Assembly: GCA_021741245.1 (NCBI GenBank)
Contig: JAIOYF010000004.1
Coordinates: 1-64,000, forward strand
DNA length: 64,000 bases
Direction of reading: 5' to 3'
DNA from: Paracoccaceae bacterium
Lineage (GTDB): Bacteria; Pseudomonadota; Alphaproteobacteria; Rhodobacterales; Rhodobacteraceae
Position 1 is the stretch's first letter. The number at the start of each line of letters is the position of its first letter. A program made the position numbers and the translations under genes. Shown here piece by piece: positions 1 to 64,000 of this stretch. The notes under the pieces are model-generated. The model was not told where the DNA came from, ran no database searches, and worked only from the letters and a program-made list of their open reading frames with translations.

Positions 1-136
1 CAACCGCCGCCTGCTTGAGCCCATTGGAAACATCCCACCCGCCGAAGCAGAGGAGGCCTTCTATGCAAACTTGAACACACTCGATATGGTCGCGTAACAC
101 GGACTAATTGGTCTCCGGCAAACCCGGGGCGGTTCA
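1..136 (+). mobile_element. Right end of an IS3-family insertion sequence, with terminal inverted repeat at 110-136
   Basis: The transposase tail is followed by a GC-rich segment at 110-136. Read outward-in on the minus strand it begins TGAACCGCCCCGGGTT, the type of terminus carried by many alphaproteobacterial IS3-family elements. The boundary at base 136 is supported independently, because the integrase homology running from the right stops exactly there. The left end and any target-site duplication lie outside the window. Confidence 0.75.
2..97 (+). pseudogene. C-terminal end of an IS3-family transposase (OrfB), cut by the window edge
   Basis: The frame starting at base 2 reads 31 residues to a TAA at 95-97. 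They include RLLEPIGNIPPAEAEEAFY, a tail I recognise from IS3-family integrase-type (DDE) transposases. The catalytic part lies to the left of the window, so it cannot be judged whether the element is intact. An IS3-type terminal inverted repeat follows 12 nt after the stop, as expected at the right end of such an element. The assignment rests on the tail motif together with the inverted repeat. Confidence 0.8.
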
Positions 137-688
137 GTTGGGTGGCAGGTCAAGGGTGCGGGCAGCATCGTTGTGCAAGAGCTTCAAGACTCGGGCGACA
201 TGGTTTGCAGCAGAGGGACCATTCTTCTTCGTCACACGTTCATGTAGGCGACGAACGGTGTCACGGTCCATCTTGTCCATGGGCAGTTTGGCGAGGTGCT
301 TCCACACTGGCTTGAGATGATCGCGATAGCTTCGCAACGTTGCGGGCTGAAGATCGTTTCTCCGAGTCTCTTCATACCTGCACAACACCTCTTCAAGCGT
401 TGGCATCTTGCTCTTAGGCGTTCTCGGGTCCTCGCCACGAGCAAGCGCTTGGCGCAACTCTACCGAACGTGACCTTGCATTGGTGAGGGACATTTCATCA
501 GCACGCCCCACGATGATGGAGATATAGCGCCCCGTGCCATCATTCACCCGCCCCACGTGTTTGAACGAGCAACTGGTCTTTCCAACAACGAGGCGCAACC
601 CTGCCACCTCAGAATCATAGAGTTGCGTTCCGGGGGTGTGGTCTTCCATTGCCCTTCGAACCAGGGCTTGCGTCAACTTCTCTGGCAT
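134..688 (-). pseudogene. Tyrosine integrase, truncated by the IS insertion (N-terminal 184 residues only)
   Basis: The product has an N-terminal arm-type DNA-binding domain of the DUF4102 kind (residues about 1-85, with YDSEVAGLRLVVGK and SLTNARSRSVELRQALARGEDP). A SAM-like core-binding domain follows (about 95-184, TLEEVLCRYEETRRNDL). The catalytic domain with the R...HxxR...Y residues is absent. Full-length members have about 400 residues, so more than half is missing. The last coding triplets sit against the IS terminus, and the TGA stop (bases 136-134) is the first three bases of the IS. The ATG at 686-688 has an AGGA-type ribosome site. It belonged to a genomic island or prophage inserted at the tRNA-Leu scar just to the right and should now be inactive. 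Confidence 0.85.
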
Positions 689-691
689 ATC

Positions 692-773
692 ATTTTCCTG
701 TCTATCAAAGCCATGCGTCAGGCCATTTCGGAGCCATGGCTACACATGGTTCAGAAAGGGCTGACAGGAAAAT
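692..773. repeat. Inverted repeat flanking the integrase promoter region (possible integrase arm sites)
   Basis: ATTTTCCTGT at 692-701 and ACAGGAAAAT at 764-773 form a perfect 10-bp inverted repeat. A separate octamer, ACACATGG, occurs directly at 742-749 and 824-831. These lie between the integrase start and the attachment scar, where arm-type integrase sites or an integrase autoregulatory operator would be expected. One arm also contains the integrase ribosome site. The function is inferred from position only. Confidence 0.35.
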
Positions 774-844
774 TGTGCATTAGATCAAATGCTTCGCGAA
801 CCATGAAATGGCTCCACATGACAACACATGGCGAAGATCGAACA

Positions 845-900
845 ACTTAAAATCTCCCGGCCGTATGGCCATGCCGGTTCAAGTCCGGCCGCGGGCACCA
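845..900 (+). other. Attachment-site scar: 3' half of a tRNA-Leu(UAA)
   Basis: From about base 845 the sequence reads as a tRNA-Leu from the anticodon loop onward: loop CTTAAAA at 846-852 (anticodon TAA), 3' anticodon strand TCTCC, a long class II variable arm, T arm GCCGG-TTCAAGT-CCGGC, acceptor strand CGCGGGC, discriminator A and encoded CCA ending at 900. The 5' half is absent: the bases that should pair with TCTCC read AACAA, and no GCCCGCG acceptor strand lies at the expected distance. Such 3' halves are left when an element recombines within a tRNA gene, often at the anticodon loop. The intact tRNA should be at the other, unseen end of the element. Confidence 0.8.
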
Positions 901-1232
901 GAAACTCTTAAAAATTATAGATATTTCCGTGTGTGGGCGGGTGTTTTGATTGGTGAGCCAAACCTCTGGCCACATCGCATTCCAGGGCACCGCTGTCTTT
1001 GCCCTGTCCGCCGGGCGGCATGGGCTTTGTTTCGATGACAGTGGCCACTGTAATTCATGCCCCGCAAGGACGATGTCCCTTGGTTGTGACCGGACAGCCG
1101 ATGCGGACGACCAAGCAAGAGCCACGAAAGATCAGCATTGCAAACAGGTGTTAGGCCTCAGCAACGCCAGTCTGTCAATTGTCGGCGATGACTATAAAGT
1201 GGATAACCGAAAGCAATCTTGAAGCAGAAAAG
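901..1232. other. Intergenic stretch without a recognisable gene
   Basis: These 332 bp lie between the tRNA-Leu scar and tRNA-Glu. The short open frames across them have no recognisable domain, and the longest minus-strand one runs into the antisense of the tRNA scar. The start (901-930) is AT-rich, followed by ordinary GC-rich sequence. No terminator or promoter stood out. Confidence 0.5.
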
Positions 1233-1307
1233 TGGCAGTCCGTAGGGGAGTCGAACCCCTCTTACCTGGTTGAAAACCAGGTGTCCTAACCGATAGACGA
1301 ACGGACC
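1233..1307 (-). tRNA. tRNA-Glu (anticodon UUC)
   Basis: Read on the minus strand, the segment starts GGTCCGTTCGTCTATCGG and ends with an acceptor strand followed by GCCA. The acceptor pairs GGTCCGT with ACGGACT, allowing one wobble pair. The anticodon arm is CCTGG-TTTTCAA-CCAGG with TTC as anticodon, so it reads GAA/GAG codons. The T arm is GAGGG-GTTCGAC-TCCCC-like. CCA is encoded. The gene is complete and lies downstream of recJ on the same strand, 60 bp away. Confidence 0.96.
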
Positions 1308-1367
1308 GCGCTTTCGGTGAGCGGCTGTCTAATCATCCGCGCGCTGACTCGCAAGAGGAAAAATGCC

Positions 1368-3110
1368 TCAGATGGGTGCCGCATCTTCAAGGCGCAGCTG
1401 AACCTTTGTGCGCCCACCCCAATGGTTTAGCTCCAGCCGCCCGGCAAGGTGAAAACGACGGTGGCCGGGCTGTTCCAAGGCGGGGCCAAGCGGGCCGTCA
1501 AAGGCGCCAAAGGCCATGGCCTCGACCTGTGCGCCCATGCCATCGCCGAAGCTGAGTTTCAGGTGTTTCTCGCCGATCCGGCGCGGTGTGATGGCCACAT
1601 CGGCAAAGGCAAAGCGCGGGGCAGGGGCGGCTTGGCCAAAGGGGCCAGCGGCTTCGATCTGTTCGACAAAGGCAGGGGTGGCGGCGGATGGCATCAGCAG
1701 GCTGTCGATCCGCAAGGCGCGCGGCCCCTCCAGCCCTGCGCCCTGCCGACCCAAGAGGTCCGACAAGCGGGCCATGGCGGCGTCCAGATTGTCGCGCGTC
1801 ACGCTCAGGCCTGCGGCCATCTTGTGACCGCCGCCCTTGATCAACAGCCCCTCTGCGGCGATGCGCTGCACGGCGGCCCCCAGATCGACCCCGCTGATGG
1901 AGCGGCCAGAGCCCTTACCCTCGCCCCCCTCAAACCCGATCACGACTGCCGGGCGGTTGGTGGCCTCTTTCAACCGGGCCGCCACGATGCCCACGACGCC
2001 CGGATGCCAGCCCTCAGCCGCCGCCCAGACAAGCGGGGCGTCGAGCCCCCGCGCCTCGGCCTGCGCCATGGCCTCTTCACGCACCCGCGCCTCAATCTCG
2101 CGCCGTTCGGTGTTCAATTGATCCAGCCGCCCGGCAAGGGCTGCGGCCTCTCGCGGGTCTTGAGTGGACAGCAGCTTTGCGCCAAGATCGGCTTGCCCGA
2201 TGCGCCCGCCGGCATTCACCCTTGGCCCAAGCACAAAGCCAAGCGCATAGGGGGTCGGGGCCTGGTCCATACGCGCGATATCGGCCAAAGCGGCAATTCC
2301 CACCCGCTCACGGCGGGCCATCACCTTTAGTCCTTGCCGCACAAAGGCGCGGTTGACCCCGATCAGGGGGGCGACATCCGCCACCGTGGCCAGGGCCACC
2401 AGATCCAGCATGCCCATCAGGTCTGGCCCTGCGACCCCGTCCAGCCGCAGGCGGCGGTTTGCCTCAACCAACAGCAAAAAGACCACCGATGCCGCACAAA
2501 GATGCGCCAGCGTCCCGGCTTCATCCTGACGGTTGGGGTTTACCACGGCCACGGCTGGCGGCAGCGTATCTGCGCCAAGGTGGTGATCCAGCACGATCAC
2601 ATCGCAGGCCGCAGCGGCAATGGGATCATGCGAGAGCGTGCCGCAATCGACGCAGATGATCAGATCATGCGCGGCCCCAAGGGCCTGCATGGCGGGCACG
2701 TTGGGCCCGTAGCCCTCATCAATCCGATCCGGGATATACAAGGTGGCCTGCCGCCCCATGGCGCGCAACCAGACGATCAGCAAAGCCGCAGAGGACCCGC
2801 CATCCACATCATAGTCGGCAAAGATCGCAATCCGTTGCCGGTCCCGCACCGCCGTCAGAAACCGCTCGGTCGCGGGCGCCATGTCCAGCAGGGCCATCGG
2901 GTCTGGCAGCAACTCGCGCAGGGCGGGGGCCAGATAGCTGTCAGCCTCGGCCGGCGCCACGCCGCGCTTGACCAGCGTTTGGCACAGGGCCATCGGCAGG
3001 CGGGTTTGCTGGGCCATGGCTTCGGCCAGACGGTCCTCTTCGACCGAAGGGCCTTCCCAACGGCGACCAAGGATGGAGTTTTCGACGGTAAGAAATGCGC
3101 GTGTGGTCAT
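1368..3110 (-). CDS. recJ: Single-stranded-DNA-specific exonuclease RecJ
   Basis: RecJ is a 5'-to-3' exonuclease on single-stranded DNA that acts in RecF-pathway recombination, mismatch repair and restart of stalled forks. The 580 residues match the usual length. The DHH phosphoesterase core is clear: DYDVDG at 99-104, VDCG at about 154-157 and DHH at 175-177 are Mn2+ ligand motifs. The DHHA1 domain follows with GWHPGVVGIVAARLKE and the GGGHKMAAG signature, and a C-terminal OB fold ends the protein. The gene sits 74 bp downstream of glpX on the same strand, a neighbourhood common in Rhodobacterales, so the two may be cotranscribed. Confidence 0.97.
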   Translation of the reverse strand: MTTRAFLTVENSILGRRWEGPSVEEDRLAEAMAQQTRLPMALCQTLVKRGVAPAEADSYLAPALRELLPDPMALLDMAPATERFLTAVRDRQRIAIFADYDVDGGSSAALLIVWLRAMGRQATLYIPDRIDEGYGPNVPAMQALGAAHDLIICVDCGTLSHDPIAAAACDVIVLDHHLGADTLPPAVAVVNPNRQDEAGTLAHLCAASVVFLLLVEANRRLRLDGVAGPDLMGMLDLVALATVADVAPLIGVNRAFVRQGLKVMARRERVGIAALADIARMDQAPTPYALGFVLGPRVNAGGRIGQADLGAKLLSTQDPREAAALAGRLDQLNTERREIEARVREEAMAQAEARGLDAPLVWAAAEGWHPGVVGIVAARLKEATNRPAVVIGFEGGEGKGSGRSISGVDLGAAVQRIAAEGLLIKGGGHKMAAGLSVTRDNLDAAMARLSDLLGRQGAGLEGPRALRIDSLLMPSAATPAFVEQIEAAGPFGQAAPAPRFAFADVAITPRRIGEKHLKLSFGDGMGAQVEAMAFGAFDGPLGPALEQPGHRRFHLAGRLELNHWGGRTKVQLRLEDAAPI

Positions 3111-3184
3111 GGACCCGATGTGCCCGACGAATGTGTAAAGCGCAAGCCGGGGATGGCATTCCCACCCCCGGTTCAGGTCAAATC

Positions 3185-4150
3185 CTAGCGCATCGGGCTG
3201 CGATAGGTCATCCGGCGCACCGACCCGGTCTTGGAGCGCATCAGAATCGTTTCTGTCGTCAGATAGCCAACCTCGCGCTTGATGCCCGCCAAAAGGCTGC
3301 CATCCGTGACGCCGGTCGCGGCAAAGATCACATCGCCGCGCACCAGATCATCGCGGGTATAAACGCGGTCAAAGTTCTGGATCCCGGCCTTGCGTGCGCG
3401 GCCTTTTTCATCCTCGTTGCGGAACAAGAGTTTGCCAAAGAACTGCCCGCCCATGCATTTGAGCGCGGCCGCCGCCAGCACACCTTCGGGCGCACCGCCC
3501 GAACCCATATAGATATCGATGCCCGTCAGGTCCGGTTCGGCACAATGCATCACCCCTGCCACATCGCCATCCGTGATCAGGCGGATAGACGCCCCGGTGG
3601 AGCGGATCTCGGCAATCATCTCTTCATGGCGTGGGCGTTCCAGAACGCAGACCGTGATATCCTCGGTCGAACATCCCTTTGCCGCGGCAAGGGCCGAAAC
3701 CCGTTCCGAAGGCGACATGGCCAAAGTCACGACGCCCGTCTTGAACCCCGGCCCGATGGCCAGCTTTTCCATATAGACATCAGGGGCGTGCAACAGGGTG
3801 CCGCGCGGGGCCATGGCGATCACGGTCAAGGCGTTTGGCATATCCTTGGCGGTCAGCGTCGTGCCCTCCAGCGGGTCAAGCGCGATGTCCACGGCAGGGC
3901 CCTTGCCGGTGCCAACCTCTTCTCCGATGAACAGCATCGGGGCTTCGTCCCGCTCACCCTCGCCAATCACCACCACGCCCGCAATATCGAGCAGGTTCAA
4001 CTGATCGCGCATGGCGTTCACCGCCGCCTGATCCGCCGCCTTTTCATCGCCGCGCCCAATCAGTTGGGCACTGGCAAGGGCGGCAGCTTCGGAAACGCGG
4101 GCAAGGCCCAGCGACAACAATCGGTCTTGAAATTCGCGGGCGTCGGCCAT
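3185..4150 (-). CDS. glpX: Fructose-1,6-bisphosphatase class II (GlpX)
   Basis: This enzyme hydrolyses fructose 1,6-bisphosphate to fructose 6-phosphate in gluconeogenesis and, in autotrophs, the Calvin cycle. Class II motifs include DPLEGTT (metal and substrate binding) and GSGGAPEGVLAAAALKC. The frame opens at a TTG (4168), but the ATG at 4150 (MADAREFQ) is preferred because AAAGGAAC lies 6-7 nt upstream of it. That gives 321 residues, the family norm. It is the first gene of a possible glpX-recJ unit. The upstream neighbours, ceramidase-like protein and homoserine dehydrogenase, run in the same direction. Confidence 0.95.
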   Translation of the reverse strand: MADAREFQDRLLSLGLARVSEAAALASAQLIGRGDEKAADQAAVNAMRDQLNLLDIAGVVVIGEGERDEAPMLFIGEEVGTGKGPAVDIALDPLEGTTLTAKDMPNALTVIAMAPRGTLLHAPDVYMEKLAIGPGFKTGVVTLAMSPSERVSALAAAKGCSTEDITVCVLERPRHEEMIAEIRSTGASIRLITDGDVAGVMHCAEPDLTGIDIYMGSGGAPEGVLAAAALKCMGGQFFGKLLFRNEDEKGRARKAGIQNFDRVYTRDDLVRGDVIFAATGVTDGSLLAGIKREVGYLTTETILMRSKTGSVRRMTYRSPMR

Positions 4151-4300
4151 GTTTGTTCCTTTTGGCAAAGACTTGCCGACCGATTACCCTGAGTGGCGGC
4201 ATGGGGCAAGGATGGTGGCGCTAACGGGGGGGGCAATCCCGTTCCCTTCCATGGCCGTATGGTCCCATTGGTGCCAAATCAACGCTTGGGGTTCTGGGCA

Positions 4301-4996
4301 TCAGACCCGAACTGGTGCGGAAAATCGCCCTGTCCGGATCAGCATGTGCAGCAAGATGCCGACCATCAGCCCGTTGAACACATGCCACAGGAAATGCGTG
4401 CCCAAGGGGAAGGCTGCGCAAAGATCGCGGTCCAAAGTGCGCAAGACCAAGGAGACAAGGAACACCGCAGTTGCCGCGATGATCCAAGGTGCGGCGGCGT
4501 GCTTGCGGCGCGCGGTGAGCACGGCAAAGATCACAAGGGCAAGCAGGGCCGGGCCATATTGGCCGGACCCGTTCAGCGGATCAGGCGACGGTGCCGTGAC
4601 CGCCCCTTCCCCGGTTGCAAGCAGCCAGATGGTCAACACGGCACCTGTCACCACAAGGGTCCCGATCGCGGCCACCCGGCGCGGGGCCATACCCCCGATC
4701 ACGCGCATGGCAACCAGCACAAAGACGGCAACAAAGCTCCAGATCGGAACCGTGTCGGCCAGTTCTGACCATGCGTTGGCAAAGGTGTGAAACAAGAACG
4801 ATCCGACGCCGATCAGCCCGGCCATGACGATCAACACCCAGACGACAGGGCTTGTCACGCCACGCGCCCGTGCGCTTGCCGCGCCCCAAAGGGCGGCCAC
4901 AATGAAACTGAGGTTAGACAGGGCGTTTACAGGCTCGGCCCAGAACAGGGCCGACGTCCGTTCGCAGTAAATATCAACCGCCGCAAACCAATCCAA
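4301..4996 (-). CDS. Ceramidase-family integral membrane hydrolase
   Basis: The protein belongs to the alkaline ceramidase/CREST superfamily of seven-helix membrane hydrolases. Visible family motifs are DIYCER (residues 8-13), SNLSF (27-31), GSFLFH (65-70), SELAD (77-81) and a C-terminal THFLWHVFNG that carries the two zinc-binding histidines. The frame stays open to 5068 inside the homoserine dehydrogenase gene. A TTG at 4994-4996 preceded by GAGG is the more likely start and removes the overlap, giving about 231 residues. Bacterial members are poorly characterised, and a lipid amide or related substrate is only an inference. Confidence 0.82.
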   Translation of the reverse strand: MDWFAAVDIYCERTSALFWAEPVNALSNLSFIVAALWGAASARARGVTSPVVWVLIVMAGLIGVGSFLFHTFANAWSELADTVPIWSFVAVFVLVAMRVIGGMAPRRVAAIGTLVVTGAVLTIWLLATGEGAVTAPSPDPLNGSGQYGPALLALVIFAVLTARRKHAAAPWIIAATAVFLVSLVLRTLDRDLCAAFPLGTHFLWHVFNGLMVGILLHMLIRTGRFSAPVRV

Positions 4997-5021
4997 CCTG
5001 TTCCTCGCTGTGTCTGGTCCC

Positions 5022-6353
5022 TCAGACCTCTTCGATCCGAATGGCCACAGGGGCCCCGACCAGAACACCCGTCATCGCAAAGCTTTGCAAAGCATGGGAA
5101 ATATCGGCAGGTGCGGCCTTGTGCGTCACGATCAGCACAATCGCCTTTTCGTCTTGGGTATTGGGCTGATTGATCTGGCGCATCTGATCAATCGAGATGC
5201 CGGCATCCCCCAAGGCGGTGGCGATCTTGGCCAGTGCACCGGGTTTGTCCAGCAGGGTCATCCGCAAGTAATAGGGGGCAGGGGTTGCCGATTTTGCCGG
5301 AACCGCCGCCACAAGCGACGCCGCTGGCCGCCCGAAGGTCGACAGGCGCAGACCGCGTGCCAGATCGATCACATCGCCCATGACCGCGCTGGCGGTCGGG
5401 CCTTCACCCGCGCCGGGGCCGCGCATGACGATCTGACCGACGCTGTCACCCTCCAGCACCACCATATTCGTGCCGCCCTGCAACTGGCCAAGCGGGCTGT
5501 CCGCAGGCACAAGGCAAGGGGTCATGCGTTGTTCCAGCCCGCGCCCGGACATCTGCGCCACGCCCAACAGCTTGATATGATAGCCCATGTCATCGGCAAG
5601 GGTGATGTCATCAATGGAAACGCTGCCGATCCCCTCCAACTCCACATGGTCAAAGGCGACTTGGGTTCCAAAGGCGATGGCAGACAGCAGGCTCAACTTG
5701 TGGCCCGCATCAATGCCGCCGACATCAAGGTTTGGGTCCGCCTCCAGATAGCCAAGTTGGCGCGCCTCTTCGAACACCGTCTCATAGGGCAGGCCCGCCG
5801 ATTGCATCCGCGTCAGAATGTAATTGCAGGTGCCGTTCATCACGCCCATCACGCGGGTGATGCGATTGCCCGCCAGCCCCTCGGTCAGAACCTTGATCAC
5901 AGGGATGCCGCCCGCCACGGCCGCCTCAAACCGGATCACGCAGCCCGCGGCCTCAGCCGCAAGGGCAAGGCCGTGGCCGTGATGCGCCAAAAGCGCCTTG
6001 TTGGCGGTGACGATATCTTTGCCTGCCGCAATCGCGGCTTCAGTCAGGGCGCGCGCCGGGCCCTCATGGCCGCCCATCACCTCAACCACAACATCCACAT
6101 CGTCTCGAGCTGCCAGTGCGATGGGATCGGTTTCCCAAGCATAGGCCGACAGATCGGCATCGCGGTTTTTGCTTTTGTCGCGGGCAGATACGGCAGTGAT
6201 CACAACCGGTCGTCCGGCCCGTGCGGCAATCAGATCGGCATGGCGCTGCACGATTTTGACCACACCAATCCCGACGGTTCCCAATCCGGCAAGACCGATA
6301 CGCAAGGGGGTGCCAGTGGCTTGAGTGGCGTCAGGAAGACGGGCCGCGGTCAT
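5022..6353 (-). CDS. hom: Homoserine dehydrogenase
   Basis: It reduces aspartate semialdehyde to homoserine with NAD(P)H, the branch point to threonine, methionine and isoleucine. The 443 residues show an N-terminal Rossmann fold with GLGTVG (23-28), the ANKALLA segment, the catalytic domain with EAAVAGGIPVIKVL and GTCNYIL, and a C-terminal ACT domain (from about residue 355, YYLRMTLLDKPGALAKIA). The ACT domain is the usual site of threonine feedback inhibition. The ATG is preceded by GGAG about 9 nt upstream. It is monofunctional, with no aspartokinase domain. Confidence 0.96.
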   Translation of the reverse strand: MTAARLPDATQATGTPLRIGLAGLGTVGIGVVKIVQRHADLIAARAGRPVVITAVSARDKSKNRDADLSAYAWETDPIALAARDDVDVVVEVMGGHEGPARALTEAAIAAGKDIVTANKALLAHHGHGLALAAEAAGCVIRFEAAVAGGIPVIKVLTEGLAGNRITRVMGVMNGTCNYILTRMQSAGLPYETVFEEARQLGYLEADPNLDVGGIDAGHKLSLLSAIAFGTQVAFDHVELEGIGSVSIDDITLADDMGYHIKLLGVAQMSGRGLEQRMTPCLVPADSPLGQLQGGTNMVVLEGDSVGQIVMRGPGAGEGPTASAVMGDVIDLARGLRLSTFGRPAASLVAAVPAKSATPAPYYLRMTLLDKPGALAKIATALGDAGISIDQMRQINQPNTQDEKAIVLIVTHKAAPADISHALQSFAMTGVLVGAPVAIRIEEV

Positions 6354-6454
6354 CGAAAAAACTCCGTCATTTGGTGTTCAAGCGCTCTTAGCCCGTCCTT
6401 TGGCGCAAGGCAACGTGTCGAAGGATCAAAGGCCGGGTTCCTGTGGGGTGCAAA

Positions 6455-6694
6455 TTACATCCGGCGCAGACGGGCGGCACGGGCGCGCAATGCGGCGGCC
6501 CGCGCCTCAAGGGTGCCAACAGCGGCCTGACCGCTGCCAAGGGCGTCGGCCTGCGCCAAGATCCCCTCAACCGGGATCAACTTGGGGGCAGGTCCGCTTG
6601 CCGCCCTTGTTGCCGCGTCAACCTCTGGGAAGGTTGCACAGGCCGCCAGCAAGAGAAGACCAGCAAGCGCAAGGGTGGGGCGAGGGGTCTTCAT
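6455..6694 (-). CDS. Small predicted lipoprotein
   Basis: The 79-residue product starts with a short basic segment and a hydrophobic stretch ending in a lipobox, LLAAC, with the acceptor cysteine at residue 19. The mature part is alanine/arginine-rich and probably helical (residues 45-79, repeated AxLRAR). It should be processed by signal peptidase II and held in a membrane. No family was recognised. It lies 101 bp upstream of hom on the same strand. Confidence 0.7.
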   Translation of the reverse strand: MKTPRPTLALAGLLLLAACATFPEVDAATRAASGPAPKLIPVEGILAQADALGSGQAAVGTLEARAAALRARAARLRRM

Positions 6695-7121
6695 CTCTTG
6701 TCGGCCAGCTTTCGTTTCGAACGTTTTAAGAAGGACCCAGAACCTCTACCGAAAAGGGCCGTCTTTGCCCGTCTGGTCGCGGGCACGGCCCCTGACATCG
6801 GCAGAGTTTTTCCGATTTAGAAAGATTTGTATATCCTTTGACTGCGGAAATACATCCAAAAGTAATGCCCCGATGTGGTCCAAAAGTGGGGGCCATTGCC
6901 TTGCCCTGTTTTGGGCTGCCGCCCAGCCGGGCTTGCGCCCCTTTGCAGGCGGACCGACAAAGGCATCGGGGTGGCCAAGGATGCTGCCATGCTCATTTGT
7001 GGCAACCCAAAGTCGGTTCTGTCTGGGCGTGTCGCCAAGGCCTCGCCTTGAAGATGATGAGCAGCCTCGACCTTTCGGAAAGGCTCCGCTAGATGCGGGG
7101 GGAACCGGAGCCGGAGTTTCC
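6695..7121. other. 427-bp intergenic region without a supported gene
   Basis: The region separates the divergent lipoprotein and small membrane protein genes. Its left part (6790-6860) is AT-rich and is a plausible promoter zone. Open frames exist on both strands but show no domain and no convincing start, and neither strand is favoured. A short complementary pair, ACCGAC near 6952 and GTCGGT near 7012, brackets about 50 bp. An unannotated small RNA or leader cannot be excluded. Confidence 0.4.
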
Positions 7122-7616
7122 ATGACAAAGACTGACGCCCCCCTTCCTGCATTGGCCGAACTGCGGCCATCGCCTCCACGCCGTTACTTTGGTGTGGCGG
7201 TTCTTGCGACACTGGGCCTGACACTGCTGTACACAGGGCTTCGCCATCCGGCCGAGAAATTTGGCTTGACCCTGTTCTTGGTTGGATTTGGTCTTTTGGT
7301 GGTCTGGCTTGCCCTGCGCTTGTGGCAATCTACCGAAGCCGGTTTGGTGCTGACCGCCAAGGATTTGCGGGACAGCAGCGGACGCGTCCTGACCACGGTT
7401 GAGCAGATCGTTGCCATTGATCGCGGGGTCTTTGCGTTTAAGCCCGCTGGTGGCTTTACCATTGTCACCAAAGACAAAGGCCCGCGTGCATGGGCACCGG
7501 GCCTTTGGTGGCGTGCTGGCCGCCGGATCGGGGTGGGTGGGGTGACCCATCGCCACGAAGGGCGCTATATGGCCGAACTTATCGTCGAGATACTGGCCGC
7601 CCGCCCAAAGGGCTAA
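7122..7616 (+). CDS. Small membrane protein of unknown function
   Basis: The ATG at 7122 follows CCGGAG and gives 164 residues. The frame is open further upstream, but that part has no coding character. Residues about 22-41 (YFGVAVLATLGLTLLYTGL) and 47-66 (FGLTLFLVGFGLLVVWLALRLW) are two membrane helices. A basic cytosolic-type domain with a beta-rich pattern follows, resembling the PH-like tails of small Rhodobacterales membrane proteins. No catalytic motif is seen. It converges on the Tad-like genes, ending 23 bp before their last stop codon. Confidence 0.7.
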   Translation: MTKTDAPLPALAELRPSPPRRYFGVAVLATLGLTLLYTGLRHPAEKFGLTLFLVGFGLLVVWLALRLWQSTEAGLVLTAKDLRDSSGRVLTTVEQIVAIDRGVFAFKPAGGFTIVTKDKGPRAWAPGLWWRAGRRIGVGGVTHRHEGRYMAELIVEILAARPKG

Positions 7617-7639
7617 GGATCCAACGCCCCGACCGGCCT

Positions 7640-8215
7640 TTAGCCGCAGGCGACCCCGTCAAGGCAGATGCGTGGCACAAAGCGGGGTTTCGTCACGATG
7701 AACTGCTCAAACTCGTCCTCGGTCAGATAAAGATCAAAGAACGGTGTGAACTCTGCCCGTGTTTCCACAAGAATGATCGAGTCCCCATCTGCCAGCATCG
7801 GGATTTTGTTCGCCAACGCCTGCAGCGACTCTGTCGTCAGTTGTGGCATCTCGCCATTGGGCGACCGCGACCAGTCGACCTCGAACCGGTCCCGAGGGCC
7901 GCTGAAGGTTACACTTGTCACCCGCAGTTTGACAGGAAGCTTGTCGCTGACCATGTATTGCAACACATCATGCATACCGTTCAGGTAGTTGTTCGTCACT
8001 GGCTGCATTTCACGCGTGATCAGATCCGAGATGGTGAAACTGGCCTTTTGCGTGGTGTTGAGGGAGCGAAACGCATCCCAATAGGTGTACATCCCAAAGA
8101 TGCACCAGATGAAGATTGGCAGGGCCAAGACCACCTCTGCCGAAAGCGTTCCACTTTCCTGACGACGAAAGCATGTCAGGGCAGATCTGATTTTGTTGGC
8201 AAGATCGTTCAACAT
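7640..8215 (-). CDS. TadE/TadG-like protein with one N-terminal membrane segment
   Basis: The ATG at 8215 (MLNDLANK) is chosen because GAGGGGAAAAG precedes it; the frame opens upstream inside the neighbouring gene's end. The 191 residues start with FRRQESGTLSAEVVLALPIFIWCIFGMYTYWDAFR, where the glutamate of SAEVVLALP corresponds to the conserved Glu of TadE-like pseudopilins, followed by one membrane helix and a periplasmic domain. TadE-like proteins are minor pilins, or pilin-like parts of the type IVc (Flp/Tad) system. It is the third gene of a Tad-like trio, 19 bp after its neighbour. Confidence 0.8.
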   Translation of the reverse strand: MLNDLANKIRSALTCFRRQESGTLSAEVVLALPIFIWCIFGMYTYWDAFRSLNTTQKASFTISDLITREMQPVTNNYLNGMHDVLQYMVSDKLPVKLRVTSVTFSGPRDRFEVDWSRSPNGEMPQLTTESLQALANKIPMLADGDSIILVETRAEFTPFFDLYLTEDEFEQFIVTKPRFVPRICLDGVACG

Positions 8216-8234
8216 GATCTTTTCCCCTCTATGC

Positions 8235-8771
8235 TCAGGACGGTTCGTTGACGAAGGCCGAGTATGCCGCCATGCCAAATCCGCCTGCCGCGTCTTTTGG
8301 CAACAGCGCACCCAGACCCGTGGCCGGGAACAAGGGTTCCACGATCACGCAGGCGCGGACCAACATGATCTCGTTTTGCTGCCCAAGGGTGAACGACACA
8401 ACGGGTTGGATTTCTTCGTCACGGTCAACGCAGCTGATCGGCTGGTCCGGCATGGCCCAGGTGTTTGTATCAATCGGCTGAAGTTCAATCATGATATTCG
8501 CGCGGCAATCTTCAATCACCGCCAGACGGTCACAGATTTCATCTTTCAGCGTATCCGAGCTTGCATCTTCCATCCGGCCCAGACGCAGGTCGCGCATGGC
8601 CATGTCCAACGCATGCTCCAGCATCACCGACTTTGTCATGATCAAACCGAGTTCGACCGCAAAGATGAACAACAGGAAAATGAAGGGAAAGGACATGGCG
8701 AATTCAACGGCTGCCAGTCCCTCTTCTTCGCGCCCGAAGGCGCGAAGTTTCTTGCGCATGAAGCGGGTCAT
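8235..8771 (-). CDS. TadE-like pseudopilin
   Basis: The 178-residue protein has the TadE hallmark near its N terminus: REEEGLAAVEFAMSFPFIFLL, with the conserved glutamate in AAVEFA followed by a hydrophobic helix. The rest is predicted periplasmic. It starts in the stop codon of the VWA-domain gene (ATGA overlap at 8768-8771), so the two are translationally coupled. It probably works with its two neighbours at the cell envelope, in pilus or adhesin assembly. Confidence 0.85.
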   Translation of the reverse strand: MTRFMRKKLRAFGREEEGLAAVEFAMSFPFIFLLFIFAVELGLIMTKSVMLEHALDMAMRDLRLGRMEDASSDTLKDEICDRLAVIEDCRANIMIELQPIDTNTWAMPDQPISCVDRDEEIQPVVSFTLGQQNEIMLVRACVIVEPLFPATGLGALLPKDAAGGFGMAAYSAFVNEPS

Positions 8772-10393
8772 TGGGTCAACCTCAACTGGCTGATGTTGCT
8801 GGCAATCGCCCGGAAGGCCGACTGGATCTCAAGCCCCGTGGCATCAAAGTAGTGGCCCGGAGTACTTGCGCAGGATTCGATCTGTGCGGCACCCCCCGAG
8901 GGGGCCTCGAAGGCGATCCCGTAAACAATCACATTGTTGTCGCGGGCCCGGTTACACACGGATTGCAACTGATCGTTCATGTCTGGCACTTCGGTCTTTG
9001 TGCGGAACATATCCATCGTGTTGTTGTATACGGTGGTGCTGTTGCCAAAGGCCCGTCCGTAGAGCTGCCATGCCACCCAGCTCATCCGCTGGCGTTCCCA
9101 CATCTGGGGCCAGCTTTGCTGAACCGGGCTTGACGAGCCATATTGCCATGGCGAGGTGCGCCATTCGTTGCGGTGCGGAACCCAGTAGTCGTAGCTGGTG
9201 GAGCTGCGGTTGTGATAGATCGAATAGTTGCCGTCGCTTGCACGCCAGATTGGGGCGTTGCCACTGCGGTATCCGTCGTTCAGGCGCTCTTCGGGGAAGT
9301 GCTCACCATCGGTCATCAGCACCACAACCTTCATCGACTCGTCATCGACATAGTCAAAGGGGCGTCCGGAAAAGACGGCAGGCGTCTGGCCTTGGGTGAT
9401 CATCCCAGAGATCACGTCGCGCGAACCCGGATCAAGCAAAGCCATGCCCCACTTCATTCCCGCATTGATCGAGGTGGCGCCCCCAGCTGTCAGGCCATTG
9501 ATATGGGCCTGAAGCTGGTTGATGTTGTTTGTTGGCGCGCGCACCATGGTGTTGGCGTTTGGCATGCACCAACGGTTCGGCGCATAGGGAACGGCGGACG
9601 AGTTGTTTTCGTCCAGATAGCTCGAAGAGCGGGTCGTCGAGGAATAGGTGTCGACGTATCCGGTAACGGGCATAGCCAGTGACGTCGACATGCCCAAGCC
9701 AGAATAGACGCTGCTGGGCAGGTCGGAACAGTTGACGTTTGTCTCGCCGTGGTCCTCGGTCATGTTATACAGGTTTTGCAGGTACTGCGGCAGGTTCACC
9801 TGACCATTGTAAGGCACGATGCCAATCGAGATGCGGCCTTCGCCATCGGCCTCCAGCACGTTCTCCACAAATTCCGAAGCCGCGTTCTTGAGGTTGGTCA
9901 GCTTTGATCCGGCCATGGAGCCTGAAACGTCAAGCACCAGCATGATTTCGACGTTCGTGATCCGCTGTTCGGCAATCGACAGACCCTTTGCCTGCAACTG
10001 CATCTGCGAGGTTGGGTCCATAAGATCCATGAAGATCGGGTTCGTCTCGGCCTCTGCTTCGGCGCGGACATTTCGGAAGTTCAGGCCATTGGTCACAATA
10101 ACAGAGGTCAGCTTGTCCCCAAGCCCGGCCTTGTCAAAGTAATCACGCACCACATCTTCCGAATCCAACTCTTGCGTCAGCGAGGCCGCGGCGAGGGTCG
10201 AGCGGTCGAGGGTTTGTTGCAATTCGGTACGGGTCGATTCAAAGCGCATGATATCCACGCCCATCCCGGCCACGACCAAAAGGATGATCAAGATCACTGC
10301 CGTGAACATCAAGATCGTCCCATCTTCTTCCCGCACGAAGTCACCGCTGCGGGAAAGCGGTTTTTGGGCAGCTATTTCGGTATCGCGGTTCAT
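8768..10393 (-). CDS. TadG-like protein with a von Willebrand A domain
   Basis: The start is placed at the ATG at 10393 (MNRDTEIA), giving 541 residues; the frame is open upstream without a good ribosome site. Residues 21-47 (REEDGTILMFTAVILIILLVVAGMGVD) form the Tad-type N-terminal membrane anchor, here with a degenerate form of the conserved motif. A vWA domain starts near 148: DVSGS at 155-159 is the metal-site (MIDAS) DxSxS motif, and VVLMTDGEHF is its later aspartate motif. A long serine/tyrosine/asparagine-rich insert (YNGQ..., YSIYHNRSSTSYDYW) lies inside the domain. It heads the three-gene Tad-like unit. The rest of a tad locus (ATPase, secretin, prepilin peptidase) is not in the window. 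Confidence 0.88.
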   Translation of the reverse strand: MNRDTEIAAQKPLSRSGDFVREEDGTILMFTAVILIILLVVAGMGVDIMRFESTRTELQQTLDRSTLAAASLTQELDSEDVVRDYFDKAGLGDKLTSVIVTNGLNFRNVRAEAEAETNPIFMDLMDPTSQMQLQAKGLSIAEQRITNVEIMLVLDVSGSMAGSKLTNLKNAASEFVENVLEADGEGRISIGIVPYNGQVNLPQYLQNLYNMTEDHGETNVNCSDLPSSVYSGLGMSTSLAMPVTGYVDTYSSTTRSSSYLDENNSSAVPYAPNRWCMPNANTMVRAPTNNINQLQAHINGLTAGGATSINAGMKWGMALLDPGSRDVISGMITQGQTPAVFSGRPFDYVDDESMKVVVLMTDGEHFPEERLNDGYRSGNAPIWRASDGNYSIYHNRSSTSYDYWVPHRNEWRTSPWQYGSSSPVQQSWPQMWERQRMSWVAWQLYGRAFGNSTTVYNNTMDMFRTKTEVPDMNDQLQSVCNRARDNNVIVYGIAFEAPSGGAAQIESCASTPGHYFDATGLEIQSAFRAIASNISQLRLTQ

Positions 10394-10755
10394 TTTCTCG
10401 TAACCCCTATCGCCTTGCAAAGCCGCCCCCACGGCCCGCTGGACACACGTCATCTATTGGACCAAACGGAGAGAGCGAGGCAAAAATGTGGCAAACAACC
10501 TTTTGCGGGCCCGCAGTACAGTCGTCTGGAAACGATCCAATGGTTGGCATCCTATTGTCTGAATTCGCGCAACATAAGATAGACAAAGGGATGTATGACA
10601 TTCTTAGGAATTGACGAAACTGAACGGAATTCCCTGCGAATCGAATCATATTTTCCGCACTTGGCACAAGACTTGATGGATGAAAGTTTCACCTTTTGCC
10701 GTTAGGGTTAACGTCGCGCAGGTATTCTGCGCTTTGCCAGACAAGGAGAGATGGC
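10394..10755. promoter_or_regulatory. Divergent promoter region between the tadG-like and glutamate dehydrogenase-type genes
   Basis: This 362-bp region has no supported ORF and must hold two divergent promoters. It is more AT-rich than the genes around it, especially 10550-10690. A TTGACG at 10611-10616 is a possible -35 box for the rightward gene, but no clear -10 follows at standard spacing. AAGGAGAG at 10743-10750 is a strong ribosome site for the ATG at 10756. Confidence 0.45.
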
Positions 10756-12186
10756 ATGCAAAGGGATGGAGAACCGACGTTTCGCGAGTCTGTCGACCTG
10801 ATGTTCAACCGTGCGGTTCAGCTGATGGATCTTGGACCCGGCCTGGAAAAGAAGATCAAGGTTTGCAACTCGACTTACACTGTGCGCTTTGGTGTGCGGT
10901 TGCGCGGAAAGATTGAGACATTCACCGGCTATCGGTCAGTCCATTCCGAACATATGGAACCTGTGAAAGGCGGCATCCGCTTTGCCCTTTCGGTGAACCA
11001 AGATGAGGTAGAGGCGTTGGCCGCCCTCATGACGTATAAGTGTGCCTTGGTTGAGACGCCGTTTGGCGGGTCAAAAGGCGGGCTTTGCATCGACCCTCGC
11101 GCTTGGGAAGAACACGAACTCGAAGCCATAACGCGCCGCTTTGCCTATGAGCTGATCAAACGCGATCTGATCCATCCGGCCCAGAACGTTCCTGCCCCCG
11201 ATATGGGCACGGGCGAGCGGGAAATGGCATGGATTGCCGATCAATACATGCGCATGAACACAACCGACATCAACGGTCGTGCCTGCGTAACCGGCAAACC
11301 ACCCCATGCTGGCGGCATTCAGGGCCGGGTCGAGGCAACGGGGCGTGGTGTCCAATACGCGCTGCGCGAATTCTTCCGTCAGCCAGAGGATAAGGCCGCC
11401 GCTAAACTCTCAGGGGGTCTTGAAGGCAAACGCGTCATCGTGCAGGGCCTTGGCAATGTCGGCTATCACGCGGCAAAGTTCCTGTCCGAAGAAGATGGCT
11501 GCAAGATCACAGCGATCATCGAACGCGATGGGGCCCTCACCGACGAAAGGGGCCTGAATATCGAAGATATTCGACAATGGATGGTCAAGCACGGCACGAT
11601 AAAGGGCTATGCCAACGCGACCTATGTTGAGGACGGCACGGTGCTTTTGGAAGCGGACTGTGACATCTTGATCCCCGCCGCGATGGAAGGGGTCATCCAC
11701 AAAGGCAACGCGGGCAACATCAAGGCGCCTTTGATCATCGAAGCGGCGAATGGCCCGATCACCTTTGGCGCTGATGAGATTTTGCGCCAGAAGGGCTGCA
11801 TCATCATCCCCGATATGTACGCAAATGCGGGTGGGGTGACGGTGTCCTATTTTGAGTGGGTCAAGAACCTGTCCCACATCCGCTTTGGTCGGATGCAGCG
11901 CCGCGCAGAGGAATCGCGCCATCAGATGCTGGTGGATGAGTTGGAGCGGCTGTCTGCCGACAAGGGCCTTGGCTGGACGCTGTCGCCGGGATTCAAGGAC
12001 AAGTATCTGCGCGGGGCAGGGGAGTTGGAACTGGTCCGGTCGGGTCTCGATGACACCATGCGCACGGCCTATCAGGCCATGCGCGAGGTTTGGCACGGCC
12101 GGGGGGATGTCGAAGATCTGCGCACCGCCGCCTATATCGTCTCTATCGGACGGGTCGCGAGCAGCTATATCAGTAAAGGTCTGTAA
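10756..12186 (+). CDS. Glu/Leu/Phe/Val-type amino acid dehydrogenase, probably glutamate dehydrogenase
   Basis: These enzymes interconvert an amino acid and its 2-oxo acid plus ammonia with NAD(P). The ATG at 10756 is used because AAGGAGAG lies just upstream. The 476 residues contain VKGGIRF, the glycine-rich active-site segment with the catalytic lysine (TPFGGSKGGL), PAPDMGTGEREMAWI, and an NAD-binding GLGNVG motif. The length and the GGIRF/KGG motifs favour glutamate dehydrogenase over leucine or phenylalanine dehydrogenase. It stands alone between the Tad-like genes and sox and could assimilate or release ammonia from the amine catabolism around it. That link is inference. Confidence 0.9.
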   Translation: MQRDGEPTFRESVDLMFNRAVQLMDLGPGLEKKIKVCNSTYTVRFGVRLRGKIETFTGYRSVHSEHMEPVKGGIRFALSVNQDEVEALAALMTYKCALVETPFGGSKGGLCIDPRAWEEHELEAITRRFAYELIKRDLIHPAQNVPAPDMGTGEREMAWIADQYMRMNTTDINGRACVTGKPPHAGGIQGRVEATGRGVQYALREFFRQPEDKAAAKLSGGLEGKRVIVQGLGNVGYHAAKFLSEEDGCKITAIIERDGALTDERGLNIEDIRQWMVKHGTIKGYANATYVEDGTVLLEADCDILIPAAMEGVIHKGNAGNIKAPLIIEAANGPITFGADEILRQKGCIIIPDMYANAGGVTVSYFEWVKNLSHIRFGRMQRRAEESRHQMLVDELERLSADKGLGWTLSPGFKDKYLRGAGELELVRSGLDDTMRTAYQAMREVWHGRGDVEDLRTAAYIVSIGRVASSYISKGL

Positions 12187-12195
12187 GACCAGATT

Positions 12196-12223
12196 GGCAG
12201 AGCGTGTCATGGCCCGCTCTGCC
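12196..12223 (+). terminator. Hairpin after the glutamate dehydrogenase-type gene
   Basis: GGCAGAGCG at 12196-12204 pairs perfectly with CGCTCTGCC at 12215-12223 across a 10-nt loop, starting 10 nt after the stop codon. There is no T-run, so it may be a weak terminator or an mRNA 3'-end stabiliser. Confidence 0.55.
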
Positions 12224-12321
12224 CGCCACTGGGTGCCCGATACATTTCTTGTCTCCCCTGCGACGGCTTTGCTGGGGTGGCTAAAATGTCGCGGGACAGA
12301 TGCGCCCAAAACCTTCCACAT

Positions 12322-12338
12322 GCGACGTTTTTTGTCGC
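12322..12338. promoter_or_regulatory. Short palindrome upstream of soxB, possible operator
   Basis: GCGAC-N7-GTCGC lies about 85 bp before the soxB start, in a 236-bp intergenic region. A second TGTC-N4-GACA pair occurs near 12286. They could be regulator sites for the sarcosine oxidase operon. No regulator gene is adjacent, and the short arms make chance occurrence possible. Confidence 0.3.
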
Positions 12339-12422
12339 CTTTGGGAAAGTAACGCGAACTGCACGGTTGAATATTCCCCCTTGGCCCGTAACACTGTCGG
12401 CAACGGGGAAAAGGTCACGTCC

Positions 12423-13673
12423 ATGCGCTATTCCGGTTTGAAGGTCATCACCGAAGGGCTTTTCGGAAACAAGGGATGGAAGCCTGCATGGCGCACACCC
12501 GATCCAAAGCCCGAATATGATGCCATCATCATTGGTGGCGGGGGGCATGGCCTCTCAACCGCCTATTATCTGGCCAAGAACCACGGGTTCACCAATATTG
12601 CCGTGCTGGAAAAGGGCTATCTTGGCAGTGGCAACATCGGGCGCAACACGACCATTGTGCGCGCCAATTACTTCTTGCCCGGCAACTCAGAGTTCTACAG
12701 CCATTCCCTCAAGCTGTGGGAAGGGTTGGAGGCCGACCTTAACTACAACGTCATGCATTCGCAGCGCGGGTTGATCAACCTGTTCCATTCCGACGGCCAG
12801 CGCGATGCCTTTGCCCGGCGGGGCAATTCCATGATCAATCAGGGCGATGATGCGATCTTGCTGGACCGTGAGGGCGTGCGCGAACATCTGCCCTATCTCG
12901 ATTTTGAGCAAACCCGCTTTCCGATCTACGGCGGTCTTTTGCACCCGCGCGGTGGCACGGCCCGGCATGACGCTGTGGCATGGGGCTATGCGCGCGCGGC
13001 CGATCGGCGTGGCGTCGATCTGATCCAGAACTGCGAAGTGACGGGCATCGACGTCGAAAATGGCGTCGTGCGCGGTGTGCAAACCACCCGGGGTTCGATC
13101 CGCGCCAAAAAGGTGGCCATCGTGGTCGCAGGTCGCTCTTCGCAAGTGGCGGCCATGGCGGGCATGCGCCTGCCGATTGAAAGCCATGTGCTGCAAGCCT
13201 TTGTGACCGAGGGATTGAAGCCCGTGATCAACCATGTCGTCAGCTTTGGCATGGGGCACTTCTACATCAGCCAATCCGACAAGGGTGGTCTCGTCTTTGG
13301 TGGCGACATCGACTTTTACGCCTCCTATGCGTCGCGGGGCAACTTGCCCATGGTCGAGCATGTGATGGAGGCGGGAATGACCCTGATGCCGATGATTGGC
13401 CGTGCTCGGGTTCTGCGCAGTTGGGGGGGCATCATGGACATGACGCCCGACGGCAGCCCGATCATCGACCGAACCGATATCAGCGGCCTGTTCATCGATT
13501 GCGGCTGGAACTATGGTGGCTTCAAGGCTGTGCCTGCCTCTGGCTGGTGCATGGCCCATCTGATGGCGACCGGCGAAAGCCACCCGGTGGCCGAAAAATT
13601 CAAACTCAACCGTTTTGCGACCGGCCATATCCTCGATGAGGAAGGCACGGGGTCGCAGCACAACTTGCACTAA
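12423..13673 (+). CDS. soxB: Sarcosine oxidase beta subunit
   Basis: Heterotetrameric sarcosine oxidase converts sarcosine, oxygen and tetrahydrofolate to glycine, hydrogen peroxide and methylene-THF. The beta subunit (416 residues from the ATG at 12423) carries the sarcosine-oxidising FAD and the covalent FMN. GGGGHGLSTAYYLAKNHG is the FAD-binding Rossmann loop, and EKGYLGSGNIGRNTTIVRANY is a strong family signature. The GWNYGGFKAVPASGW segment is near the flavin at the C terminus. It is the first gene of soxBDAG, with soxD starting 9 bp after it. Confidence 0.96.
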   Translation: MRYSGLKVITEGLFGNKGWKPAWRTPDPKPEYDAIIIGGGGHGLSTAYYLAKNHGFTNIAVLEKGYLGSGNIGRNTTIVRANYFLPGNSEFYSHSLKLWEGLEADLNYNVMHSQRGLINLFHSDGQRDAFARRGNSMINQGDDAILLDREGVREHLPYLDFEQTRFPIYGGLLHPRGGTARHDAVAWGYARAADRRGVDLIQNCEVTGIDVENGVVRGVQTTRGSIRAKKVAIVVAGRSSQVAAMAGMRLPIESHVLQAFVTEGLKPVINHVVSFGMGHFYISQSDKGGLVFGGDIDFYASYASRGNLPMVEHVMEAGMTLMPMIGRARVLRSWGGIMDMTPDGSPIIDRTDISGLFIDCGWNYGGFKAVPASGWCMAHLMATGESHPVAEKFKLNRFATGHILDEEGTGSQHNLH

Positions 13674-13682
13674 GGCAACAAA

Positions 13683-13961
13683 ATGCGCCTCAACTGCCCC
13701 CATTGTGGCCCCCGTGACCGGCGAGAATTCTACTATTACGGGGCCGCCGCCTATCTTGACCGCCCCAGCCCCGATGCCCCGGCACAGGCATGGGATGACT
13801 ACTTGCACAACCGCGACAACCCGGCCGGCATGACGCAAGACCTGTGGTATCACGAGCAGGGATGCACGGCTTGGCTGAAGGTGACCCGCAACACGGTGAC
13901 GCATGAGATTATCGCTGTAGATGCAGTCGCCACACCCAAGGCGTCGGGGGGCATGGCATGA
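13683..13961 (+). CDS. soxD: Sarcosine oxidase delta subunit
   Basis: The 92-residue protein has the zinc-binding N terminus of the delta subunit, MRLNCPHCGPRD, together with EFYYYG and WYHEQGCTAWLKVTRNT, which supply further metal ligands (His, Cys). The delta subunit is structural in the heterotetramer. Its stop overlaps the soxA start by 4 nt, implying coupled translation. Confidence 0.96.
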   Translation: MRLNCPHCGPRDRREFYYYGAAAYLDRPSPDAPAQAWDDYLHNRDNPAGMTQDLWYHEQGCTAWLKVTRNTVTHEIIAVDAVATPKASGGMA

Positions 13962-16876
13962 GGATTGATGGCAAAGGTCGCATTGACCGCACCCGCCCGC
14001 TGACCTTTGCGTTCGATGGCGTCAGCTATCCGGCGTACAAGGGTGACACACTGGCCTCGGCCTTGATGGCCAATGACGTGCGCGTGGTCGGGCGCAGTTT
14101 CAAATACCACCGCCCGCGCGGCATCCTGACCGCAGGCAGCGAAGAGCCGGGCGCTTTGGTCGAAATCATGGGGCCCGCCAATCAGACCCCAAACACCCGC
14201 GCCACGGTGCAAGAGGTGTTCGAGGGGCTGACCGCGCGCAGCCAGAACCGCTGGCCATCCTTGCGCTGGGATCTTCTGGGCATCAACGATCTTGCCAGCC
14301 CCTTCTTGTCGGCCGGGTTCTACTACAAGACCTTCATGTGGCCGCGTGCTTTTTGGGAAAAGATCTATGAGCCGCTGATCCGCCGCGCAGCGGGGTTGGG
14401 CAGCTTGTCGGGCCGACATGACGAAGGCACCTATGAAAAGGCCTATGCCTTTTGTGATCTGCTGATCGTGGGCGCGGGGCCCACGGGCCTGATCGCGGCG
14501 CTTGCGGCGGGGCGTTCGGGGGCCGATGTGATCTTGGCCGAGGATGCTGCCGAAATGGGGGGGCGTCTGCTGTCGGATGAGGGGCAGATTGACGGTGCCC
14601 CTGCACAAGAGTGGCTGGCCTCTGTTCTGGCAGAGCTGGCCTTGATGCCAAATGTCCGGCTGATGCCGCGCACCGCCGTGACGGGGGCCTATGATGACGG
14701 CACCTATGGCGCGCTGGAGCGGGTGGGTCTGCACCGCAGGCCGCGCCCAAATCTGCCGCGCGAATGCTTCTGGCGCATCACGGCGCGTCGCACCATTCTT
14801 GCCACCGGAGCGCTGGAGCGCCCCATTGCCTTTGCCGACAATGACCGCCCCGGCATCATGATGGCCTCTGCCATGGCGAGCTATCTGAACCGTTATGGCG
14901 TGTCGCCGGGCCGCAAGGTGACGTTCTTTGCCAATAACGACAGCGCCCGCGCCACGGCCCGCAGCTTTGTCGCGGCTGGCCTTAGCGTGGCCGCAATCAT
15001 CGACAGCCGCCCCGACGCCCCGGATGAGGGGGATATTCCCGTCCACAAAGGCGCGGTGGTCATCGGCACCAAGGGCCGCCATGGCCTGCAAGAGATCACG
15101 CTGCGCACCGGGTCTGGCGAGGTTCGGCTTGAAACGGACGCGCTGGGCATGGCCGGGGGCTGGAACCCCAGCCTGCACCTGACCTGCCACATGAACGGCC
15201 GCCCGCGTTGGTCGGCAGAACTGGCGGCCTTTGTTCCGTCGCCGGGGGCTGTGCCAGGCCTTGTTGCGGCAGGGGCGGCCAATGGCACCTTCTCCACCCA
15301 TGGCTGCCTTGCGGCGGGGCTTGCGGCCGCGCAGGAGGTGCTGACCGATCTTGGCCACAAGGCTGCCCCGGTCGACCTGCCACAGGCCGAAAACGCCCCC
15401 TACACCATCTCGCCGCTTTGGGCAGTTCCGGGCAAAGGCCGGGCTTGGCTTGATTTTGCCAATGATGTGACAACCAAGGACGTGGCCCTTTCGGCGCAAG
15501 AGGGCTTCTCCTCTGTCGAGCATATGAAACGCTACACGACCCAAGGCATGGCCCCCGATCAGGGCAAGTCGTCGAATGTGGCCGCCTTGGCGGTGCTGGC
15601 CGATGCCACCGGGCGCGGCATCCCCGAAACCGGAACCACAACCTTCCGCCCGCCCTTTGTGCCGGTGTCCATCGCCGCCATGGGGGCAGGGGCCCGCGCC
15701 GAAGGTTTCGCGCCACAACGATTCATGACCTCCGATCAGGCCAGCCGCGACCGGGGTGCCCCGATGATCGAGGCAGGCCTGTGGTATCGCCCCAGCTATT
15801 TCCCGAAACCCGGCGAGACCACATGGCGTGAGGCTTGCGACCGCGAGGTGGCCATGGTGCGCAACTCGGTCGGCATCTCGGATGTCTCGACGCTGGGCAA
15901 GATCGATCTTCAGGGCCGCGATGCGGGACGCTTCCTTGATTTCGTCTACACCAACACCTTTTCCACCCTGCCAGTAGGCCGGGTCCGCTATGGGGTGATG
16001 CTGCGCGAAGATGGGCATGTGCTGGATGATGGCACCACCGCGCGGCTTGGCGAAAACCACTGGCTGATGACCACCACCACGGCGGCGGCGGGCCTTGTCA
16101 TGCGGCATCTGGATTTCGTGCATCAGGCCTTTTGTGCCGATTGGGATGTGCGGTTCATCTCTGTCACCGAACACTGGGCGCAGTTTGCCGTGGCGGGCCC
16201 AAAGGCGCGCGATTTGCTGACATCGGCCTTGGGGGCCGCACCGGGCCTGCCCTTCATGGGGGTGCGCGCGGCCACCATTCAGGGCGTTGCGGGGCGGGTG
16301 TTCCGCATCTCGTTCTCGGGCGAAGAGGGGTATGAGGTCGCCGTTCCCGCCCGCTATGGCGAGGCTTTGTTCCGCGATCTGACCGCCCGTGCCGAAACCA
16401 TGGGCGGCGGTCTTTACGGGATGGAGGCCCTGAACGTTCTGCGCATTGAAAAGGGTTTCATCACCCATGCCGAGATTCATGGCCGCACCACGGCTTTTGA
16501 CATTGGCATGGAAAAGATGGTCAGCGCCAAAAAGGACTGCATCGGCAAGGCTGCGGCCAGCCGTCCCGGCATGATTGGTGCGGCGCGCGCGCAACTGGTC
16601 GGCCTCAAACCCCTGACCGACAGCCCGCTGACGGCGGGGGCGCATCTGTTCACCCAAAGCGCGGATGTCAAGCGTGAGACGGATCAGGGCTATGTCACCT
16701 CGGTTGGCTATTCCCCCACCCTTGCCTCTTGGCTGGCCTTGGCCTTCCTCCATGATGGGCGCGCGCGGCACGGCGAAACGATCCGGCTCGTCGATCATCT
16801 GCGCAAGGTTGATGTGCTGTGCACCGTGACAGACCCCGTGTTCCATGACCCGATGGGAGAGAAACTTCGTGCCTGA
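13958..16876 (+). CDS. soxA: Sarcosine oxidase alpha subunit
   Basis: The 972-residue alpha subunit binds NAD+ and folate. The N-terminal domain (1-100, PLTFAFDGVSYPAYKGDTLASALMAN and SFKYHRPRG) has the ferredoxin-like fold without cluster cysteines. The central dinucleotide domain begins at about 168 (LLIVGAGPTGLIAALAAGRSG). The C-terminal 380 residues are GcvT/folate-binding type, where iminium carbon from sarcosine is passed to THF (YGVMLREDGHVLDDGTTARL, FSGEEGYEV). The length is typical. It overlaps both soxD and soxG. Confidence 0.96.
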   Translation: MRIDGKGRIDRTRPLTFAFDGVSYPAYKGDTLASALMANDVRVVGRSFKYHRPRGILTAGSEEPGALVEIMGPANQTPNTRATVQEVFEGLTARSQNRWPSLRWDLLGINDLASPFLSAGFYYKTFMWPRAFWEKIYEPLIRRAAGLGSLSGRHDEGTYEKAYAFCDLLIVGAGPTGLIAALAAGRSGADVILAEDAAEMGGRLLSDEGQIDGAPAQEWLASVLAELALMPNVRLMPRTAVTGAYDDGTYGALERVGLHRRPRPNLPRECFWRITARRTILATGALERPIAFADNDRPGIMMASAMASYLNRYGVSPGRKVTFFANNDSARATARSFVAAGLSVAAIIDSRPDAPDEGDIPVHKGAVVIGTKGRHGLQEITLRTGSGEVRLETDALGMAGGWNPSLHLTCHMNGRPRWSAELAAFVPSPGAVPGLVAAGAANGTFSTHGCLAAGLAAAQEVLTDLGHKAAPVDLPQAENAPYTISPLWAVPGKGRAWLDFANDVTTKDVALSAQEGFSSVEHMKRYTTQGMAPDQGKSSNVAALAVLADATGRGIPETGTTTFRPPFVPVSIAAMGAGARAEGFAPQRFMTSDQASRDRGAPMIEAGLWYRPSYFPKPGETTWREACDREVAMVRNSVGISDVSTLGKIDLQGRDAGRFLDFVYTNTFSTLPVGRVRYGVMLREDGHVLDDGTTARLGENHWLMTTTTAAAGLVMRHLDFVHQAFCADWDVRFISVTEHWAQFAVAGPKARDLLTSALGAAPGLPFMGVRAATIQGVAGRVFRISFSGEEGYEVAVPARYGEALFRDLTARAETMGGGLYGMEALNVLRIEKGFITHAEIHGRTTAFDIGMEKMVSAKKDCIGKAAASRPGMIGAARAQLVGLKPLTDSPLTAGAHLFTQSADVKRETDQGYVTSVGYSPTLASWLALAFLHDGRARHGETIRLVDHLRKVDVLCTVTDPVFHDPMGEKLRA

Positions 16877-17405
16877 CCTCATCGCAAAACCCGCCCTTGG
16901 CGCGGCCCCGCTCACGATTGCGGGGACAACCCTGTCAGAAAATGGCGCAACCCAGATCACCGCCATCGCCCCTTACCCCGGATCGCAAGCCGCCCTTGCG
17001 CAGGCGCTCAGACCGCTTGGCCTTACCTTCCCGGCGCCAAACCAGTTCACAGAACACGGCGATGTGCGTCTGGCGTGGAGCGGTCGTGATCAGGCCTTCT
17101 TGATCGGGGGGGAGGCCCCTGCCGATCTGCCTGCCGCCGTCACCGACCAATCAGATGCTTGGGTCAGCCTGCAGATTGCCGGACCTCAGGCCCGTGCGGT
17201 GCTGGCCCGATACGTCCCGCTTGATTTGCGCGCGGCCTCGCGTGGCCAGTCACTCCGCTCGGCCCTCAACCACCTGCCCCTTTTGCTGATGGTCGAAGCG
17301 CCCGACAGCTATACGCTGATGACCTTCCGATCCATGGCCCGCACAGCTTGGGCTGAACTGCATGAGGCGATGATCAAGGTCGAGGCGCGGCTTGCCCTGA
17401 CCTGA
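16869..17405 (+). CDS. soxG: Sarcosine oxidase gamma subunit
   Basis: The frame opens at 16845 inside soxA, but a GTG at 16869 preceded by GGGAGAG is the likely start, giving 178 residues, the usual size. The protein has the weakly conserved gamma-subunit fold, related to the folate-binding domain of the alpha subunit (WVSLQIAGPQARAVLARYVPLDL and HLPLLLMVEAPDSYTLMTFRS). It overlaps the end of soxA by 8 nt and closes the operon. Two hairpins follow. Confidence 0.93.
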   Translation: MPDLIAKPALGAAPLTIAGTTLSENGATQITAIAPYPGSQAALAQALRPLGLTFPAPNQFTEHGDVRLAWSGRDQAFLIGGEAPADLPAAVTDQSDAWVSLQIAGPQARAVLARYVPLDLRAASRGQSLRSALNHLPLLLMVEAPDSYTLMTFRSMARTAWAELHEAMIKVEARLALT

Positions 17406-17418
17406 CCCTTCATCTGTT

Positions 17419-17482
17419 CAAAAATATCCTCGGGGGGGGGCGCTTTGCCTTGCAAAGCGGTGGGGGGGCAGACAGCCCCCCC
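17419..17482 (+). terminator. Double hairpin downstream of soxG with G-rich Rhodobacterales-type tail
   Basis: After soxG comes CAAAAATATCCTCGGGGG, a 3'-flank sequence I recall as frequent after genes in Rhodobacterales. Then a perfect hairpin, CGCTTTGC-CTT-GCAAAGCG (17441-17459), and a second one, seven G at 17462-17468 with seven C at 17476-17482 around CAGACAG. The pair separates two convergent units (sox and the glyoxalase-cupin pair). Terminator function is inferred; there is no U-run. Confidence 0.6.
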
Positions 17483-17493
17483 TTCGCCCTTCG

Positions 17494-17922
17494 TCACCAA
17501 TGCCCGACGTTGCCCATGCTGGCCCATGGTTCTGCCGGCGCAAGCGAGCCGCCCTTTTGCAGCAATTCGACCGATATATTGTCGGGGCTGCGGACAAAGG
17601 CCATGCGACCATCCCGCGGCGGGCGATTGATCACCACACCATTGGCCTGCAAATGGGCGCAGGTGGCATAGATGTCATCCACCTCATAGGCCAGATGGCC
17701 AAAGTGGCGGCCATCGCTGGGCAGGCCTGTATCACCATCCCAGTTGTAGGTCAGTTCCACCGGGCACTCGGGCTGTCCGGGGGGCGACATGAAGATCAGG
17801 GTGAAGCGTCCGCCTTCGTTTTCATAGCGCCGTGTTTCTTCCAGACCCAGCAGCCGATAGAAAGCCAGTGATTTCTCAAGGTCCAGAACGCGGACCATCG
17901 TGTGCAGGTATCGGATTGTCAT
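17494..17922 (-). CDS. Glyoxalase I-like VOC-family protein
   Basis: The ATG at 17922 with GGGAGA upstream gives 142 residues; the longer open frame starts inside the upstream spacer. It has the vicinal-oxygen-chelate fold of lactoylglutathione lyase: RYLHTMVRVLDLEKSLAFYR (metal ligand His), ETRRYENEGGRFTLIFM, VELTYNWD (Glu ligand), GHLAYEVDDI (His ligand) and FVRSPDNISVELLQK (Glu ligand). All four metal ligands of GloA are present, so S-lactoylglutathione formation from methylglyoxal is likely. It lies 222 nt downstream of the cupin gene on the same strand. Confidence 0.88.
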   Translation of the reverse strand: MTIRYLHTMVRVLDLEKSLAFYRLLGLEETRRYENEGGRFTLIFMSPPGQPECPVELTYNWDGDTGLPSDGRHFGHLAYEVDDIYATCAHLQANGVVINRPPRDGRMAFVRSPDNISVELLQKGGSLAPAEPWASMGNVGHW

Positions 17923-18143
17923 TGGCTGTCTCCCATGTGCCTTGCGCCAAACCATGGCGCGATCACCGCGTACCCTACCATCCCCGGTCACAAAGGCCAG
18001 AGGGCGCTGTCTATCTTGCGCCAGATGGGGGGACGATTGCGGGGGAAAGCTGGCGCAACACAGGCCATAAAGGCCATCTGATCGAGCCAGTGGAACGAAC
18101 ACCCCCCTTCGGTGCCAATCCCAAGCTGAAGTCCCCGCTGCGA

Positions 18144-18692
18144 TTACCCAACCAAGCCTTTTTCCCGCAACTCGGCCATCGCCTCGGGCGAGAATTCTGC
18201 CTTTGGGCCGTCACCGCCGATCACAAACATCAACAAATGTTCCTGATCCGGTTCATCCCATGTCGCGTTCATGAAACGGCGCTGCACGCCCGGCGGAAAG
18301 GAGATCACGTCATAGGGGCCCAGCTCAAACACCTCCACGCGGCCATCCACCTCCCATGAGCATTCCCAGCGGCCTGTCATGGGAATGAAGGTCTCGTTGG
18401 TGTCGTGGTTGTGCATCATCGGGCCCTTGCCCGGTTTGGCTGTGCAATAGCCAAGGTTGAAGCCTTCGGAAATCTTGATGGCCGCGTTTTCGGCGGCATT
18501 CGACCCCACGGGGGACGACGTCGCCCCGCCAGCCCCTTTGGGCGGTTGAAAGCCGACGACGTTGAACAGCGTCCGCTTGGCGTCGGGGTGCTCACTGTCG
18601 GGCAGCCCGCCGCTAAAGCCCTTGATCTCGGAAAACAGCGCGACGCGTTTGCGCATTTCCTCTCGTGTTACGCGGATTGTCGGTAGCGCCAT
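18144..18692 (-). CDS. Cupin-domain protein
   Basis: The 182-residue product has a C-terminal single cupin barrel (residues about 85-165) with a metal motif of the kind HNHDTNETFIPMTGRWECSWE, followed by GPYDVISFPPGVQRRFMNA. This retains the HxH...E and a late polar ligand position (Arg in place of the usual His). The N-terminal 80 residues match no domain I recognise. A good ribosome site (GGAGGGAT) precedes the ATG. Cupins of this kind range from dioxygenases to small-molecule binders, so no reaction is assigned. Confidence 0.75.
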   Translation of the reverse strand: MALPTIRVTREEMRKRVALFSEIKGFSGGLPDSEHPDAKRTLFNVVGFQPPKGAGGATSSPVGSNAAENAAIKISEGFNLGYCTAKPGKGPMMHNHDTNETFIPMTGRWECSWEVDGRVEVFELGPYDVISFPPGVQRRFMNATWDEPDQEHLLMFVIGGDGPKAEFSPEAMAELREKGLVG

Positions 18693-18885
18693 GTCATCCC
18701 TCCCTGAACGAACATTTGCCTGACACTACGAACGGCCAAGGGGGCTGCGCAACCGTTTTCGCGCAGGGGTGTGTCAGGGCACTGGGCGGGTTTGGCTGCA
18801 GGGTTGCGGGTTGCCGTCACGCCTTGATTGGGGAGTGTTGTCGAGGCCTTTCGCTTTGGCAATGGCCTTTGCTCGCGGGGCAGTC

Positions 18886-19809
18886 TTACAAAGATCCCGG
18901 ATGCGTCTTTGTCCCGGCCACCGTTCTGCCCACCTTGGCCGTCAAAATCCCAAGGAAGTGGTCCAGAACTGGCGAGACATGACCTTTGCGATGCACAAGG
19001 GCCAGTTGCAGGCTGACCTTCAGATCGGCCACCGGAATAAAGCGCACGCCGTGGGGGGGGCGCCACATCTGGCTGGAATTGGCCAGTGCAATGCCCGCCC
19101 CGGCAGAGACCAGCGCCAAAATCTCGGTTTCTGCCATCAACTCGGCGATGTAGCGCGGGGTATATCCAACCGCCCGAAATCCGGCATGGATATCGTCAAA
19201 GAACTTGGGGCTGGCCCGGCGCTGAAAGCCGATCAGGGGCTGGCCTACAAGATCTGACAACCGCACCTCGGCCCGGTCAGCCAAGGCCGATCCCGCAGGC
19301 ACCGCCAGCACCACGGGGTGACGTTCCAGCGCTATGGCCGTCAGATCAGCGGCAGGCAGCGGGTTGTAGATCAGCGCCGCATCCATCTCGCCCCGGCGCA
19401 GGGCGGCAAGCTGTTCTGCCGTGGGCAGGGCGGCCAAGGTCAGCTCAACACCCGCAAAGCCCGCCCGAAAGGCGCGGATCGCATCGGGCACAAGCCCTTG
19501 CCATGCAGCGGCCTCGATAAACCCCAGACGCAGCGCGCCGTGCAACCCGGCCGAGGCAGCACGGGCCGTGGCCACCGCGCGGTCAATCTGGCTGGGAACA
19601 GTGCGCAATTCGGCAAGCAAGGTCCGACCCGCCGGTGTCAGCCGAACACCACGTGGCAAGCGCTCAAACAGCTCCAGATCAAGTTCGGCCTCCAATTGCT
19701 TGATCTGGCGGCTTAATGCGGGCTGGGCCACGCGCAGGCGCAGAGCTGCCTTGCCGAAATGCTCGGCCTCGGCAATGGCAAGGAAATACGTGATCTGTCT
19801 TAACTCCAT
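18886..19809 (-). CDS. LysR-family transcriptional regulator
   Basis: The start at the ATG at 19809 (MELRQITYFLAIAE) is fixed by the LysR N-terminal signature and gives 307 residues. Residues 1-60 are the winged helix-turn-helix (AALRLRVAQPALSRQIKQLEAEL). The rest is the periplasmic-binding-like effector domain (LRLGFIEAAAWQGLVPDAI onward). It is divergent to the adenylate-forming ligase gene starting at 19912, and a perfect palindrome with LysR geometry lies 5 bp upstream of its start codon. It therefore probably represses itself and activates the rightward operon in response to an unknown aromatic or carboxylic inducer. Confidence 0.93.
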   Translation of the reverse strand: MELRQITYFLAIAEAEHFGKAALRLRVAQPALSRQIKQLEAELDLELFERLPRGVRLTPAGRTLLAELRTVPSQIDRAVATARAASAGLHGALRLGFIEAAAWQGLVPDAIRAFRAGFAGVELTLAALPTAEQLAALRRGEMDAALIYNPLPAADLTAIALERHPVVLAVPAGSALADRAEVRLSDLVGQPLIGFQRRASPKFFDDIHAGFRAVGYTPRYIAELMAETEILALVSAGAGIALANSSQMWRPPHGVRFIPVADLKVSLQLALVHRKGHVSPVLDHFLGILTAKVGRTVAGTKTHPGSL

Positions 19810-19813
19810 GTCG

Positions 19814-19836
19814 ATTGATACCGGATTGGTATCAAT
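19814..19836. promoter_or_regulatory. LysR-type operator between the regulator and the ligase operon
   Basis: ATTGATACC at 19814-19822 and GGTATCAAT at 19828-19836 form a perfect 9-bp inverted repeat with a 5-nt centre. The inner part, TACCGGATTGGTA, fits the classic T-N11-A box of LysR regulators. It lies just upstream of the LysR start codon and 76 bp from the start of the divergent operon, where a recognition site is normally found. Confidence 0.8.
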
Positions 19837-19911
19837 TCTGCAAATATTTTGAATTGGAAATACTTTTTCGCCGGGTATAGCCTGATCAGATAAGCATCTG
19901 CTGGAGCGGCC

Positions 19912-21522
19912 ATGACGGACGACGTAGCAACCCCTTATCAGGCTTTTTACCGCACGGCGTCGCGCCGGTCTGATCTGGTGTTTGCCTTGGCGCCTGCCTC
20001 TGCCCGGCTGCCATGGGCGCCTGAGGGGTTTCAGATCACTTATGGGCAGTCGATGGATGCGGTGACCCGCCTGCGCGACGCCTATGTTGCGGCGGGCTAT
20101 GGCCGGGGATCGCGGATTGCCCTGCTGTTGCAAAACCGGCCAGAGTTCTTGCTGCACTGGTTGGCGCTGAACGCAATTGGTGCCTCGATCGTGCCGCTGA
20201 ACGCCGACATGCGCCCCGATGAGATGCGCTATCAGCTTGTGGTGTCGCAGGCCGAGGCCGTTATTGCGGCATCGGGGACCGGGCATCTGGTGCAAGACGC
20301 ACGTCCCGAAGGGGTTGCTGTCAGCCTTGCCCATGAAGCCCCGCCCCCCGCCGTGATCCGTCGCGCGCCCGATGGGGGCCATCCGCAGGATGAGGCCGCG
20401 CTTTTGTTCACTTCGGGCAGTACGGGCAAGCCAAAGGCCTGCATCTTGTCAAACGCCTACTTCCTCAATCTGGCGGAATGGTATGTCTCTATGCCGGGCG
20501 TGGCGGCGATGGAGAACGACCGCGAAATCTCTCTGACCCCATTGCCGTTCTTTCACATGAATGCGCTTGGCTGCACCGTCGTCGGGATGATGCTGATCGG
20601 CGGGGCGATTGTGCCGCTGGACCGGTTCCATCCGGATCGCTGGTGGGCCACGATTGCCGACAGCGGGGCCACAATCGTGCATTCGCTTGGCGTGATCCCG
20701 GCGATCTTGTTACAGCGCCCCCCAGTGCCCGAAGAGCGCACCCACCGTGCCCGGTTCACCTTTGGCCCCGGCGTCGATGCCCGCAACAAGATTGCGTTCG
20801 AGGCGCGGTTTGCCCTGCCCATCGTCGAGGGCTGGGCGATGACCGAAACCGGGGGGGCGGGCATCACCGATACTGCCGGGGTGGTTTATGAACCGGGGCG
20901 GCGCTGCATCGGCAGGCCAAGGGCTGGCATGGAATGGCGTGTGGTCAATGATGCGGGGCAGGATCAACCTGTCGGCGCAGCGGGTGAGCTGTTGGTGCGC
21001 AGTGCCGGGCCAGACCCGCGGCGGGGGTTCTTTTCGGGCTATCTGGGCGACCCCGACGCCACCGAGGCTGCATGGCAGGGTGGTTGGTTCCATACCGGTG
21101 ATATCGTGTCCTGCGATACAGCGGGGCTGTTGTACTTTGTGGATCGCAAGAAAAGCATCATCCGGCGGTCGGGCGAAAACATCTCGGCGCTGGAGGTGGA
21201 GGCGGCCCTGATGGCCGACCCAGCCGTGCAATCGGCTGCCGTGACGCCTGTGGCCGATGCGCTGCGTGATGAAGAGGTGTTTGCCTTTGTCGTGCCGGTT
21301 GATCCGCACGACCCCGATGCCGATCAGTTGCTGGCGCGGTTGGGTCAGGGGCTTTCGTATCACAAGCTTCCGGGATGGCTTTTGTTTGCCAAGTCGCTGC
21401 CGGTCAGTTCCACCCAAAAGCTGCAGCGCGGTCAGATCAAGGCCGATGCGGAGGCCGCCATCCGTGCCGGCAACGCGCTTGACCTGCGCCATGCCAAAAG
21501 CCGCCTGCGCGTGACATCCTGA
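19912..21522 (+). CDS. Adenylate-forming acyl-CoA ligase (first of two paralogues)
   Basis: The protein activates a carboxylic acid through an acyl-AMP to the CoA thioester. The 536 residues contain the P-loop-like TSGSTGKPKA (about 166-175), GWAMTETGG (about 306-314), the TGD of WFHTGDI, DRKKSIIRRSGENIS, and the catalytic A10 lysine in PVSSTQK near residue 503. It resembles carnitine/crotonobetaine-CoA ligases of the CaiC type, but the acid is unknown. A second ligase of the same subfamily starts at 25924. This is the first gene of the LysR-controlled block. Confidence 0.9.
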   Translation: MTDDVATPYQAFYRTASRRSDLVFALAPASARLPWAPEGFQITYGQSMDAVTRLRDAYVAAGYGRGSRIALLLQNRPEFLLHWLALNAIGASIVPLNADMRPDEMRYQLVVSQAEAVIAASGTGHLVQDARPEGVAVSLAHEAPPPAVIRRAPDGGHPQDEAALLFTSGSTGKPKACILSNAYFLNLAEWYVSMPGVAAMENDREISLTPLPFFHMNALGCTVVGMMLIGGAIVPLDRFHPDRWWATIADSGATIVHSLGVIPAILLQRPPVPEERTHRARFTFGPGVDARNKIAFEARFALPIVEGWAMTETGGAGITDTAGVVYEPGRRCIGRPRAGMEWRVVNDAGQDQPVGAAGELLVRSAGPDPRRGFFSGYLGDPDATEAAWQGGWFHTGDIVSCDTAGLLYFVDRKKSIIRRSGENISALEVEAALMADPAVQSAAVTPVADALRDEEVFAFVVPVDPHDPDADQLLARLGQGLSYHKLPGWLLFAKSLPVSSTQKLQRGQIKADAEAAIRAGNALDLRHAKSRLRVTS

Positions 21523-21531
21523 AAGGGCCTG

Positions 21532-21960
21532 ATGATGACACCTGAAACCATCCTTTATGAGGCGACAATGACCGCAACCGGCGGCAGGCAGGGCCGGGCC
21601 GAAGCCCCCGATGGCAGCCTGACCTTGGCGCTGTCGGTGCCAAAGGGTCTGGGCGGGCCGGGGGGGGAGGGCACGAACCCCGAGCAACTCTTTGCCGCAG
21701 GTTATGCCGCCTGCTTTTTGGGTGCGGTCAAACTGGTCGGGCGGCAGCAGAAGATCTCCTTGCCGGATGACGCGACGGTCACGGCAACTGTGGGCATCGG
21801 CGGGGTCGATCCCGGCTATGCCTTGGCGGTTGAGCTTGGTGTTCATCTGCCAGGGATCGCGCCCGAGGTGGCCCAGTCCATCGTGCAGGCCGCGCATGAG
21901 CGGTGCCCCTATTCCCATGCGACGCGCGGGAATGTGGATGTGAAGCTGACGGTGGTCTAG
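21532..21960 (+). CDS. OsmC/Ohr-family peroxide-reducing protein
   Basis: The 142-residue protein matches Ohr (organic hydroperoxide resistance): ATGGRQGRA, NPEQLFAAGYAACFLGA with the first redox cysteine, and AHERCPYSHATRGNVDV with the second. Ohr reduces organic hydroperoxides using lipoylated partners. Two adjacent ATG codons (21532 and 21535) are possible starts. It lies 9 bp after the ligase and 3 bp before the thiolase-fold gene, so it is part of the catabolic operon and may detoxify peroxides made by its oxidases. That role is inferred. Confidence 0.92.
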   Translation: MMTPETILYEATMTATGGRQGRAEAPDGSLTLALSVPKGLGGPGGEGTNPEQLFAAGYAACFLGAVKLVGRQQKISLPDDATVTATVGIGGVDPGYALAVELGVHLPGIAPEVAQSIVQAAHERCPYSHATRGNVDVKLTVV

Positions 21961-21963
21961 CCC

Positions 21964-23130
21964 ATGGCCCTGCCGCGCGGATATGATGGGGTTGTTCTGG
22001 CGGTGCCTGTGACCGTGCCCTATGTCCGCCATTCCACGCGGTCCGCGCAATGGTGGGTGGGCCGCGCCTTGGCCGCCCTTGCGCAAGCGTCCGGCATCAG
22101 CCACCACGAATTTGATGGGCTGTCGGTTGCCAGCTTTTCGCTCGCCCCCGATACCTCAATCGGCCTGACCCAGCATTTCGGGCTGTCGCCGCGGTTCATT
22201 GACTTTCTGCCCTTGGGCGGGGTGGCCGGGGTGGTGGGGCTGCGTCGGGCCGCACGGGCGGTGCAGGCGGGCGATTGCGATGTGGTGGCCTGTGTCGCCG
22301 CTGATACCAATGCGCCACAGTCCTTTCGCCAATCGCTGGAGCAGTTCTCGCGCTTTTCGCAAGATGCGGTTTACCCCTATGGGGCGGGCGGGCCGAATGT
22401 CAGCTTTGCCCTGATCGCGCAGGCCTTCATGGCGGCAACCGGGCTTGAGCGGTCGGATATCGCCCGCCTTGCTGTGGCGCAGCGGGAAAATGCCCTGCGC
22501 AACCCCGATGCCTTGATGAAAAAGCCGCTGAGTGTGGACGAGTATATGAACGCCCGCGCCATCGCCCCGCCGATCCATCTGTTTGATTGCGTGATGCCCT
22601 GCGCCGGGGCCGAGGCGTTTTTGGTCATGCGTGAGGCTGCGGCCCTTGCCCAAGGCCTGCCCTTTGTGCGGCTGACGGCGGCGATTGAACGGCACAATGG
22701 TTTTCCCACCGATCCAGTGATGCTGCGCGGCGGTTGGGCCCGCGATGTGACGGATCTGTGGGCCATGGCGGGGGTTGGGCCTGATGCGGTGGATCTGGTG
22801 CAGACCTATGACGATTACCCCTTTGTCAGCGCCATGCAATTTGCCGATCTGGGGTTTTGCGCGCCTGCGGCCTTGCCCGAATTCTTGCGGGGCCATGATT
22901 TCACCGTGATGGGCGATCTGCCACACAACACCTCGGGCGGGCAGTTGTCGGTGGGGCAGGCGGGCTGTGCGGGCGGGCATCTGGGGCTGGTCGAGGCGCT
23001 GCGCCAATTGACCGCCACGGCGGGCGCGCGTCAGGTCAAGGGCGCAAGGCGCGCGCTGGTGTCGGGCTTTGGCATGATCACTTATGATCGCGGCCTTGGC
23101 TCGGGCGCGGTTGTGTTGGAGGCGGCGTGA
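21964..23130 (+). CDS. Thiolase-fold protein lacking the usual nucleophilic cysteine (SCP2/Ltp2-like)
   Basis: The 388 residues have the thiolase double fold (GYDGVVLAVPVTVPYVRHSTR at the start, NTSGGQLSVGQAGCAGGHLGLVEA near the end). At the place of the acylated cysteine (NxxCASG in true thiolases) it reads FLPLGGVAGVVG, with no cysteine. The C-terminal GHPxGxxG motif is changed to GQAGCAGG. Such thiolase-like proteins pair with DUF35 zinc-ribbon proteins, and some (Ltp2 in steroid breakdown) are retro-aldolases. The next gene encodes a DUF35 domain, which fits a complex. True thiolysis would need a different nucleophile. Confidence 0.82.
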   Translation: MALPRGYDGVVLAVPVTVPYVRHSTRSAQWWVGRALAALAQASGISHHEFDGLSVASFSLAPDTSIGLTQHFGLSPRFIDFLPLGGVAGVVGLRRAARAVQAGDCDVVACVAADTNAPQSFRQSLEQFSRFSQDAVYPYGAGGPNVSFALIAQAFMAATGLERSDIARLAVAQRENALRNPDALMKKPLSVDEYMNARAIAPPIHLFDCVMPCAGAEAFLVMREAAALAQGLPFVRLTAAIERHNGFPTDPVMLRGGWARDVTDLWAMAGVGPDAVDLVQTYDDYPFVSAMQFADLGFCAPAALPEFLRGHDFTVMGDLPHNTSGGQLSVGQAGCAGGHLGLVEALRQLTATAGARQVKGARRALVSGFGMITYDRGLGSGAVVLEAA

Positions 23131-24353
23131 TGCGCGACAAGAAGAACCCAACGTTGCGCACGCGCCACCCGCTGTTGCCCCCGGCAGCCCGCAGCACGGC
23201 GGCACATTTGCTGACCGCGGCGGCGGCGCAGGGTCGCTTTGCCCTGCCATGCTGCACCCAATGCGGGCGTTTTGCTTGGCCCATGCCCGAGGCTTGCCCC
23301 GAGTGTCTGGCCGAGGTGGCGCTAAAGGACGCGCCAAACGAGGCGCGCCTGATCTCGGCGACAAAGGCCGAAGTCCCGGCTGACAGCTATTTTCGTGAGC
23401 GCGCGCCGTGGTGGGTTGGGCTTGTCCAGATGGGCTGCGGTCCGCAAGCCTTGGTGCATCTGCACCCCGCCGCACAGGTGGGCGATGCGCTGGACATGAC
23501 CCTGATGCTGGACCGAGCGGGGCAAGCCGTTTTGCACGCCGGGCCCATAGGAGGCGATATGACAACCGATCCCCAATGGCAGCATATGACAGCCGATCCG
23601 CGCGGGCGGCGGATCCTGATCACCGATGCGCGCCATATTGCCGCCCTGCCGCTGGCCATTGCATTGGCCGGGGCGGGGGCAGCGGCGATCTTTGCAGGCG
23701 TGCCTGAGATGTGGAAACCCTTACCGCAGCGCGAGGCCCTGTTGGCCGTGCCGGGGCTGGTTCTGGTGCCGCTGGATGTGACGTCGGACAGGTCTGTGGC
23801 GGATCTGGCCCATGATATCGGCGGCAAGGTTGAAATCTTGATCAACACTGCCGATCTGCCACGCCCCGGCGGGTTGACGGCACCAACTGCGCAGGCAGAT
23901 GCGCGTGCGGCGATGGAGACGGTGGCCTTTGGGCTGATGCGGCTGGCGCGCAGCTTTGGCCCGCCAATGACTGCGCGCGGTGCTGATGGGCCGCTTGGGG
24001 CGGTGGCTTGGGTCAATGTGCTGTCGGTCTTTTCGCGCGCGCACCCACCGGCGCTTGCGGGTTACGGGGCGGCCCATGCGGCGGGCTTGGCCCTGTGCCA
24101 TGCCCTGCGTGCCGATCTGGCAACAGGTGGCCTGCGCCTGATGACGGTGCTGACGGGCCCGACCGAGGATGACTGGTTCCAGACCTTTGACCCGCCCAAG
24201 GTCAGCGGCAAGGCGCTGGCCGCCGCGATTGTCGCGGGTTTGCAGCGCGGGCTTGAAGAGGTGAGCGTTGGCGATCTGGCCAAGGATCTGCTGCAACGCC
24301 TTGACGAAAACCCCAAGGCGGTTGAGCGGGCCTTGGCCTCTGGTCGGATATAG
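23130..24353 (+). CDS. Fusion of a DUF35 zinc-ribbon/OB domain with a degenerate short-chain dehydrogenase
   Basis: The gene overlaps the thiolase-fold gene by one base (TGATG; a GTG at 23127 is an alternative). Residues about 40-130 form an acyl-CoA-associated DUF35 domain with four zinc cysteines (CTQCGR and CPEC). Residues about 150-350 form an SDR-like Rossmann domain. The usual TGxxxGIG is replaced by LITDARHIAALPLA, and the catalytic YxxxK reads YGAAH, so the lysine is missing. In characterised systems DUF35 proteins bind thiolase-fold partners, for example in benzylsuccinate (BbsA/BbsB) and steroid side-chain breakdown. The SDR part may be structural or use another chemistry. Confidence 0.82.
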   Translation: MRDKKNPTLRTRHPLLPPAARSTAAHLLTAAAAQGRFALPCCTQCGRFAWPMPEACPECLAEVALKDAPNEARLISATKAEVPADSYFRERAPWWVGLVQMGCGPQALVHLHPAAQVGDALDMTLMLDRAGQAVLHAGPIGGDMTTDPQWQHMTADPRGRRILITDARHIAALPLAIALAGAGAAAIFAGVPEMWKPLPQREALLAVPGLVLVPLDVTSDRSVADLAHDIGGKVEILINTADLPRPGGLTAPTAQADARAAMETVAFGLMRLARSFGPPMTARGADGPLGAVAWVNVLSVFSRAHPPALAGYGAAHAAGLALCHALRADLATGGLRLMTVLTGPTEDDWFQTFDPPKVSGKALAAAIVAGLQRGLEEVSVGDLAKDLLQRLDENPKAVERALASGRI

Positions 24354-24356
24354 GGG

Positions 24357-25145
24357 ATGGCGATGGATGTGCTTGCAACCCTGATTTCGGCACTGGCCTG
24401 CGGGCAGGTGCGCGTGGTCGATCTGACCCAAACCTTGACCGAGGATTTCCCGACCATCGTCTTGCCGCCCGAGTTTGGCCAATCCGCCCCCGTGCGGATC
24501 GAGCAGATCGCACACTATGATGCCGCTGGCCCCGCGTGGTACTGGAACAACCTCAGCTTTGGCGAACATACCGGCACACATTTTGATGCCCCGGCGCATT
24601 GGTTCACCGGGCGGGATGTGGCGCGCGGCACGGTCGATACCCTGCCCGCCGAGGATATGATCGCCCCGGCCTGCGTGGTCGATTGCACGGCAGGCTGTGC
24701 TGCGGACCCCGATTTCTTGCTGACCCGCCAGCAGCTTGAGGCATGGGAGGCCAGCCATGGCCGCATTCCCCAAGGTGCTTGGGTGCTGATGCGGTCCGAT
24801 TGGTCGCAGCGCAAGGGCGCGGCCTATGCCGGGCTGCGCGGCGATGGCGCCCATACCCCCGGCCCGGATGCCGAGGCGATGCGCTGGTTGGTGCAAGAGC
24901 GGGGCATTTTGGGTTTCGGCACCGAAACGATCGGCACCGATGCGGGGCAGGGCGGCGATTTCACGCCCTCCTATCCCGCGCATCACTATTTGCATGGGGC
25001 AGGGCGCTATGGGCTGCAATGCCTGACCAACCTGCATTTGCTGCCGCCCACGGGCGCTGTGCTGCTGGCGGCCCCGCTTAAGGTGCACGCAGGTTCGGGC
25101 AGCCCCTTGCGGGTGCTGGCCTTGGTCACGGGGGATGAGGCATGA
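24357..25145 (+). CDS. Cyclase-family metal-dependent hydrolase (kynurenine formamidase-like)
   Basis: The 262-residue protein carries the cyclase-family signature HTGTHFDAPAHW, which holds the binuclear metal ligands HxGTHxDxPxH. VVDLTQTLTEDFP is the typical N terminus and TNLHLLPPTGAVLLAAPLK the typical C terminus. Known members hydrolyse N-formylkynurenine, isatin and similar ring or formamide bonds. It is 3 bp after the DUF35-SDR gene and overlaps the next gene by 4 nt. A ring-opening or deformylation step fits the context; the substrate is unknown. Confidence 0.9.
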   Translation: MAMDVLATLISALACGQVRVVDLTQTLTEDFPTIVLPPEFGQSAPVRIEQIAHYDAAGPAWYWNNLSFGEHTGTHFDAPAHWFTGRDVARGTVDTLPAEDMIAPACVVDCTAGCAADPDFLLTRQQLEAWEASHGRIPQGAWVLMRSDWSQRKGAAYAGLRGDGAHTPGPDAEAMRWLVQERGILGFGTETIGTDAGQGGDFTPSYPAHHYLHGAGRYGLQCLTNLHLLPPTGAVLLAAPLKVHAGSGSPLRVLALVTGDEA

Positions 25146-25927
25146 AAATCTGGTGGCAAAGCTTTATCGATGCGGCCTCGAACCCCGCCTATATCACCCG
25201 GCTTTCGGCCTATCTGAATTCCATTGCTACTGCAGGCACCACGGTCGAGGTGCATGGCATCTCGCCGCCGGACCGGGGGTTTTCGCGCCTGTCAGAGTTT
25301 CGCTGTGCGGTCATTGCGGTCGACAACGGGCTGGAGGCCGCCGAGCAGGGCTATGACGCCATGGTGATCGGGCATTTTCAGGACTCGGGGCTTTATGAGT
25401 TGAAATCGGCCGTCGCCATCCCGGTCGTGGGGACGGGAGAGGCAACCTTGCATCTTGCGGCGCAGATGGGGCGGCGCATCGGGCTTGTGACCTTGGATGA
25501 TGTCTACCGCGCGTGGCATCTTGAACAGGGCGACCTTTATGGCCTGTCGCAGCGCATTTCGCATGTGGCGGGGATGAATTGCGACCCGTCTGATTTCGGG
25601 GCCTGTTTTGCCGGGGATATGGAGGCAAAGGCCCGCATGCTTGCAGTGTTTCGCACGGTGGCAGAGCCGATGGTGGCCGGGGGGGCAGATGTCATTGTGC
25701 CTGCGGGTGTGTTGCCCGGCCTGTTGATCGGCGGTGAATATGGATTGCGGATCGGTCATGCGCCGGTGATCAACTGTGCGGCTGTGGCCCTGATGCAGGC
25801 CGAAACCTTGATCCGATTGCGGCGGTTGAACGGTCTGGAACCGGCTGGAGGGCCGTTTTGTGCGCGGGCCCCGGCGCAGGCTGTCGAGGATTTCCGTGCG
25901 CTTGTGGCACGGGGGCGGGGCGCATGA
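25142..25927 (+). CDS. Asp/Glu/hydantoin racemase-superfamily protein without catalytic cysteines
   Basis: The 261-residue protein has the racemase-superfamily fold (IWWQSFIDAASNPAYITRLSAYL, VVGTGEATLHLAAQMGRRIGLVT). Hydantoin racemases use two cysteines, in GCFGDP and LGCAGM contexts. The aligned positions here read IGHFQDSGL and PAGVLPGL, so neither cysteine is present. A racemase mechanism is therefore unlikely; related folds include maleate isomerase and arylmalonate decarboxylase, which also rely on cysteine. The true reaction cannot be stated. Both ends overlap neighbours by 4 nt (ATGA), which indicates tight coupling. Confidence 0.78.
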   Translation: MKIWWQSFIDAASNPAYITRLSAYLNSIATAGTTVEVHGISPPDRGFSRLSEFRCAVIAVDNGLEAAEQGYDAMVIGHFQDSGLYELKSAVAIPVVGTGEATLHLAAQMGRRIGLVTLDDVYRAWHLEQGDLYGLSQRISHVAGMNCDPSDFGACFAGDMEAKARMLAVFRTVAEPMVAGGADVIVPAGVLPGLLIGGEYGLRIGHAPVINCAAVALMQAETLIRLRRLNGLEPAGGPFCARAPAQAVEDFRALVARGRGA

Positions 25928-27534
25928 TCGGCGTGGCCTCGCCTTCTGCCCTATTGGCGCAGCAGGCGCAGATTTTTGCCACGCAACCCCTGTTCATCTT
26001 GCCCGAACAAGTGGCCAGCCTGTGGCAAAGCCCTCGTGACGTCTGGACCTATGCCGAAGTGGCGGCAGAGGTGACGGCACTGCGCGGCCTTTATGCGGGG
26101 GCCGGGTATCGCCACGGGCATCGCGTGGCGCTGATGCTGGAAAACCGGCCTGATCATTTCATCCATTGGCTGGCGCTGAACGGGCTGGGCGTCAGCGTGG
26201 TGCCGCTGAACCCCGATGCGACCGGGCCGGAACTGGCGTGGATGCTGCACCACGCGGGTGCCTGTCTGGTGGTTGCCTTGCCCCATCGCCTGCCGCAGGT
26301 ATCGGGCCATGGGATCGCCGCGATTGGCGCAGGCGACGCGCCGCCCCCAGCCCCCGCGTCTTTGGCGCAGGTTGAGCCCGGCGAATGTGCGCTGATCTAT
26401 ACATCGGGCACAACGGGGCGGCCCAAGGGCTGTCTGTTGTCGGACCATTACTTTCTGACGTGGGGCCTGTGCTATGGCGCGCAACCCGCCCCGATTGCGC
26501 TGCAAGCCGGACAAGAGCGGCTGATGACGCCGCTGCCTGCCTTTCACGTCAATGCCATGGGCAACAGTTTCATGGGGATGCTGGCCACAGGTGGCGCACA
26601 GGTCATCGTTGACCGCTTTCATCCGCGCAGTTGGTGGGCCATGGCGCAGGCAACCAAGGCCACCTGCTTTCACTATCTGGGAGTGATGCCCGCCATCCTT
26701 TTGTCCCTGCCCGAGGGGCCGCAGGACCGGGCGCATCACTTCCGCTTTGGCTTTGGCGGCGGGGTGCATCCCGATCATCACGCCGCCTTTGAGACCCGCT
26801 TTGGCGTGCCCTTGCTGGAGGGCTGGGCCATGACCGAAACCGGGGGGGCCTGTCTGCTGGTATCTGCAAGCGCGCCGCGACATGTCGGCACGCGCAGCCT
26901 TGGCCGCGCCTCGCGCCCCGGCCCCGCGATGGAGACCCGCTTGATCGACGATGCGGGCCGGGACGTGGAGCAAGGCAAGCCGGGCGAGTTGCTGGTGCGG
27001 GCTAAGGGCGATGATCCGCGCTCGGGCCTGTTCTCGGGCTATCTGAATGATCCTGTGGCCACCGCCGCGATCTGGGCGGGGGGGTGGCTGCACACGGGTG
27101 ACATTATGCGCCAAGGCCTCGATGGCACTTTGCACTTCGCCGACCGCAAGAAGAACATGATCCGCCGCTCGGGCGAGAACATCTCGGCGCTGGAGGTGGA
27201 GGGCGTGCTGAACGCCCATCCGATGGTCGCGCAGGCCGCTGTCGTGGCCGCAGATGACCCGATCCGTGAGGAAGAGGTGATGGCCATCATCGTGCCCAAG
27301 CCCGGCGCGGATGAGGCGGCACTGGCCCATGACCTGCTGGCGCATGTCGCGGCGCGCCTCGCCTATTTCAAGGTGCCCGGCTTTGTCGTGTTCCGCGATG
27401 CCTTGCCCGTCACTTCGACCCAAAAGGTGCGCAAGGCCGATCTGGGCGAGCTGTCACGACAGCCCATGGAGGATGCGCGGGCCCATGATCTGCGCATTCA
27501 AAAGCAGGCCCTGCGAAAGGCCGCAGGTTTGTAG
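25924..27534 (+). CDS. Adenylate-forming acyl-CoA ligase (second paralogue)
   Basis: The start at the ATG at 25924 overlaps the preceding stop by 4 nt and gives 536 residues, the same length as the first ligase in this block. Motifs are YTSGTTGRPKG (about 158-168), GWAMTETGGACL (about 300), LHTGDI, DRKKNMIRRSGENIS and the A10 lysine in PVTSTQKVRKAD. The two ligases share long identical stretches (for example RRSGENISALEVE) and clearly arose by duplication. Their differing C-terminal and substrate-pocket regions suggest two different acids. It ends the first sub-block, before the TRAP genes. Confidence 0.9.
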   Translation: MIGVASPSALLAQQAQIFATQPLFILPEQVASLWQSPRDVWTYAEVAAEVTALRGLYAGAGYRHGHRVALMLENRPDHFIHWLALNGLGVSVVPLNPDATGPELAWMLHHAGACLVVALPHRLPQVSGHGIAAIGAGDAPPPAPASLAQVEPGECALIYTSGTTGRPKGCLLSDHYFLTWGLCYGAQPAPIALQAGQERLMTPLPAFHVNAMGNSFMGMLATGGAQVIVDRFHPRSWWAMAQATKATCFHYLGVMPAILLSLPEGPQDRAHHFRFGFGGGVHPDHHAAFETRFGVPLLEGWAMTETGGACLLVSASAPRHVGTRSLGRASRPGPAMETRLIDDAGRDVEQGKPGELLVRAKGDDPRSGLFSGYLNDPVATAAIWAGGWLHTGDIMRQGLDGTLHFADRKKNMIRRSGENISALEVEGVLNAHPMVAQAAVVAADDPIREEEVMAIIVPKPGADEAALAHDLLAHVAARLAYFKVPGFVVFRDALPVTSTQKVRKADLGELSRQPMEDARAHDLRIQKQALRKAAGL

Positions 27535-27554
27535 GATAACGGTGAAAGGATGAA

Positions 27555-27569
27555 TGTATACAGTATGCA
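27555..27569. promoter_or_regulatory. Pseudo-palindrome TGTATACAGTATGCA upstream of the first TRAP operon
   Basis: The 15-bp element has arms TGTATAC and GTATGCA around a central A, with 6 of 7 positions paired. It lies in the 138-bp spacer between the second ligase and dctP, in an AT-rich pocket. FCD-type GntR regulators often bind such TNGTATAC-like sites, and one is encoded downstream at 31324. Its role as that protein's operator is inferred. Confidence 0.5.
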
Positions 27570-27672
27570 AACGAAGAAAATACCGTAAACTGGCCCCAAA
27601 AGGCGATCAAGATCCGGAGTCGCAGCGCAATCTGCGCCATTCGGGCACGTAAATCCCAACAAGGAGAAACCC

Positions 27673-28647
27673 ATGAAATTTCTAAAGCCTGCGGCCTTTG
27701 CCGCCCTGATGTCGGCGCTTGCACCCGCTGCCTATGCCGAAGACGTCATCAACGCCGTCCACTTTGCCCCGGCCCCCAGCGACTTTACCCAAGAGTTCTT
27801 GCGTTTTGTTGAGGCCGTGAATGAACGCGGCAAAGGTGTGGTGCGCATTGATGTAAAGGGTGGCCCCGAGATCATCCCCAACCCGCAGCTTGGCACGGTC
27901 CAGCAATCGGGCCTGATCGACATGATCCACACCCCGGCTGGCCTTTATCTTGAACTGGTGCCCGAGGGCGAGGTTCTGTCTGCCTCAACGGTCACCCCGG
28001 CCGAAGCCCGCGCCAATGGTGGCTGGGACCTGCTGGACAGCATCTATCAGGCCAAGGGCAATGCAAAGCTGCTGGCCCATATGGACGCCTCTGCCGGGTT
28101 CCATATCTGGACGGTGAACGAGCCAAAACTGACCGGCGATGGCATGCTGGATTTCGACGGCATCTTGCTTCGCGCCTCGCCGCTTTACAAACAACTGTTT
28201 GAAAATCTTGGGGCCACGTTCATCATCCAGCCCGCGCCTGAGGTTTATACCTCGCTGGAGCGGGGCGTGATCAATGCCAATGCCTATCCGGTGCTGGGCT
28301 ATGCCTCCTTTGGCTGGGACAAGTTCACCAAATACCGCGTCGACCCCAGCTATTTCCGCATGGATGTGCTGATTTCGATGAACCTTGATGCCTTTAACGC
28401 GCTGTCGCCGGAATCCCAAAAGATCGTCGTCGATACGGCGATGGAGTTCGAACAAAAGAGCTATGACGAAACGGCGGCTTTGGCTGTCAAACTGGCGCAA
28501 GAGATGGTGGACAAGGGCCAGAAGGTCGTCACGATGACGGGCGAGGGCAAAGATCGTTTCTTGAAAACTGCCGCCGACGCATCATGGCAGCGGATGGAGT
28601 CGCGCGATCCGACCAATATCGCAAAGCTGAAAGAACTGTTCCAGTGA
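27673..28647 (+). CDS. TRAP transporter solute-binding protein (DctP family), system 1
   Basis: The periplasmic receptor of a tripartite ATP-independent transporter, which uses a sodium or proton gradient to import organic acids or related solutes. The 324 residues start with a signal peptide (KFLKPAAFAALMSALAPAAYA, probable cleavage after AYA). The DctP fold follows with the arginine-containing strand WDGILL-type segment LDFDGILLRASPLY, which normally binds the carboxylate. A strong AAGGAG site precedes the ATG. It leads dctP-dctQ-dctM. The ligand cannot be inferred beyond a probable carboxylate. Confidence 0.93.
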   Translation: MKFLKPAAFAALMSALAPAAYAEDVINAVHFAPAPSDFTQEFLRFVEAVNERGKGVVRIDVKGGPEIIPNPQLGTVQQSGLIDMIHTPAGLYLELVPEGEVLSASTVTPAEARANGGWDLLDSIYQAKGNAKLLAHMDASAGFHIWTVNEPKLTGDGMLDFDGILLRASPLYKQLFENLGATFIIQPAPEVYTSLERGVINANAYPVLGYASFGWDKFTKYRVDPSYFRMDVLISMNLDAFNALSPESQKIVVDTAMEFEQKSYDETAALAVKLAQEMVDKGQKVVTMTGEGKDRFLKTAADASWQRMESRDPTNIAKLKELFQ

Positions 28648-28655
28648 TCTGAACA

Positions 28656-28678
28656 GGCGGCGCAGGTGCCGCGCCGCC
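28656..28678 (+). other. Intra-operon hairpin between dctP and dctQ (system 1)
   Basis: GGCGGCGC at 28656-28663 pairs perfectly with GCGCCGCC at 28671-28678 over a 7-nt loop, nine bases after the dctP stop. There is no T-run. Hairpins at this place commonly stabilise the upstream mRNA so that the binding protein is made in excess over the membrane subunits. The same arrangement is found in the second TRAP operon of this window. Confidence 0.65.
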
Positions 28679-28739
28679 CCATCCCTTGCCCTGATGTCCG
28701 CGCGGCATATGGGCAAGGGGGCCTGTCCCTCACGCTGGA

Positions 28740-29261
28740 ATGTGGATGATGAAAACACTGTTCGATCTTTCCGGCCGTCTCAGCTGGCTTCTTGTTGCGC
28801 TTGCCCGTGTGCTGGTTGGGGCATTGGTCTTGCTTGTCGTGTCTGATGTGGCGGTGCGCAACGCAGGCATGAAGCCGCTGGGTTGGGCCGTCAACACCTC
28901 GGAGTTCTTTTTGCTTTATATCACCTTTTTGTCGATGCCTTGGCTGGTGCGGCGCAAGGGCCATGTTTTTGTAGAGTTTCTGCGGGTTGCCCTGTCGCCT
29001 GAACTCAGGCTTTTGCTGGCGCGGGTCGTCTATGCGGCCTGTCTTGCGCTGTGCCTTTATCTGACATGGGTGGCGGCAACTTCGCTGATCACAGCGGTAC
29101 AGCGCGGCACCTATGAGATGCGTACCTTCGACATTCCCAAATGGGTGGTCTTCTTTCCGATGGTGCTGGCCTTTGGCCTCTCAGCGGTGGAATGGCTGCG
29201 TTATTTGCTGGGATATGACGATTTTTACGACCGCGACCTGATGGACGTGGGGGGGCACTAG
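28740..29261 (+). CDS. TRAP transporter small permease subunit (DctQ family), system 1
   Basis: The 173-residue protein has four predicted membrane helices (about 14-36, 50-66, 89-112 and 133-155) and the DctQ-type connecting segment MPWLVRRKGHVFVEFLR. DctQ joins the binding protein's membrane partner complex with the large subunit. Three possible ATGs lie within the first four codons. It is 92 bp after dctP, with a hairpin in between, and 3 bp before dctM. Confidence 0.9.
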   Translation: MWMMKTLFDLSGRLSWLLVALARVLVGALVLLVVSDVAVRNAGMKPLGWAVNTSEFFLLYITFLSMPWLVRRKGHVFVEFLRVALSPELRLLLARVVYAACLALCLYLTWVAATSLITAVQRGTYEMRTFDIPKWVVFFPMVLAFGLSAVEWLRYLLGYDDFYDRDLMDVGGH

Positions 29262-29264
29262 GCC

Positions 29265-30581
29265 ATGGATTGGTATTATGCCTTTGCCATCCTGATCTCA
29301 TCGGTGCTGGTGCTGATGGGGCTGGGGGTGCCGGTCGCCTTTGCCTTTTTTGCGACGAATATTCTGGGGCTGTTTGTGTTCTTTGGCGGCTCTCGCGGTG
29401 TGACCCAGATGGTCTCCAACTTTTCAGAAGCCATCTCGACCTATTCCCTTGCGCCTTTGCCGATGTTTCTGGTCATGGGCAGCCTGTTCTTCCGCTCGGG
29501 CCTGGGCGACCGGGTGATCGAGGCGCTGGATCTGGCCATCGGCAATCTGCGCGGGCGGCTCAGCTATGTGACCTTGGGGGCGGGGGCGGTGTTTGCGGCC
29601 TTGTCCGGATCTTCGCTGGCCAATGCCGGAATGATGGGCAGCCTGATGGCCCCCGAGATGCTGAAACGGAATTACAAGCCGCACATGGCCTATGGGCCGA
29701 TCCTTGGCGCGGGCAGTCTGGCTGTTGTGATCCCCCCTTCAACGCTTGGGGTTTTGCTGGGTAGTCTTGCACAGATTGATGTGGGCGCACTGTTGATCGC
29801 AGGGGTGATCCCCGGTCTGTTGCTGGTGGTGATGTATGGCACGCTGATCTTTACCCAAACCATGATCGACCCCGAGGCCGCCCCGCAATATGCCGTGCCC
29901 GAAACCAGCGGCTGGCTGAAGGTGAAGGCGATTGCCGCCAATATCTTGCCGATGGGGTTTTTGATCTTTTGTGTGGTGGGCACCATCATCATGGGCATTG
30001 CCACCCCGACGGAAAGCGCGGGGCTTGGCTGTATGGGGGTGCTTGCGCTTTTGGTTATCTATCGCAAGTTCAGCTTGGCCGTGATCTGGCAATCGCTTGA
30101 TGACGCGGTAAAAGTGACGGGGATGACCTTTTTGATCATCACCGCCTCGACCACCTTCAGTCAGGTCTTTGCCTTTTCTGGCGCGTCAAACGGCTTTATC
30201 ACGGCGCTGACCAGTTTTGACATCGGGCCCTACGGGATCTTGTTCTTGATGATCGTCGTGATCTTGATCCTTGGCATGTTCATGGATCAGGTCTCGATGA
30301 TGCTGATCACCATTCCGCTGTTCATGCCGGTCGCGGGACAGTTCGGCTTTGATCCGGTCTGGTTCGGGTTGATGCTGCTTTTGGCCTATGAGATAGGGTT
30401 CACCACGCCACCCTTTGGCCTGCTGCTGTTTGTGGTTCTTGGCGTGGCCCCCAAGGGCACGTCGCTGACCACAATGGCCTTTGCCGCGGCGCCTTATGTG
30501 GGGGTCACGCTGTTGTTGATCATTCTTGTGGCGGCCTTTCCGCAACTGGCGCTTTGGCTGCCAAGCCTGATGGAGCGATAG
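29265..30581 (+). CDS. TRAP transporter large permease subunit (DctM family), system 1
   Basis: The 438-residue, strongly hydrophobic protein has about 12 membrane helices. Family motifs include FALSGSSLANAGMMGSLMAPEM (inverted-repeat pore motif), PPSTLGVLLGSLAQIDVGALLIAGVIPGLLL and ATPTESAGLG. It forms the ion-coupled transport channel with DctQ. A TAG stop is followed directly by the next gene's ATG at 30583, so the operon continues into catabolic genes. Confidence 0.94.
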   Translation: MDWYYAFAILISSVLVLMGLGVPVAFAFFATNILGLFVFFGGSRGVTQMVSNFSEAISTYSLAPLPMFLVMGSLFFRSGLGDRVIEALDLAIGNLRGRLSYVTLGAGAVFAALSGSSLANAGMMGSLMAPEMLKRNYKPHMAYGPILGAGSLAVVIPPSTLGVLLGSLAQIDVGALLIAGVIPGLLLVVMYGTLIFTQTMIDPEAAPQYAVPETSGWLKVKAIAANILPMGFLIFCVVGTIIMGIATPTESAGLGCMGVLALLVIYRKFSLAVIWQSLDDAVKVTGMTFLIITASTTFSQVFAFSGASNGFITALTSFDIGPYGILFLMIVVILILGMFMDQVSMMLITIPLFMPVAGQFGFDPVWFGLMLLLAYEIGFTTPPFGLLLFVVLGVAPKGTSLTTMAFAAAPYVGVTLLLIILVAAFPQLALWLPSLMER

Positions 30582-30582
30582 C

Positions 30583-31275
30583 ATGAGCTTTTCCCTCGTC
30601 TTGTTCTATGACGCCCAATCCGCCCCACCCCTTGGGGCGGATGAGGTGGCGGCCCTGCGGGCATTGCTCGCCGCTGTTCCCGGCGCGGTGGAGGCGATGA
30701 TCTTCACCCCCGCCATGGCATCAGATGCCTATGTGGATGATGGGGCGGCCCCGCCGCTGGGTCTGCAACTGCAGTTCCCGACGCTGGAGGCGATGGAAGC
30801 CGCCTGCACCACGGCAAGCCCACTTGCGACACTGGGCGATGCAGTCCCGTCACTGGCGCAGGGTGCGGCCACGGTGCAGGCCTTTTGGCGGCGCAGTTGG
30901 GGCGTGGATGAGCCTGCGCTGCAAACCGCGCCGGGCGCGCAGCCCTGTTCCTATGTGGTGCATTATCCGGGGCCTGCGCAGGATCTGAACGCATGGCTGG
31001 ACCATTACATCGCCGGGCACCCGCCGCTGTTTCAACGCCTGCCGGGCATCCGCGCCATCGAGATCTTGACGCGGGTCGACTGGGTCAGCCACCTCCCGAT
31101 GCGCAAGGTGAACCATATGCAGCGCAACCGGGTGATGTTTGACAGCCCCGAGGCCTTGACCGCCGCGCTGCAATCCCCCGTCCGCCACGAGTTGCGTGCC
31201 GATTTCCACACCTTTCCGCCTTTTGAGGGCGGCAACTTCCACTATCCGATGTGGACGGAGATGGTGCCCCTGTGA
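30583..31275 (+). CDS. EthD-like dimeric alpha-beta barrel protein
   Basis: The 230 residues appear to hold two ferredoxin-like halves. The second (about 122-230) matches EthD-type proteins: SYVVHYPGPAQDLNAWLDHYIAGHPPLFQRLPGIRAIEI. The first half (LVLFYDAQSAPPLGADEVAALRALLAAVPG) is a divergent copy. EthD-fold proteins include small monooxygenase accessories, muconolactone isomerase-like enzymes and stress proteins. Here it follows the transporter and precedes the regulator and flavin monooxygenase, so a role in the same oxidation pathway is plausible. No catalytic residue can be assigned. Confidence 0.75.
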   Translation: MSFSLVLFYDAQSAPPLGADEVAALRALLAAVPGAVEAMIFTPAMASDAYVDDGAAPPLGLQLQFPTLEAMEAACTTASPLATLGDAVPSLAQGAATVQAFWRRSWGVDEPALQTAPGAQPCSYVVHYPGPAQDLNAWLDHYIAGHPPLFQRLPGIRAIEILTRVDWVSHLPMRKVNHMQRNRVMFDSPEALTAALQSPVRHELRADFHTFPPFEGGNFHYPMWTEMVPL

Positions 31276-31323
31276 CCCAGATCGACCTTGCCCCAGATCA
31301 AACTTCCCTTGCCGGAGAGACGC

Positions 31324-32016
31324 GTGACTGAAACCTTTGCCATCAAACGCCAGCCCGCCCTTGCCGTGCAGGTCTATGACCAATTGCGCCAGATGCTGGG
31401 GGCACAGGTGTTTGAACCCGGTGCGCGTCTGGTGGAAGAGGATATCAGCCGCCGCCTGTCGGTCTCGCGCACCCCGGTGCGCGAGGCGTTGTTTCGGCTT
31501 GAACAGATGGGACTGGTTGAACAGGGCGACGGTGGCTTTCGCGTGCCCCGGCTGACCTTGCAAGATGTGCACGAGATCTTCCAGATGCGGCGGCTTTTGG
31601 AACCGCAGGCCGTGGCGGATATTGCCCTTGCGCTTACCGAGGCTGACATGCCCGCGCAACGCGCTGGGCGGGACCGCATGCTGGCCGCCACCACCGAGGA
31701 GGAGGCCGCCGCCGCCAATATCGCGTTTCGGGCGCTGTGGTTGTCGCATATCCCCAATCGCCGGATGCAAGATGTTCTGGCCCGGTTTGACGGGCAGGTT
31801 GTGCTGGTGCGGCGGGCAACCCTGCGCTCTGCGGCCGCACGGTCCCTTGCCACGGCGGGCGTCTGCGCCTTGGTCGATGCGTTCGAGGCGCGCGATCCGG
31901 TCACGGCCCGCCGCGTGATGGAAGATTTCATTGATGCCGCCCTTGCCTCGTTTGAAGAGGTGGTGACGGTGGCGGCCTTGGGTAGCCTTCCCCTTCAGAC
32001 AGAAAGCAAGCCATGA
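31324..32016 (+). CDS. GntR-family regulator, FCD type
   Basis: A GTG at 31324 preceded by GGAGAG is the likely start (230 residues); the frame is open from 31288. Residues about 15-75 are the GntR winged helix (QVYDQLRQML, LSVSRTPVREALFRLEQMGLV). Residues about 85-215 are an FCD all-helical effector domain (FQMRRLLEPQAVADIALAL), which binds metal and carboxylates. Its stop overlaps the next start by 4 nt. It probably represses the TRAP-aldolase block until its substrate is present, perhaps through TGTATACAGTATGCA at 27555. Confidence 0.9.
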   Translation: MTETFAIKRQPALAVQVYDQLRQMLGAQVFEPGARLVEEDISRRLSVSRTPVREALFRLEQMGLVEQGDGGFRVPRLTLQDVHEIFQMRRLLEPQAVADIALALTEADMPAQRAGRDRMLAATTEEEAAAANIAFRALWLSHIPNRRMQDVLARFDGQVVLVRRATLRSAAARSLATAGVCALVDAFEARDPVTARRVMEDFIDAALASFEEVVTVAALGSLPLQTESKP

Positions 32017-33101
32017 CAGTGCATCCGATCTATGGGCCCAACCGGTTCAAGCTGGGGATCTTTGCCGCCAATGCCGATGGTGGCCTGACCGTGACCAAGG
32101 TGCCCGAACGCTGGCCCGCAGCATGGGAGGGCGTTGTCGCGGCGGCGCGGATTGCCGACCGGGCGGGGATTGAGTTCTTTTTGCCCATTGCGCGCTGGAA
32201 GGGGTTTGAGGGCGAAACCAATTCCCGGCAGTACTCCTATGAGACCTTTACCTTTGCGGCGGCCCTTTCGGGGGTGACTGAACGGATCGGCCTGTTTTCC
32301 ACCGTGCATGTGCCAATGGTTCACCCGTTGTTTGCGGCCAAGGCCTTGGCGACGGTAGATCAGGCCTCCAACGGGCGGGCGGGGCTGAACATCGTGGCGG
32401 GCTGGAACCCCGACGAATTCGCCATGTTCGGGCTGGAGCGGGTCGAAGCCCCCTATGATCAGGCAAGCGAATGGATCGAGATCATTTCGCGGCTTTACGC
32501 CCAGACCGAGCCTTTTGACCATGAGGGCGCCTATTACACGATGCGCAACGCCGTGACCTTGCCCAAGCCTGTGGCAGGCAAGCGTCCACCGGTTCTGAAC
32601 GCAGCCTTTTCGCCACCGGGCCGGGCCTTTGCCGCCCAGAATGCGGATTTTCTGTTCACCACCTTCAAAAGCATCGCCGCAGGCAAGACCACGATCGAGG
32701 ATATGGCGGCGCGGTCGTCCGATACAGGACGTCAGGTCGGCGTCTATACCACAACCCATGTGGTCTGCCGCCCAACCCGGGACGAGGCCGAGGCCTATTA
32801 TCACCATTATGCCGTCACGATGGCAGATACTGCGGCACTGGATTACATGATGGGCAAGCAGGCGGCCAATGCCAGCAACCATGATCCCGAAACCTATCAG
32901 CTTCACCGAAAATGGTTTGCAGGCGGGGCGGGGACCTTTCCGCTGATCGGCACGCCACAAGACATTGCCGAACAGATGGTAGAGATGTCACGGGCGGGGT
33001 TTGCCGGAACCACGGTCAGTTTTGTCAATTTCGCGCAAGAATTGCCGTATTTCTGCGACACCGTGTTGCCGCTGCTGGTCAAGGCGGGATTGCGCGCATG
33101 A
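32013..33101 (+). CDS. RutA-like flavin-dependent monooxygenase (LLM class)
   Basis: The 362-residue protein is a bacterial luciferase-like monooxygenase of the RutA/SfnG group. The signature includes YSYETFTFAAALSGVTERI, FSTVHVPMVHPLFAAKALATVDQ and NIVAGWNPDEFAMFG. RutA opens the uracil ring by a flavin-N5-peroxide; relatives oxidise sulfones and aminopolycarboxylates. They need FMNH2 from a flavin reductase, and no RutF-like reductase is encoded nearby. An oxidative ring-opening or C-N cleavage step fits the context. It overlaps both neighbours by 4 nt. Confidence 0.88.
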   Translation: MTVHPIYGPNRFKLGIFAANADGGLTVTKVPERWPAAWEGVVAAARIADRAGIEFFLPIARWKGFEGETNSRQYSYETFTFAAALSGVTERIGLFSTVHVPMVHPLFAAKALATVDQASNGRAGLNIVAGWNPDEFAMFGLERVEAPYDQASEWIEIISRLYAQTEPFDHEGAYYTMRNAVTLPKPVAGKRPPVLNAAFSPPGRAFAAQNADFLFTTFKSIAAGKTTIEDMAARSSDTGRQVGVYTTTHVVCRPTRDEAEAYYHHYAVTMADTAALDYMMGKQAANASNHDPETYQLHRKWFAGGAGTFPLIGTPQDIAEQMVEMSRAGFAGTTVSFVNFAQELPYFCDTVLPLLVKAGLRA

Positions 33102-34474
33102 CCGTGTTGTCCCAGCTTTTGGCCACCCTTGGCCCCGATGTGGTCACCCGTGGGGCCGCAGTCCCCGACCGCAATCGCCATGATTGGTCCGGGGACGCGC
33201 CGGTTGAACCGCTTGCCCTGATCCGGCCACGCAGCGTGGAGGAGGTGTCTGCCGCCCTGCGCATTTGCCATGCAAGCCACACCCCGGTGGTTGCACAGGG
33301 CGGATTGACCGGAATTTCTGGCGGGGCGATGCCGATTGCACAGGGTGTGGCCCTTTCGCTTGAACGGATGAACCGCGTGATCGACGTGGACCCCGGCCAA
33401 GCGACCCTGAGTGCCGAGGCTGGCTGCCTGCTGGAGGTCGCACAAAATGCCGCGACCGAACAGGGGCTTATGCTGGCCATCGACCTTGGCGCGCGCGGCA
33501 GTTGCACACTTGGCGGTGTCATCTCGACCAATGCGGGCGGCAATCAGGTGCTGCGCTATGGCATGACGCGCGAGCATGTCTTGGGCGTCGAGGTGGTGCT
33601 GGCCGATGGCACCATCTTGCCCGCGATGAACCGTCTGCTGAAGAACAATGTCGGTATCGACCTCAAGCACCTGTTCATAGGGTCCGAAGGGTTGCTGGGC
33701 ATCGTGACCAAAGCGGTCTTTCGTCTGCAACCCCGCCCGACCCATGGGGCCACGGCCTTTGTCGGCTGTGCATCTTCGGGGGCGATGCTGGATTTGCTGC
33801 GCCGTGTGCGCGCGGCGCTTGGGCCTGATCTGATCTCGTTCGAGGTGATGTGGCCCAGCTTTTATGACATCATGCGCGAGGGCATCGCGGCCCCCCATCC
33901 GCTTGCGGAACGCCATGGTGTTTACGTGATCGTCGAGGCGGGGGGCTTTGATCCGCAGGTTCGCGACCGGCTGGAAACCTGCCTTGCGGATGCCATGGCG
34001 GCGGGGGCGTTGGCGGATGCGGTGATCGGGGCCAATCTGCGCGAAGACCGCAGCTTTTGGGCGGTGCGGGAATCCGTCACGCATTATGCGCGCATTCTTG
34101 GCCCGCTCACCGCCTTTGATATCGGCATCCCGCTGGATCGCATGGCCGCCGCCGTGGCCGATCTGGAGGCGGCCTTGCGGGCGCGCTGGCCTGATGTGCG
34201 GGCGTTGAGTTATGGCCACATGGGCGACAGCAACCTGCATCTGGTGGTCAATTGCCCCTCGGCTGTGGTGCAACCGTCCAAAGAGATCAAGGCGCTGGTC
34301 TATGGCATGACCCGCGACCTTGGCGGCACCGTGTCTGCCGAACATGGCATTGGCACGTCGAAGCGCGATGTGATTGGCTATAGCCGGTCTGCGGAAGAAT
34401 TGGCCACCATGCGCGCCCTCAAGGCCACGCTTGATCCCCACACCATCCTCAACCCCGGAAAGAGCTTTTCATGA
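33098..34474 (+). CDS. FAD-linked oxidase, D-lactate/2-hydroxy acid dehydrogenase type
   Basis: The ATG at 33098 overlaps the monooxygenase stop and gives 458 residues. The protein has the PCMH-type FAD-binding domain (PLALIRPRSVEEVSAALRI, GGLTGISGGAMP, GARGSCTLGGVISTNAGG) and a C-terminal domain with SYGHMGDSNLHLVVN and EHGIGTSKRD, as in D-2-hydroxyglutarate and D-lactate dehydrogenases and GlcD. It likely oxidises a 2-hydroxy acid intermediate to the 2-oxo acid, which would suit a following aldolase acting in reverse. The exact acid is unknown. Confidence 0.9.
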   Translation: MTVLSQLLATLGPDVVTRGAAVPDRNRHDWSGDAPVEPLALIRPRSVEEVSAALRICHASHTPVVAQGGLTGISGGAMPIAQGVALSLERMNRVIDVDPGQATLSAEAGCLLEVAQNAATEQGLMLAIDLGARGSCTLGGVISTNAGGNQVLRYGMTREHVLGVEVVLADGTILPAMNRLLKNNVGIDLKHLFIGSEGLLGIVTKAVFRLQPRPTHGATAFVGCASSGAMLDLLRRVRAALGPDLISFEVMWPSFYDIMREGIAAPHPLAERHGVYVIVEAGGFDPQVRDRLETCLADAMAAGALADAVIGANLREDRSFWAVRESVTHYARILGPLTAFDIGIPLDRMAAAVADLEAALRARWPDVRALSYGHMGDSNLHLVVNCPSAVVQPSKEIKALVYGMTRDLGGTVSAEHGIGTSKRDVIGYSRSAEELATMRALKATLDPHTILNPGKSFS

Positions 34475-35220
34475 CATCCCTGCGCGCGCGTATCGCCGCC
34501 GCTGCCCGGCCCGAGCAAGCACCGCTTCTGGGGCCCTTTCTGGCGGTGCCTGCCGCGATGGTGGTAGAAATCGCCTGCGCCTCGGGCCCCGATTTCGTCT
34601 GCATCGATATGGAGCATGGCCCGATCTCGGCCCAAACGGGCGAGGCGATGGTGCGGGCGGCTGCGCTTTACGAGGTGCCTGCCTTGGTGCGGGTGCCCGG
34701 CGTGGACGCCGTGGCCATCGGTCAGGCGCTGGATTGGGGGGCAGAGGGGGTTTTGGTGCCACGGGTGAACTCGGCCCAAGATGCCCGCCAAGCGGTGGAT
34801 GCCGCGCGCTATCCGCCGAAGGGCAGTCGCGGGGCCGGGCCGGGCCGCGCCGCGGGCTATGGGCGGGCGATCCCGGCGGCGATTGCGCGGGCGCGCCGGG
34901 ATACCGTGGTTGCCGTGCAAATCGAAACCCTGCCAGCCCTTGATGAACTGGAGGCCATTCTGGCGGTAGAAGGGGTGGACCTGTTCTTCATCGGTCCGGG
35001 CGATCTGCAATTGGGGTTGGAGGCGGCTGGCCGACCGGAACCGATTGGCTCGGTGATTGGCCAGATTTTGCAGGCCTGCCGCGAAAAGGGCAGGCCCTGC
35101 GGCCTTTTCGCAATGACGCGCGACGCCCTGTCGCCCTATGATGATCAGGTGGCGCTTGGGATCATCGGTTCGGATGCAACGGTGCTGATCGCAGGGTTCG
35201 ACGCGATGTACGGCGCGTGA
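34471..35220 (+). CDS. HpcH/HpaI-family aldolase
   Basis: The class II, divalent-metal aldolase cleaves a 4-hydroxy-2-oxo acid to pyruvate plus an aldehyde. The 249 residues contain FVCIDMEHGPIS, ALVRVPG (arginine), GAEGVLVPRVNS, VVAVQIET (metal-binding Glu) and GPGDLQLGL (metal-binding Asp). Length and motifs match HpaI, GarL and RhmA. Its stop lies 13 bp before the convergent FAD reductase-like gene. It closes block 1 and should deliver pyruvate to central metabolism. Confidence 0.92.
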   Translation: MTSLRARIAAAARPEQAPLLGPFLAVPAAMVVEIACASGPDFVCIDMEHGPISAQTGEAMVRAAALYEVPALVRVPGVDAVAIGQALDWGAEGVLVPRVNSAQDARQAVDAARYPPKGSRGAGPGRAAGYGRAIPAAIARARRDTVVAVQIETLPALDELEAILAVEGVDLFFIGPGDLQLGLEAAGRPEPIGSVIGQILQACREKGRPCGLFAMTRDALSPYDDQVALGIIGSDATVLIAGFDAMYGA

Positions 35221-35233
35221 CGCCGGGCGAGGG

Positions 35234-36604
35234 TCAGTCCTGCGTTGCCCGGCCCGCGCGGAACCCAAGCACCGCCGCCGAAAGCAGGCCGTTTCCCGAC
35301 AGATAGCCGCTGTCATCAGACCCCGACACGCCGCAGGCGGCACCCCCCCCGGCCCAAAGATTGCCCAGCGGCGCGCCCTCGGGCGTCAGAACCCGCCCTT
35401 GGCCATCGGTGACAAGCCCGCCTTGGGTGTGAAACAGCGCACCAGTCACCCGCACCGCCGCAAAGGGCGGGCACAGGGGGGCGACGCCCGACAAGGGCCG
35501 ACCAAAGGGATCGGCAGCACCGGATTTCGCGGCCTCAAACGCTGACAGCGTTTCTGTCAGCGCGGGCAGGGGCAGGCCCGTGGCCACGGCCAGATCGGCA
35601 ATCGTTGCGGCGGTTTTCACCGCCCCTTGGGCTTCGGCATCGCGGAAATCCTGAAACTGGCGGGCGATGCCTGCAATGCGGGCGTCAAAGATCGCCCAAG
35701 CCTGCCCCTCGGGTTGGGCCAGCACGGCGCGGGCGGCCTCGGAGTAACCCTGCGCCTCATTCCAGAAACGCAGGCCGTGCAGGTTGACCTGACAGCCCCC
35801 CTCCATGATCACCGCCCATGAGATCAAGATGCCATGCGGATGGGCCACATTGCCATGTCCCTGATAGGCACCGGGATGGTGGATCGCGGCGCCAAGGGCG
35901 GCCCCCCATTGCATCGCCTCGCCCTGATGGCCGGGATGGCCGAAATAGAGCGCATCGGCAATCGCGGGCATATGCTGGGCGACCATCGCCTTGTTGCCGC
36001 CAAAGCCGTTGCAAGCAAGGATCAGACGGCCGCAGCCGATGCTGTCGACCGTGCCATCGGGGCGTGTGATCTGCACACCCGTGATCTGCGAACCCGTGGC
36101 ATGAAGGGCGGTCACCCGCGCCTCGGTCAGGATGTCGATGCCTTGCCCCTCGGCCACGGCGCGCAATGCATCGATCAACTCGCGGCCCGAACGCGTCGGC
36201 AGGCCATGCATCCGCCGCGCGGAATGGCCGGGATAGGTGAAATCGGTGATGACCGAAAAGGGCAGCCCATGGCGATCCGCCAACCAGTGCAGAACCTCAG
36301 CCGCCCCTGCGGCGAGGGTGGTTTCAAGGGCGGCGTCGTTTTCGCCATGCGCCTTGGCCGCGATGTCAGCGGCGAATTGGGCGGGGCTGTCGGTGATGCC
36401 CGCCGCATCTTGCCAGCGGGTGCCCGCTGCCGGGATCAAGCCCGCCGACAGCGCAGTGGAGCCTGACGGAAGCGCGTCGCGTTCCAGCACCATCACCTCT
36501 TGCCCCGCCTCGGCAGCGGCAAGCGCCGCGATCAGCCCGCAGGCCCCCGCGCCGATGATCAGCGTTTCAACCTTTGCGTGAAAGGGAACCGTCGGCAGGA
36601 TCAT
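35234..36604 (-). CDS. FAD-dependent oxidoreductase, fumarate reductase/3-ketosteroid dehydrogenase type (paralogue A)
   Basis: The 456 residues open with ETLIIGAGACGLIAALAAAEAG (FAD Rossmann loop), followed by ALSAGLIPAAGTRWQ, the GALFHTQGGLV segment and GLWAGGGAACG-like NLWAGGGAACGVSG near the end. The family reduces or forms C=C bonds next to carbonyls (fumarate reductase, urocanate reductase, ketosteroid dehydrogenase). No flavocytochrome c heme motif or signal peptide is seen, so it is cytosolic. A clear paralogue lies at 50923. It is the last gene of the six-gene hyu chain, with 4-nt overlaps throughout. Confidence 0.88.
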   Translation of the reverse strand: MILPTVPFHAKVETLIIGAGACGLIAALAAAEAGQEVMVLERDALPSGSTALSAGLIPAAGTRWQDAAGITDSPAQFAADIAAKAHGENDAALETTLAAGAAEVLHWLADRHGLPFSVITDFTYPGHSARRMHGLPTRSGRELIDALRAVAEGQGIDILTEARVTALHATGSQITGVQITRPDGTVDSIGCGRLILACNGFGGNKAMVAQHMPAIADALYFGHPGHQGEAMQWGAALGAAIHHPGAYQGHGNVAHPHGILISWAVIMEGGCQVNLHGLRFWNEAQGYSEAARAVLAQPEGQAWAIFDARIAGIARQFQDFRDAEAQGAVKTAATIADLAVATGLPLPALTETLSAFEAAKSGAADPFGRPLSGVAPLCPPFAAVRVTGALFHTQGGLVTDGQGRVLTPEGAPLGNLWAGGGAACGVSGSDDSGYLSGNGLLSAAVLGFRAGRATQD

Positions 36605-37467
36605 TTGCCGCCCCCTGCGAACTTAGCACCCGTTGCCAGCACCTCTGGCGTGCCGATGCAGGCATTCAGCCCGTCAAAATCAAACATCCGCCCGGCAAAG
36701 GGTGTGTTGGAGCCATGGGTGTGCAGGCTGCGGTAGTAGCCTTGGGCAGCGTGGGCCAAGGCGCGGACGATGCCGCCGGGAAAGATCACCAGATTAAAGC
36801 CCATGGCTTGCAGATCGCCCGCCGATTGGATGGGGGTGGCACCCCCCTCGACCATATTGGCCATCAGGGGCGCGCGGCCCCGCAGGGTTGTGGCCACGCG
36901 GGCCAGTTCATGCCCGGTGCGCGGCGCCTCGACGAACAGCGCATCTGCCCCCGCCTCCAGATAGGCCCCCGCCCGGTCAATCGCGGCATCAAAGCCTTCG
37001 ACCGCGATGGCATCGGTGCGCGCGATGATCAGGGTGTCATCGCTGGCCCGCACGTCCGCCATGGCGGCGATCTTGCCTACCATTTCGGCACAGGAGATCA
37101 GGGATTTGTCGGCCAGATGGCCGCACCGCTTGGGGTAGGTCTGGTCTTCCACCTGCAAGGCATTGGCCCCGGCGCGTTCATAGGTGCGCATGGTGCGCTG
37201 GGCGTTGAGTGCATTGCCAAAGCCGGTGTCGGCATCAATGATCACCGGCAGCGCCACGCGGTCCCGGATCAGGGCCATGGTATCGGCCATTTCCGACATC
37301 GTGGTCAGACCAATGTCAGGGCGGCCAAGGCGCGTATAGGCGACGGCGGCACCGGACAGATACAGCGCCTCGAACCCCGCATCGGCAGCGATGGCGGCGG
37401 TGATCCCGTCATAGATGCCGGGGGCGACAAGGATATTGGGCTGGGACAGGCGGGATTTCAGGGTCAT
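36601..37467 (-). CDS. Isocitrate lyase/PEP mutase-superfamily lyase (paralogue A)
   Basis: The 288-residue protein matches methylisocitrate lyase-like enzymes: LYLSGAAVAYTRLGRPD, the metal-binding DADTGFGNALN, and VEDQTYPKRCGH with the catalytic cysteine in the KRCGH loop, then IARTDAIAVEGFDAAIDRA. The cysteine loop indicates a C-C lyase and not PEP mutase. Relatives cleave 2-methylisocitrate, 2,3-dimethylmalate or oxaloacetate. It sits between the cysteine-hydrolase homologue and the FAD enzyme in the hyu operon and probably cleaves the carbon skeleton left after ring opening. Confidence 0.9.
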   Translation of the reverse strand: MTLKSRLSQPNILVAPGIYDGITAAIAADAGFEALYLSGAAVAYTRLGRPDIGLTTMSEMADTMALIRDRVALPVIIDADTGFGNALNAQRTMRTYERAGANALQVEDQTYPKRCGHLADKSLISCAEMVGKIAAMADVRASDDTLIIARTDAIAVEGFDAAIDRAGAYLEAGADALFVEAPRTGHELARVATTLRGRAPLMANMVEGGATPIQSAGDLQAMGFNLVIFPGGIVRALAHAAQGYYRSLHTHGSNTPFAGRMFDFDGLNACIGTPEVLATGAKFAGGGK

Positions 37468-38069
37468 GCGGCACCTTTGAGCAGCGTCACAGCATCAGCG
37501 CAGGTCATTTGTTCAGTGACTGAGGCCAGCGAAAGCAAGGTCGCCTCGTGCACATCCTTCCGAAAGGCGGCGCAGCCATCGGTCAGGACAATGGTGTGCA
37601 ACCCGCGCAAATGGGCATCGCGCAGGGTAGACGCCACGCCGCCATTGGTCACGATGCCGCCGACGATCAGCGTATCGATGCAGAGGTGACGCAAGATATA
37701 CTCCAGCCGGGTTTGATAAAGCGCGGAATAATTTACCTTTTCAACGGTGTAATCGGCGGGCTTGAGGATATCTGTCAGGTCATGGCCAAAACTGCCGGGG
37801 GCAAAATCGCCCGTAGTCAGGAACGGGCGCAACCGGGCCAGATGGGGGGCGATCAGGGGGCCATCTGGCCCCGGCACCAAGGTGAACTGGGCCGAGATAT
37901 AGACCCCCCCCACCGCGCGCAGCGCATCGCGCACCGGTGCTATGCGGGCGGGCAGGGCGGTAATGGCATCGGCCCCTTGGCCCGCACGGCCATAGGCGCC
38001 GTTTGGGTGCAGAAAGTCATTCTGCAAATCGATGGTCAAAAGCGCCGTGCGTTTTGGGTCCAGCGTCAT
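37464..38069 (-). CDS. Isochorismatase-family hydrolase homologue with glycine in place of the catalytic cysteine
   Basis: The 201-residue protein has the alpha/beta fold of cysteine hydrolases such as N-carbamoylsarcosine amidase. The catalytic aspartate (LLTIDLQNDF) and lysine (TVEKVNYSAL) are in place. The segment that holds the nucleophile, normally TNxCVxST, reads GGIVTNGGVASTLRDAH, so the cysteine is glycine. Isochorismatase itself also lacks cysteine (it has glycine) and hydrolyses a vinyl ether through aspartate, so the enzyme may still be active on a non-amide substrate. It lies directly downstream of hyuA with a 4-nt overlap. Confidence 0.85.
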   Translation of the reverse strand: MTLDPKRTALLTIDLQNDFLHPNGAYGRAGQGADAITALPARIAPVRDALRAVGGVYISAQFTLVPGPDGPLIAPHLARLRPFLTTGDFAPGSFGHDLTDILKPADYTVEKVNYSALYQTRLEYILRHLCIDTLIVGGIVTNGGVASTLRDAHLRGLHTIVLTDGCAAFRKDVHEATLLSLASVTEQMTCADAVTLLKGAA

Positions 38070-40123
38070 GCGGCACCTGTGCGGGTCAAGATGACATTGC
38101 CATAGCTGTCGACCATGCCCGTCAGGCCCGGTTCGACCAGAATGGTCGTGTCGGGTTGTTCCAGCACGGCGGGGCCATCGATCCTTGTGCCGATGGGCAG
38201 GGCCAAGCGGTCATAGATCGCAGCCTCACACCAATCACCCCCCATATGCACGCGGCGCGTGGTGCGCGGGGTGACCGGGCCGGTGGTGGTGGGGGCAAGG
38301 GTGGCAAGGTCGAACTTTGGCCGCTCACCTATCACAGCGGTGCGCAGGTTCAGCACACGGCTGACCCCACCGGGCAAAAGCCGGCTGTAGACCCGTAGAT
38401 AGGCCGCATCAAAGGCGACAGCGATGTCTTGCGGGGTGGGGGGCGTGACGGTGTTGCCGGTGATGGTAACGGGCAGTGGCACCGAGACGGTATGGGTTTG
38501 CCCGACATAGGCCATGTCCAACTCTACCGTCACCACCCGCGCGGCAAAGGCCCCGCCAGCGGCATCCAGCATCGCCTGACCCTGTGCCACGTGATCTGCA
38601 ATCAGCGCGGCCATGGCCGTGCCATCGGCGGCGGATGTCAGGGTGTTCACGGTCTGCACGAAATCGGCCCGCATATCGGCAATGACGCAGCCCATGGCGC
38701 TGGTCACACCGGGATAGCGCGGCACGATGGCGCGTGACAGGCCGACCTCGGCCAACATCGCCCCGGCATGCAGGGCACCGCCGCCGCCAAAGGGCATAAA
38801 GGCGAAATGCTTGGGGTCATGCCCGCGTTCGATGCTGACCAAACGGATGGCCCCCGCCATGCGCGAATTGGCCACGCGGATGATCGCCTCGGCCGCAGCC
38901 TCGGTCGCAAGGCCCAAGGGCGCGCCGATATGGGTGTCGATCGCGGTGCGTGCCGCGGCGACATCGAGTTTCCCGCCCCCAATCGGGCGATCGGGGTCGA
39001 TCCGGCCCAGCACGATATTGGCGTCGGTCACCGTGGGGCGGGTGTTGCCCCGGCCATAGGCCACCGGGCCGGGGTCAGAGCCCGCACTTTCCGGGCCGAT
39101 GTTCAAAAGCCCGCCCTTGTCGACCCATGCAATCGAACCGCCACCGGCGCCGATGGTGGTGATCTCGATCATCGGCACGCGCACAACCATGCCGAAATCA
39201 ATGCTGGTCTGCGCGGCCAAGGCCGCCTGTCCGCCCGCAATCAGCGCCACATCAAAGGAGGTGCCGCCCATATCGCCGGTGATGATGTCAGGAAAGCCTG
39301 CGGTTTGCGCGATATAGGCCGCTGCGATCACCCCGGCAGCAGGGCCGGACAGGGCGGTGCGCACCGGCAGGCGGCAGGCGGTATCCACCGCCATCACGCC
39401 ACCGTTGGATTGCACGATCAAAAACTCGCCGCCAAAGCCCTGACCCTTGAGCGCGGTTTCAAGACGGCCAAGATAGCCTGACACCTCGGGCTGCAGATAG
39501 GCGTTCAGCGCTGTGGTGGAAAAACGCTCAAACTCGCGGATTTCGGGCAGAATTTCAGAGGAGGAGGCGACATGCGGGTTGGGCCAAACCTCACGCAGGG
39601 CTGCAACCGCCGCCTGTTCGTTGGCCGGGTTGGCATAGGAATTGACGAAGAGAACCGCCACCGCAAGACATCCCTGATCGATCAGGGTGCGGGCAGCCGC
39701 GCGCACGGCGTCCAAATCAACCGCAGTATGGATCGTGCCATCTGCCAAGGTGCGCTCGGGCACCTCAAGCCGCAGATCGCGGGAGACGACGGGCGTGAAA
39801 TCCCCCCGCAGGCCCCAAGTGCGCGGGCGGTCGCGGCGGCGCATTTCCAGCACGTCGCGGAACCCTTGGGTGGTGATGACACCGATCCGCGCGCCCTTGC
39901 GTTCCAAAAGCGCATTGGTGCCCGCCGTGGTGCCATGCACGACCGTGGCAACCGTGCCCAGATCGGCCACGCGCTGGCCGATCCCGGCCAGAAATCCGGC
40001 CGATTGGTCGGGGCGGCTGGTGGGAACCTTGGCCACCTCGGCCTTGCCTGTGGTGGGGTCAAGCACAAAGATGTCGGTAAAGGTGCCGCCGACATCGACA
40101 CCGATCATGATGCTGCCGCTCAT
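38066..40123 (-). CDS. hyuA: Hydantoinase/oxoprolinase A subunit
   Basis: The 685-residue protein starts MSGSIMIGVDVGGTFTDIFVLD, the ASKHA-type ATP-binding motif of HyuA. VHGTTAGTNALLERKGARIG and GDMGGTSFDVALI are further family signatures. With HyuB it forms an ATP-dependent enzyme that opens hydantoins, 5-oxoproline or similar lactams; acetophenone carboxylase is also related. It overlaps both neighbours by 4 nt. The substrate is unknown, but N-methylhydantoin is one candidate because sarcosine oxidase and an N-carbamoylsarcosine-amidase-like gene are in the same window. Confidence 0.94.
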   Translation of the reverse strand: MSGSIMIGVDVGGTFTDIFVLDPTTGKAEVAKVPTSRPDQSAGFLAGIGQRVADLGTVATVVHGTTAGTNALLERKGARIGVITTQGFRDVLEMRRRDRPRTWGLRGDFTPVVSRDLRLEVPERTLADGTIHTAVDLDAVRAAARTLIDQGCLAVAVLFVNSYANPANEQAAVAALREVWPNPHVASSSEILPEIREFERFSTTALNAYLQPEVSGYLGRLETALKGQGFGGEFLIVQSNGGVMAVDTACRLPVRTALSGPAAGVIAAAYIAQTAGFPDIITGDMGGTSFDVALIAGGQAALAAQTSIDFGMVVRVPMIEITTIGAGGGSIAWVDKGGLLNIGPESAGSDPGPVAYGRGNTRPTVTDANIVLGRIDPDRPIGGGKLDVAAARTAIDTHIGAPLGLATEAAAEAIIRVANSRMAGAIRLVSIERGHDPKHFAFMPFGGGGALHAGAMLAEVGLSRAIVPRYPGVTSAMGCVIADMRADFVQTVNTLTSAADGTAMAALIADHVAQGQAMLDAAGGAFAARVVTVELDMAYVGQTHTVSVPLPVTITGNTVTPPTPQDIAVAFDAAYLRVYSRLLPGGVSRVLNLRTAVIGERPKFDLATLAPTTTGPVTPRTTRRVHMGGDWCEAAIYDRLALPIGTRIDGPAVLEQPDTTILVEPGLTGMVDSYGNVILTRTGAA

Positions 40124-41817
40124 GCTTTTGCTCCCAAGTCAGCCCTGCGCCAATCATGGCCATAAGCTTTGTCTGCCGCCTCTGAACTCACCAGACCCAA
40201 TGCCACGTCGCGCGCAACGGCCACAGGGTCACGGGCCGGGGCGGGGCCATAGCCGCCACCGCCGGGGGTTTCCAGACGCACCGCATCGCCGCGTTTCAGC
40301 CGCATGCCGACCCCTTTGGACACCATCGAGGGTTCCGCCCAATCCTCCCCTTGCGAATAGGAAAAGCGGTTCAATGCGGCCTCTTCCCCGCCAGCCGCCC
40401 CTTTGGGCGCATGACGGCCACGTTCGCCAAACAAGAACACTTCGGCGCTTTGTTCCAAAAGCTCAATCTCATAGATCGCACCCAAGCCGCCGCGATGGGT
40501 GCCTGCCCCTGCGCTGTCGGGGCGCAGGGCCCATTGGCGGAACATCACGGGATAGGCGGCCTCCAGAATTTCAACAGGCGGGATCGTCGCGGTCGAGATC
40601 GGGGCATTGCCGTGGTTCAAACCATCCCCTTCCAAACTGCCACCATGGCCGCCGCCATAGAACGAAAACATCACCCAGCGCCGTCCATCGCGGCGATACC
40701 CGGCCAGCGACAGCGCGTTGATTGTGCCATAGGCATTGGCCACCACCAAGTCGGGGGCGGCCTGTGCCATTGCCGAAAAGATCACGTCGATCATGCGCAG
40801 AATGGTTTCGGTATAGCCGCCCGTGGGGGCCGGGAACTCTGCCGCAAGCAGGCTGCGGTCGGGGATGGTGATGGTCAGCGGGCGCATCACGCCTGCATTG
40901 GCGGGCAGGTTGGGGAAGATATGCTTGATCGCCACATAGACCGCGGCAATTGCCGTGCCTTTTGAGATGTTGACGGGCCCTGCGGTGGCAGGGGCGGTCC
41001 CGGTGAAGTCCAGCGACAAACGATCGCCCGACACCTCTAGCGCCACGGTGATCGGCAGGGGCGTGTCGGTGATCCCATCGTTGTCGAGGTAATCCGTGGC
41101 CTCCCACCGCCCATCGGGCAGGGCAGCCACTTCGGCCCGGATCAGGGTTTCGGCGCGGTCTGACAGCGCATCGAGGGCGTCACGAACGGTCTCGGCCCCA
41201 TATTCCGCCAAAAGCGCATCCAACCGCCGCACGCCCAGATCCAGCGCGCCCAACTGGCCGTTCAGATCGCCTTGGGCCGAGGCGGGAAGCCGGGTGTTGC
41301 GCAAGATGATGTCGATCACATCTTGCTGCACCACGCCGCCGCGCATCACCTTGACCGGGGGCAGAACAAAGGCCTCTTGAAACACTTCGGTCGCTTGGGG
41401 GTTGTAGTTGCCGGGCACTGCACCGCCCACATCATGCCAATGGCCGACCGAGGCCAGATAGCAAAACAGTTTACCGTCATGGTAAAATGGCCGGACGAGA
41501 CGCATGTCCGACAGGTGGGTGCCGCCGATATGGGCATCGTTGAAGATGTAGACATCGCCATCGGCCAGATCGCCATCGCGCGCCGCCTTGTCGATCACGG
41601 CTTTCACGGCAAAGGCCATCACGCCCACAAAGATCGGCAGGCCGGACTTGCCCTGCACCAAGGTATCGCCCGTGGCTGCGTGATAGAGGCCATGCGAGGC
41701 ATCATGCGCCTCGGCGATGATGGGGTTGAAGGCCGAGCGGAAAAGCGTCGCGTCCATCTCATCGGCGATTTGCTCCATCCGACCGGACAGAACGGCAAGG
41801 GTAATGGGGTCGATCAT
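40120..41817 (-). CDS. hyuB: Hydantoinase/oxoprolinase B subunit
   Basis: The 565 residues match HyuB: MIDPITLAVLSGRMEQIADEMDATLFRSAFNPIIAEAHDAS at the start, NDAHIGGTHLSDMRLVRPFY with metal ligands, and FYGGGHGGSLEGDG with LETPGGGGYGPA at the C terminus. HyuB supplies the hydrolytic active site of the HyuAB enzyme. It starts in the stop codon of the tautomerase-SnoaL gene and ends in the start codon of hyuA, which implies fixed stoichiometry. Confidence 0.94.
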   Translation of the reverse strand: MIDPITLAVLSGRMEQIADEMDATLFRSAFNPIIAEAHDASHGLYHAATGDTLVQGKSGLPIFVGVMAFAVKAVIDKAARDGDLADGDVYIFNDAHIGGTHLSDMRLVRPFYHDGKLFCYLASVGHWHDVGGAVPGNYNPQATEVFQEAFVLPPVKVMRGGVVQQDVIDIILRNTRLPASAQGDLNGQLGALDLGVRRLDALLAEYGAETVRDALDALSDRAETLIRAEVAALPDGRWEATDYLDNDGITDTPLPITVALEVSGDRLSLDFTGTAPATAGPVNISKGTAIAAVYVAIKHIFPNLPANAGVMRPLTITIPDRSLLAAEFPAPTGGYTETILRMIDVIFSAMAQAAPDLVVANAYGTINALSLAGYRRDGRRWVMFSFYGGGHGGSLEGDGLNHGNAPISTATIPPVEILEAAYPVMFRQWALRPDSAGAGTHRGGLGAIYEIELLEQSAEVFLFGERGRHAPKGAAGGEEAALNRFSYSQGEDWAEPSMVSKGVGMRLKRGDAVRLETPGGGGYGPAPARDPVAVARDVALGLVSSEAADKAYGHDWRRADLGAKA

Positions 41818-42362
41818 TGGCCTTTCACCTCGGCAATATCATTCCAGACGTCTTGGCGCAGGATCAATCCACGGTCGAGTTCGAAGCGGTCGATAAAGCG
41901 GATGCCCTGAAAGGGCGTGCCATCGGGCCATTCGCCATGCAGCGTGCCAAAGCAATAGACCAACGTGCCAAAGGCATCATAACGGTCATAGGTCTTTTTG
42001 ACAAAACGGTAGCGGGGTTTGGACCATGCGACTAATTCCTCCAGCGTGCTCATGTGGCGCGCACCGGGGAAGGTCATGGTGAAACCGGGGGCCAGAAGGG
42101 ACTGGGCAGAGGGCAGATCGCGGGCCTCCATTGCCCCGAGGAACGCTTTCACCACCTGCACGGCGTCCGGGGCGGCGGGAAAGGGGCTGCGATGTTCGCC
42201 GCCGCGCAAATAGTTTGTTGCGGGCATGTCTTGCAAGATCACGGTCACCGCATCGGGTGCAGCGGGGATCACGCTGCGGACAGCGTCCGTCACGGCGCGG
42301 CCGAGCCTTGTCTTTGCGTGGCTGTCATAGCCTTCGAGGATCTGGACAGTGACAATGGGCAT
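41814..42362 (-). CDS. Fusion of a 4-oxalocrotonate tautomerase-like domain with a SnoaL/NTF2-like domain
   Basis: The 182-residue product begins MPIVTVQILEGYDSHAKTR, a tautomerase N terminus with the catalytic Pro directly after Met. This domain spans about residues 1-60. From about residue 68 (DAVQVVKAFLGAMEARDLP) a SnoaL/NTF2-like cone fold follows (HGEWPDGTPFQGIRFIDRFELDRG). Both parts are usually separate proteins; the fusion suggests sequential isomerisation and hydration or dehydration of one intermediate. It has a strong ribosome site (GGGGAGG) and is the first gene of the hyu operon, facing the HutC-type regulator. Confidence 0.85.
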   Translation of the reverse strand: MPIVTVQILEGYDSHAKTRLGRAVTDAVRSVIPAAPDAVTVILQDMPATNYLRGGEHRSPFPAAPDAVQVVKAFLGAMEARDLPSAQSLLAPGFTMTFPGARHMSTLEELVAWSKPRYRFVKKTYDRYDAFGTLVYCFGTLHGEWPDGTPFQGIRFIDRFELDRGLILRQDVWNDIAEVKGQ

Positions 42363-42386
42363 TTATGCCTCCCCTTACGCATGATT

Positions 42387-42404
42387 TGTATTACACATAA
42401 TACA
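42387..42404. promoter_or_regulatory. Operator-like palindrome TGTATTA-N4-TAATACA in the divergent hyu/GntR promoter
   Basis: Two perfect 7-bp arms (42387-42393 and 42398-42404) surround CACA, 24 bp upstream of the hyu operon start codon and 110 bp from the divergent GntR gene. The 152-bp region is AT-rich compared with its surroundings. Position and symmetry fit the operator of the adjacent HutC-type GntR protein, controlling both directions. Confidence 0.72.
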
Positions 42405-42514
42405 GCTTTGATATTTGTAACAAGACATTTTATCTTCTTGAGAGCAGACATTTCATTTGATTTGTCGCTGTCTATGCTTAGCATGCCTGCGAACGTTAAC
42501 GGAGCACCAATGTC

Positions 42515-43312
42515 ATGCAAACAGCGCGGACTGCGGCCGAAGGTGGCAAGGCGCAGCGGGTTTACCTGCTTTTGCGCGATGAGATTTCACGGGGCGACAT
42601 GCCTCCCGGTGCGGTTTTGCCGGGCGAAATGCGGCTTGCCGTTCAGCATGGTGTCAGCCGGGTGACGATACGCCGCGCGTTGGAGGTTTTGGCGCATGAG
42701 GGGTTGATTGAACGCCGTGCGGGTTCGGGCACTGTTGTGACAACGCCGGGGCAAAGGGCTGAGGCGATTGCAGCCGATTTCACCACGCTGATGCCGCAAC
42801 TGGTGCAGATGGGCCAGCAAACCACGGCCCGGCTTTTAGCCTATGCCTACACGCCCGCGCCCGCCATGGTGGCCGAGGCGCTGCACCTGCCCGACGGGGT
42901 GCGGGTGCAAAGGGCGGTGCGGGTTCGCCTGATGAATGGTGCGCCGTTTTCGCATTTGACCACCCATGTGCCCGAGCATATTGCGCAGAATTTTTCGGAA
43001 ACCGACCTTGCCTCGACCCCACTGTTTCGTTTGCTGGAACGGTCGGGAGTGCAGGTGGACCACGCCAGCCAATCCATCTCTGCCAGCCTTGCCACGCCCG
43101 ATGTGGCCGAGGCTTTGGATGTCTCGGTGGGCGCTGCGTTGATCGCGCTGACGCGGGTGGTGTTCGATGCCTCGGGGCGCGGGGTCGAGCATCTGGCGGC
43201 GCTGTATCGCCCGGACAGGTTCCGGCTTGATATGGTGCTGAACCGGGTTGGCAAGCAGGGCGCGCGGCAATGGGCTCCGGTGATTGTGCCCATGACGGGA
43301 GGGGCGGAGTGA
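42515..43312 (+). CDS. GntR-family regulator, HutC/UTRA type
   Basis: The 265 residues show the GntR winged helix at 10-75 (RVYLLLRDEISRGDMPPGAVLPGEMRLAVQHGVSRVTIRRALEVL) and a UTRA ligand-binding domain at about 95-250 (RAVRVRLMNGAPFSHLTTHVPEHIA, LIALTRVVFDASGRGVEHLAALY). UTRA regulators usually act as repressors relieved by a pathway intermediate. The gene is divergent to the hyu operon, and its stop overlaps the GTG start of the leuC-like gene, so regulator and hydro-lyase are cotranscribed. It probably controls both through the palindrome at 42387. Confidence 0.93.
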   Translation: MQTARTAAEGGKAQRVYLLLRDEISRGDMPPGAVLPGEMRLAVQHGVSRVTIRRALEVLAHEGLIERRAGSGTVVTTPGQRAEAIAADFTTLMPQLVQMGQQTTARLLAYAYTPAPAMVAEALHLPDGVRVQRAVRVRLMNGAPFSHLTTHVPEHIAQNFSETDLASTPLFRLLERSGVQVDHASQSISASLATPDVAEALDVSVGAALIALTRVVFDASGRGVEHLAALYRPDRFRLDMVLNRVGKQGARQWAPVIVPMTGGAE

Positions 43313-44700
43313 AAACGCTGTTTGACAGGCTTTGGGATGATCATGTGATCGTCACCCGCGATGATGGTGCGGCCCTTTTGTGGGTGGATCGTCATTACGT
43401 GCACGAAGGCTCACACCACGGGTTTCGGGCCATTTCGGCGCGGGGGTCTGCCGTGGCGCAGCCTGCCTTGACGGTGGGCGTGGCCGATCACTATGTGCCG
43501 ACCCGCGAGCGGCAGGCAATTGCAGACCCCGATATCGCCCGGATGGTGGCCACGCTGGGCGACAATGCAGCGGCCCATGGCATCCGGCTGTTTGGCTTGG
43601 ACAATCCCGCGCAGGGGATTGTGCATGTGGTCGGGCCAGAGCAGGGGCTGACGCTGCCGGGCATGCTGGTGGTTTGCGGCGATAGCCATACCTCGACCCA
43701 TGGCGCGTTGGGGGCTTACGGCTTTGGCATCGGGGCGACCGAGGTGGCGCATGTGCTGGCGACCCAGACAATCTGGCAAAAGAAACCGGCCCGTATGCGC
43801 ATCACATTTACGGGCAAGGCAGGGCCGGGGGTTGGGGCCAAGGATATGGCACTGGCGTGGATTGCCCGCTTGGGCACCGATGGCGCACGGGGCCATGCCG
43901 TCGAATATGCGGGCGATGCCGTAAGGGCGCTTGGCGTTGCGGGGCGGTTGACGCTGTGCAACCTGTCAATCGAAGGCGGTGCGCGGTGTGGCATGGTGGC
44001 CCCCGATCAGGTGACCTTTGACTGGTTGCGTGGCCGCCCCTTTGCGCCCGCCGATTTTGACGCGGCCTGCGAAGGCTGGGCACAGCTTGCGACAGGTTCG
44101 GATGCGGTCTTTGACCGTGAGGTGACGATTGATATGGCCGAGGTTGCCCCCATCGTCACTTGGGGCACCAGCCCCGAAGATGCCCTGCCAATCAGCGCCA
44201 CGCTTCCCGACCCCGCGCGTGAGGCGGACCCGGCCCGCGCCGCCCGCATTGCACAGGCGCTGGATTACATGGGCCTGATGCCGGGGCGGCCCTTGGAAAG
44301 TGTCATGGTGGATCAGGTTTTCATCGGCTCGTGCACCAATGCGCGGATCGAGGATCTGCGCGCGGCGGCGGCGGTGCTGGCGGGGCGGCAGGCGCGGGTG
44401 CCGGGGATGGTCTCGCCCGGATCATCGCTGGTCAAGGCGCAGGCCGAGGCCGAGGGGCTGGACCGCATCTTCATCGACGCAGGCTTGGACTGGGTCGGCT
44501 CTGGCTGTTCGATGTGTGTGGGGATGAATGGTGATCTGGTCGCCCCCGGTAAGCGCTGTGCCTCCTCTACCAACCGGAACTTTCGGGGGCGCCAGGGGCC
44601 GGGGGCGCGGACCCATCTGATGTCGCCCGCGATGGTGGCGGCGGCGGCGGTCATGGGGCATCTGGCCGATGTGCGGCCTTTGCTGGAGGGGCGGCTATGA
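43309..44700 (+). CDS. Aconitase-superfamily hydro-lyase, large subunit (LeuC-like)
   Basis: The GTG at 43309, overlapping the regulator's TGA and preceded by GGAGGGGCGGA, gives 463 residues. It is a 4Fe-4S hydro-lyase with VCGDSHTSTHGALGA, FIGSCTNARIEDL (cluster Cys) and GSGCSMCVGMN (two cluster Cys). It resembles 3-isopropylmalate dehydratase large subunits. Control by a GntR/UTRA protein, and the lack of leuB or other leucine genes nearby, suggest a catabolic substrate such as a substituted malate or maleate. That is inference, and true isopropylmalate activity cannot be excluded. Confidence 0.9.
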   Translation: MKTLFDRLWDDHVIVTRDDGAALLWVDRHYVHEGSHHGFRAISARGSAVAQPALTVGVADHYVPTRERQAIADPDIARMVATLGDNAAAHGIRLFGLDNPAQGIVHVVGPEQGLTLPGMLVVCGDSHTSTHGALGAYGFGIGATEVAHVLATQTIWQKKPARMRITFTGKAGPGVGAKDMALAWIARLGTDGARGHAVEYAGDAVRALGVAGRLTLCNLSIEGGARCGMVAPDQVTFDWLRGRPFAPADFDAACEGWAQLATGSDAVFDREVTIDMAEVAPIVTWGTSPEDALPISATLPDPAREADPARAARIAQALDYMGLMPGRPLESVMVDQVFIGSCTNARIEDLRAAAAVLAGRQARVPGMVSPGSSLVKAQAEAEGLDRIFIDAGLDWVGSGCSMCVGMNGDLVAPGKRCASSTNRNFRGRQGPGARTHLMSPAMVAAAAVMGHLADVRPLLEGRL

Positions 44701-45296
44701 CGGGCTGGACCACGCATCAAGGCCGCGCAGTCGCCTTGCCGCTGGAAAATGTCGATACCGACCAATTGATCCCGGCGCGGTTCATGTCGGCGCCGCGGTC
44801 GGCGGGGTATGGCGGCTTTTTGTTGCACGACCTGCGCCGCGACGGGGAGGCTTTGCGGCCAGAGTTCCCCTTGAACCAACCACAGGCCCAAGGCGCAAGC
44901 GTTCTGGTTGCCCGGCGCAATTTCGGCGGCGGGTCTTCGCGAGAGGCGGCGGTTTATGCACTTGTCGATGCCGGGTTTCGGGTGGTGATCGCCCCCAGCT
45001 TTGGCGATATCTTCTCTGGCAACGCGGTGAACAACGGCTTGCTGCCCGCCCGTGTGCCTGAGGCAGAGGTGGAGCGGTTGCTCGCCGCTTGTCCGACCGA
45101 ACTGGTTGTGGATCTGGAGGGGCTGACCATTGCCGGGGCGGGGGAGGAGATCGGCTTTTCCCTCGATCCGGTGTGGCGACAAAAACTGATCAATGGCTGG
45201 GATGATATTGACCTGACGGCGTCCCACAAGGCTGCGATTGCAGCTTATGCCGAGGACAGACGCGCGCGCGCGCCTTGGGTCTGGCCAAAGGTCTGA
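44697..45296 (+). CDS. Aconitase-superfamily hydro-lyase, small subunit (LeuD-like)
   Basis: The 199-residue swivel domain pairs with the LeuC-like protein, whose stop it overlaps by 4 nt. Motifs are LENVDTDQLIPARFM, VARRNFGGGSSREAAVYAL (substrate-binding serine/arginine loop) and IAPSFGDIFSGNAVNNGLL. Length is normal for LeuD. The substrate-specificity loop after IPARFM (SAPRSAGYGGFLLHDLR) should decide between isopropylmalate and other 2-substituted malates, but this cannot be read reliably without alignment. Confidence 0.9.
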   Translation: MTGWTTHQGRAVALPLENVDTDQLIPARFMSAPRSAGYGGFLLHDLRRDGEALRPEFPLNQPQAQGASVLVARRNFGGGSSREAAVYALVDAGFRVVIAPSFGDIFSGNAVNNGLLPARVPEAEVERLLAACPTELVVDLEGLTIAGAGEEIGFSLDPVWRQKLINGWDDIDLTASHKAAIAAYAEDRRARAPWVWPKV

Positions 45297-45326
45297 CCTC
45301 TTTGCCCTTGGGCTAACATCCGCCAC

Positions 45327-45367
45327 TTGTCGCAAGGTGTGGTGGTGGATAGTGTCAACTGTAGACA
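45327..45367 (+). promoter_or_regulatory. Promoter and GntR-type operator of the cysteine hydrolase gene at 45391
   Basis: TTGTCG (45327-45332) and TAGTGT (45350-45355) are 17 bp apart and could be -35 and -10 boxes. Overlapping the -10 end is TGTCAACTGTAGACA (45353-45367), an imperfect palindrome with one mismatch. The same core, GTCAACTGT, occurs at 48842 and 56708 in two other promoter regions of this block, so it is likely a shared operator. Confidence 0.6.
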
Positions 45368-45390
45368 GTCATGCTTTAACGGAGTCCCCC

Positions 45391-46068
45391 ATGGCCAACC
45401 CGCCTGCAGATTACGCCGGGGCATTCATGTCCGACCATGTCGTTGACCCCGCGCGGGCGGCATTGGTGATTGTCGATATGCAATATGCAACCGGCCATCC
45501 CACAGGCCCGCTGGCCATGAAAATGGCAGCCGAGGGCACACAGGCCACGACCGCGTGGCGCTTTGCGCGGATATCCGACCTTGTGATCCCCAACACCCGC
45601 CGCCTGATTGATGCGATGCGCGCGGCGGGCGGGCAGGTGGTCTATGTCACCATCGGCGCGGCAAAACCCGGTGCGCCAGATGCGCCGCTGCATATGCGCA
45701 AGTTCTTTGCCGATACCGGCAATCACCTTGGCGCGCGGGCCCATGAGATTGTCGAAGAACTGGCCCCGGAACCACAGGACCATATTGTTCGAAAGACGAC
45801 CGTGGGGGCGTTTTCCTCGACCAACATCGACCATTTGTTGCGCACATTGGGGCGGCAAGACCTGTACTTCACGGGCGTCTCGACCAATATGTGTGTCGAT
45901 ACCACAGCGCGAGAGGCCGCAGATCGTGGCTATGCGGTGACGCTTGTGCGCGATGCCTGCGCCACCACGCATCAGGACTTGCACGAGGCCGCCTTGCGCA
46001 ACTTTCAGCGGTTTTTTGGCCGGGTGCGCGATACGGATGAGGTGCTGGGCGAACTTGCGCCGCGCTGA
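45391..46068 (+). CDS. Isochorismatase-family cysteine hydrolase
   Basis: The ATG at 45391, following an ACGGAG site, gives 225 residues. The catalytic triad is complete: aspartate in VIVDMQYATGHP, lysine in IVRKTTVGAF and cysteine in TGVSTNMCVDTTAREA. Such enzymes hydrolyse carbamoyl or amide bonds (N-carbamoyl amino acids, ureidoacrylate, nicotinamide). Its ASTNID-like substrate loop (FSSTNIDHLLR) resembles RutB and related ureido hydrolases. It is a single-gene unit under the GTCAACTGT element. Confidence 0.88.
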   Translation: MANPPADYAGAFMSDHVVDPARAALVIVDMQYATGHPTGPLAMKMAAEGTQATTAWRFARISDLVIPNTRRLIDAMRAAGGQVVYVTIGAAKPGAPDAPLHMRKFFADTGNHLGARAHEIVEELAPEPQDHIVRKTTVGAFSSTNIDHLLRTLGRQDLYFTGVSTNMCVDTTAREAADRGYAVTLVRDACATTHQDLHEAALRNFQRFFGRVRDTDEVLGELAPR

Positions 46069-46072
46069 ACAC

Positions 46073-46089
46073 AGGCCGCCATGCGGCCT
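46073..46089 (+). terminator. Hairpin after the cysteine hydrolase gene at 45391
   Basis: AGGCCGC-CAT-GCGGCCT is a perfect 7-bp stem beginning five bases after the stop codon. No T-run follows, so termination strength is uncertain. Confidence 0.55.
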
Positions 46090-46681
46090 ACATCACGGGT
46101 CCCAAGACGTCGCGGAAGGCTTGTCAGATAGGGTTTTGTTGATGCCACGGCTTTCGGTCTGGGTTCGCAGACATCGACGGCACACTGGCTGAACACAAAT
46201 TAAGAAAGTCGTCTTCGATAGGATGTTCACGTCACGATCCACATAGGATGATTGTGCCCGTTGCTTAAAAAAAATCGTGTGGGGGTACTTCAAATGATGT
46301 CACGCTTGGAAACGAGCCTGCAGCAAGACTGGTCATATTGAGCATTCTTCATGCCCAGATTGCTGTTCCCGTGGCACCAAGAAAGCCAACAGATCGATTG
46401 GACATTCTGGCGCGAGGGGGCGTTGGTGTAAGATCTCGGAAAAATGCGATGAATTCAAAATGCCGTTTGCCAAGGCAGCCGTACAGTTTTGCGTGCATGC
46501 AAAAGGCAGTGACACGTCGCCTGACAAGGGGCCTAAGGGCAGGGCCTAAGATTATCTTTCCTCGCAAGCAAAATGTGGTAAGTTTGTGGCGGTAGACTAC
46601 GGGCGCGCGTCAATATTTTAAGACGCCAGTCAATTTCAAGTCAGCCACAATTGAACTTTTTTACTTAAGATGGAGACTGGA
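46090..46681. other. AT-richer intergenic region before the VPLPA-CTERM gene
   Basis: About 590 bp without a supported gene. Base composition is clearly less GC-rich than the flanking operons, with runs such as eight A near 46266. Short frames on both strands show no domain. It likely holds the promoter of the downstream exported protein and may be a decayed insertion. No inverted-repeat ends of a transposon were found. Confidence 0.45.
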
Positions 46682-47392
46682 ATGAGAATTGAAGGTAGGT
46701 TTACCGCTTTTTGTGCTGTGATTGCCTTGGGTGCAAGTCTGGCCGCACCGGCGGATGCAGCCACGATGCTGGTAACCGATGATAGTGGCTATACAGGTCC
46801 AAGCCTTGATCTTGGTCCTTTTGTGACCGGCGCTTACAATTTTACCTTTGGCCCCACCGCGCTGCCGGGTGGCATCACCTTTACCGCGTCGCCGGGCGGG
46901 GGCGGTAACTCTGGCCTTGGCTCCGTTATCGGTCAGGGAAGTTACGGGCTTGGCAGCAACGGCAATTTCGGTGGCGATGCAGTTTACATCGGCGTCGACT
47001 CGGGGACGGGATTTGCCCAGCTGACCTTCAGTTCGCTGATCAGCTCTTTCGGGGGCTATTGGAACTATGCACCGGCCAACGGTGGTGACAACGCGTTCAT
47101 CGAGGCGCTTGATATCCTTGGCGTTAGCCTAGGCTTTTACGATCTTGAGGTCTTGGCCCCGATTTCGACCCCCGGTGGCTTTAACGAGTTCGCCTTCCGT
47201 GGGATCAGTTCCGATGCCGCAGATATCAAATCCATCCGCTTTGGCGGCAATTATATCTTGCTCGCCGGAACCCCGGATGGCAGCGTTGTAACGCCATCCG
47301 AGGTGCCTGTGCCGGCAAGTCTGCCCTTGTTGGTGGGCGGTGTCATGCTGCTGGCCGGCCTGCGTCGCAAACGCAAAGCCAAAATGGTCTGA
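46682..47392 (+). CDS. VPLPA-CTERM sorted exported protein
   Basis: The 236-residue protein starts with a signal peptide (MRIEGRFTAFCAVIALGASLAAPADA) and ends with a sorting tripartite tail: VPVPASLPLLVGGVML, a hydrophobic helix and RRKRKAK. This is the VPLPA-CTERM signal of Rhodobacterales, recognised by an exosortase encoded elsewhere. The mature part is glycine/serine-rich and low in charge, with beta-strand character (GGNSGLGSVIGQGSYGLGSNGNFGG). The ATG at 46682 with GGAG is preferred over one four codons upstream. It has no functional link to the catabolic genes on either side. Confidence 0.85.
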   Translation: MRIEGRFTAFCAVIALGASLAAPADAATMLVTDDSGYTGPSLDLGPFVTGAYNFTFGPTALPGGITFTASPGGGGNSGLGSVIGQGSYGLGSNGNFGGDAVYIGVDSGTGFAQLTFSSLISSFGGYWNYAPANGGDNAFIEALDILGVSLGFYDLEVLAPISTPGGFNEFAFRGISSDAADIKSIRFGGNYILLAGTPDGSVVTPSEVPVPASLPLLVGGVMLLAGLRRKRKAKMV

Positions 47393-47416
47393 AACCTGAT
47401 TCCTGTGTAAGTACTC

Positions 47417-47449
47417 AAGGCCCGCGCAAAAACCTTGCACGGGCCTTTT
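47417..47449 (+). terminator. Rho-independent terminator after the VPLPA-CTERM gene
   Basis: AAGGCCCG at 47417-47424 pairs with CGGGCCTT at 47440-47447 and is followed directly by two more T residues, 24 nt after the stop codon. The stem is perfect and the position is right, although the T-run is short. Confidence 0.8.
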
Positions 47450-47509
47450 GATATCGCAGCCATATTTGTCATGTCGATTTCGGCGGGGGGCGCTGACGCC
47501 CGGATGCCA

Positions 47510-47896
47510 CTAAGGCGCGGGTTTCAGGCGGTTCTCGCCCGCCATATAGACCGCCACATCGCCAAAGAGGGGCCCGTTCAGGGTAAAGACATTGGCGTTG
47601 GATTTGACGACCACACTGCCATCCGCCCGGTGATAGGTGACCCGGAATTGTGAGGCGACCCGGCCCGCAGCGGTGTCGATGGTGTGAATAAAGGCATCAT
47701 GCGCGACTGAACCGGGGTTTTCCCAGATATGGTTGAACATTGCCCCGATGGCGGCGTGGCCCGTGACCTCATCGCCATGGGTTTCCACATGGAACCGGCA
47801 ATCGGGGGCCATCACCGACAAGATCATGGCCCCATCCCGCAGATCGACGCCGCGAAAATAGGTCTCAACCATTGCGGCCATATTCACCCCGGTCAT
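47510..47896 (-). CDS. SnoaL/NTF2-like protein
   Basis: The ATG at 47896 overlaps the upstream deacetylase-fold gene's stop by ATGA, giving 128 residues. The cone-shaped NTF2 fold is suggested by VETYFRGVDLRDGAMILSVMAPDCRFHVE, GHAAIGAMFNHIWENPG, a His/Asp-rich core and VVVKSNANVFTLNGPLF. Members act as small cyclases, isomerases or dehydratases, or simply bind ligands. It forms a two-gene unit with the PuuE-like hydrolase. Another SnoaL domain is fused to the tautomerase in the hyu operon. Confidence 0.8.
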   Translation of the reverse strand: MTGVNMAAMVETYFRGVDLRDGAMILSVMAPDCRFHVETHGDEVTGHAAIGAMFNHIWENPGSVAHDAFIHTIDTAAGRVASQFRVTYHRADGSVVVKSNANVFTLNGPLFGDVAVYMAGENRLKPAP

Positions 47897-48780
47897 ATCA
47901 CGATCCCCTCTGGCAGGCCTTCGCAATGGCGGGCAACCTCGCCCGGTGTGGTGATCCAGACGTCGTCGCGATGCGCAAGGATATGGTCCATTGCACGCCG
48001 GAACGCCCGCAGGCGGAACGGGTGGCCGATGACAAAGGGGTGCAGCACGACGGTAAAGACCAGCGGGCGGCGGGCCGATTGGGCCAGCATCTCGTCAAAC
48101 TGGTCGATGATCATCCCCTCATAATCCTGTGCGGTGTGCTGGCGGAACACCAAGGCGGGGCTGTCGTTCACCTCGATCGAATAGGGCACAGACAAGATCC
48201 GCCCCTTGCGTGTGCGCATCCAAAACGGTTGATCATCGGCTGGCCAGTCCAGCAGATAGCGATAGCCTGCCTCGTGCAGCAAATCCGCCGTGACCGGGCT
48301 TTGCACGATATAGGGGCCAAGCCAGCCAGCAGGTGGGGCCCCAAAGACGCGCGTGATCTCTTCGGTTGTCTCGCCGATCAGGCGCTTTTCTTCGTCCTCG
48401 GGCATGCCGTCCTGACGTTCGGCGTTGGTGCGACCGTGGCCGATCACCTCATCCCCGCGCGCCTTGATCCGCTCCACAATATCGGGACAGGCGTCCAGCA
48501 CCAGCGAGTTTACATTGTGCGAGGCGGGCACGCGCCATTCGTCCAGCAAGTCAAACATATACCAGATGCCGACCCGGTTGCCGTAATCACGCCATGCAAA
48601 GTTGCGCGTGGTTTGTGGCCCGCCGATGGCGGCACTGTCGCTGCCCATGCCGGACATGAACGCAAACTGCTCCACATTGTTGCAAATGCAGACCGCAAGC
48701 CGTTTGCCCCCCGGCCAGTCATAGACCGGGCGTTTGGAAAGCGCGGAATAGTCATAGCGGTCGTGTCCAGGAAGCTGCAT
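47893..48780 (-). CDS. PuuE-like polysaccharide-deacetylase-fold hydrolase 1
   Basis: The ATG at 48780 (MQLPGHDRYDY) gives 295 residues. The protein has the NodB-like deacetylase fold in the variant found in PuuE allantoinase and cyclic imide hydrolases: DYGNRVGIWYMFDLLDEWRVPASH, DEVIGHGRTNAE (metal His), GWLGPYIVQSPVTADLLHEAGYRYLLDWPADDQPF, and VVLHPFVIGHPFR (late His). No signal peptide is seen, so cell-wall action is unlikely. It probably opens a cyclic amide or imide. Two homologues are at 59613 and 60497. Confidence 0.85.
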   Translation of the reverse strand: MQLPGHDRYDYSALSKRPVYDWPGGKRLAVCICNNVEQFAFMSGMGSDSAAIGGPQTTRNFAWRDYGNRVGIWYMFDLLDEWRVPASHNVNSLVLDACPDIVERIKARGDEVIGHGRTNAERQDGMPEDEEKRLIGETTEEITRVFGAPPAGWLGPYIVQSPVTADLLHEAGYRYLLDWPADDQPFWMRTRKGRILSVPYSIEVNDSPALVFRQHTAQDYEGMIIDQFDEMLAQSARRPLVFTVVLHPFVIGHPFRLRAFRRAMDHILAHRDDVWITTPGEVARHCEGLPEGIVI

Positions 48781-48841
48781 CGGCGGCGCCTTTCGAATGG
48801 GGATCAGGTCTGGTGCAACTTGACAACGTCTGGGCGCTATC

Positions 48842-48854
48842 GTCAACTGTCAAC
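48842..48854. promoter_or_regulatory. GTCAACTGT-type operator in a divergent promoter (48781-48881)
   Basis: GTCAACTGTCAAC lies between the divergent PuuE-like (start 48780) and cysteine hydrolase (start 48882) genes. It shares nine bases with the perfect palindrome at 56708; its right half is degenerate. A TTGACA (48820-48825) upstream could be a -35 box for the rightward genes, without a clear -10. Confidence 0.6.
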
Positions 48855-48881
48855 AATCCGAAGAAGTTGAGGGAGTGCGCT

Positions 48882-49568
48882 ATGAAGCCGTGGGATGGGG
48901 TCATTTCCGAGGAAGAGGAGCGCCGCTACGACGCCGCCGGCTTCGGGCGGTCGGGTGGTGTGGGCAAGCGGCCTGCGTTGCTGATCATCGATGTGCAGTA
49001 TCGCACGGTGGGCACAGTGCGAAAGCCGTATTGGGAGGCGATCAAGGAATATCCCACCTCGTGCGGTGAGGATGGCTGGCGCGCCGTCGATCATATCGCC
49101 CCCTTGCTGGCCGCATTTCGGGCGCGGGGGTTTCCGGTCCTCTATCCGCATGTCGCCCCAAAGAATGCCGCAACTGATGCCGGGCGTTTGGCGCAAAAGG
49201 TGCCCGCAATCATGGGGATTGATGCCAAGGGCTATGAGTTTGTGGCAGAGGTTGCCCCACAACCCGGCGACGTGGTCTTGCCCAAAAAGCACCCTAGCGC
49301 CTTTTTTGGCACCCCGCTGGTCAGCCATTTGATCGATCTTGGCGTGGATACGCTTTACGTCACCGGATGCACCACAAGCGGCTGTGTCCGCTCGTCCGTG
49401 TCAGACGCATTTGCCTATAATTTCAAGGTCATCGTGCCGCAAGAAGCGGTCTATGACCGGTCGCCCACATCACATGCGGCAAACCTGTTCGACATGAATG
49501 CGAAATATGCCGATGTCGTCACGACCGACGAGGCGCTTGCAATGCTGCCTATGGGGGATCTGGCATGA
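48882..49568 (+). CDS. N-carbamoylsarcosine amidase-like cysteine hydrolase
   Basis: The ATG at 48882 with GAGGGAG upstream gives 228 residues. Catalytic Asp (LLIIDVQYRTVG), Lys (VLPKKHPSAFFGT) and Cys (TGCTTSGCVRSSVSD) are all present. The GCTTSGCVR form of the nucleophile loop is typical of N-carbamoylsarcosine amidohydrolase, biuret hydrolase and maleamate amidase, and differs from nicotinamidase-type loops. It overlaps the next gene by 4 nt and leads a four-gene operon with two MmgE/PrpD proteins and an FAD enzyme. Confidence 0.88.
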   Translation: MKPWDGVISEEEERRYDAAGFGRSGGVGKRPALLIIDVQYRTVGTVRKPYWEAIKEYPTSCGEDGWRAVDHIAPLLAAFRARGFPVLYPHVAPKNAATDAGRLAQKVPAIMGIDAKGYEFVAEVAPQPGDVVLPKKHPSAFFGTPLVSHLIDLGVDTLYVTGCTTSGCVRSSVSDAFAYNFKVIVPQEAVYDRSPTSHAANLFDMNAKYADVVTTDEALAMLPMGDLA

Positions 49569-50926
49569 GTGTGGAAGCCGTAGCTGCGGGCCTCAAGGGG
49601 CTGACGGAATGGTCATCGGCGTTGACATGGGCCGATGTTCCAGGGCCTGTGCGGTTGCGTGCCGCACTTGTTCTTTCGGATGATCTGGCCGCAATGGTTG
49701 CGGCACGGGACGAGCCGGAATTGGCTGCCGCACAGGTGGGCATCATGCGCTCGGCGGGGCGGGCAGAGGCGACGCTGTTCAATGCGCGCGGCGACCGGGC
49801 GGATCGCTATTCGGCGGCCACCGCAAATGGCTGTGCCGCCGATTGGTGTGAGCTTGATGGCGGCTATCGTCGGGTGATCTGCCATGCAGGCATTTATGCG
49901 CTGCCCGCCATTCTGGCGGAGGCCGAGGCCGAAGGGCACAGCGCCGAAGATGTGTTGCGCGCGCTGGTCATTGGCTATGAAACATCCGCGCGGGTGGCGC
50001 GTTGCTTTACCTTTCCCAACCTCGTGCTTCACCCCCATGGCAGCCTTGCGGCGATTGGCGCTGCGGCGGGCACGGCGGCGATCCGTCGCCTTGGGGCCGC
50101 AGATGCGGCGGCGGCGATTTCATCGGCGGCAACGATGGTGCTGCCCGGCCCCTATACGCATCCCATCAATGGCTCGCTTGTGCGCAACGTCTGGCCGGGA
50201 GTAGCGGCTTGGACGGGGATGCGGGCGACCGATTGGGCGCTTGCGGGTATTCGTGGCCTGCCTTCGGCGCTGAACGATGTTTATGTCGATGCCTTTGGCG
50301 CAACCGCCCATCCGGCGGAATTGACCGAAGGTTTGGGCGAGGCTTTTGCCCTGAGTGACGGCTATCACAAGGTCTTTGCCTGCTGCCAATACGGCCATGC
50401 AACGATTGAGGCCACGATCCGTCTGCGCGCGCGGGCCGATTGGCGACAGGTCGCGGGCATCCATCTTGACACGCATTACAAGGCGCGGGTCATGGACAAC
50501 ACCGATCCCGATACGACCATCGCGGGCAAATTCTCGATCCAGCATATCGCGGCCACGGCGGCGGTGCATGGTGAAGGCGGGGCCGAGGCGTTTTCAGCGG
50601 CTGTGCTGAACAAGCCCGAGGTGGCCGCCCTGCGCCACAAGGTGACGATGGCCCCCTTTCTGCCCGAACCCGTCTGGCCCAATGACCGCCCGTCCCGTGT
50701 GACATGGACCATGGCAGATGGCAGCACGGTCAGCGAAGAGGTGCTGAGCGCACGCGGCGGGCCTGACCTGCCGTTCAGCCCAGAAGAGATCCACACCAAA
50801 ATCGCGGGTATTGTCAGCGGGCCATACCCTGCGATGCTGCCCGTGCTTGACCAAATCCTGACCCTCGACAAGGGCACCTTGTCACGGCCTTGGGCGGATG
50901 TCGTGGCACAGATGGTGGCGCGATGA
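49565..50926 (+). CDS. MmgE/PrpD-family protein 1
   Basis: The 453 residues match the MmgE/PrpD fold of 2-methylcitrate dehydratase and aconitate decarboxylase/isomerase: ALVIGYETSARVARCF, GSLAAIGAAAGTAAIRRLGAADAAAAISSAATM, and KVFACCQYGHATIEATIRLR in the middle. These are iron-sulfur-free hydro-lyases, isomerases or decarboxylases of tricarboxylates and related acids. Three family members are in this window. Here it lies between the cysteine hydrolase and the FAD enzyme with 4-nt overlaps, so it likely processes the deamidated product. Confidence 0.9.
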   Translation: MSVEAVAAGLKGLTEWSSALTWADVPGPVRLRAALVLSDDLAAMVAARDEPELAAAQVGIMRSAGRAEATLFNARGDRADRYSAATANGCAADWCELDGGYRRVICHAGIYALPAILAEAEAEGHSAEDVLRALVIGYETSARVARCFTFPNLVLHPHGSLAAIGAAAGTAAIRRLGAADAAAAISSAATMVLPGPYTHPINGSLVRNVWPGVAAWTGMRATDWALAGIRGLPSALNDVYVDAFGATAHPAELTEGLGEAFALSDGYHKVFACCQYGHATIEATIRLRARADWRQVAGIHLDTHYKARVMDNTDPDTTIAGKFSIQHIAATAAVHGEGGAEAFSAAVLNKPEVAALRHKVTMAPFLPEPVWPNDRPSRVTWTMADGSTVSEEVLSARGGPDLPFSPEEIHTKIAGIVSGPYPAMLPVLDQILTLDKGTLSRPWADVVAQMVAR

Positions 50927-52269
50927 GCGACGTTCTTGACCTTTTGGTGATTGGCTCGGGCGCTTGCGGCCTTGCCGGTGCGATTGCGGCGCATGATGCG
51001 GGACTGACCGTCGCCATCGTGGAAAAACGCGACCGCCCCGGCGGCAACTCGGCCCTGTCCACCGGGTCTATTCCGGGGGCGGGCAGCCGCTATCAGGCGG
51101 CGGCGGGGATTGTGGACAGCCCCGCGCAGATGATCGCCGATCAACTGGCCGTGGCAGGGCATCACGATGCCGATGATCTGACGACGCTGATTGCGAACGA
51201 ATGCGCGCCGCTGTGTGAATGGCTGATCGAGGATCTTGGCGCGCGGATGGAGTTGATCACCGCCTATCGCCATATTGGCCATTCGGTGGAACGGCTGCAT
51301 GCGCCACGGTCCCGCAGGGGCGCTGATCTGGTGGACGATCTTTTGCGCTTTGCCTCCGATCGCGGCATCTCGCTTGCGCTTGGCAATCCGGTCGATGACC
51401 TGATTGTGGAGGATGGCGCAGTGACAGGCGCGATGATCCGGGGCGAGGCCGTGGCGGCGCGCAAGGTGCTGATTGCCACCAACGGCTTTGCCGCAGACCG
51501 CGCCCTTGTGGCCGAATATTGCCCCGAGATCGCGGGTGCCGATTATTACGGTGCACCGGGCAGCACGGGTGAGGCGGTGCGCTGGGGCCGGTCCTTGGGG
51601 GCGGCGCTGGGGAATATGGGGGCCTATCAGGGCTATGCCGCCGTGGCCTATCCGCAGGGGCAGCTGTTGTCCTGGACCACGATTGAAAAGGGCGGGATTT
51701 TGGTGGGCCGCGATGGCCGCCGCTTTGGCCCCGAAGATGCAGGCTATTCCGGCTTTACCCCGCAAGTGATGGCACAGGGTGAGATGGCTTGGGCCGTTTA
51801 TGACACGCGACTGCATGCCATTGCGATGGCGGAAGAGGAATATGCCGAGATGTCGGCCATGGGTGCGTTGCGTTGGGCAGACACGCCAGAGGCGCTGGCG
51901 CAGGCCGTGGGAATTGATCCGGCGGGGCTGGCAGAGGCGGTGGCGGGCTATAATCTGGCAGCCTCGGGTCAGGGCGCAGATGCCTTTGGGCGGCGCAATT
52001 TCGGGCACGCACCCCTTGTGCCGCCTTTGGCGATTGCAGCGGTGAAGCCCGGCCTGTTCCATACCCAAGGCGGGTTGATGGTTGATGCCCATGCGCGGGT
52101 GCGCCGCGCCGATGGCGGGGTGATCCCGAACCTCTTTGCTGGCGGTGGTGCGGCCGCAGGGATCAGCGGGCGGACGGGTGCGGGGGGATATGCCTCGGGC
52201 AACGGTCTGATCACGGCGCTGGTCTTGGGCCGTCTGGCGGGGCTGCGCGCGGCGGAGGAACTGGCGTGA
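50923..52269 (+). CDS. FAD-dependent oxidoreductase, fumarate reductase/3-ketosteroid dehydrogenase type (paralogue B)
   Basis: The ATG at 50923 gives 448 residues. It shares with the enzyme at 35234 the FAD loop (LLVIGSGACGLAGAIAAHDAG), STGSIPGAGSRYQ, GLFHTQGGLMVDAHARV and NLFAGGGAAAGISG, so they are paralogues. It probably reduces or introduces a C=C bond in an acid intermediate. Neighbouring MmgE/PrpD genes on both sides could add water to, or remove it from, the same carbon skeleton. Confidence 0.88.
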   Translation: MSDVLDLLVIGSGACGLAGAIAAHDAGLTVAIVEKRDRPGGNSALSTGSIPGAGSRYQAAAGIVDSPAQMIADQLAVAGHHDADDLTTLIANECAPLCEWLIEDLGARMELITAYRHIGHSVERLHAPRSRRGADLVDDLLRFASDRGISLALGNPVDDLIVEDGAVTGAMIRGEAVAARKVLIATNGFAADRALVAEYCPEIAGADYYGAPGSTGEAVRWGRSLGAALGNMGAYQGYAAVAYPQGQLLSWTTIEKGGILVGRDGRRFGPEDAGYSGFTPQVMAQGEMAWAVYDTRLHAIAMAEEEYAEMSAMGALRWADTPEALAQAVGIDPAGLAEAVAGYNLAASGQGADAFGRRNFGHAPLVPPLAIAAVKPGLFHTQGGLMVDAHARVRRADGGVIPNLFAGGGAAAGISGRTGAGGYASGNGLITALVLGRLAGLRAAEELA

Positions 52270-53639
52270 GCCTGACGCCCACGCGCGCCATTGCGCAGGC
52301 CGCCGTCGCCCTGCGGGGCGATGATCTGCCAGACGTCGTCCTAAGCGCTGCAAAGCTGCATTTTCTTGATGCGATCGGGGTTGGCCTTGCCGCCTCCACC
52401 GTGCCGCAGAACGCCGATTGGGCCACAGCTTTGGCCTCGGTTGGCGGGGCAGGGACGGCCACGGTGGTGGGGCAGGCCACAGGTGCGCCGCCTGCGATGG
52501 CGGCCTTGCTGAACGGCAGCCGCATTCACGCGCTGGAATTTGATGACACGCATATCGCCTCGGTCGTGCATGGCTCTGCCGTGGCGGCACCTGCGGCCCT
52601 TGCGGCGGCGCAGGGTGCGGGGGCGGAGGGCGCAACGCTGCTCAAAGGCTATGTCTTGGCGTGGGAGGTGATGATCCGCCTTGGCCTGTCCGCCCCGGGG
52701 GCGATGCAGGCGCGCGGCTTTCAGGTGACGGCGGTGGCGGGTGCCGTTGGGGCTGCTTTGGCGGCGTCCCTGATCACTGGTTTGGATGAAGGGCGCACCG
52801 TCAGCGCCCTTGGCATTGCGGGATCGCAAGCCTCTGGTCTGATGGAGTTTCTGGCCGAAGGGGCCAGCGTCAAGGCGCTGCACCCCGGTTGGGCCGCGCA
52901 CACGGGCCTGATCGCCGCGGCGCTGGCGCAGGGGGGCATGACAGGCCCGGCTTCGATCCTGGAAGGGCGGTTCGGGGTGATGGCCGGTTTCGCGGGCCTG
53001 CCAGATGCGACAGAGGCACTGAATGCGCAGATGAGCAGCCTTGGTGCGACATGGCATTTGCCGGATGCGGCCTTCAAGGCCTATCCTTGTTGTCACTATA
53101 TCCATCCTTTTCTGGAAGCGCTGGAAACCCTGATCGCCCAAGGGCTGACCGCTGCGAACCTTGCCCAAGCCATAGCCCATGTGCCCCCGCCCGAGGCCCC
53201 GCTGATCTGCGAGCCTTGGGCGCGCCGTCAGGCCCCGGCAAGTGGCTATGACGCGAAGTGGGCGCTGGCCTATTGCCTTGCCGCGCGCTTGGCCAATGGT
53301 CCGCTGACGGTGGCTGATTTTGCGCAAGACCCCGATGCGCAGGCCGTGGCCCTTGCCCAACAGTTTGCATGGGTGCCCATGGTCGACCATGGCTTCCCCG
53401 CACGCTTTGCGGCCCGGCTGGATGTCGTGACCAAGGATGGTCAGACGCTGACCGCCGAGGTGCGCAATGTGCGCGGTGCGCCTGATCGGCCCATCGGTGC
53501 GGCAGAGGTTCAGGCCAAGTTCCGCGCAAACGCCGCACGGACCCTGTCCGCTAAGGCAGTGGCAGAGGCCGAGGCGGCGATCTTGTCGCTGGAAGTCCCC
53601 GGTTCCCTGACCGACCTGCGCCGCGCCCTTACATCATAA
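52266..53639 (+). CDS. MmgE/PrpD-family protein 2
   Basis: The 457-residue protein has the family features AKLHFLDAIGVGLAAS, GSRIHALEFDDTHIASVVHGSAV, GSQASGLMEFLAEGASVKALHPGWAAHTG and FKAYPCCHYIHPFLEA. The LEFDDTHI and HPGWAAH segments are closer to the PrpD consensus than in MmgE/PrpD protein 1. It ends the operon and overlaps the convergent dctM gene by 11 nt. Confidence 0.9.
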   Translation: MSLTPTRAIAQAAVALRGDDLPDVVLSAAKLHFLDAIGVGLAASTVPQNADWATALASVGGAGTATVVGQATGAPPAMAALLNGSRIHALEFDDTHIASVVHGSAVAAPAALAAAQGAGAEGATLLKGYVLAWEVMIRLGLSAPGAMQARGFQVTAVAGAVGAALAASLITGLDEGRTVSALGIAGSQASGLMEFLAEGASVKALHPGWAAHTGLIAAALAQGGMTGPASILEGRFGVMAGFAGLPDATEALNAQMSSLGATWHLPDAAFKAYPCCHYIHPFLEALETLIAQGLTAANLAQAIAHVPPPEAPLICEPWARRQAPASGYDAKWALAYCLAARLANGPLTVADFAQDPDAQAVALAQQFAWVPMVDHGFPARFAARLDVVTKDGQTLTAEVRNVRGAPDRPIGAAEVQAKFRANAARTLSAKAVAEAEAAILSLEVPGSLTDLRRALTS

Positions 53640-54939
53640 GGTTTGGCAAGAAGAGCGTCACCTCGGGGATCAGGATCAAGACGGCCAATGTGCAGATATC
53701 CATCAGCACAAAGGGCATCACCCCTGCAAACACGTCATTGAGTGTCAGGGGAACCGGGGAAGAGCTGCGCACGACATAGACGTTCAGGCCCACGGGTGGC
53801 GTGATCAGCGAAATCTCGGCCAGCTTGATCGAAATCACCCCCAGCCAGATCGGGTCATAGCCAACGCCCACAAGGATCGGAAACATCACGGGCAGGGTCA
53901 TCACCATGATCGCTATGGCATCCAGGAACATGCCAAGGAACAAGAACAGCAGCACAAAACCCATCAGGTAGTAATAGCGTGGCAGATCCAGCGACAGCAT
54001 GTAATTCGCGATTTCGGTCACAAGGCCGGTATAGGTCAGAAACCGGGCAAACAAGATCCCGCCAATCACGATGATAAAGATGGTAGAGGTGGTCAGCCCG
54101 GCCTCTTTGAACGTGTCCGCCAGCATCCGGCGGTTCAGCCTGCCCTTGAAGAACACGATCATAAAGGCGCCAAAGGCCCCGACCGCCCCGGCATAGGTTG
54201 GCACGAAAAAGCCAAGGTAGATGCCGCCAATGACGATGGCGAACAAAAAGCTGATGCCCCAAACCCCTTTGAGGGACGAAATCTTTTCACGCAGCGGAAT
54301 CTTGATCGTCTGACGGGGGGCAAGCTCTGGGCGCAGGGTCACAAGGACATAGATGCCCACCAAGAACACGACCGCCGACAACAGGCCGGGGATCAGCCCG
54401 GCGATCAACAGGCGCGCAACCGATTGTTCTGTGATGATCGCATAGACCACCATCAGGATCGACGGCGGGATCAGAGAGGCCAAAGTGCCCGAGGCCGCGA
54501 TACAGCCCGCACTCAGCCGCTTGTCATAGCCGAACCGCACCATCTCGGGCATGGCAAGTTTGGTAAAGACGGCGGCGTTGACAAGGGTTGATCCGCTTGC
54601 CGCGCCAAAGGCCGCCGAAGCAAGGGTCGTCGCCATCGCAAGCCCGCCGCGAAACGCGCCAAACCAGTTATAGGCCGCGCGGTAAAGGTCGGTCGTCAGC
54701 CCCGCTTGCGTCGCCAAAGAACCCATAAGGATGAACAGTGGAATGACAGCGAGGGTGAAGGAATTGGTGGTGCTGAACGGAATCGTTGCCATCTGCGCCA
54801 AGGCGGCATCGGGGCCAATGGCCAGAAAGATGCCGATGAACCCCCCAAGGCCAAGGGCGACGCCAATATGCACGCCAACGATGAGCATGATGCCCAAAAG
54901 CACAACAACAATCACACCGGCGGTTGCGGGATCAAGCAT
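53629..54939 (-). CDS. TRAP transporter large permease subunit (DctM family), system 2
   Basis: The 436-residue membrane protein has the DctM pattern: FGAASGSTLVNAAVFTKLAMPEM, GTLASLIPPSILMVVYAIITEQS, GFFVPTYAGAVGAFGAF and a late ITPPVGLNVYVV. It forms the transport pore with DctQ. It lies 18 bp after dctQ and is the last gene of the unit. Confidence 0.94.
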   Translation of the reverse strand: MLDPATAGVIVVVLLGIMLIVGVHIGVALGLGGFIGIFLAIGPDAALAQMATIPFSTTNSFTLAVIPLFILMGSLATQAGLTTDLYRAAYNWFGAFRGGLAMATTLASAAFGAASGSTLVNAAVFTKLAMPEMVRFGYDKRLSAGCIAASGTLASLIPPSILMVVYAIITEQSVARLLIAGLIPGLLSAVVFLVGIYVLVTLRPELAPRQTIKIPLREKISSLKGVWGISFLFAIVIGGIYLGFFVPTYAGAVGAFGAFMIVFFKGRLNRRMLADTFKEAGLTTSTIFIIVIGGILFARFLTYTGLVTEIANYMLSLDLPRYYYLMGFVLLFLFLGMFLDAIAIMVMTLPVMFPILVGVGYDPIWLGVISIKLAEISLITPPVGLNVYVVRSSSPVPLTLNDVFAGVMPFVLMDICTLAVLILIPEVTLFLPNLMM

Positions 54940-54957
54940 GGTCGGGATTCCTGACGT

Positions 54958-55515
54958 TCAATTGCGCAGTTCGGGGGCGGTGATTTCGGGGCCCGTAACA
55001 GGCGGCGGTGCGCCAGTGCGCACCCGAGACAGATCGATGATGAGGTCAAGAATCAGCCGAAAGATCATCAGGCCAACGCCGACGACCAGAAAAAGCCGGG
55101 CAGGCAGCAGCGGAAAGCGGATGGCACCAAAGGTCGCCTCGCCCGTGCGATATGAGAACTGCGCCTCGATCACCGCCTGCCACAGCATCAAAGAATAAAA
55201 GGCAATTGCAGCGATATTGGTGGCCACGTCCATTGCGGCCTGTGTTCGGGGGCCGCATCTGTCATAGACCAACTCTACCCGGATATGGGCGCGGCGCACC
55301 TGTGTATAGGCCAGGGCTCCGAAAACGATCAGAACCATCGTGCTTTCGGTAATCTCGCGCGGTCCGGGGACGGGGATCGAAAGAACCTGAGTGCCGACAA
55401 TGTCAGCCACGCCAAGGAACATCGACATCAGCATCCCGATACCCCCCAGCAGCAGCACAACGATAGCCACACGCTCGGTCAGCTTGGCGATGGGTTCCAC
55501 ACCGGCCTCCTGCAT
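54958..55515 (-). CDS. TRAP transporter small permease subunit (DctQ family), system 2
   Basis: The 185 residues carry four predicted membrane helices and a DctQ-like segment with TESTMVLIVFGALAYTQVRRAHIRVELVYDR. The C-terminal tail is proline-rich and polar. It is preceded by a hairpin that separates it from dctP and followed closely by dctM. Confidence 0.9.
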   Translation of the reverse strand: MQEAGVEPIAKLTERVAIVVLLLGGIGMLMSMFLGVADIVGTQVLSIPVPGPREITESTMVLIVFGALAYTQVRRAHIRVELVYDRCGPRTQAAMDVATNIAAIAFYSLMLWQAVIEAQFSYRTGEATFGAIRFPLLPARLFLVVGVGLMIFRLILDLIIDLSRVRTGAPPPVTGPEITAPELRN

Positions 55516-55533
55516 TCGAAGTCAATTCAAGCA

Positions 55534-55558
55534 GACGGGCCGCACTGGGCGGCCCGTC
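55534..55558 (-). other. Intra-operon hairpin between dctP and dctQ (system 2)
   Basis: GACGGGCCGC at 55534-55543 pairs perfectly with GCGGCCCGTC at 55549-55558 across a 5-nt loop, 18 bases after the dctP stop on the minus strand. It has no adjacent U-run on the dctQ side. Like the hairpin at 28656 it probably protects the binding-protein mRNA or causes partial termination. Confidence 0.68.
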
Positions 55559-55576
55559 GGGATTTCTTTTCAGGCG

Positions 55577-56599
55577 TTATTCGGCGACTTTGGCGCGCAG
55601 ATAGGCTGCAACTTCCGCAGCTTCTTTGCCTTTGCCATTGGCTTCCATGCCGACAACCCACTCTTGCAAGACATCTGGGGCCATCGCACGCCATTTGTCG
55701 AGTTCTGCTTGAGGGATCGGTTTGAACGTTCCGCCCAGTTCCTCGATCTTGGCCTGAGCGTCATTTTCTGCCGAATCGATGGCCGCCATATAGGCTTCAC
55801 CAGCTTTGCGGGCCTCTTCGATCATGATCGTCTGGATATCTTCTGGCAGGCGGGCCCATGTCCGTTCCCCAATGACAACGATATGGCCGGCAATCGCGAA
55901 GACGGGGCCACAGTTGTTCGGGGCCACTTCGTAGAACTTGTTGGCCAAGATGTTGCCGCGGTTGATGGTCGAATAGTCGATCGCATCGCGCTGCAGGGCC
56001 TCATAGACCTCTGGCACTGGAACGGTCACAGGCACAGCGCCGATGCCGGTCATCAGTTTGGGAATATCCGCGCCAAAGCTGCGCAGTTTCTTGCCCTTGA
56101 GCCCTTCGACCGTATCGCAGTTTGGATCTTTGCCGGTGAAGTAGTAGTCACCAAGGGGTTGGTGGAACAGGTATTTCACGCCATAGGTGGCGAGTTCTTC
56201 GGAAAATACCGGAAGGTCGTCCACAGCATCGAACGAGATTTCAAGCGCCTGCTTTGGCGTTTTGAACACAAAGGGGATCTGGAACGTGCGCCAGAAGATC
56301 AACTGGTCGGCGAAGTAGCCGGGCACCAGTGCGGCCATGTCAACCGCACCGCGGCCAGCAAGTTGCAGCAGTTCCGGGCCAGCCCCAAGGCCGCCTGCAT
56401 AGGTGATTTCAATAGACACGCGGCCATCGGTACGGGCGGCCACGGCAGCGGCGAAATCGCGTTCGACCTGAAGGAAAGGCGTATCTGCCAAGTAATGCGC
56501 ATAACGCAGCTTGAACTCTTGTGCCGATGCATCGGACCCGGCGCCCATCACGCCAAGCGCCGTCACCGCGCCAAGGACAAAGGTTAGTGATTTATTCAT
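55577..56599 (-). CDS. TRAP transporter solute-binding protein (DctP family), system 2
   Basis: The ATG at 56599 is preceded by AGGAGA and gives 340 residues. A signal peptide (MNKSLTFVLGAVTALGVMGAGSDASA, cleavage likely after ASA) is followed by the DctP fold (KLRYAHYLADTPFLQVERDFAAAV, GLKGKKLRSFGADIPKLM with the ligand-binding arginine). It is not closely similar to the system 1 receptor, so the two probably import different compounds. The promoter region carries the GTCAACTGTTGAC palindrome. Confidence 0.94.
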   Translation of the reverse strand: MNKSLTFVLGAVTALGVMGAGSDASAQEFKLRYAHYLADTPFLQVERDFAAAVAARTDGRVSIEITYAGGLGAGPELLQLAGRGAVDMAALVPGYFADQLIFWRTFQIPFVFKTPKQALEISFDAVDDLPVFSEELATYGVKYLFHQPLGDYYFTGKDPNCDTVEGLKGKKLRSFGADIPKLMTGIGAVPVTVPVPEVYEALQRDAIDYSTINRGNILANKFYEVAPNNCGPVFAIAGHIVVIGERTWARLPEDIQTIMIEEARKAGEAYMAAIDSAENDAQAKIEELGGTFKPIPQAELDKWRAMAPDVLQEWVVGMEANGKGKEAAEVAAYLRAKVAE

Positions 56600-56707
56600 T
56601 CGTGGTCTCCTGTTGGTGGTGTCGTTTCTATTTGCCGCACGGTTCCGTGCAGGCCCGGTTTTTTGAGACATCTGAATTTGCGCAAGGACAAGTCCGCGTG
56701 CATCTTC

Positions 56708-56720
56708 GTCAACTGTTGAC
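56708..56720. promoter_or_regulatory. Perfect palindrome GTCAACTGTTGAC between the TRAP operon and the nitroreductase fusion gene
   Basis: The 13-bp element (arms GTCAAC and GTTGAC around a T) lies in the 214-bp divergent region between dctP (start 56599) and the gene at 56814. Its form suits an FCD GntR dimer; such a regulator is encoded at 61402. It is the most symmetric of three related elements in this block. Confidence 0.7.
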
Positions 56721-56813
56721 ACTTTCGCTTCCCCGCAGTTCCTTGTCAATGTAATGATGGCATGTCGGGTCGTTGTTTCAAACAGGATTGCAGACAGGCG
56801 TTAGGGGGATGTC

Positions 56814-58190
56814 ATGAATGAGGCAACACGGTCAGAAATGACGCGCGATGCGATGTCGGGGGCGGCGTCCGTGGATTGGCAGGCGATCCTTGACACAATG
56901 GCCACGCGACATTCCACCCGCGCCTTCGATGGCTCGGTGATTGATGCCAAGACGCTCGCAGATATCGTGCGGGACGGGACCGAAGCGCCGTCCTCGTGCA
57001 ATCAGCAAAACTGGCATTTCATCGTTGTGACAGATCCTGCGGCAAAACGTGAGGCGCAAGATATTTCGGGCGGCAATGCCCATTTCGCGGATTGTTCGGC
57101 CCTGATCTATCTGTGTTTTCAGAAAGGCTGGACGCACGGCAATTTCTCGGTGGTGCAATCGGTTGCGGGTGCGGCCTATCACATGATGATCTCGGCCCAT
57201 CTGCGGGGGTTCCAGTCGATCTGGAATGCAGGCATCGGCGATCAGGTGCGGTTGCGCAAGATGCTGGCGCTGCCGCAGACCTTTGACGTGATTGGGGCAC
57301 TTGCCATTGGACGGTCGCGTGCGGATGCGCCCGCGATGAAGGCCCCGCGCCGCCCGGAGGGTGAGGTTTATTCCTTTGGCCAATTTGCCCGCGCTGATCG
57401 TGCGGTCTATCCGGTCAAGCCTGCTGCAGCCTATCCCTATTTCCAGATCCGCAACGACAACAACCCCTTTGCCCAATGGAACCCCGCACAATGGTCGCTG
57501 GATCAGATCGGCGATTTCCGGGGCTATTCGGTCTGGGCCAAGTCGCCCTTGCCGGGGGTCTATGTCTCGCGCAGGCAAGGCGAGGCGACGGCGGCGGAAT
57601 TGGCTTTGTTGCCGGAATTCCCGGCCGGGGCCGAGGTGGCGGAACTGCTGCCATGGGGCGGCACCTATACGGTGGAGCTGCGCAAACGACTGGGCGCGGG
57701 CGTGGTTCTGCATGTCGACGATCTGTCGGACAACAACCTTTCCTTCGTGCGCGAACGTCTGCGGCAAGAGGGGGTCGCCTCAGATCAAACCCGGTTTGGC
57801 CTGATCGCAGGCGGGCGCTTGCCCCATGCGGATGCAAGCCTTGACGCGGTGGTTGCCCCCCAGATCCTTGAGCATCTGCCCGACCCCGAGGCGATGCTGG
57901 CCGAAATCGTACGGGTGTTGAAGCCCGGCGGCGTGGTCGTCGTCAGTGCGCGCAACCTGTGGTCCGCCTATGGTTGGCTGTGGACGCGCAAGGAAAGCCG
58001 CGCGCAGGTGCCAAATCAAGGCCCGTTCCGCCCGATCCCGGCCCCGCGCCTGCGCGGTTGGTTGGCGCAACGTTTCACAATCGAGGCTGAGACAGGCATT
58101 GGCAAAGGGGCCACGGGCGACGCCACGCTGATGGCGGGGCGGGCGCGTCTCTTCGCGCGCCTCTATGCAGCAAGGTGCCGCCTTGGCTAG
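56814..58190 (+). CDS. Nitroreductase-methyltransferase-like fusion protein
   Basis: The 458-residue frame is continuous. Residues about 22-195 are a nitroreductase (FMN) domain: MATRHSTRAFDG, TEAPSSCNQQNWHFIVV, QSVAGAAYHMMISAHLRGFQSIW, and DVIGALAIGRS. Residues about 260-450 resemble a class I SAM methyltransferase: LHVDDLSDNNLSFVRERLRQ, LPHADASLDAVVAPQILEHL and EIVRVLKPGGVVVVSARN. The glycine-rich motif I is altered (LLPWGGTYTVEL). I know of no characterised enzyme with this domain pair. It may reduce and then methylate one substrate, or the second half may be non-catalytic. It is divergent from TRAP system 2. Confidence 0.82.
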   Translation: MNEATRSEMTRDAMSGAASVDWQAILDTMATRHSTRAFDGSVIDAKTLADIVRDGTEAPSSCNQQNWHFIVVTDPAAKREAQDISGGNAHFADCSALIYLCFQKGWTHGNFSVVQSVAGAAYHMMISAHLRGFQSIWNAGIGDQVRLRKMLALPQTFDVIGALAIGRSRADAPAMKAPRRPEGEVYSFGQFARADRAVYPVKPAAAYPYFQIRNDNNPFAQWNPAQWSLDQIGDFRGYSVWAKSPLPGVYVSRRQGEATAAELALLPEFPAGAEVAELLPWGGTYTVELRKRLGAGVVLHVDDLSDNNLSFVRERLRQEGVASDQTRFGLIAGGRLPHADASLDAVVAPQILEHLPDPEAMLAEIVRVLKPGGVVVVSARNLWSAYGWLWTRKESRAQVPNQGPFRPIPAPRLRGWLAQRFTIEAETGIGKGATGDATLMAGRARLFARLYAARCRLG

Positions 58191-58197
58191 AACCGCC

Positions 58198-59580
58198 TCA
58201 CCCCAGTTTTCGCGCCACATAGCGCCCGGTGCCGACGCCATCCGCGGCAAGCATACCGTCGCGCATTACGCTGCGACCGCGTGCGATGGTGTGCACGACA
58301 CGCACCCGCATCTCTTCGCCCTCATAGATCGAGCATCCGGCATCGGTGGCCAGATGCTCTTTGCCCACCGTCCAGCGGGCGTTCAGGTCGATCACCGCAA
58401 GGTCGGCATCGGCACCGGGGCGTATCACGCCCTTGTCCGTCAAGCCCATGGCGCGGGCGGGGGCGCGGCTGACCATGTCAATCATCCGGGGCAGGGGGAT
58501 GGCGCGCTTGATATGCCCTTCTGTCAACAGGGCTGGCAAAAAGGTATCAAGACCGGGAAAGCCGGGCTGCGCTTTCCAGATGCCGCCGTCCTTGGAACTG
58601 GCCGGGCGGTGGATGTGGTCCGTGGCAATGGTGTCGATATGCCCGTCACGGATGCCTTGCCACAGGACCTCACGGTCCTCGGCGCTGCGCAGGGGCGGGT
58701 TGACCTTGGCCTGAACCCCGACCGGGCTGGTGATGTCATGGGTCAGGTAATGGATGCAGGTTTCGATGCTGACACTTGCCCCCGCTTGCCTTTGGCGCAC
58801 AGCCTCGGTCAGCGCCGCCCCGGACGAGGTGTGAACCGCATGCACCCGCGTGCCGGTGGAGCGCGACAGCATCAAGATGCGCTGCAGCGCCTCGGCCTCC
58901 ACCATCGGCGGGCGGGTGGCGTTCCACGTGGCAAGGCCACCCTTGCCCTCCGGGTCTGCCGCCATCATCCGGTCGCGCAGAACCCAAGCGATTTCGATAT
59001 TCTCGGGGTGGGGGCACAGCACGCCACCATGGGCCGCCACGGTTTCCAAAAGGCGGAAGAGAAAGCCATCATCCGTGCCGGGCAGACCCAAGCGCGCGCC
59101 CTCATTGCCGCGAATGTTCATGAAAAGCTTTGCCCCCGGCGCCCCGCGCGCGATCAGGTCGGGCAGTTCGGCCAGCTGCGCCTCGGTTGCGATCACGAAG
59201 TGAAAGCCAAAGTCGATCCGCGCACCTGCCGTGGTGACCGCGATCAACTCGTCAAACACCGGGCCATAGGGGTCTGCGCTCATCACATAGGGGATGATGG
59301 TGGTCACACCGCCAAGGGCCGCCGCCCCGGTTTCGCTGGCCGCGTCGCCCGGCACCCGTGGGCGCGAGATGTCAGAACCGTGGCCAAGGTGGATATGCGC
59401 ATCAACCGCGCCCGGAATGATGGTGAGGCCAGTGCAATCGATGACCTCGGCCGCGTCGCCGCCATCGCCGGGTGCTGCAATGGCGGCAATGCGCCCGTCG
59501 CGAATCAGCACATCGGCCTGAACCAGACCGCCGGGCAGCATCACCGCCCCGTTCGAAAGCCGCATATCTGCCTGTGTCAT
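58198..59580 (-). CDS. D-hydantoinase/dihydropyrimidinase-like amidohydrolase
   Basis: The ATG at 59580 follows AAGGAA and gives 460 residues. The binuclear metal site is complete: DAHIHLG (HxH), AKLFMNIRG (the carboxylated lysine), LCPHPEN and VHAVHTSSG (His), and TIATDHIH (Asp). It hydrolyses a cyclic ureide or imide such as dihydropyrimidine, hydantoin or allantoin. The TRAP transporter, cysteine hydrolases and PuuE-like enzymes around it fit such ring opening. It ends 7 bp from the convergent fusion gene and is divergent from the PuuE-like genes, with only 32 bp between start codons. Confidence 0.92.
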   Translation of the reverse strand: MTQADMRLSNGAVMLPGGLVQADVLIRDGRIAAIAAPGDGGDAAEVIDCTGLTIIPGAVDAHIHLGHGSDISRPRVPGDAASETGAAALGGVTTIIPYVMSADPYGPVFDELIAVTTAGARIDFGFHFVIATEAQLAELPDLIARGAPGAKLFMNIRGNEGARLGLPGTDDGFLFRLLETVAAHGGVLCPHPENIEIAWVLRDRMMAADPEGKGGLATWNATRPPMVEAEALQRILMLSRSTGTRVHAVHTSSGAALTEAVRQRQAGASVSIETCIHYLTHDITSPVGVQAKVNPPLRSAEDREVLWQGIRDGHIDTIATDHIHRPASSKDGGIWKAQPGFPGLDTFLPALLTEGHIKRAIPLPRMIDMVSRAPARAMGLTDKGVIRPGADADLAVIDLNARWTVGKEHLATDAGCSIYEGEEMRVRVVHTIARGRSVMRDGMLAADGVGTGRYVARKLG

Positions 59581-59612
59581 CGCCTGTTCCTTACCTTGCA
59601 TGGGGGCCGCGC

Positions 59613-60500
59613 ATGATCCGCGACCGTATCCCTTATTCCCCGATCCACGACCGCCCCCGCCTTGTCTGGCCCGGTGGGGCGCGTGTGGCGGTTTGGGTTG
59701 TTCCCAATGTCGAGCATTATGAATATCTGCCAGCCCGCGTGGCCCTTCGCAACCCCTGGCCCCGCATGCCGCACCCTGATGTGCTGGGCTATGGCCTGCG
59801 CGACTATGGCAACCGGGTGGGTCTGTGGCGGATGGCTGATCTGATGGACGCCTACGGCATTCCGTGCACCTTGTCGCTGAACATGGCGGTGTGGGAGCAT
59901 TACCCCGAGATCCTCGACGCCGGGATGAAACGCGGGTGGGACGTGATGGCGCATGGGATGTACAACACCCGCTATCACCACGCCATGACTGGGGACGAAG
60001 AGCGCGCCGAGATTGCCGAGGCGATGGCCGTCTATCGCCGCCACACCGGGCAGACGCTGAAAGGCTGGTTCGCCCCCGCCGCGACCTTTACCTGGGCCAG
60101 CAGCGATCTGGTGGCCGAGGCCGGGATCACCTATTCCGGCGACTGGTATCACGATGATCAGCCCTGCGATATCACCGTGCGCAAGGGCCGTTTGATTTCC
60201 GTTCCCTATCAAATGGATATCAACGATGCGATGGTCTGGCGGCATCATTATGAGGCGGATGATTTTGCCCAGATGGCGATAGATCATTTCGACACGCTTT
60301 GGCGCGAAGGGGCGGATCAGGGGCGGGTGGTCTGCATTGCGCTGCATCCCTTCTTGATGGGTCAGCCGCAACGCATCCGGGCGCTGGAACGGGTCTTTGC
60401 CCATATCACGGCGCATGAAGGCGTCTGGCTGGCCACCGGGGCGCAGATTGCCGACTGGTATCTGTCGCAGCGTCCCCGCGCGGCAGGGGGGGCAGCATGA
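59613..60500 (+). CDS. PuuE-like polysaccharide-deacetylase-fold hydrolase 2
   Basis: The ATG at 59613 (MIRDRIPYSPIH) gives 295 residues. It shares with hydrolase 1 the PuuE features RLVWPGGARVAVWVVPNVEHYEY, LRDYGNRVGLWRMADLMDAYGIP, WDVMAHGMYNTRYH (metal His) and VVCIALHPFLMGQPQR. It is cytosolic, as no signal peptide is present. It overlaps hydrolase 3 by 4 nt. Two adjacent copies suggest two successive cyclic amide substrates or a hetero-oligomer. Confidence 0.86.
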   Translation: MIRDRIPYSPIHDRPRLVWPGGARVAVWVVPNVEHYEYLPARVALRNPWPRMPHPDVLGYGLRDYGNRVGLWRMADLMDAYGIPCTLSLNMAVWEHYPEILDAGMKRGWDVMAHGMYNTRYHHAMTGDEERAEIAEAMAVYRRHTGQTLKGWFAPAATFTWASSDLVAEAGITYSGDWYHDDQPCDITVRKGRLISVPYQMDINDAMVWRHHYEADDFAQMAIDHFDTLWREGADQGRVVCIALHPFLMGQPQRIRALERVFAHITAHEGVWLATGAQIADWYLSQRPRAAGGAA

Positions 60501-61405
60501 CCACACCCGCGCCCGGCATGGACCACAGCCTTTATCCGTTTTCGGCGCTGCCCAACCGTCCGGCCCTGCAGTGGCCGGGTGGGGCGGGGCTGGCGCTTGG
60601 GCTGGTTGTGCATTTCGATTATTGGGAGATTGATCCCCCCCAAGGGGCCGTCAGTGACCCGCGCTTTGGCGATACTTTCGGGGCCTTCCGCCCAGATCAG
60701 CGCACCTATGCCTGGCGCGAATATGGCAACCGGATCGGGATATTCCGTCTGATGGAGGCGCTGGATCGGCATGGGCTGCGCGCCACCCTTGCCGCAGGTT
60801 CCGCCGCCATCGCCCGCTGCCCGCAAGTGATGGATGCCGCCCTGTCACGCGGGTGGGAGGTGGCAGCCCATGGCGGCTTTGCCACACAGATGATCTCGTC
60901 TGCCATGACGGCCGAGGAAGAGGCCGAGGTGATCGCCACCTCGGTCGACGCGATTAAGGCGGCGACAGGCCAGCGCCCTGTTGGTTGGATTGGGCAGGAT
61001 TTCGGGGAAAGCACGCGCACACCCGATCTGTTGGCCAAGGCAGGGTTTCGCTATCTGTGCGACTGGCCGAATGATGATCAGCCCTATCTGATGACCACCA
61101 CGCCGCCCATCTTGTCGATCCCGGTGCAGACCGAGCTTGACGATGTGCAATTGCTTTGGCACCGCCGCGTGCCCACGCCGCGCTATCCCGATCTGGTGGC
61201 CGAGGCGGCAGATGTCTTGCGGGCCGAGGGCGGGCGGTCCTTGATCCTTGGGCTGCACCCTTGGCTTTTCGGGATGCCGCACCGCATTCGCTATCTTGAC
61301 GCCACGCTTGCCCGACTGGCGCAAACCGATGGCATATGGCATGCCCCGCTGGAAGGTATTTGTGACCATGTTCGTTCTGAATTCAGCAAAGGAAGCCCGG
61401 CATGA
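60497..61405 (+). CDS. PuuE-like polysaccharide-deacetylase-fold hydrolase 3
   Basis: The 302-residue protein has ALQWPGGAGLALGLVVHFDYWEI, WREYGNRIGIFRLMEALDRHGLRATL, WEVAAHGGFATQMIS and LILGLHPWLFGMPHR. Compared with hydrolase 2 it has a different metal-site strand (HFDYWEI against PNVEHYEY), so substrate preference should differ. It overlaps the GntR gene by 4 nt. Confidence 0.86.
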   Translation: MTTPAPGMDHSLYPFSALPNRPALQWPGGAGLALGLVVHFDYWEIDPPQGAVSDPRFGDTFGAFRPDQRTYAWREYGNRIGIFRLMEALDRHGLRATLAAGSAAIARCPQVMDAALSRGWEVAAHGGFATQMISSAMTAEEEAEVIATSVDAIKAATGQRPVGWIGQDFGESTRTPDLLAKAGFRYLCDWPNDDQPYLMTTTPPILSIPVQTELDDVQLLWHRRVPTPRYPDLVAEAADVLRAEGGRSLILGLHPWLFGMPHRIRYLDATLARLAQTDGIWHAPLEGICDHVRSEFSKGSPA

Positions 61406-62121
61406 CCGCCGATGATTTTGCAAGGCCGCTTGTTGCCACCAATCTTGCCAGCCTTGCGCTGGAACGGTTGGAGCGTGCGATCCTTGAAGGGGATCTGAAA
61501 CCGGGGCAGCGCCTGTCCGAAACCGAACTGGCCCGCCGCTTCGGGATCAGCCGTGGCCCGCTGCGCGAGGCGATCGGGCAGCTTGAAGGGCGCAAGCTGG
61601 TGGAACGGGTGACCAATCAGGGCGCACGCGTCGTTTGGCTGTCACCGTCAGAGTTGATCGACCTTTTGGTGATCCGTGAAAGCCTTGAGGGCACCGCCTG
61701 CCGCCTTGCGACTGAGCGGATGACGGACGCCGAAATGGATGAATTGGACGCGATGCTGGAGGCGCATGCGGCCGACAGCACCTTGGTCGCGGGCAAGGGT
61801 TATTTTCAGGGCGCCGGGGAAAAGGATTTCCATGGCCGCATCGCGCGCGCCAGCGCCAATTCGCGCCTGATTACGATGCTGGAAGGGGAGCTTTACTCGC
61901 TCTTGCGGCTTTATCGGCACCGTTTGTCGATGCGGCCGGGCCGTCCGCAAGATGCGCTTGATGAGCACCGCGTGATCCTTGCCGCGATGCGCACCCGTGA
62001 TCCCGACAAGGCGGAGGCCGCGATGCGCGCGCATATCAGAAAAAGTCGCTCCGCCGTGGCCGAACTTATGGCCGCTGAGGCGGATGCACAGATGAAAGAC
62101 GCAAGTCAGACCGCGTCGTGA
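61402..62121 (+). CDS. GntR-family regulator, FCD type
   Basis: The 239 residues have a GntR winged helix (residues 10-75: LALERLERAILEGDLKPGQRLSETELARRFGISRGPLREAIGQLE) and an FCD domain (about 85-225: RESLEGTACRLATERMTDAEMDEL, KDFHGRIARASANSRLITML). The DxxxH metal pattern is kept (EKDFH). It is embedded in the operon with PuuE-like genes and a lyase. The GTCAACTGTTGAC palindromes upstream of three units in this block are the best candidates for its operators. Confidence 0.92.
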   Translation: MTADDFARPLVATNLASLALERLERAILEGDLKPGQRLSETELARRFGISRGPLREAIGQLEGRKLVERVTNQGARVVWLSPSELIDLLVIRESLEGTACRLATERMTDAEMDELDAMLEAHAADSTLVAGKGYFQGAGEKDFHGRIARASANSRLITMLEGELYSLLRLYRHRLSMRPGRPQDALDEHRVILAAMRTRDPDKAEAAMRAHIRKSRSAVAELMAAEADAQMKDASQTAS

Positions 62122-62144
62122 CACAGAATTTGGTGGAGAATACA

Positions 62145-63044
62145 ATGACGGAAGCAGGACTTCGCGGGGGAACGGTGGCCATGCGTCGCATTGCCCTGCG
62201 CGCAGCGCTGGAGCAGCGCGCGGCGCTTCTGGCTCCGGGGGCGGCGAATGCGCTGACCGCCCGGATCATCGAGGATTGCGGTTTTGAGGTCTGCTATGTC
62301 ACAGGTGCGGGCATCGCCAATACGCTTCTTGGGGTGCCCGATGTCGGCCTTGTCACGATGACCGAGCTTGCCGGGACCGTCGAGGCGATTTCGGAAATCT
62401 GCTCTTTGCCATTGGTCGTTGATATCGACACCGGCTTTGGCAATGCGGTCAACACCTATCGCACGGTGCGGGTGCTGGAACGTGCGGGGGCCGCGGCCTT
62501 GCAGATCGAAGATCAGGTTTTCCCTAAGAAATGCGGGCACTTCGCGGGCAAGGCTGTGATTCCGGTTGAGGAGATGACCGCCAAGATCCGGGCGGCGGTG
62601 GATGCGCGCACCGATCCGAACCTTTTGATCATCGGTCGCACCGATGCGGCGGCGGTGGATGGGTTTTCCGCGGCCCTTGACCGCGCCGAAGCCTTTATCG
62701 AGGCGGGTGCCGATGTGACCTTTGTTGAGGCACCGCGAACGGAAGCCGAACTTGCGATGATCCCGGCGCGGCTTTCGGTGCCGCAGCTTGCCAATATGGT
62801 CGTAGGGGGCAAGACACCGCTGTTGCCGCAGGCGCAACTGGCCGAGATGGGGTTTTCCCTGGTCCTTTACGCCAATGCGCCCTTGCAGGCGGCGATGCGG
62901 GCCATGCATGACGTTTTGTCAGCCCTGCACCGCGATGGCGGCTTGGGCGCTGTGGTTGACCGTCTTGCCGGGTTTGAAGAACGCCAGCGGCTGGTCGCCA
63001 AGCATGACTACGATGCGCTTGAGGATCGTTACCGAACCTCTTGA
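62145..63044 (+). CDS. Isocitrate lyase/PEP mutase-superfamily lyase (paralogue B)
   Basis: An ATG at 62145 with GGTGGAG upstream is preferred over a GTG at 62118 that overlaps the regulator's stop; it gives 299 residues. Motifs are VVDIDTGFGNAVN (metal), IEDQVFPKKCGH with the lyase cysteine, and IIGRTDAAAVDGFSAAL. It is homologous to the lyase at 36601 and to methylisocitrate lyase and 2,3-dimethylmalate lyase. It probably performs the final C-C cleavage for block 3. It overlaps the convergent MmgE/PrpD gene by 16 nt. Confidence 0.9.
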   Translation: MTEAGLRGGTVAMRRIALRAALEQRAALLAPGAANALTARIIEDCGFEVCYVTGAGIANTLLGVPDVGLVTMTELAGTVEAISEICSLPLVVDIDTGFGNAVNTYRTVRVLERAGAAALQIEDQVFPKKCGHFAGKAVIPVEEMTAKIRAAVDARTDPNLLIIGRTDAAAVDGFSAALDRAEAFIEAGADVTFVEAPRTEAELAMIPARLSVPQLANMVVGGKTPLLPQAQLAEMGFSLVLYANAPLQAAMRAMHDVLSALHRDGGLGAVVDRLAGFEERQRLVAKHDYDALEDRYRTS

Positions 63045-64000
63045 CCCGCCATCGAAATCTGGTCTTGCAAGGCGCGCGCATCGGGTGCGTCGGCAAGCGC
63101 CAGCGTCGCATCCCAGATCGCTTCGGCCCGGCTTGCCGCCCAAACACGGGTGGCAAGCGACAGGAATTTGGCGCGGATTTCAGGGACTGGATAGGGATCG
63201 GCCCAGTCGCCCCGGTTGGTCTGCGTCTCGGCCATCGCGCGCGTTCCATCGGCATAAATCACCGTCACCCGTGCCGGACGCTTGTGCGGAAGTGCGGCGG
63301 TCATCGCCTTGTCTTCGCGCAGCACGACCTTGGCCGCCAGCGCGCGGATCACGGGGTTTGCAAGGTTGGGTGCCGTGAAACTGCCAACCTCGGTCGAGCC
63401 ATTGACCAAGGCCGTTGCCACCGCGAAAGGGACCGAGAACTTTGCCGCCAGCGTATTGCGGGGGGTGGCATCGTCCAGTTCCACGGCCAGCGAATAAGTT
63501 TCCACCTCGATCCGCGCAATCTGGGCGGGGTCGGGGGCCCCATCGCGGGCCACGATCATGGCCAGCGCGTCCAGCGTGGCATGGTTGTAGCGGCAGCAAG
63601 AGTGCATCTTGAAATAGTTGCGCGACACCTCCCACCGGTCGCCCAAGCCTTCGACCATGGCCCCCGTATCGAACCGGTCTGACACGACCTTGCCAAAGAC
63701 TTGGCCCACGCCATCGTGATCGCCCTCGAACCCGGCGGTCAAAAGATCATGCGTCGTCAGGCCCATTTGCCCGCTGATCCCGGCATAGGCGTTGCGCACC
63801 GTCCCCCCCTCCAGCATCGTGCGGCGCGAGGTGGCAAGGCAAAAGCTGGCCGCAATGTTCATCGCATGGCGCATCCCCGCCGCATCCCGCCCGGCAAGCC
63901 GCGCCACCGCCACGGCAGCGGCCACTGTGCCCCATGTGCCATGCGGGTGCATCGCGGGGCGCAATTGTGTGGCAATGCCGATGCGGGCACCAACCTCATA
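63029..64000 (-). CDS. MmgE/PrpD-family protein 3 (N terminus beyond the window)
   Basis: The frame is open to the window's last base; 323 residues are visible and the first about 130 should lie to the right. It begins in YEVGARIGIATQL, the mid-family segment, followed by MHPHGTWGTVAAAVAVARL, NYFKMHSCCRYNHATLDAL and SVPFAVATALVNGS. It belongs to the same family as the proteins at 49565 and 52266. An internal TTG at 63964 is not the true start. It is on the strand opposite to the lyase and its regulation is unknown. Confidence 0.88.
   Translation of the reverse strand, partial: YEVGARIGIATQLRPAMHPHGTWGTVAAAVAVARLAGRDAAGMRHAMNIAASFCLATSRRTMLEGGTVRNAYAGISGQMGLTTHDLLTAGFEGDHDGVGQVFGKVVSDRFDTGAMVEGLGDRWEVSRNYFKMHSCCRYNHATLDALAMIVARDGAPDPAQIARIEVETYSLAVELDDATPRNTLAAKFSVPFAVATALVNGSTEVGSFTAPNLANPVIRALAAKVVLREDKAMTAALPHKRPARVTVIYADGTRAMAETQTNRGDWADPYPVPEIRAKFLSLATRVWAASRAEAIWDATLALADAPDARALQDQISMAGQEVR

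Follow-up and report, generated by a model that had tools for sequence, protein, structure and literature searches.

Some root bacteria remove auxin by the iad pathway, thereby relieving root growth inhibition, and work is under way to engineer the pathway into further root bacteria (passages of PMC12633357). According to the same passages, knockouts in Variovorax revealed that iadG and iadH are needed for the formation of anthranilate from indole-3-acetate, and deletion of iadF, iadG, iadH or iadI in V. paradoxus CL014 lowers anthranilate, with accumulation of C10H9NO4. There, IadG is assigned as a ketothiolase and IadH as an alcohol dehydrogenase, a view of the side-chain cleavage based on annotation. 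Ruegeria pomeroyi is among the strains reported as indole-3-acetate degraders (in part of PMC9613470).

Thiolase folds bound to DUF35 partners are represented among solved structures by three relevant systems. CtSal, from the bile-acid aldolase CtSal-CtShy (9MYR), is a DUF35-bound retro-aldolase in which glycine replaces the nucleophilic cysteine; its variants C304A, C304S and C304H are dead, and its DUF35 partner is joined to a MaoC hydratase domain. The steroid aldolase TcLtp2-ChsH2 (6OK1) also employs the thiolase fold as an aldolase, with a YDHF motif and Tyr344 as acid, and its DUF35 domain is carried by a protein whose other domain, of the MaoC type, is catalytically inert. The third, benzoylsuccinyl-CoA thiolase BbsAB (7PXP), is a DUF35-bound thiolase fold. 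The Bbs pathway also contains an inactive SDR subunit (BbsCD), DUF35 and SDR being separate proteins in that system.

The locus contains an iad-like core

The window (the whole stretch of 64,000 nucleotides that was analysed) contains the following genes.

19912-21522, forward strand: acyl-CoA ligase A, IadF-like (PF00501; 42% to the R. pomeroyi protein in the IadF position)
21532-21960, forward strand: Ohr-family peroxiredoxin (TIGR03561, E=4.9e-51)
21964-23130, forward strand: IadG-like thiolase-fold protein of 388 aa, lacking the nucleophilic cysteine, a predicted retro-aldolase
23130-24353, forward strand: IadH-like DUF35-pseudo-SDR fusion of 407 aa (from Pfam matches; full-length in 43 further loci)
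24357-25145, forward strand: IadI-like isatin hydrolase (PF04199)
25142-25927, forward strand: Asp/Glu-racemase-family protein (PF01177; 23 related ORFs)
25924-27534, forward strand: acyl-CoA ligase B, IadF-like (PF00501; 44% to the R. pomeroyi protein in the IadF position)
32013-33101, forward strand: luciferase-like (LLM) monooxygenase, a candidate replacement of IadCDE (PF00296)

The ORF of ligase B is listed from a TTG at 25858, the ATG at 25924 being the probable start, and positions 34471-35220 correspond to HpcH/HpaI. The product of 24357-25145, a neighbour overlooked in the original prediction, strongly resembles the solved isatin hydrolases 5nnb, 5nna, 5nmp and 4j0n over its full length, matching isatin hydrolase A (5nnb) at E=5.1e-113 over residues 5-258.

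The order of genes (ligase, Ohr, IadG-like, IadH-like, cyclase) puts an IadF-type ligase on one side of the pair and an IadI-type cyclase on the other. The iad locus (V. paradoxus CL014, R. pomeroyi), as read in R. pomeroyi, has this succession of ligase, thiolase-like gene, DUF35-SDR fusion and cyclase as well, and the IadG-, IadH- and IadI-like trio lies inside eight iadCDEFGHIJ-like loci (R. pomeroyi, Roseibium, L050, L055 and L078-L081). Variovorax IadD and its L050 counterpart align over their whole length and differ at 25 of 437 positions. The window proteins are 58% (IadG), 40% (IadH) and 57% (IadI) identical to their R. pomeroyi counterparts, and in the IadG tree the window protein falls together with those of R. 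pomeroyi and Roseibium in a 44-member clade that contains no foreign sequence (local support 0.958). Because the trio also sits in the eight iad loci, the pair is, by sequence comparison with the proteins in the R. pomeroyi positions, the counterpart of IadG/IadH. The original prediction of a new complex is therefore not supported, both genes being known from knockouts to be needed (passages of PMC12633357).

All 43 further loci that carry the fusion have an isatin-hydrolase-like gene downstream on the same strand. IadG lies directly upstream of IadH in 42 of these, and is 7.5 kb away in L038.

The window differs from the iad locus in what surrounds the trio. No match to IadJ was found within the window, and IadC, IadD and IadE are not listed among its matches, the window's front end being open; the best IadD match in the genome is 33% over part of the protein. 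In the absence of matches to the reductase IadC, the Rieske oxygenase IadDE and the dehydrogenase IadJ, we therefore regard the window as holding an iad-like core and not a complete iad locus. Its extras relative to that locus are the Ohr gene, the racemase-family gene, the second ligase and the LLM monooxygenase. Many loci that lack IadCDE carry the first two alongside the module. An LLM gene is present in 15/43 fusion loci, and none was found in a second set of loci that was scanned.

The thiolase-fold protein resembles Sal-type aldolases

Two motifs of the thiolase-fold protein proved informative.

22216-22230, forward strand: GGVAG, residues 85-89, within the loop that bears the nucleophilic cysteine of thiolases (G85 and G86 in 43/43)
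22807-22818, forward strand: YDDY, residues 282-285 (43/43 IadG; 0/19 controls)

Residues 82-92 read LPLGGVAGVVG, and the original prediction that the nucleophilic cysteine is missing from this loop was borne out: Gly86 aligns with the nucleophilic cysteine of those thiolases that keep it. Gly85 and Gly86 are retained in all 43 IadG sequences, none of which has a cysteine at residues 85-89 (two have one at residue 92). The near-invariant cysteines 110, 209, 213 and 299 fall at alignment positions other than that of the nucleophile across the 43 sequences, and by alignment the N-terminal half of the protein provides no nucleophilic cysteine. The thiolase alternative, one of the two activities first proposed, is disfavoured. 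The missing cysteine is unremarkable on its own because 14 of 19 control thiolases adjoining DUF35 share the loss at this position (5 of the 14 have a cysteine one to four residues further on). As judged from the sequences, the specific features of the pair are the DUF35-SDR fusion, the YDDY motif and the isatin hydrolase gene that follows.

The best match by sequence among solved structures is CtSal (9myr, E=8.1e-47), ranked ahead of 4u4e, TcLtp2 (6ok1), 7yvy and BbsB (7pxp), the last with a score far below that of CtSal (7.1e-19). Tyr302, Gln347, Gln352, Arg216 and Gly89 of CtSal align with Tyr282, Gln327, Gln332, Arg198 and Gly86, which are invariant in 43/43 IadG, save Arg198 (42/43). The YDDY motif aligns with YDCY of CtSal (Tyr302, Cys304) and with YDHF of TcLtp2, such that aspartate takes the place of Cys304. 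The counterpart of CtSal Gln161, the proposed oxyanion hole, is proline in 37 IadG and alanine in 6. The AlphaFold model of the thiolase-fold protein (pLDDT 48) was too poor for use.

The protein thus combines the absence of a nucleophilic cysteine with the catalytic tyrosine of the YDxF/Y motif, as do Sal/Ltp2-type aldolases, but YDDY in 43/43 departs from the YDCY with essential Cys304 of Sal proper. IadG may work like Sal, though it is not a Sal, and the substrate in the iad setting is surely not a steroid. The originally suggested retro-aldolase with a DUF35 partner, as in Ltp2-type enzymes, is supported, Sal being the closer relative.

The partner is a conserved DUF35-pseudo-SDR fusion

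The domains of the fusion were assigned as follows.

23253-23306, forward strand: zinc ribbon of the DUF35 part, C42-x2-C45...C56-x2-C59 (44/44)
23328-23489, forward strand: OB-fold part of DUF35, residues 67-120 (PF01796, E=1.2e-5, 25.5 bits against a cut-off of 27.1)
23601-24341, forward strand: degenerate SDR domain, about residues 158-404 (fold match to 5u4s_B; motifs lost)

The gene starts at ATG 23130 within TGATG, confirming the one-base overlap with the thiolase-fold gene; GTG 23127 is an alternative start. The N-terminal part matches zf-ChsH2 and OB_ChsH2_C, both just under the Pfam cut-offs, and the C-terminal part matches adh_short. A database search recovered the fusion at full length in 43 further loci, with the frame open over nearly the whole query, and the predicted fusion is therefore real; a chance fusion or frameshift is ruled out. 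One search placed a single TGA inside the match in the genome G840, whereas in L081, from that genome, the frame runs uninterrupted over query residues 1-411.

AlphaFold gave a usable model of the fusion (pLDDT 79.5, pTM 0.80), with which the fold search retrieved 5u4s_B (Z=31.0, rmsd 1.9, 236 aligned residues). No DUF35 appeared among the best 50 matches listed per fold search, the SDR domain filling them, and this absence is not evidence against the DUF35 part.

The loss of both the glycine motif and the catalytic lysine, noted originally for the window copy, proved to be clade-wide. In all 44 fusions Asp or Asn stands at the first glycine position of TGxxxGxG, and YxxxK is broken in 41/44 (YGAAH in the window), remaining intact in 3. 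Among four solo SDR relatives sampled, TGxxxGIG is kept in 4/4 and YxxxK in 3/4, and two IadJ keep both motifs. Like CtShy and ChsH2, IadH joins DUF35 to a second domain, but that domain is a pseudo-SDR in place of MaoC. By analogy with BbsCD, the SDR IadJ was considered as a docking partner of the pseudo-SDR, an idea that is weakened because a clear IadJ-like gene occurs in only 8/43 fusion loci within the stretches examined (a count that leaves out two 30-31% matches in L035 and L041).

Retro-aldol cleavage to isatin is the preferred explanation

We propose that the pair is, with high probability, the IadG/IadH unit of an isatin-forming auxin-degradation module, consisting of a retro-aldolase and its DUF35 docking partner. 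An IadF-like CoA ligase would make dioxindole-3-acetyl-CoA, a beta-hydroxyacyl-CoA, in keeping with the predicted CoA ester from a neighbouring ligase. IadG, devoid of the nucleophilic cysteine, would split this ester by retro-aldol chemistry into isatin and acetyl-CoA. The tertiary hydroxyl may be deprotonated by Tyr282, and Asp284, which replaces CtSal Cys304, may be the general acid; Gln327 and Gln332 would lie close to it. IadH would bind IadG via its DUF35 domain, and its SDR domain, having lost cofactor and catalytic motifs, would form a scaffold or contribute to the substrate pocket and not act as a dehydrogenase. The isatin hydrolase would then open isatin to isatinate, en route to anthranilate; its presence next to the pair points to isatin as the pair's product. 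The feed in this organism would be indole-3-acetate or a close oxidation product.

Among the observations against retro-aldol cleavage are the dead Cys304 variants of CtSal, the Pro or Ala at the position of Gln161, and the reported occurrence upstream of IadI of C8H7NO2, the formula of dioxindole, from which a reductive step was inferred (passages of PMC12633357). The proposed roles of aldolase and docking partner also differ from the published enzyme roles. Full-text searches of open-licence PMC papers listed none that names IadG an aldolase and none that describes a DUF35-SDR fusion. If the retro-aldol reading is true, the iad side-chain step leads straight to isatin and involves one redox-dead partner, and the pair represents another way of building a DUF35-bound aldolase. 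Rhodobacteraceae and Rhizobiales may then include another group of auxin degraders.

Alternative explanations

As there is no close IadD in the genome and no IadJ match in the window, the starting compound may differ. The same retro-aldolase could be fed with plant oxindole-acetate or another indole acid, perhaps giving a ring-substituted isatin. Window-type loci, of which Gemmobacter megaterium has an example, lack IadCDE and IadJ, and many have Ohr, the racemase-family gene and the LLM monooxygenase instead; the identity of all three trio proteins to those of R. pomeroyi, a reported indole-3-acetate degrader (in part of PMC9613470), argues the other way. We consider a different feed a serious possibility, if the less probable one; since it involves the same enzyme it overlaps the preferred explanation, and the two probabilities therefore do not sum to one.

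More tentatively, window-type loci could be a third kind of aerobic auxin or oxindole-acetate locus, in which an LLM-made dioxindole acid is cut to isatin by the YDDY aldolase; this is less likely than not. In such loci a two-component luciferase-type flavin monooxygenase would replace the Rieske IadCDE (iad) or IacA (iac), and the DUF35-pseudo-SDR protein would hold an Asp-dependent aldolase, perhaps docked to isatin hydrolase. The proposal is somewhat weakened by L041, L051, L052, L054 and L061: each has an Ohr or racemase-family gene, but the stretch examined contains no gene of the LLM type.

In the published scheme IadG as ketothiolase and IadH as alcohol dehydrogenase, with IadF, remove the side chain reductively to give dioxindole, and C8H7NO2 accumulates in the iadI deletion strain and in the strain expressing iadCDEFGH_JK2 (passages of PMC12633357). 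We judge this improbable, given the absence of the nucleophile from all 43 IadG and the motif losses in IadH. Thiolysis, moreover, requires a beta-keto group, and the tertiary beta-hydroxy acid offers none. Dioxindole, which differs from isatin by an additional 2H, could arise as a by-product when isatin goes unhydrolysed. Isatin has itself been reported from CL14 cultures (in part of PMC9613470).

Least probable of all is an SDR domain of IadH that, for all its odd motifs, is active as a dehydrogenase of isatin or oxindole, for which its confidently predicted fold, an NADP-bound SDR as nearest fold match among those listed, and the few intact YxxxK motifs might speak, but which the lost glycine, the broken YxxxK and the intact motifs of solo SDR relatives and IadJ oppose.

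Sampling of related loci

The census began from full-length fusion matches, and constant fusion is therefore partly built in. Removed beforehand were L053 (on the contig of L030), L001-L006, L042-L049 and L062-L072 (places also covered by longer stretches), L007 (truncated at a contig end) and L008-L020 (no fusion). G1023 (L094, L131), which carries the fusion, was found later and lies outside the census. Matching plasmid records numbered 35, of which 3 were examined.

A reverse check, in which the IadG alignment was searched against 399 genomes of the order of G636, gave 15 places in 13 genomes. Twelve (E 8.8e-189 or better) adjoin 12 fusion places already found. The examined stretches of the other three yielded no isatin hydrolase, and at one of these (L130/L134) the search revealed no DUF35 and no fusion. 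The neighbour is a cut-short DUF35 at L127/L132, on a small contig, and a solo DUF35 at L128/L133. Because these distant YDDY proteins (L127, L128) adjoin a cut-short or solo DUF35, DUF35 looks like the basic partner.

Organization and conservation of the gene pair

The thiolase-fold protein and the DUF35-SDR fusion constitute a real, conserved enzyme pair, encoded together with the gene that follows as:

21964-23130, thiolase-fold protein (IadG-like), 388 residues
23130-24353, DUF35-SDR fusion (IadH-like), 407 residues, start ATG at 23130
24357-25145, isatin hydrolase A match (5.1e-113, residues 5-258), next gene after the pair

The ATG of the fusion gene overlaps the stop codon of its upstream partner by one base. 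As originally predicted, the thiolase-fold protein lacks a nucleophilic cysteine, the corresponding loop being occupied by LGGVAGVVG, and the overlapping 407-residue frame joins DUF35 to an SDR. Pfam places the DUF35 part (zinc ribbon and OB fold, both slightly below its cut-off) at the N-terminus, followed by the SDR domain. The thiolase-like protein is the only match at 1e-5 in its genome, and the DUF35 is likewise the only one found there in a search of 41 genomes.

A database search for the fusion, which the original prediction had proposed as a check, returned 43 distinct loci with a full-length fusion in addition to the window. These came from a scan of named genome contigs (18 loci), further genome searches and plasmids (35 matching records, 3 of which were opened). 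Across the phylum 8 of 398 genomes carry the fusion, as do 2 of 16 in the genus (the window's own included in both) and 11 of 399 genomes from the order of genome G636, which we infer to be Burkholderiales because the IadD of locus L050 closely matches the Variovorax IadDE entry. In 42 of the 43 loci a thiolase-like gene is the immediate upstream neighbour (in L038 it is 7.5 kb away). Downstream, a cyclase-family gene is present on the same strand in all 43; its matched part starts at most 220 bases off in 42 loci, the exception being L058 with 859. Two further ORFs near the fusion in L038 (10335-14103) appear by eye to be the two subunits of a putative indolepyruvate oxidoreductase.

Across 43 thiolase-like proteins (the window plus 42), the YDDY motif (residues 282-285), both glutamines of GGQLSxGQ and the glycine pair 85-86 are invariant; none has cysteine at residues 85-89, and two have one at 92. 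The four zinc cysteines are invariant in all 44 fusions. Loss of the SDR glycine motif and catalytic lysine, also predicted, was borne out: the first cofactor glycine is replaced throughout (Asp in 40, Asn in 4), the second is kept in 1 of 44 and the third in 23. Only three fusions (L075, L077, L082) have an intact YxxxK. Four solo SDR relatives taken for comparison all carry TGxxxGIG, and three of them YxxxK.

Cysteine loss beside DUF35

The DUF35 search (the window's genome and relatives) gave matches in 12 genomes at 22 places. With the window's own place left out, 20 of 21 stretches contained a thiolase-like frame; none was found in the stretch examined at L087. One of the 20, L094, belongs to the same genus and represents another copy of the pair, leaving 19 controls. 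Cysteine occupies the nucleophile position in 5 of these and is absent from 14, four of which carry it at the next position (L089, L090, L096, L097); a fifth of these 14, L098, has cysteines three and four residues beyond. YDDY occurs in none of the 19. Given these counts, cysteine loss beside DUF35 is ordinary, and it is the fusion together with YDDY that sets the pair apart.

Relationship to the iad locus

On the Ruegeria pomeroyi DSS-3 megaplasmid the gene order of the iad (auxin-degradation) locus is reductase, Rieske alpha, Rieske beta, AMP-binding ligase, thiolase, DUF35-SDR fusion, cyclase and SDR, and the order in Roseibium aggregatum is identical. We take DSS-3 to be the same strain as ATCC 700808. 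The published roles of iadC to iadJ agree with this order (PMC12633357), as do IMG gene numbers, which do not fix the order inside E-F and H-J (PMC10374108), and R. pomeroyi ATCC 700808 is listed among indole-3-acetate-degrading strains (PMC9613470). The window's proteins are 58% (G), 40% (H) and 57% (I) identical to those of R. pomeroyi, and its two ligases are 42% and 44% identical to F. A full iad set is present at L050, from a genome outside the window's class, where IadD matches 7yls and 9o71 over the full length (25 mismatches in 437, by hand count), 9o71 being given as the Variovorax IadDE entry (PMC12633357). The same locus holds a second ORF pair (3197-4900) 46-48% identical to IadE and IadD.

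In Variovorax paradoxus CL014, deletion of iadF, G, H or I is each described as yielding less anthranilate and more C10H9NO4 (PMC12633357). Both genes of the pair were thus already known by knockout, and the candidate new complex originally proposed is not an unseen one. The pair likely corresponds to iadG and iadH, a match made through gene order, roles and the R. pomeroyi and Roseibium proteins. Isatin, the presumptive substrate of the neighbouring hydrolase, is a reported intermediate of indole-3-acetate breakdown (PMC6117287, PMC9613470), and isatin, isatinic acid, dioxindole and anthranilate are reported from Variovorax cultures (PMC9613470).

A probable retro-aldolase mechanism

The job of the pair is likely that of an isatin-forming retro-aldolase within an iad-type module. 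Dioxindole-3-acetyl-CoA is a beta-hydroxyacyl-CoA bearing a tertiary alcohol, which can undergo retro-aldol cleavage to isatin and acetyl-CoA but not thiolysis. The IadG-like enzyme would catalyse this cleavage. Of the two activities first envisaged, a retro-aldolase or a thiolase-like machine, the former is retained as the likely one and thiolysis is disfavoured. The best solved match by sequence is 9MYR, CtSal, a retro-aldolase bound to DUF35 (PMC12329534). By sequence alignment and the published numbering (offset 24, hand-counted), CtSal Tyr302, Cys304 and Tyr305 align with Tyr282, Asp284 and Tyr285; Gln347, Gln352, Arg216 and Gly89 with Gln327, Gln332, Arg198 and Gly86; and Gln161 and Tyr165 with Pro144 and Phe148. 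The tyrosine base and two glutamines are thus retained, whereas the predicted acid is Asp instead of Cys and the oxyanion-hole glutamine is lost. Since CtSal Cys304 reportedly tolerates no exchange to Ala, Ser or His (PMC12329534), the aspartate must act in an altered setting.

The formulae are consistent with this: isatin, C8H5NO2, would result from C10H9NO4, and its hydrolysis would yield C8H7NO3, which the preprint detected (PMC12633357). C8H7NO2 (dioxindole, isatin + 2H) is also reported there and may represent a reduced side product; this is the main conflict with the reading those authors present (PMC12633357). Searches of the open-licence literature brought up neither an aldolase interpretation nor the fused, redox-dead SDR or the YDDY motif.

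The pseudo-SDR domain

An AlphaFold model of fair to good quality was obtained for the fusion (pLDDT 79.5, pTM 0.80), and among the matches listed the best fold match of its SDR part is 5u4s (Z 31.0, rmsd 1.9, 236 residues). In ChsH2, DUF35 is joined to a MaoC domain without catalytic residues that binds steroid rings, and is described as apparently not important to the activity of its aldolase (PMC11321319). By analogy, IadH appears to follow the ChsH2 design, with the SDR as inert partner in place of MaoC. Three more distant YDDY proteins group with IadG in one clade (47 sequences, local support 0.962); they lack the fused SDR, and no isatin hydrolase was found in the stretches examined. The SDR part is therefore probably an acquisition of the isatin-forming clade. 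The neighbours of the three are a shortened DUF35 (L127/L132) or a solo DUF35 (L128/L133), and no DUF35 was found in the stretch examined at L130/L134. IadJ is unlikely to be a general partner of the pseudo-SDR, since IadJ-like genes occur in only 8 of the 43 loci (stretches examined).

Front end and surrounding genes

An IadD-like Rieske gene was found in 13 of the 43 loci (stretches examined; a 24% match in L057 left out). A luciferase-like monooxygenase gene resembling 32013-33101 was found in 15, all within a set of 18 loci from Rhodobacteraceae and Rhizobiales (L021-L037 and L041); the other three are L021 and L034, whose stretches are incomplete, and L041, where the gene is missing. No such gene was found in the stretches examined at L051, L052, L054 and L061, which carry the peroxiredoxin-family (Ohr) or racemase-family gene. 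Together with a flavin reductase next after the monooxygenase gene in L026 and the lack of a close IadD match in the window genome, this distribution makes a flavin-dependent front end a possible candidate in part of the group.

The module-associated racemase-family protein (25142-25927) has His and Ala/Gly (GHFQD, VPAGVLP) at what we take to be the two catalytic cysteine positions of hydantoin and allantoin racemases; 23 related ORFs were aligned (9 of 23 listed). Near the module on an Agrobacterium pusense plasmid (L041:4206-5852) lie a thiamine-pyrophosphate enzyme and trpC, possibly serving isatinate decarboxylation and anthranilate reuse. A second catabolic island (35234-53639) encodes hydantoinase A/B, three isochorismatases, large and small aconitase parts, two MmgE/PrpD proteins, a PEP-mutase/isocitrate-lyase-family protein and two FAD_binding_2 enzymes, perhaps for degrading a branched dicarboxylate or an N-heterocycle. 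At 41814-42362, tautomerase and SnoaL_2 domains are united in a single ORF. Finally, a 1038-residue open frame (13850-16966) antisense to a 972-residue ORF (13958-16876) is probably a by-product of base composition.
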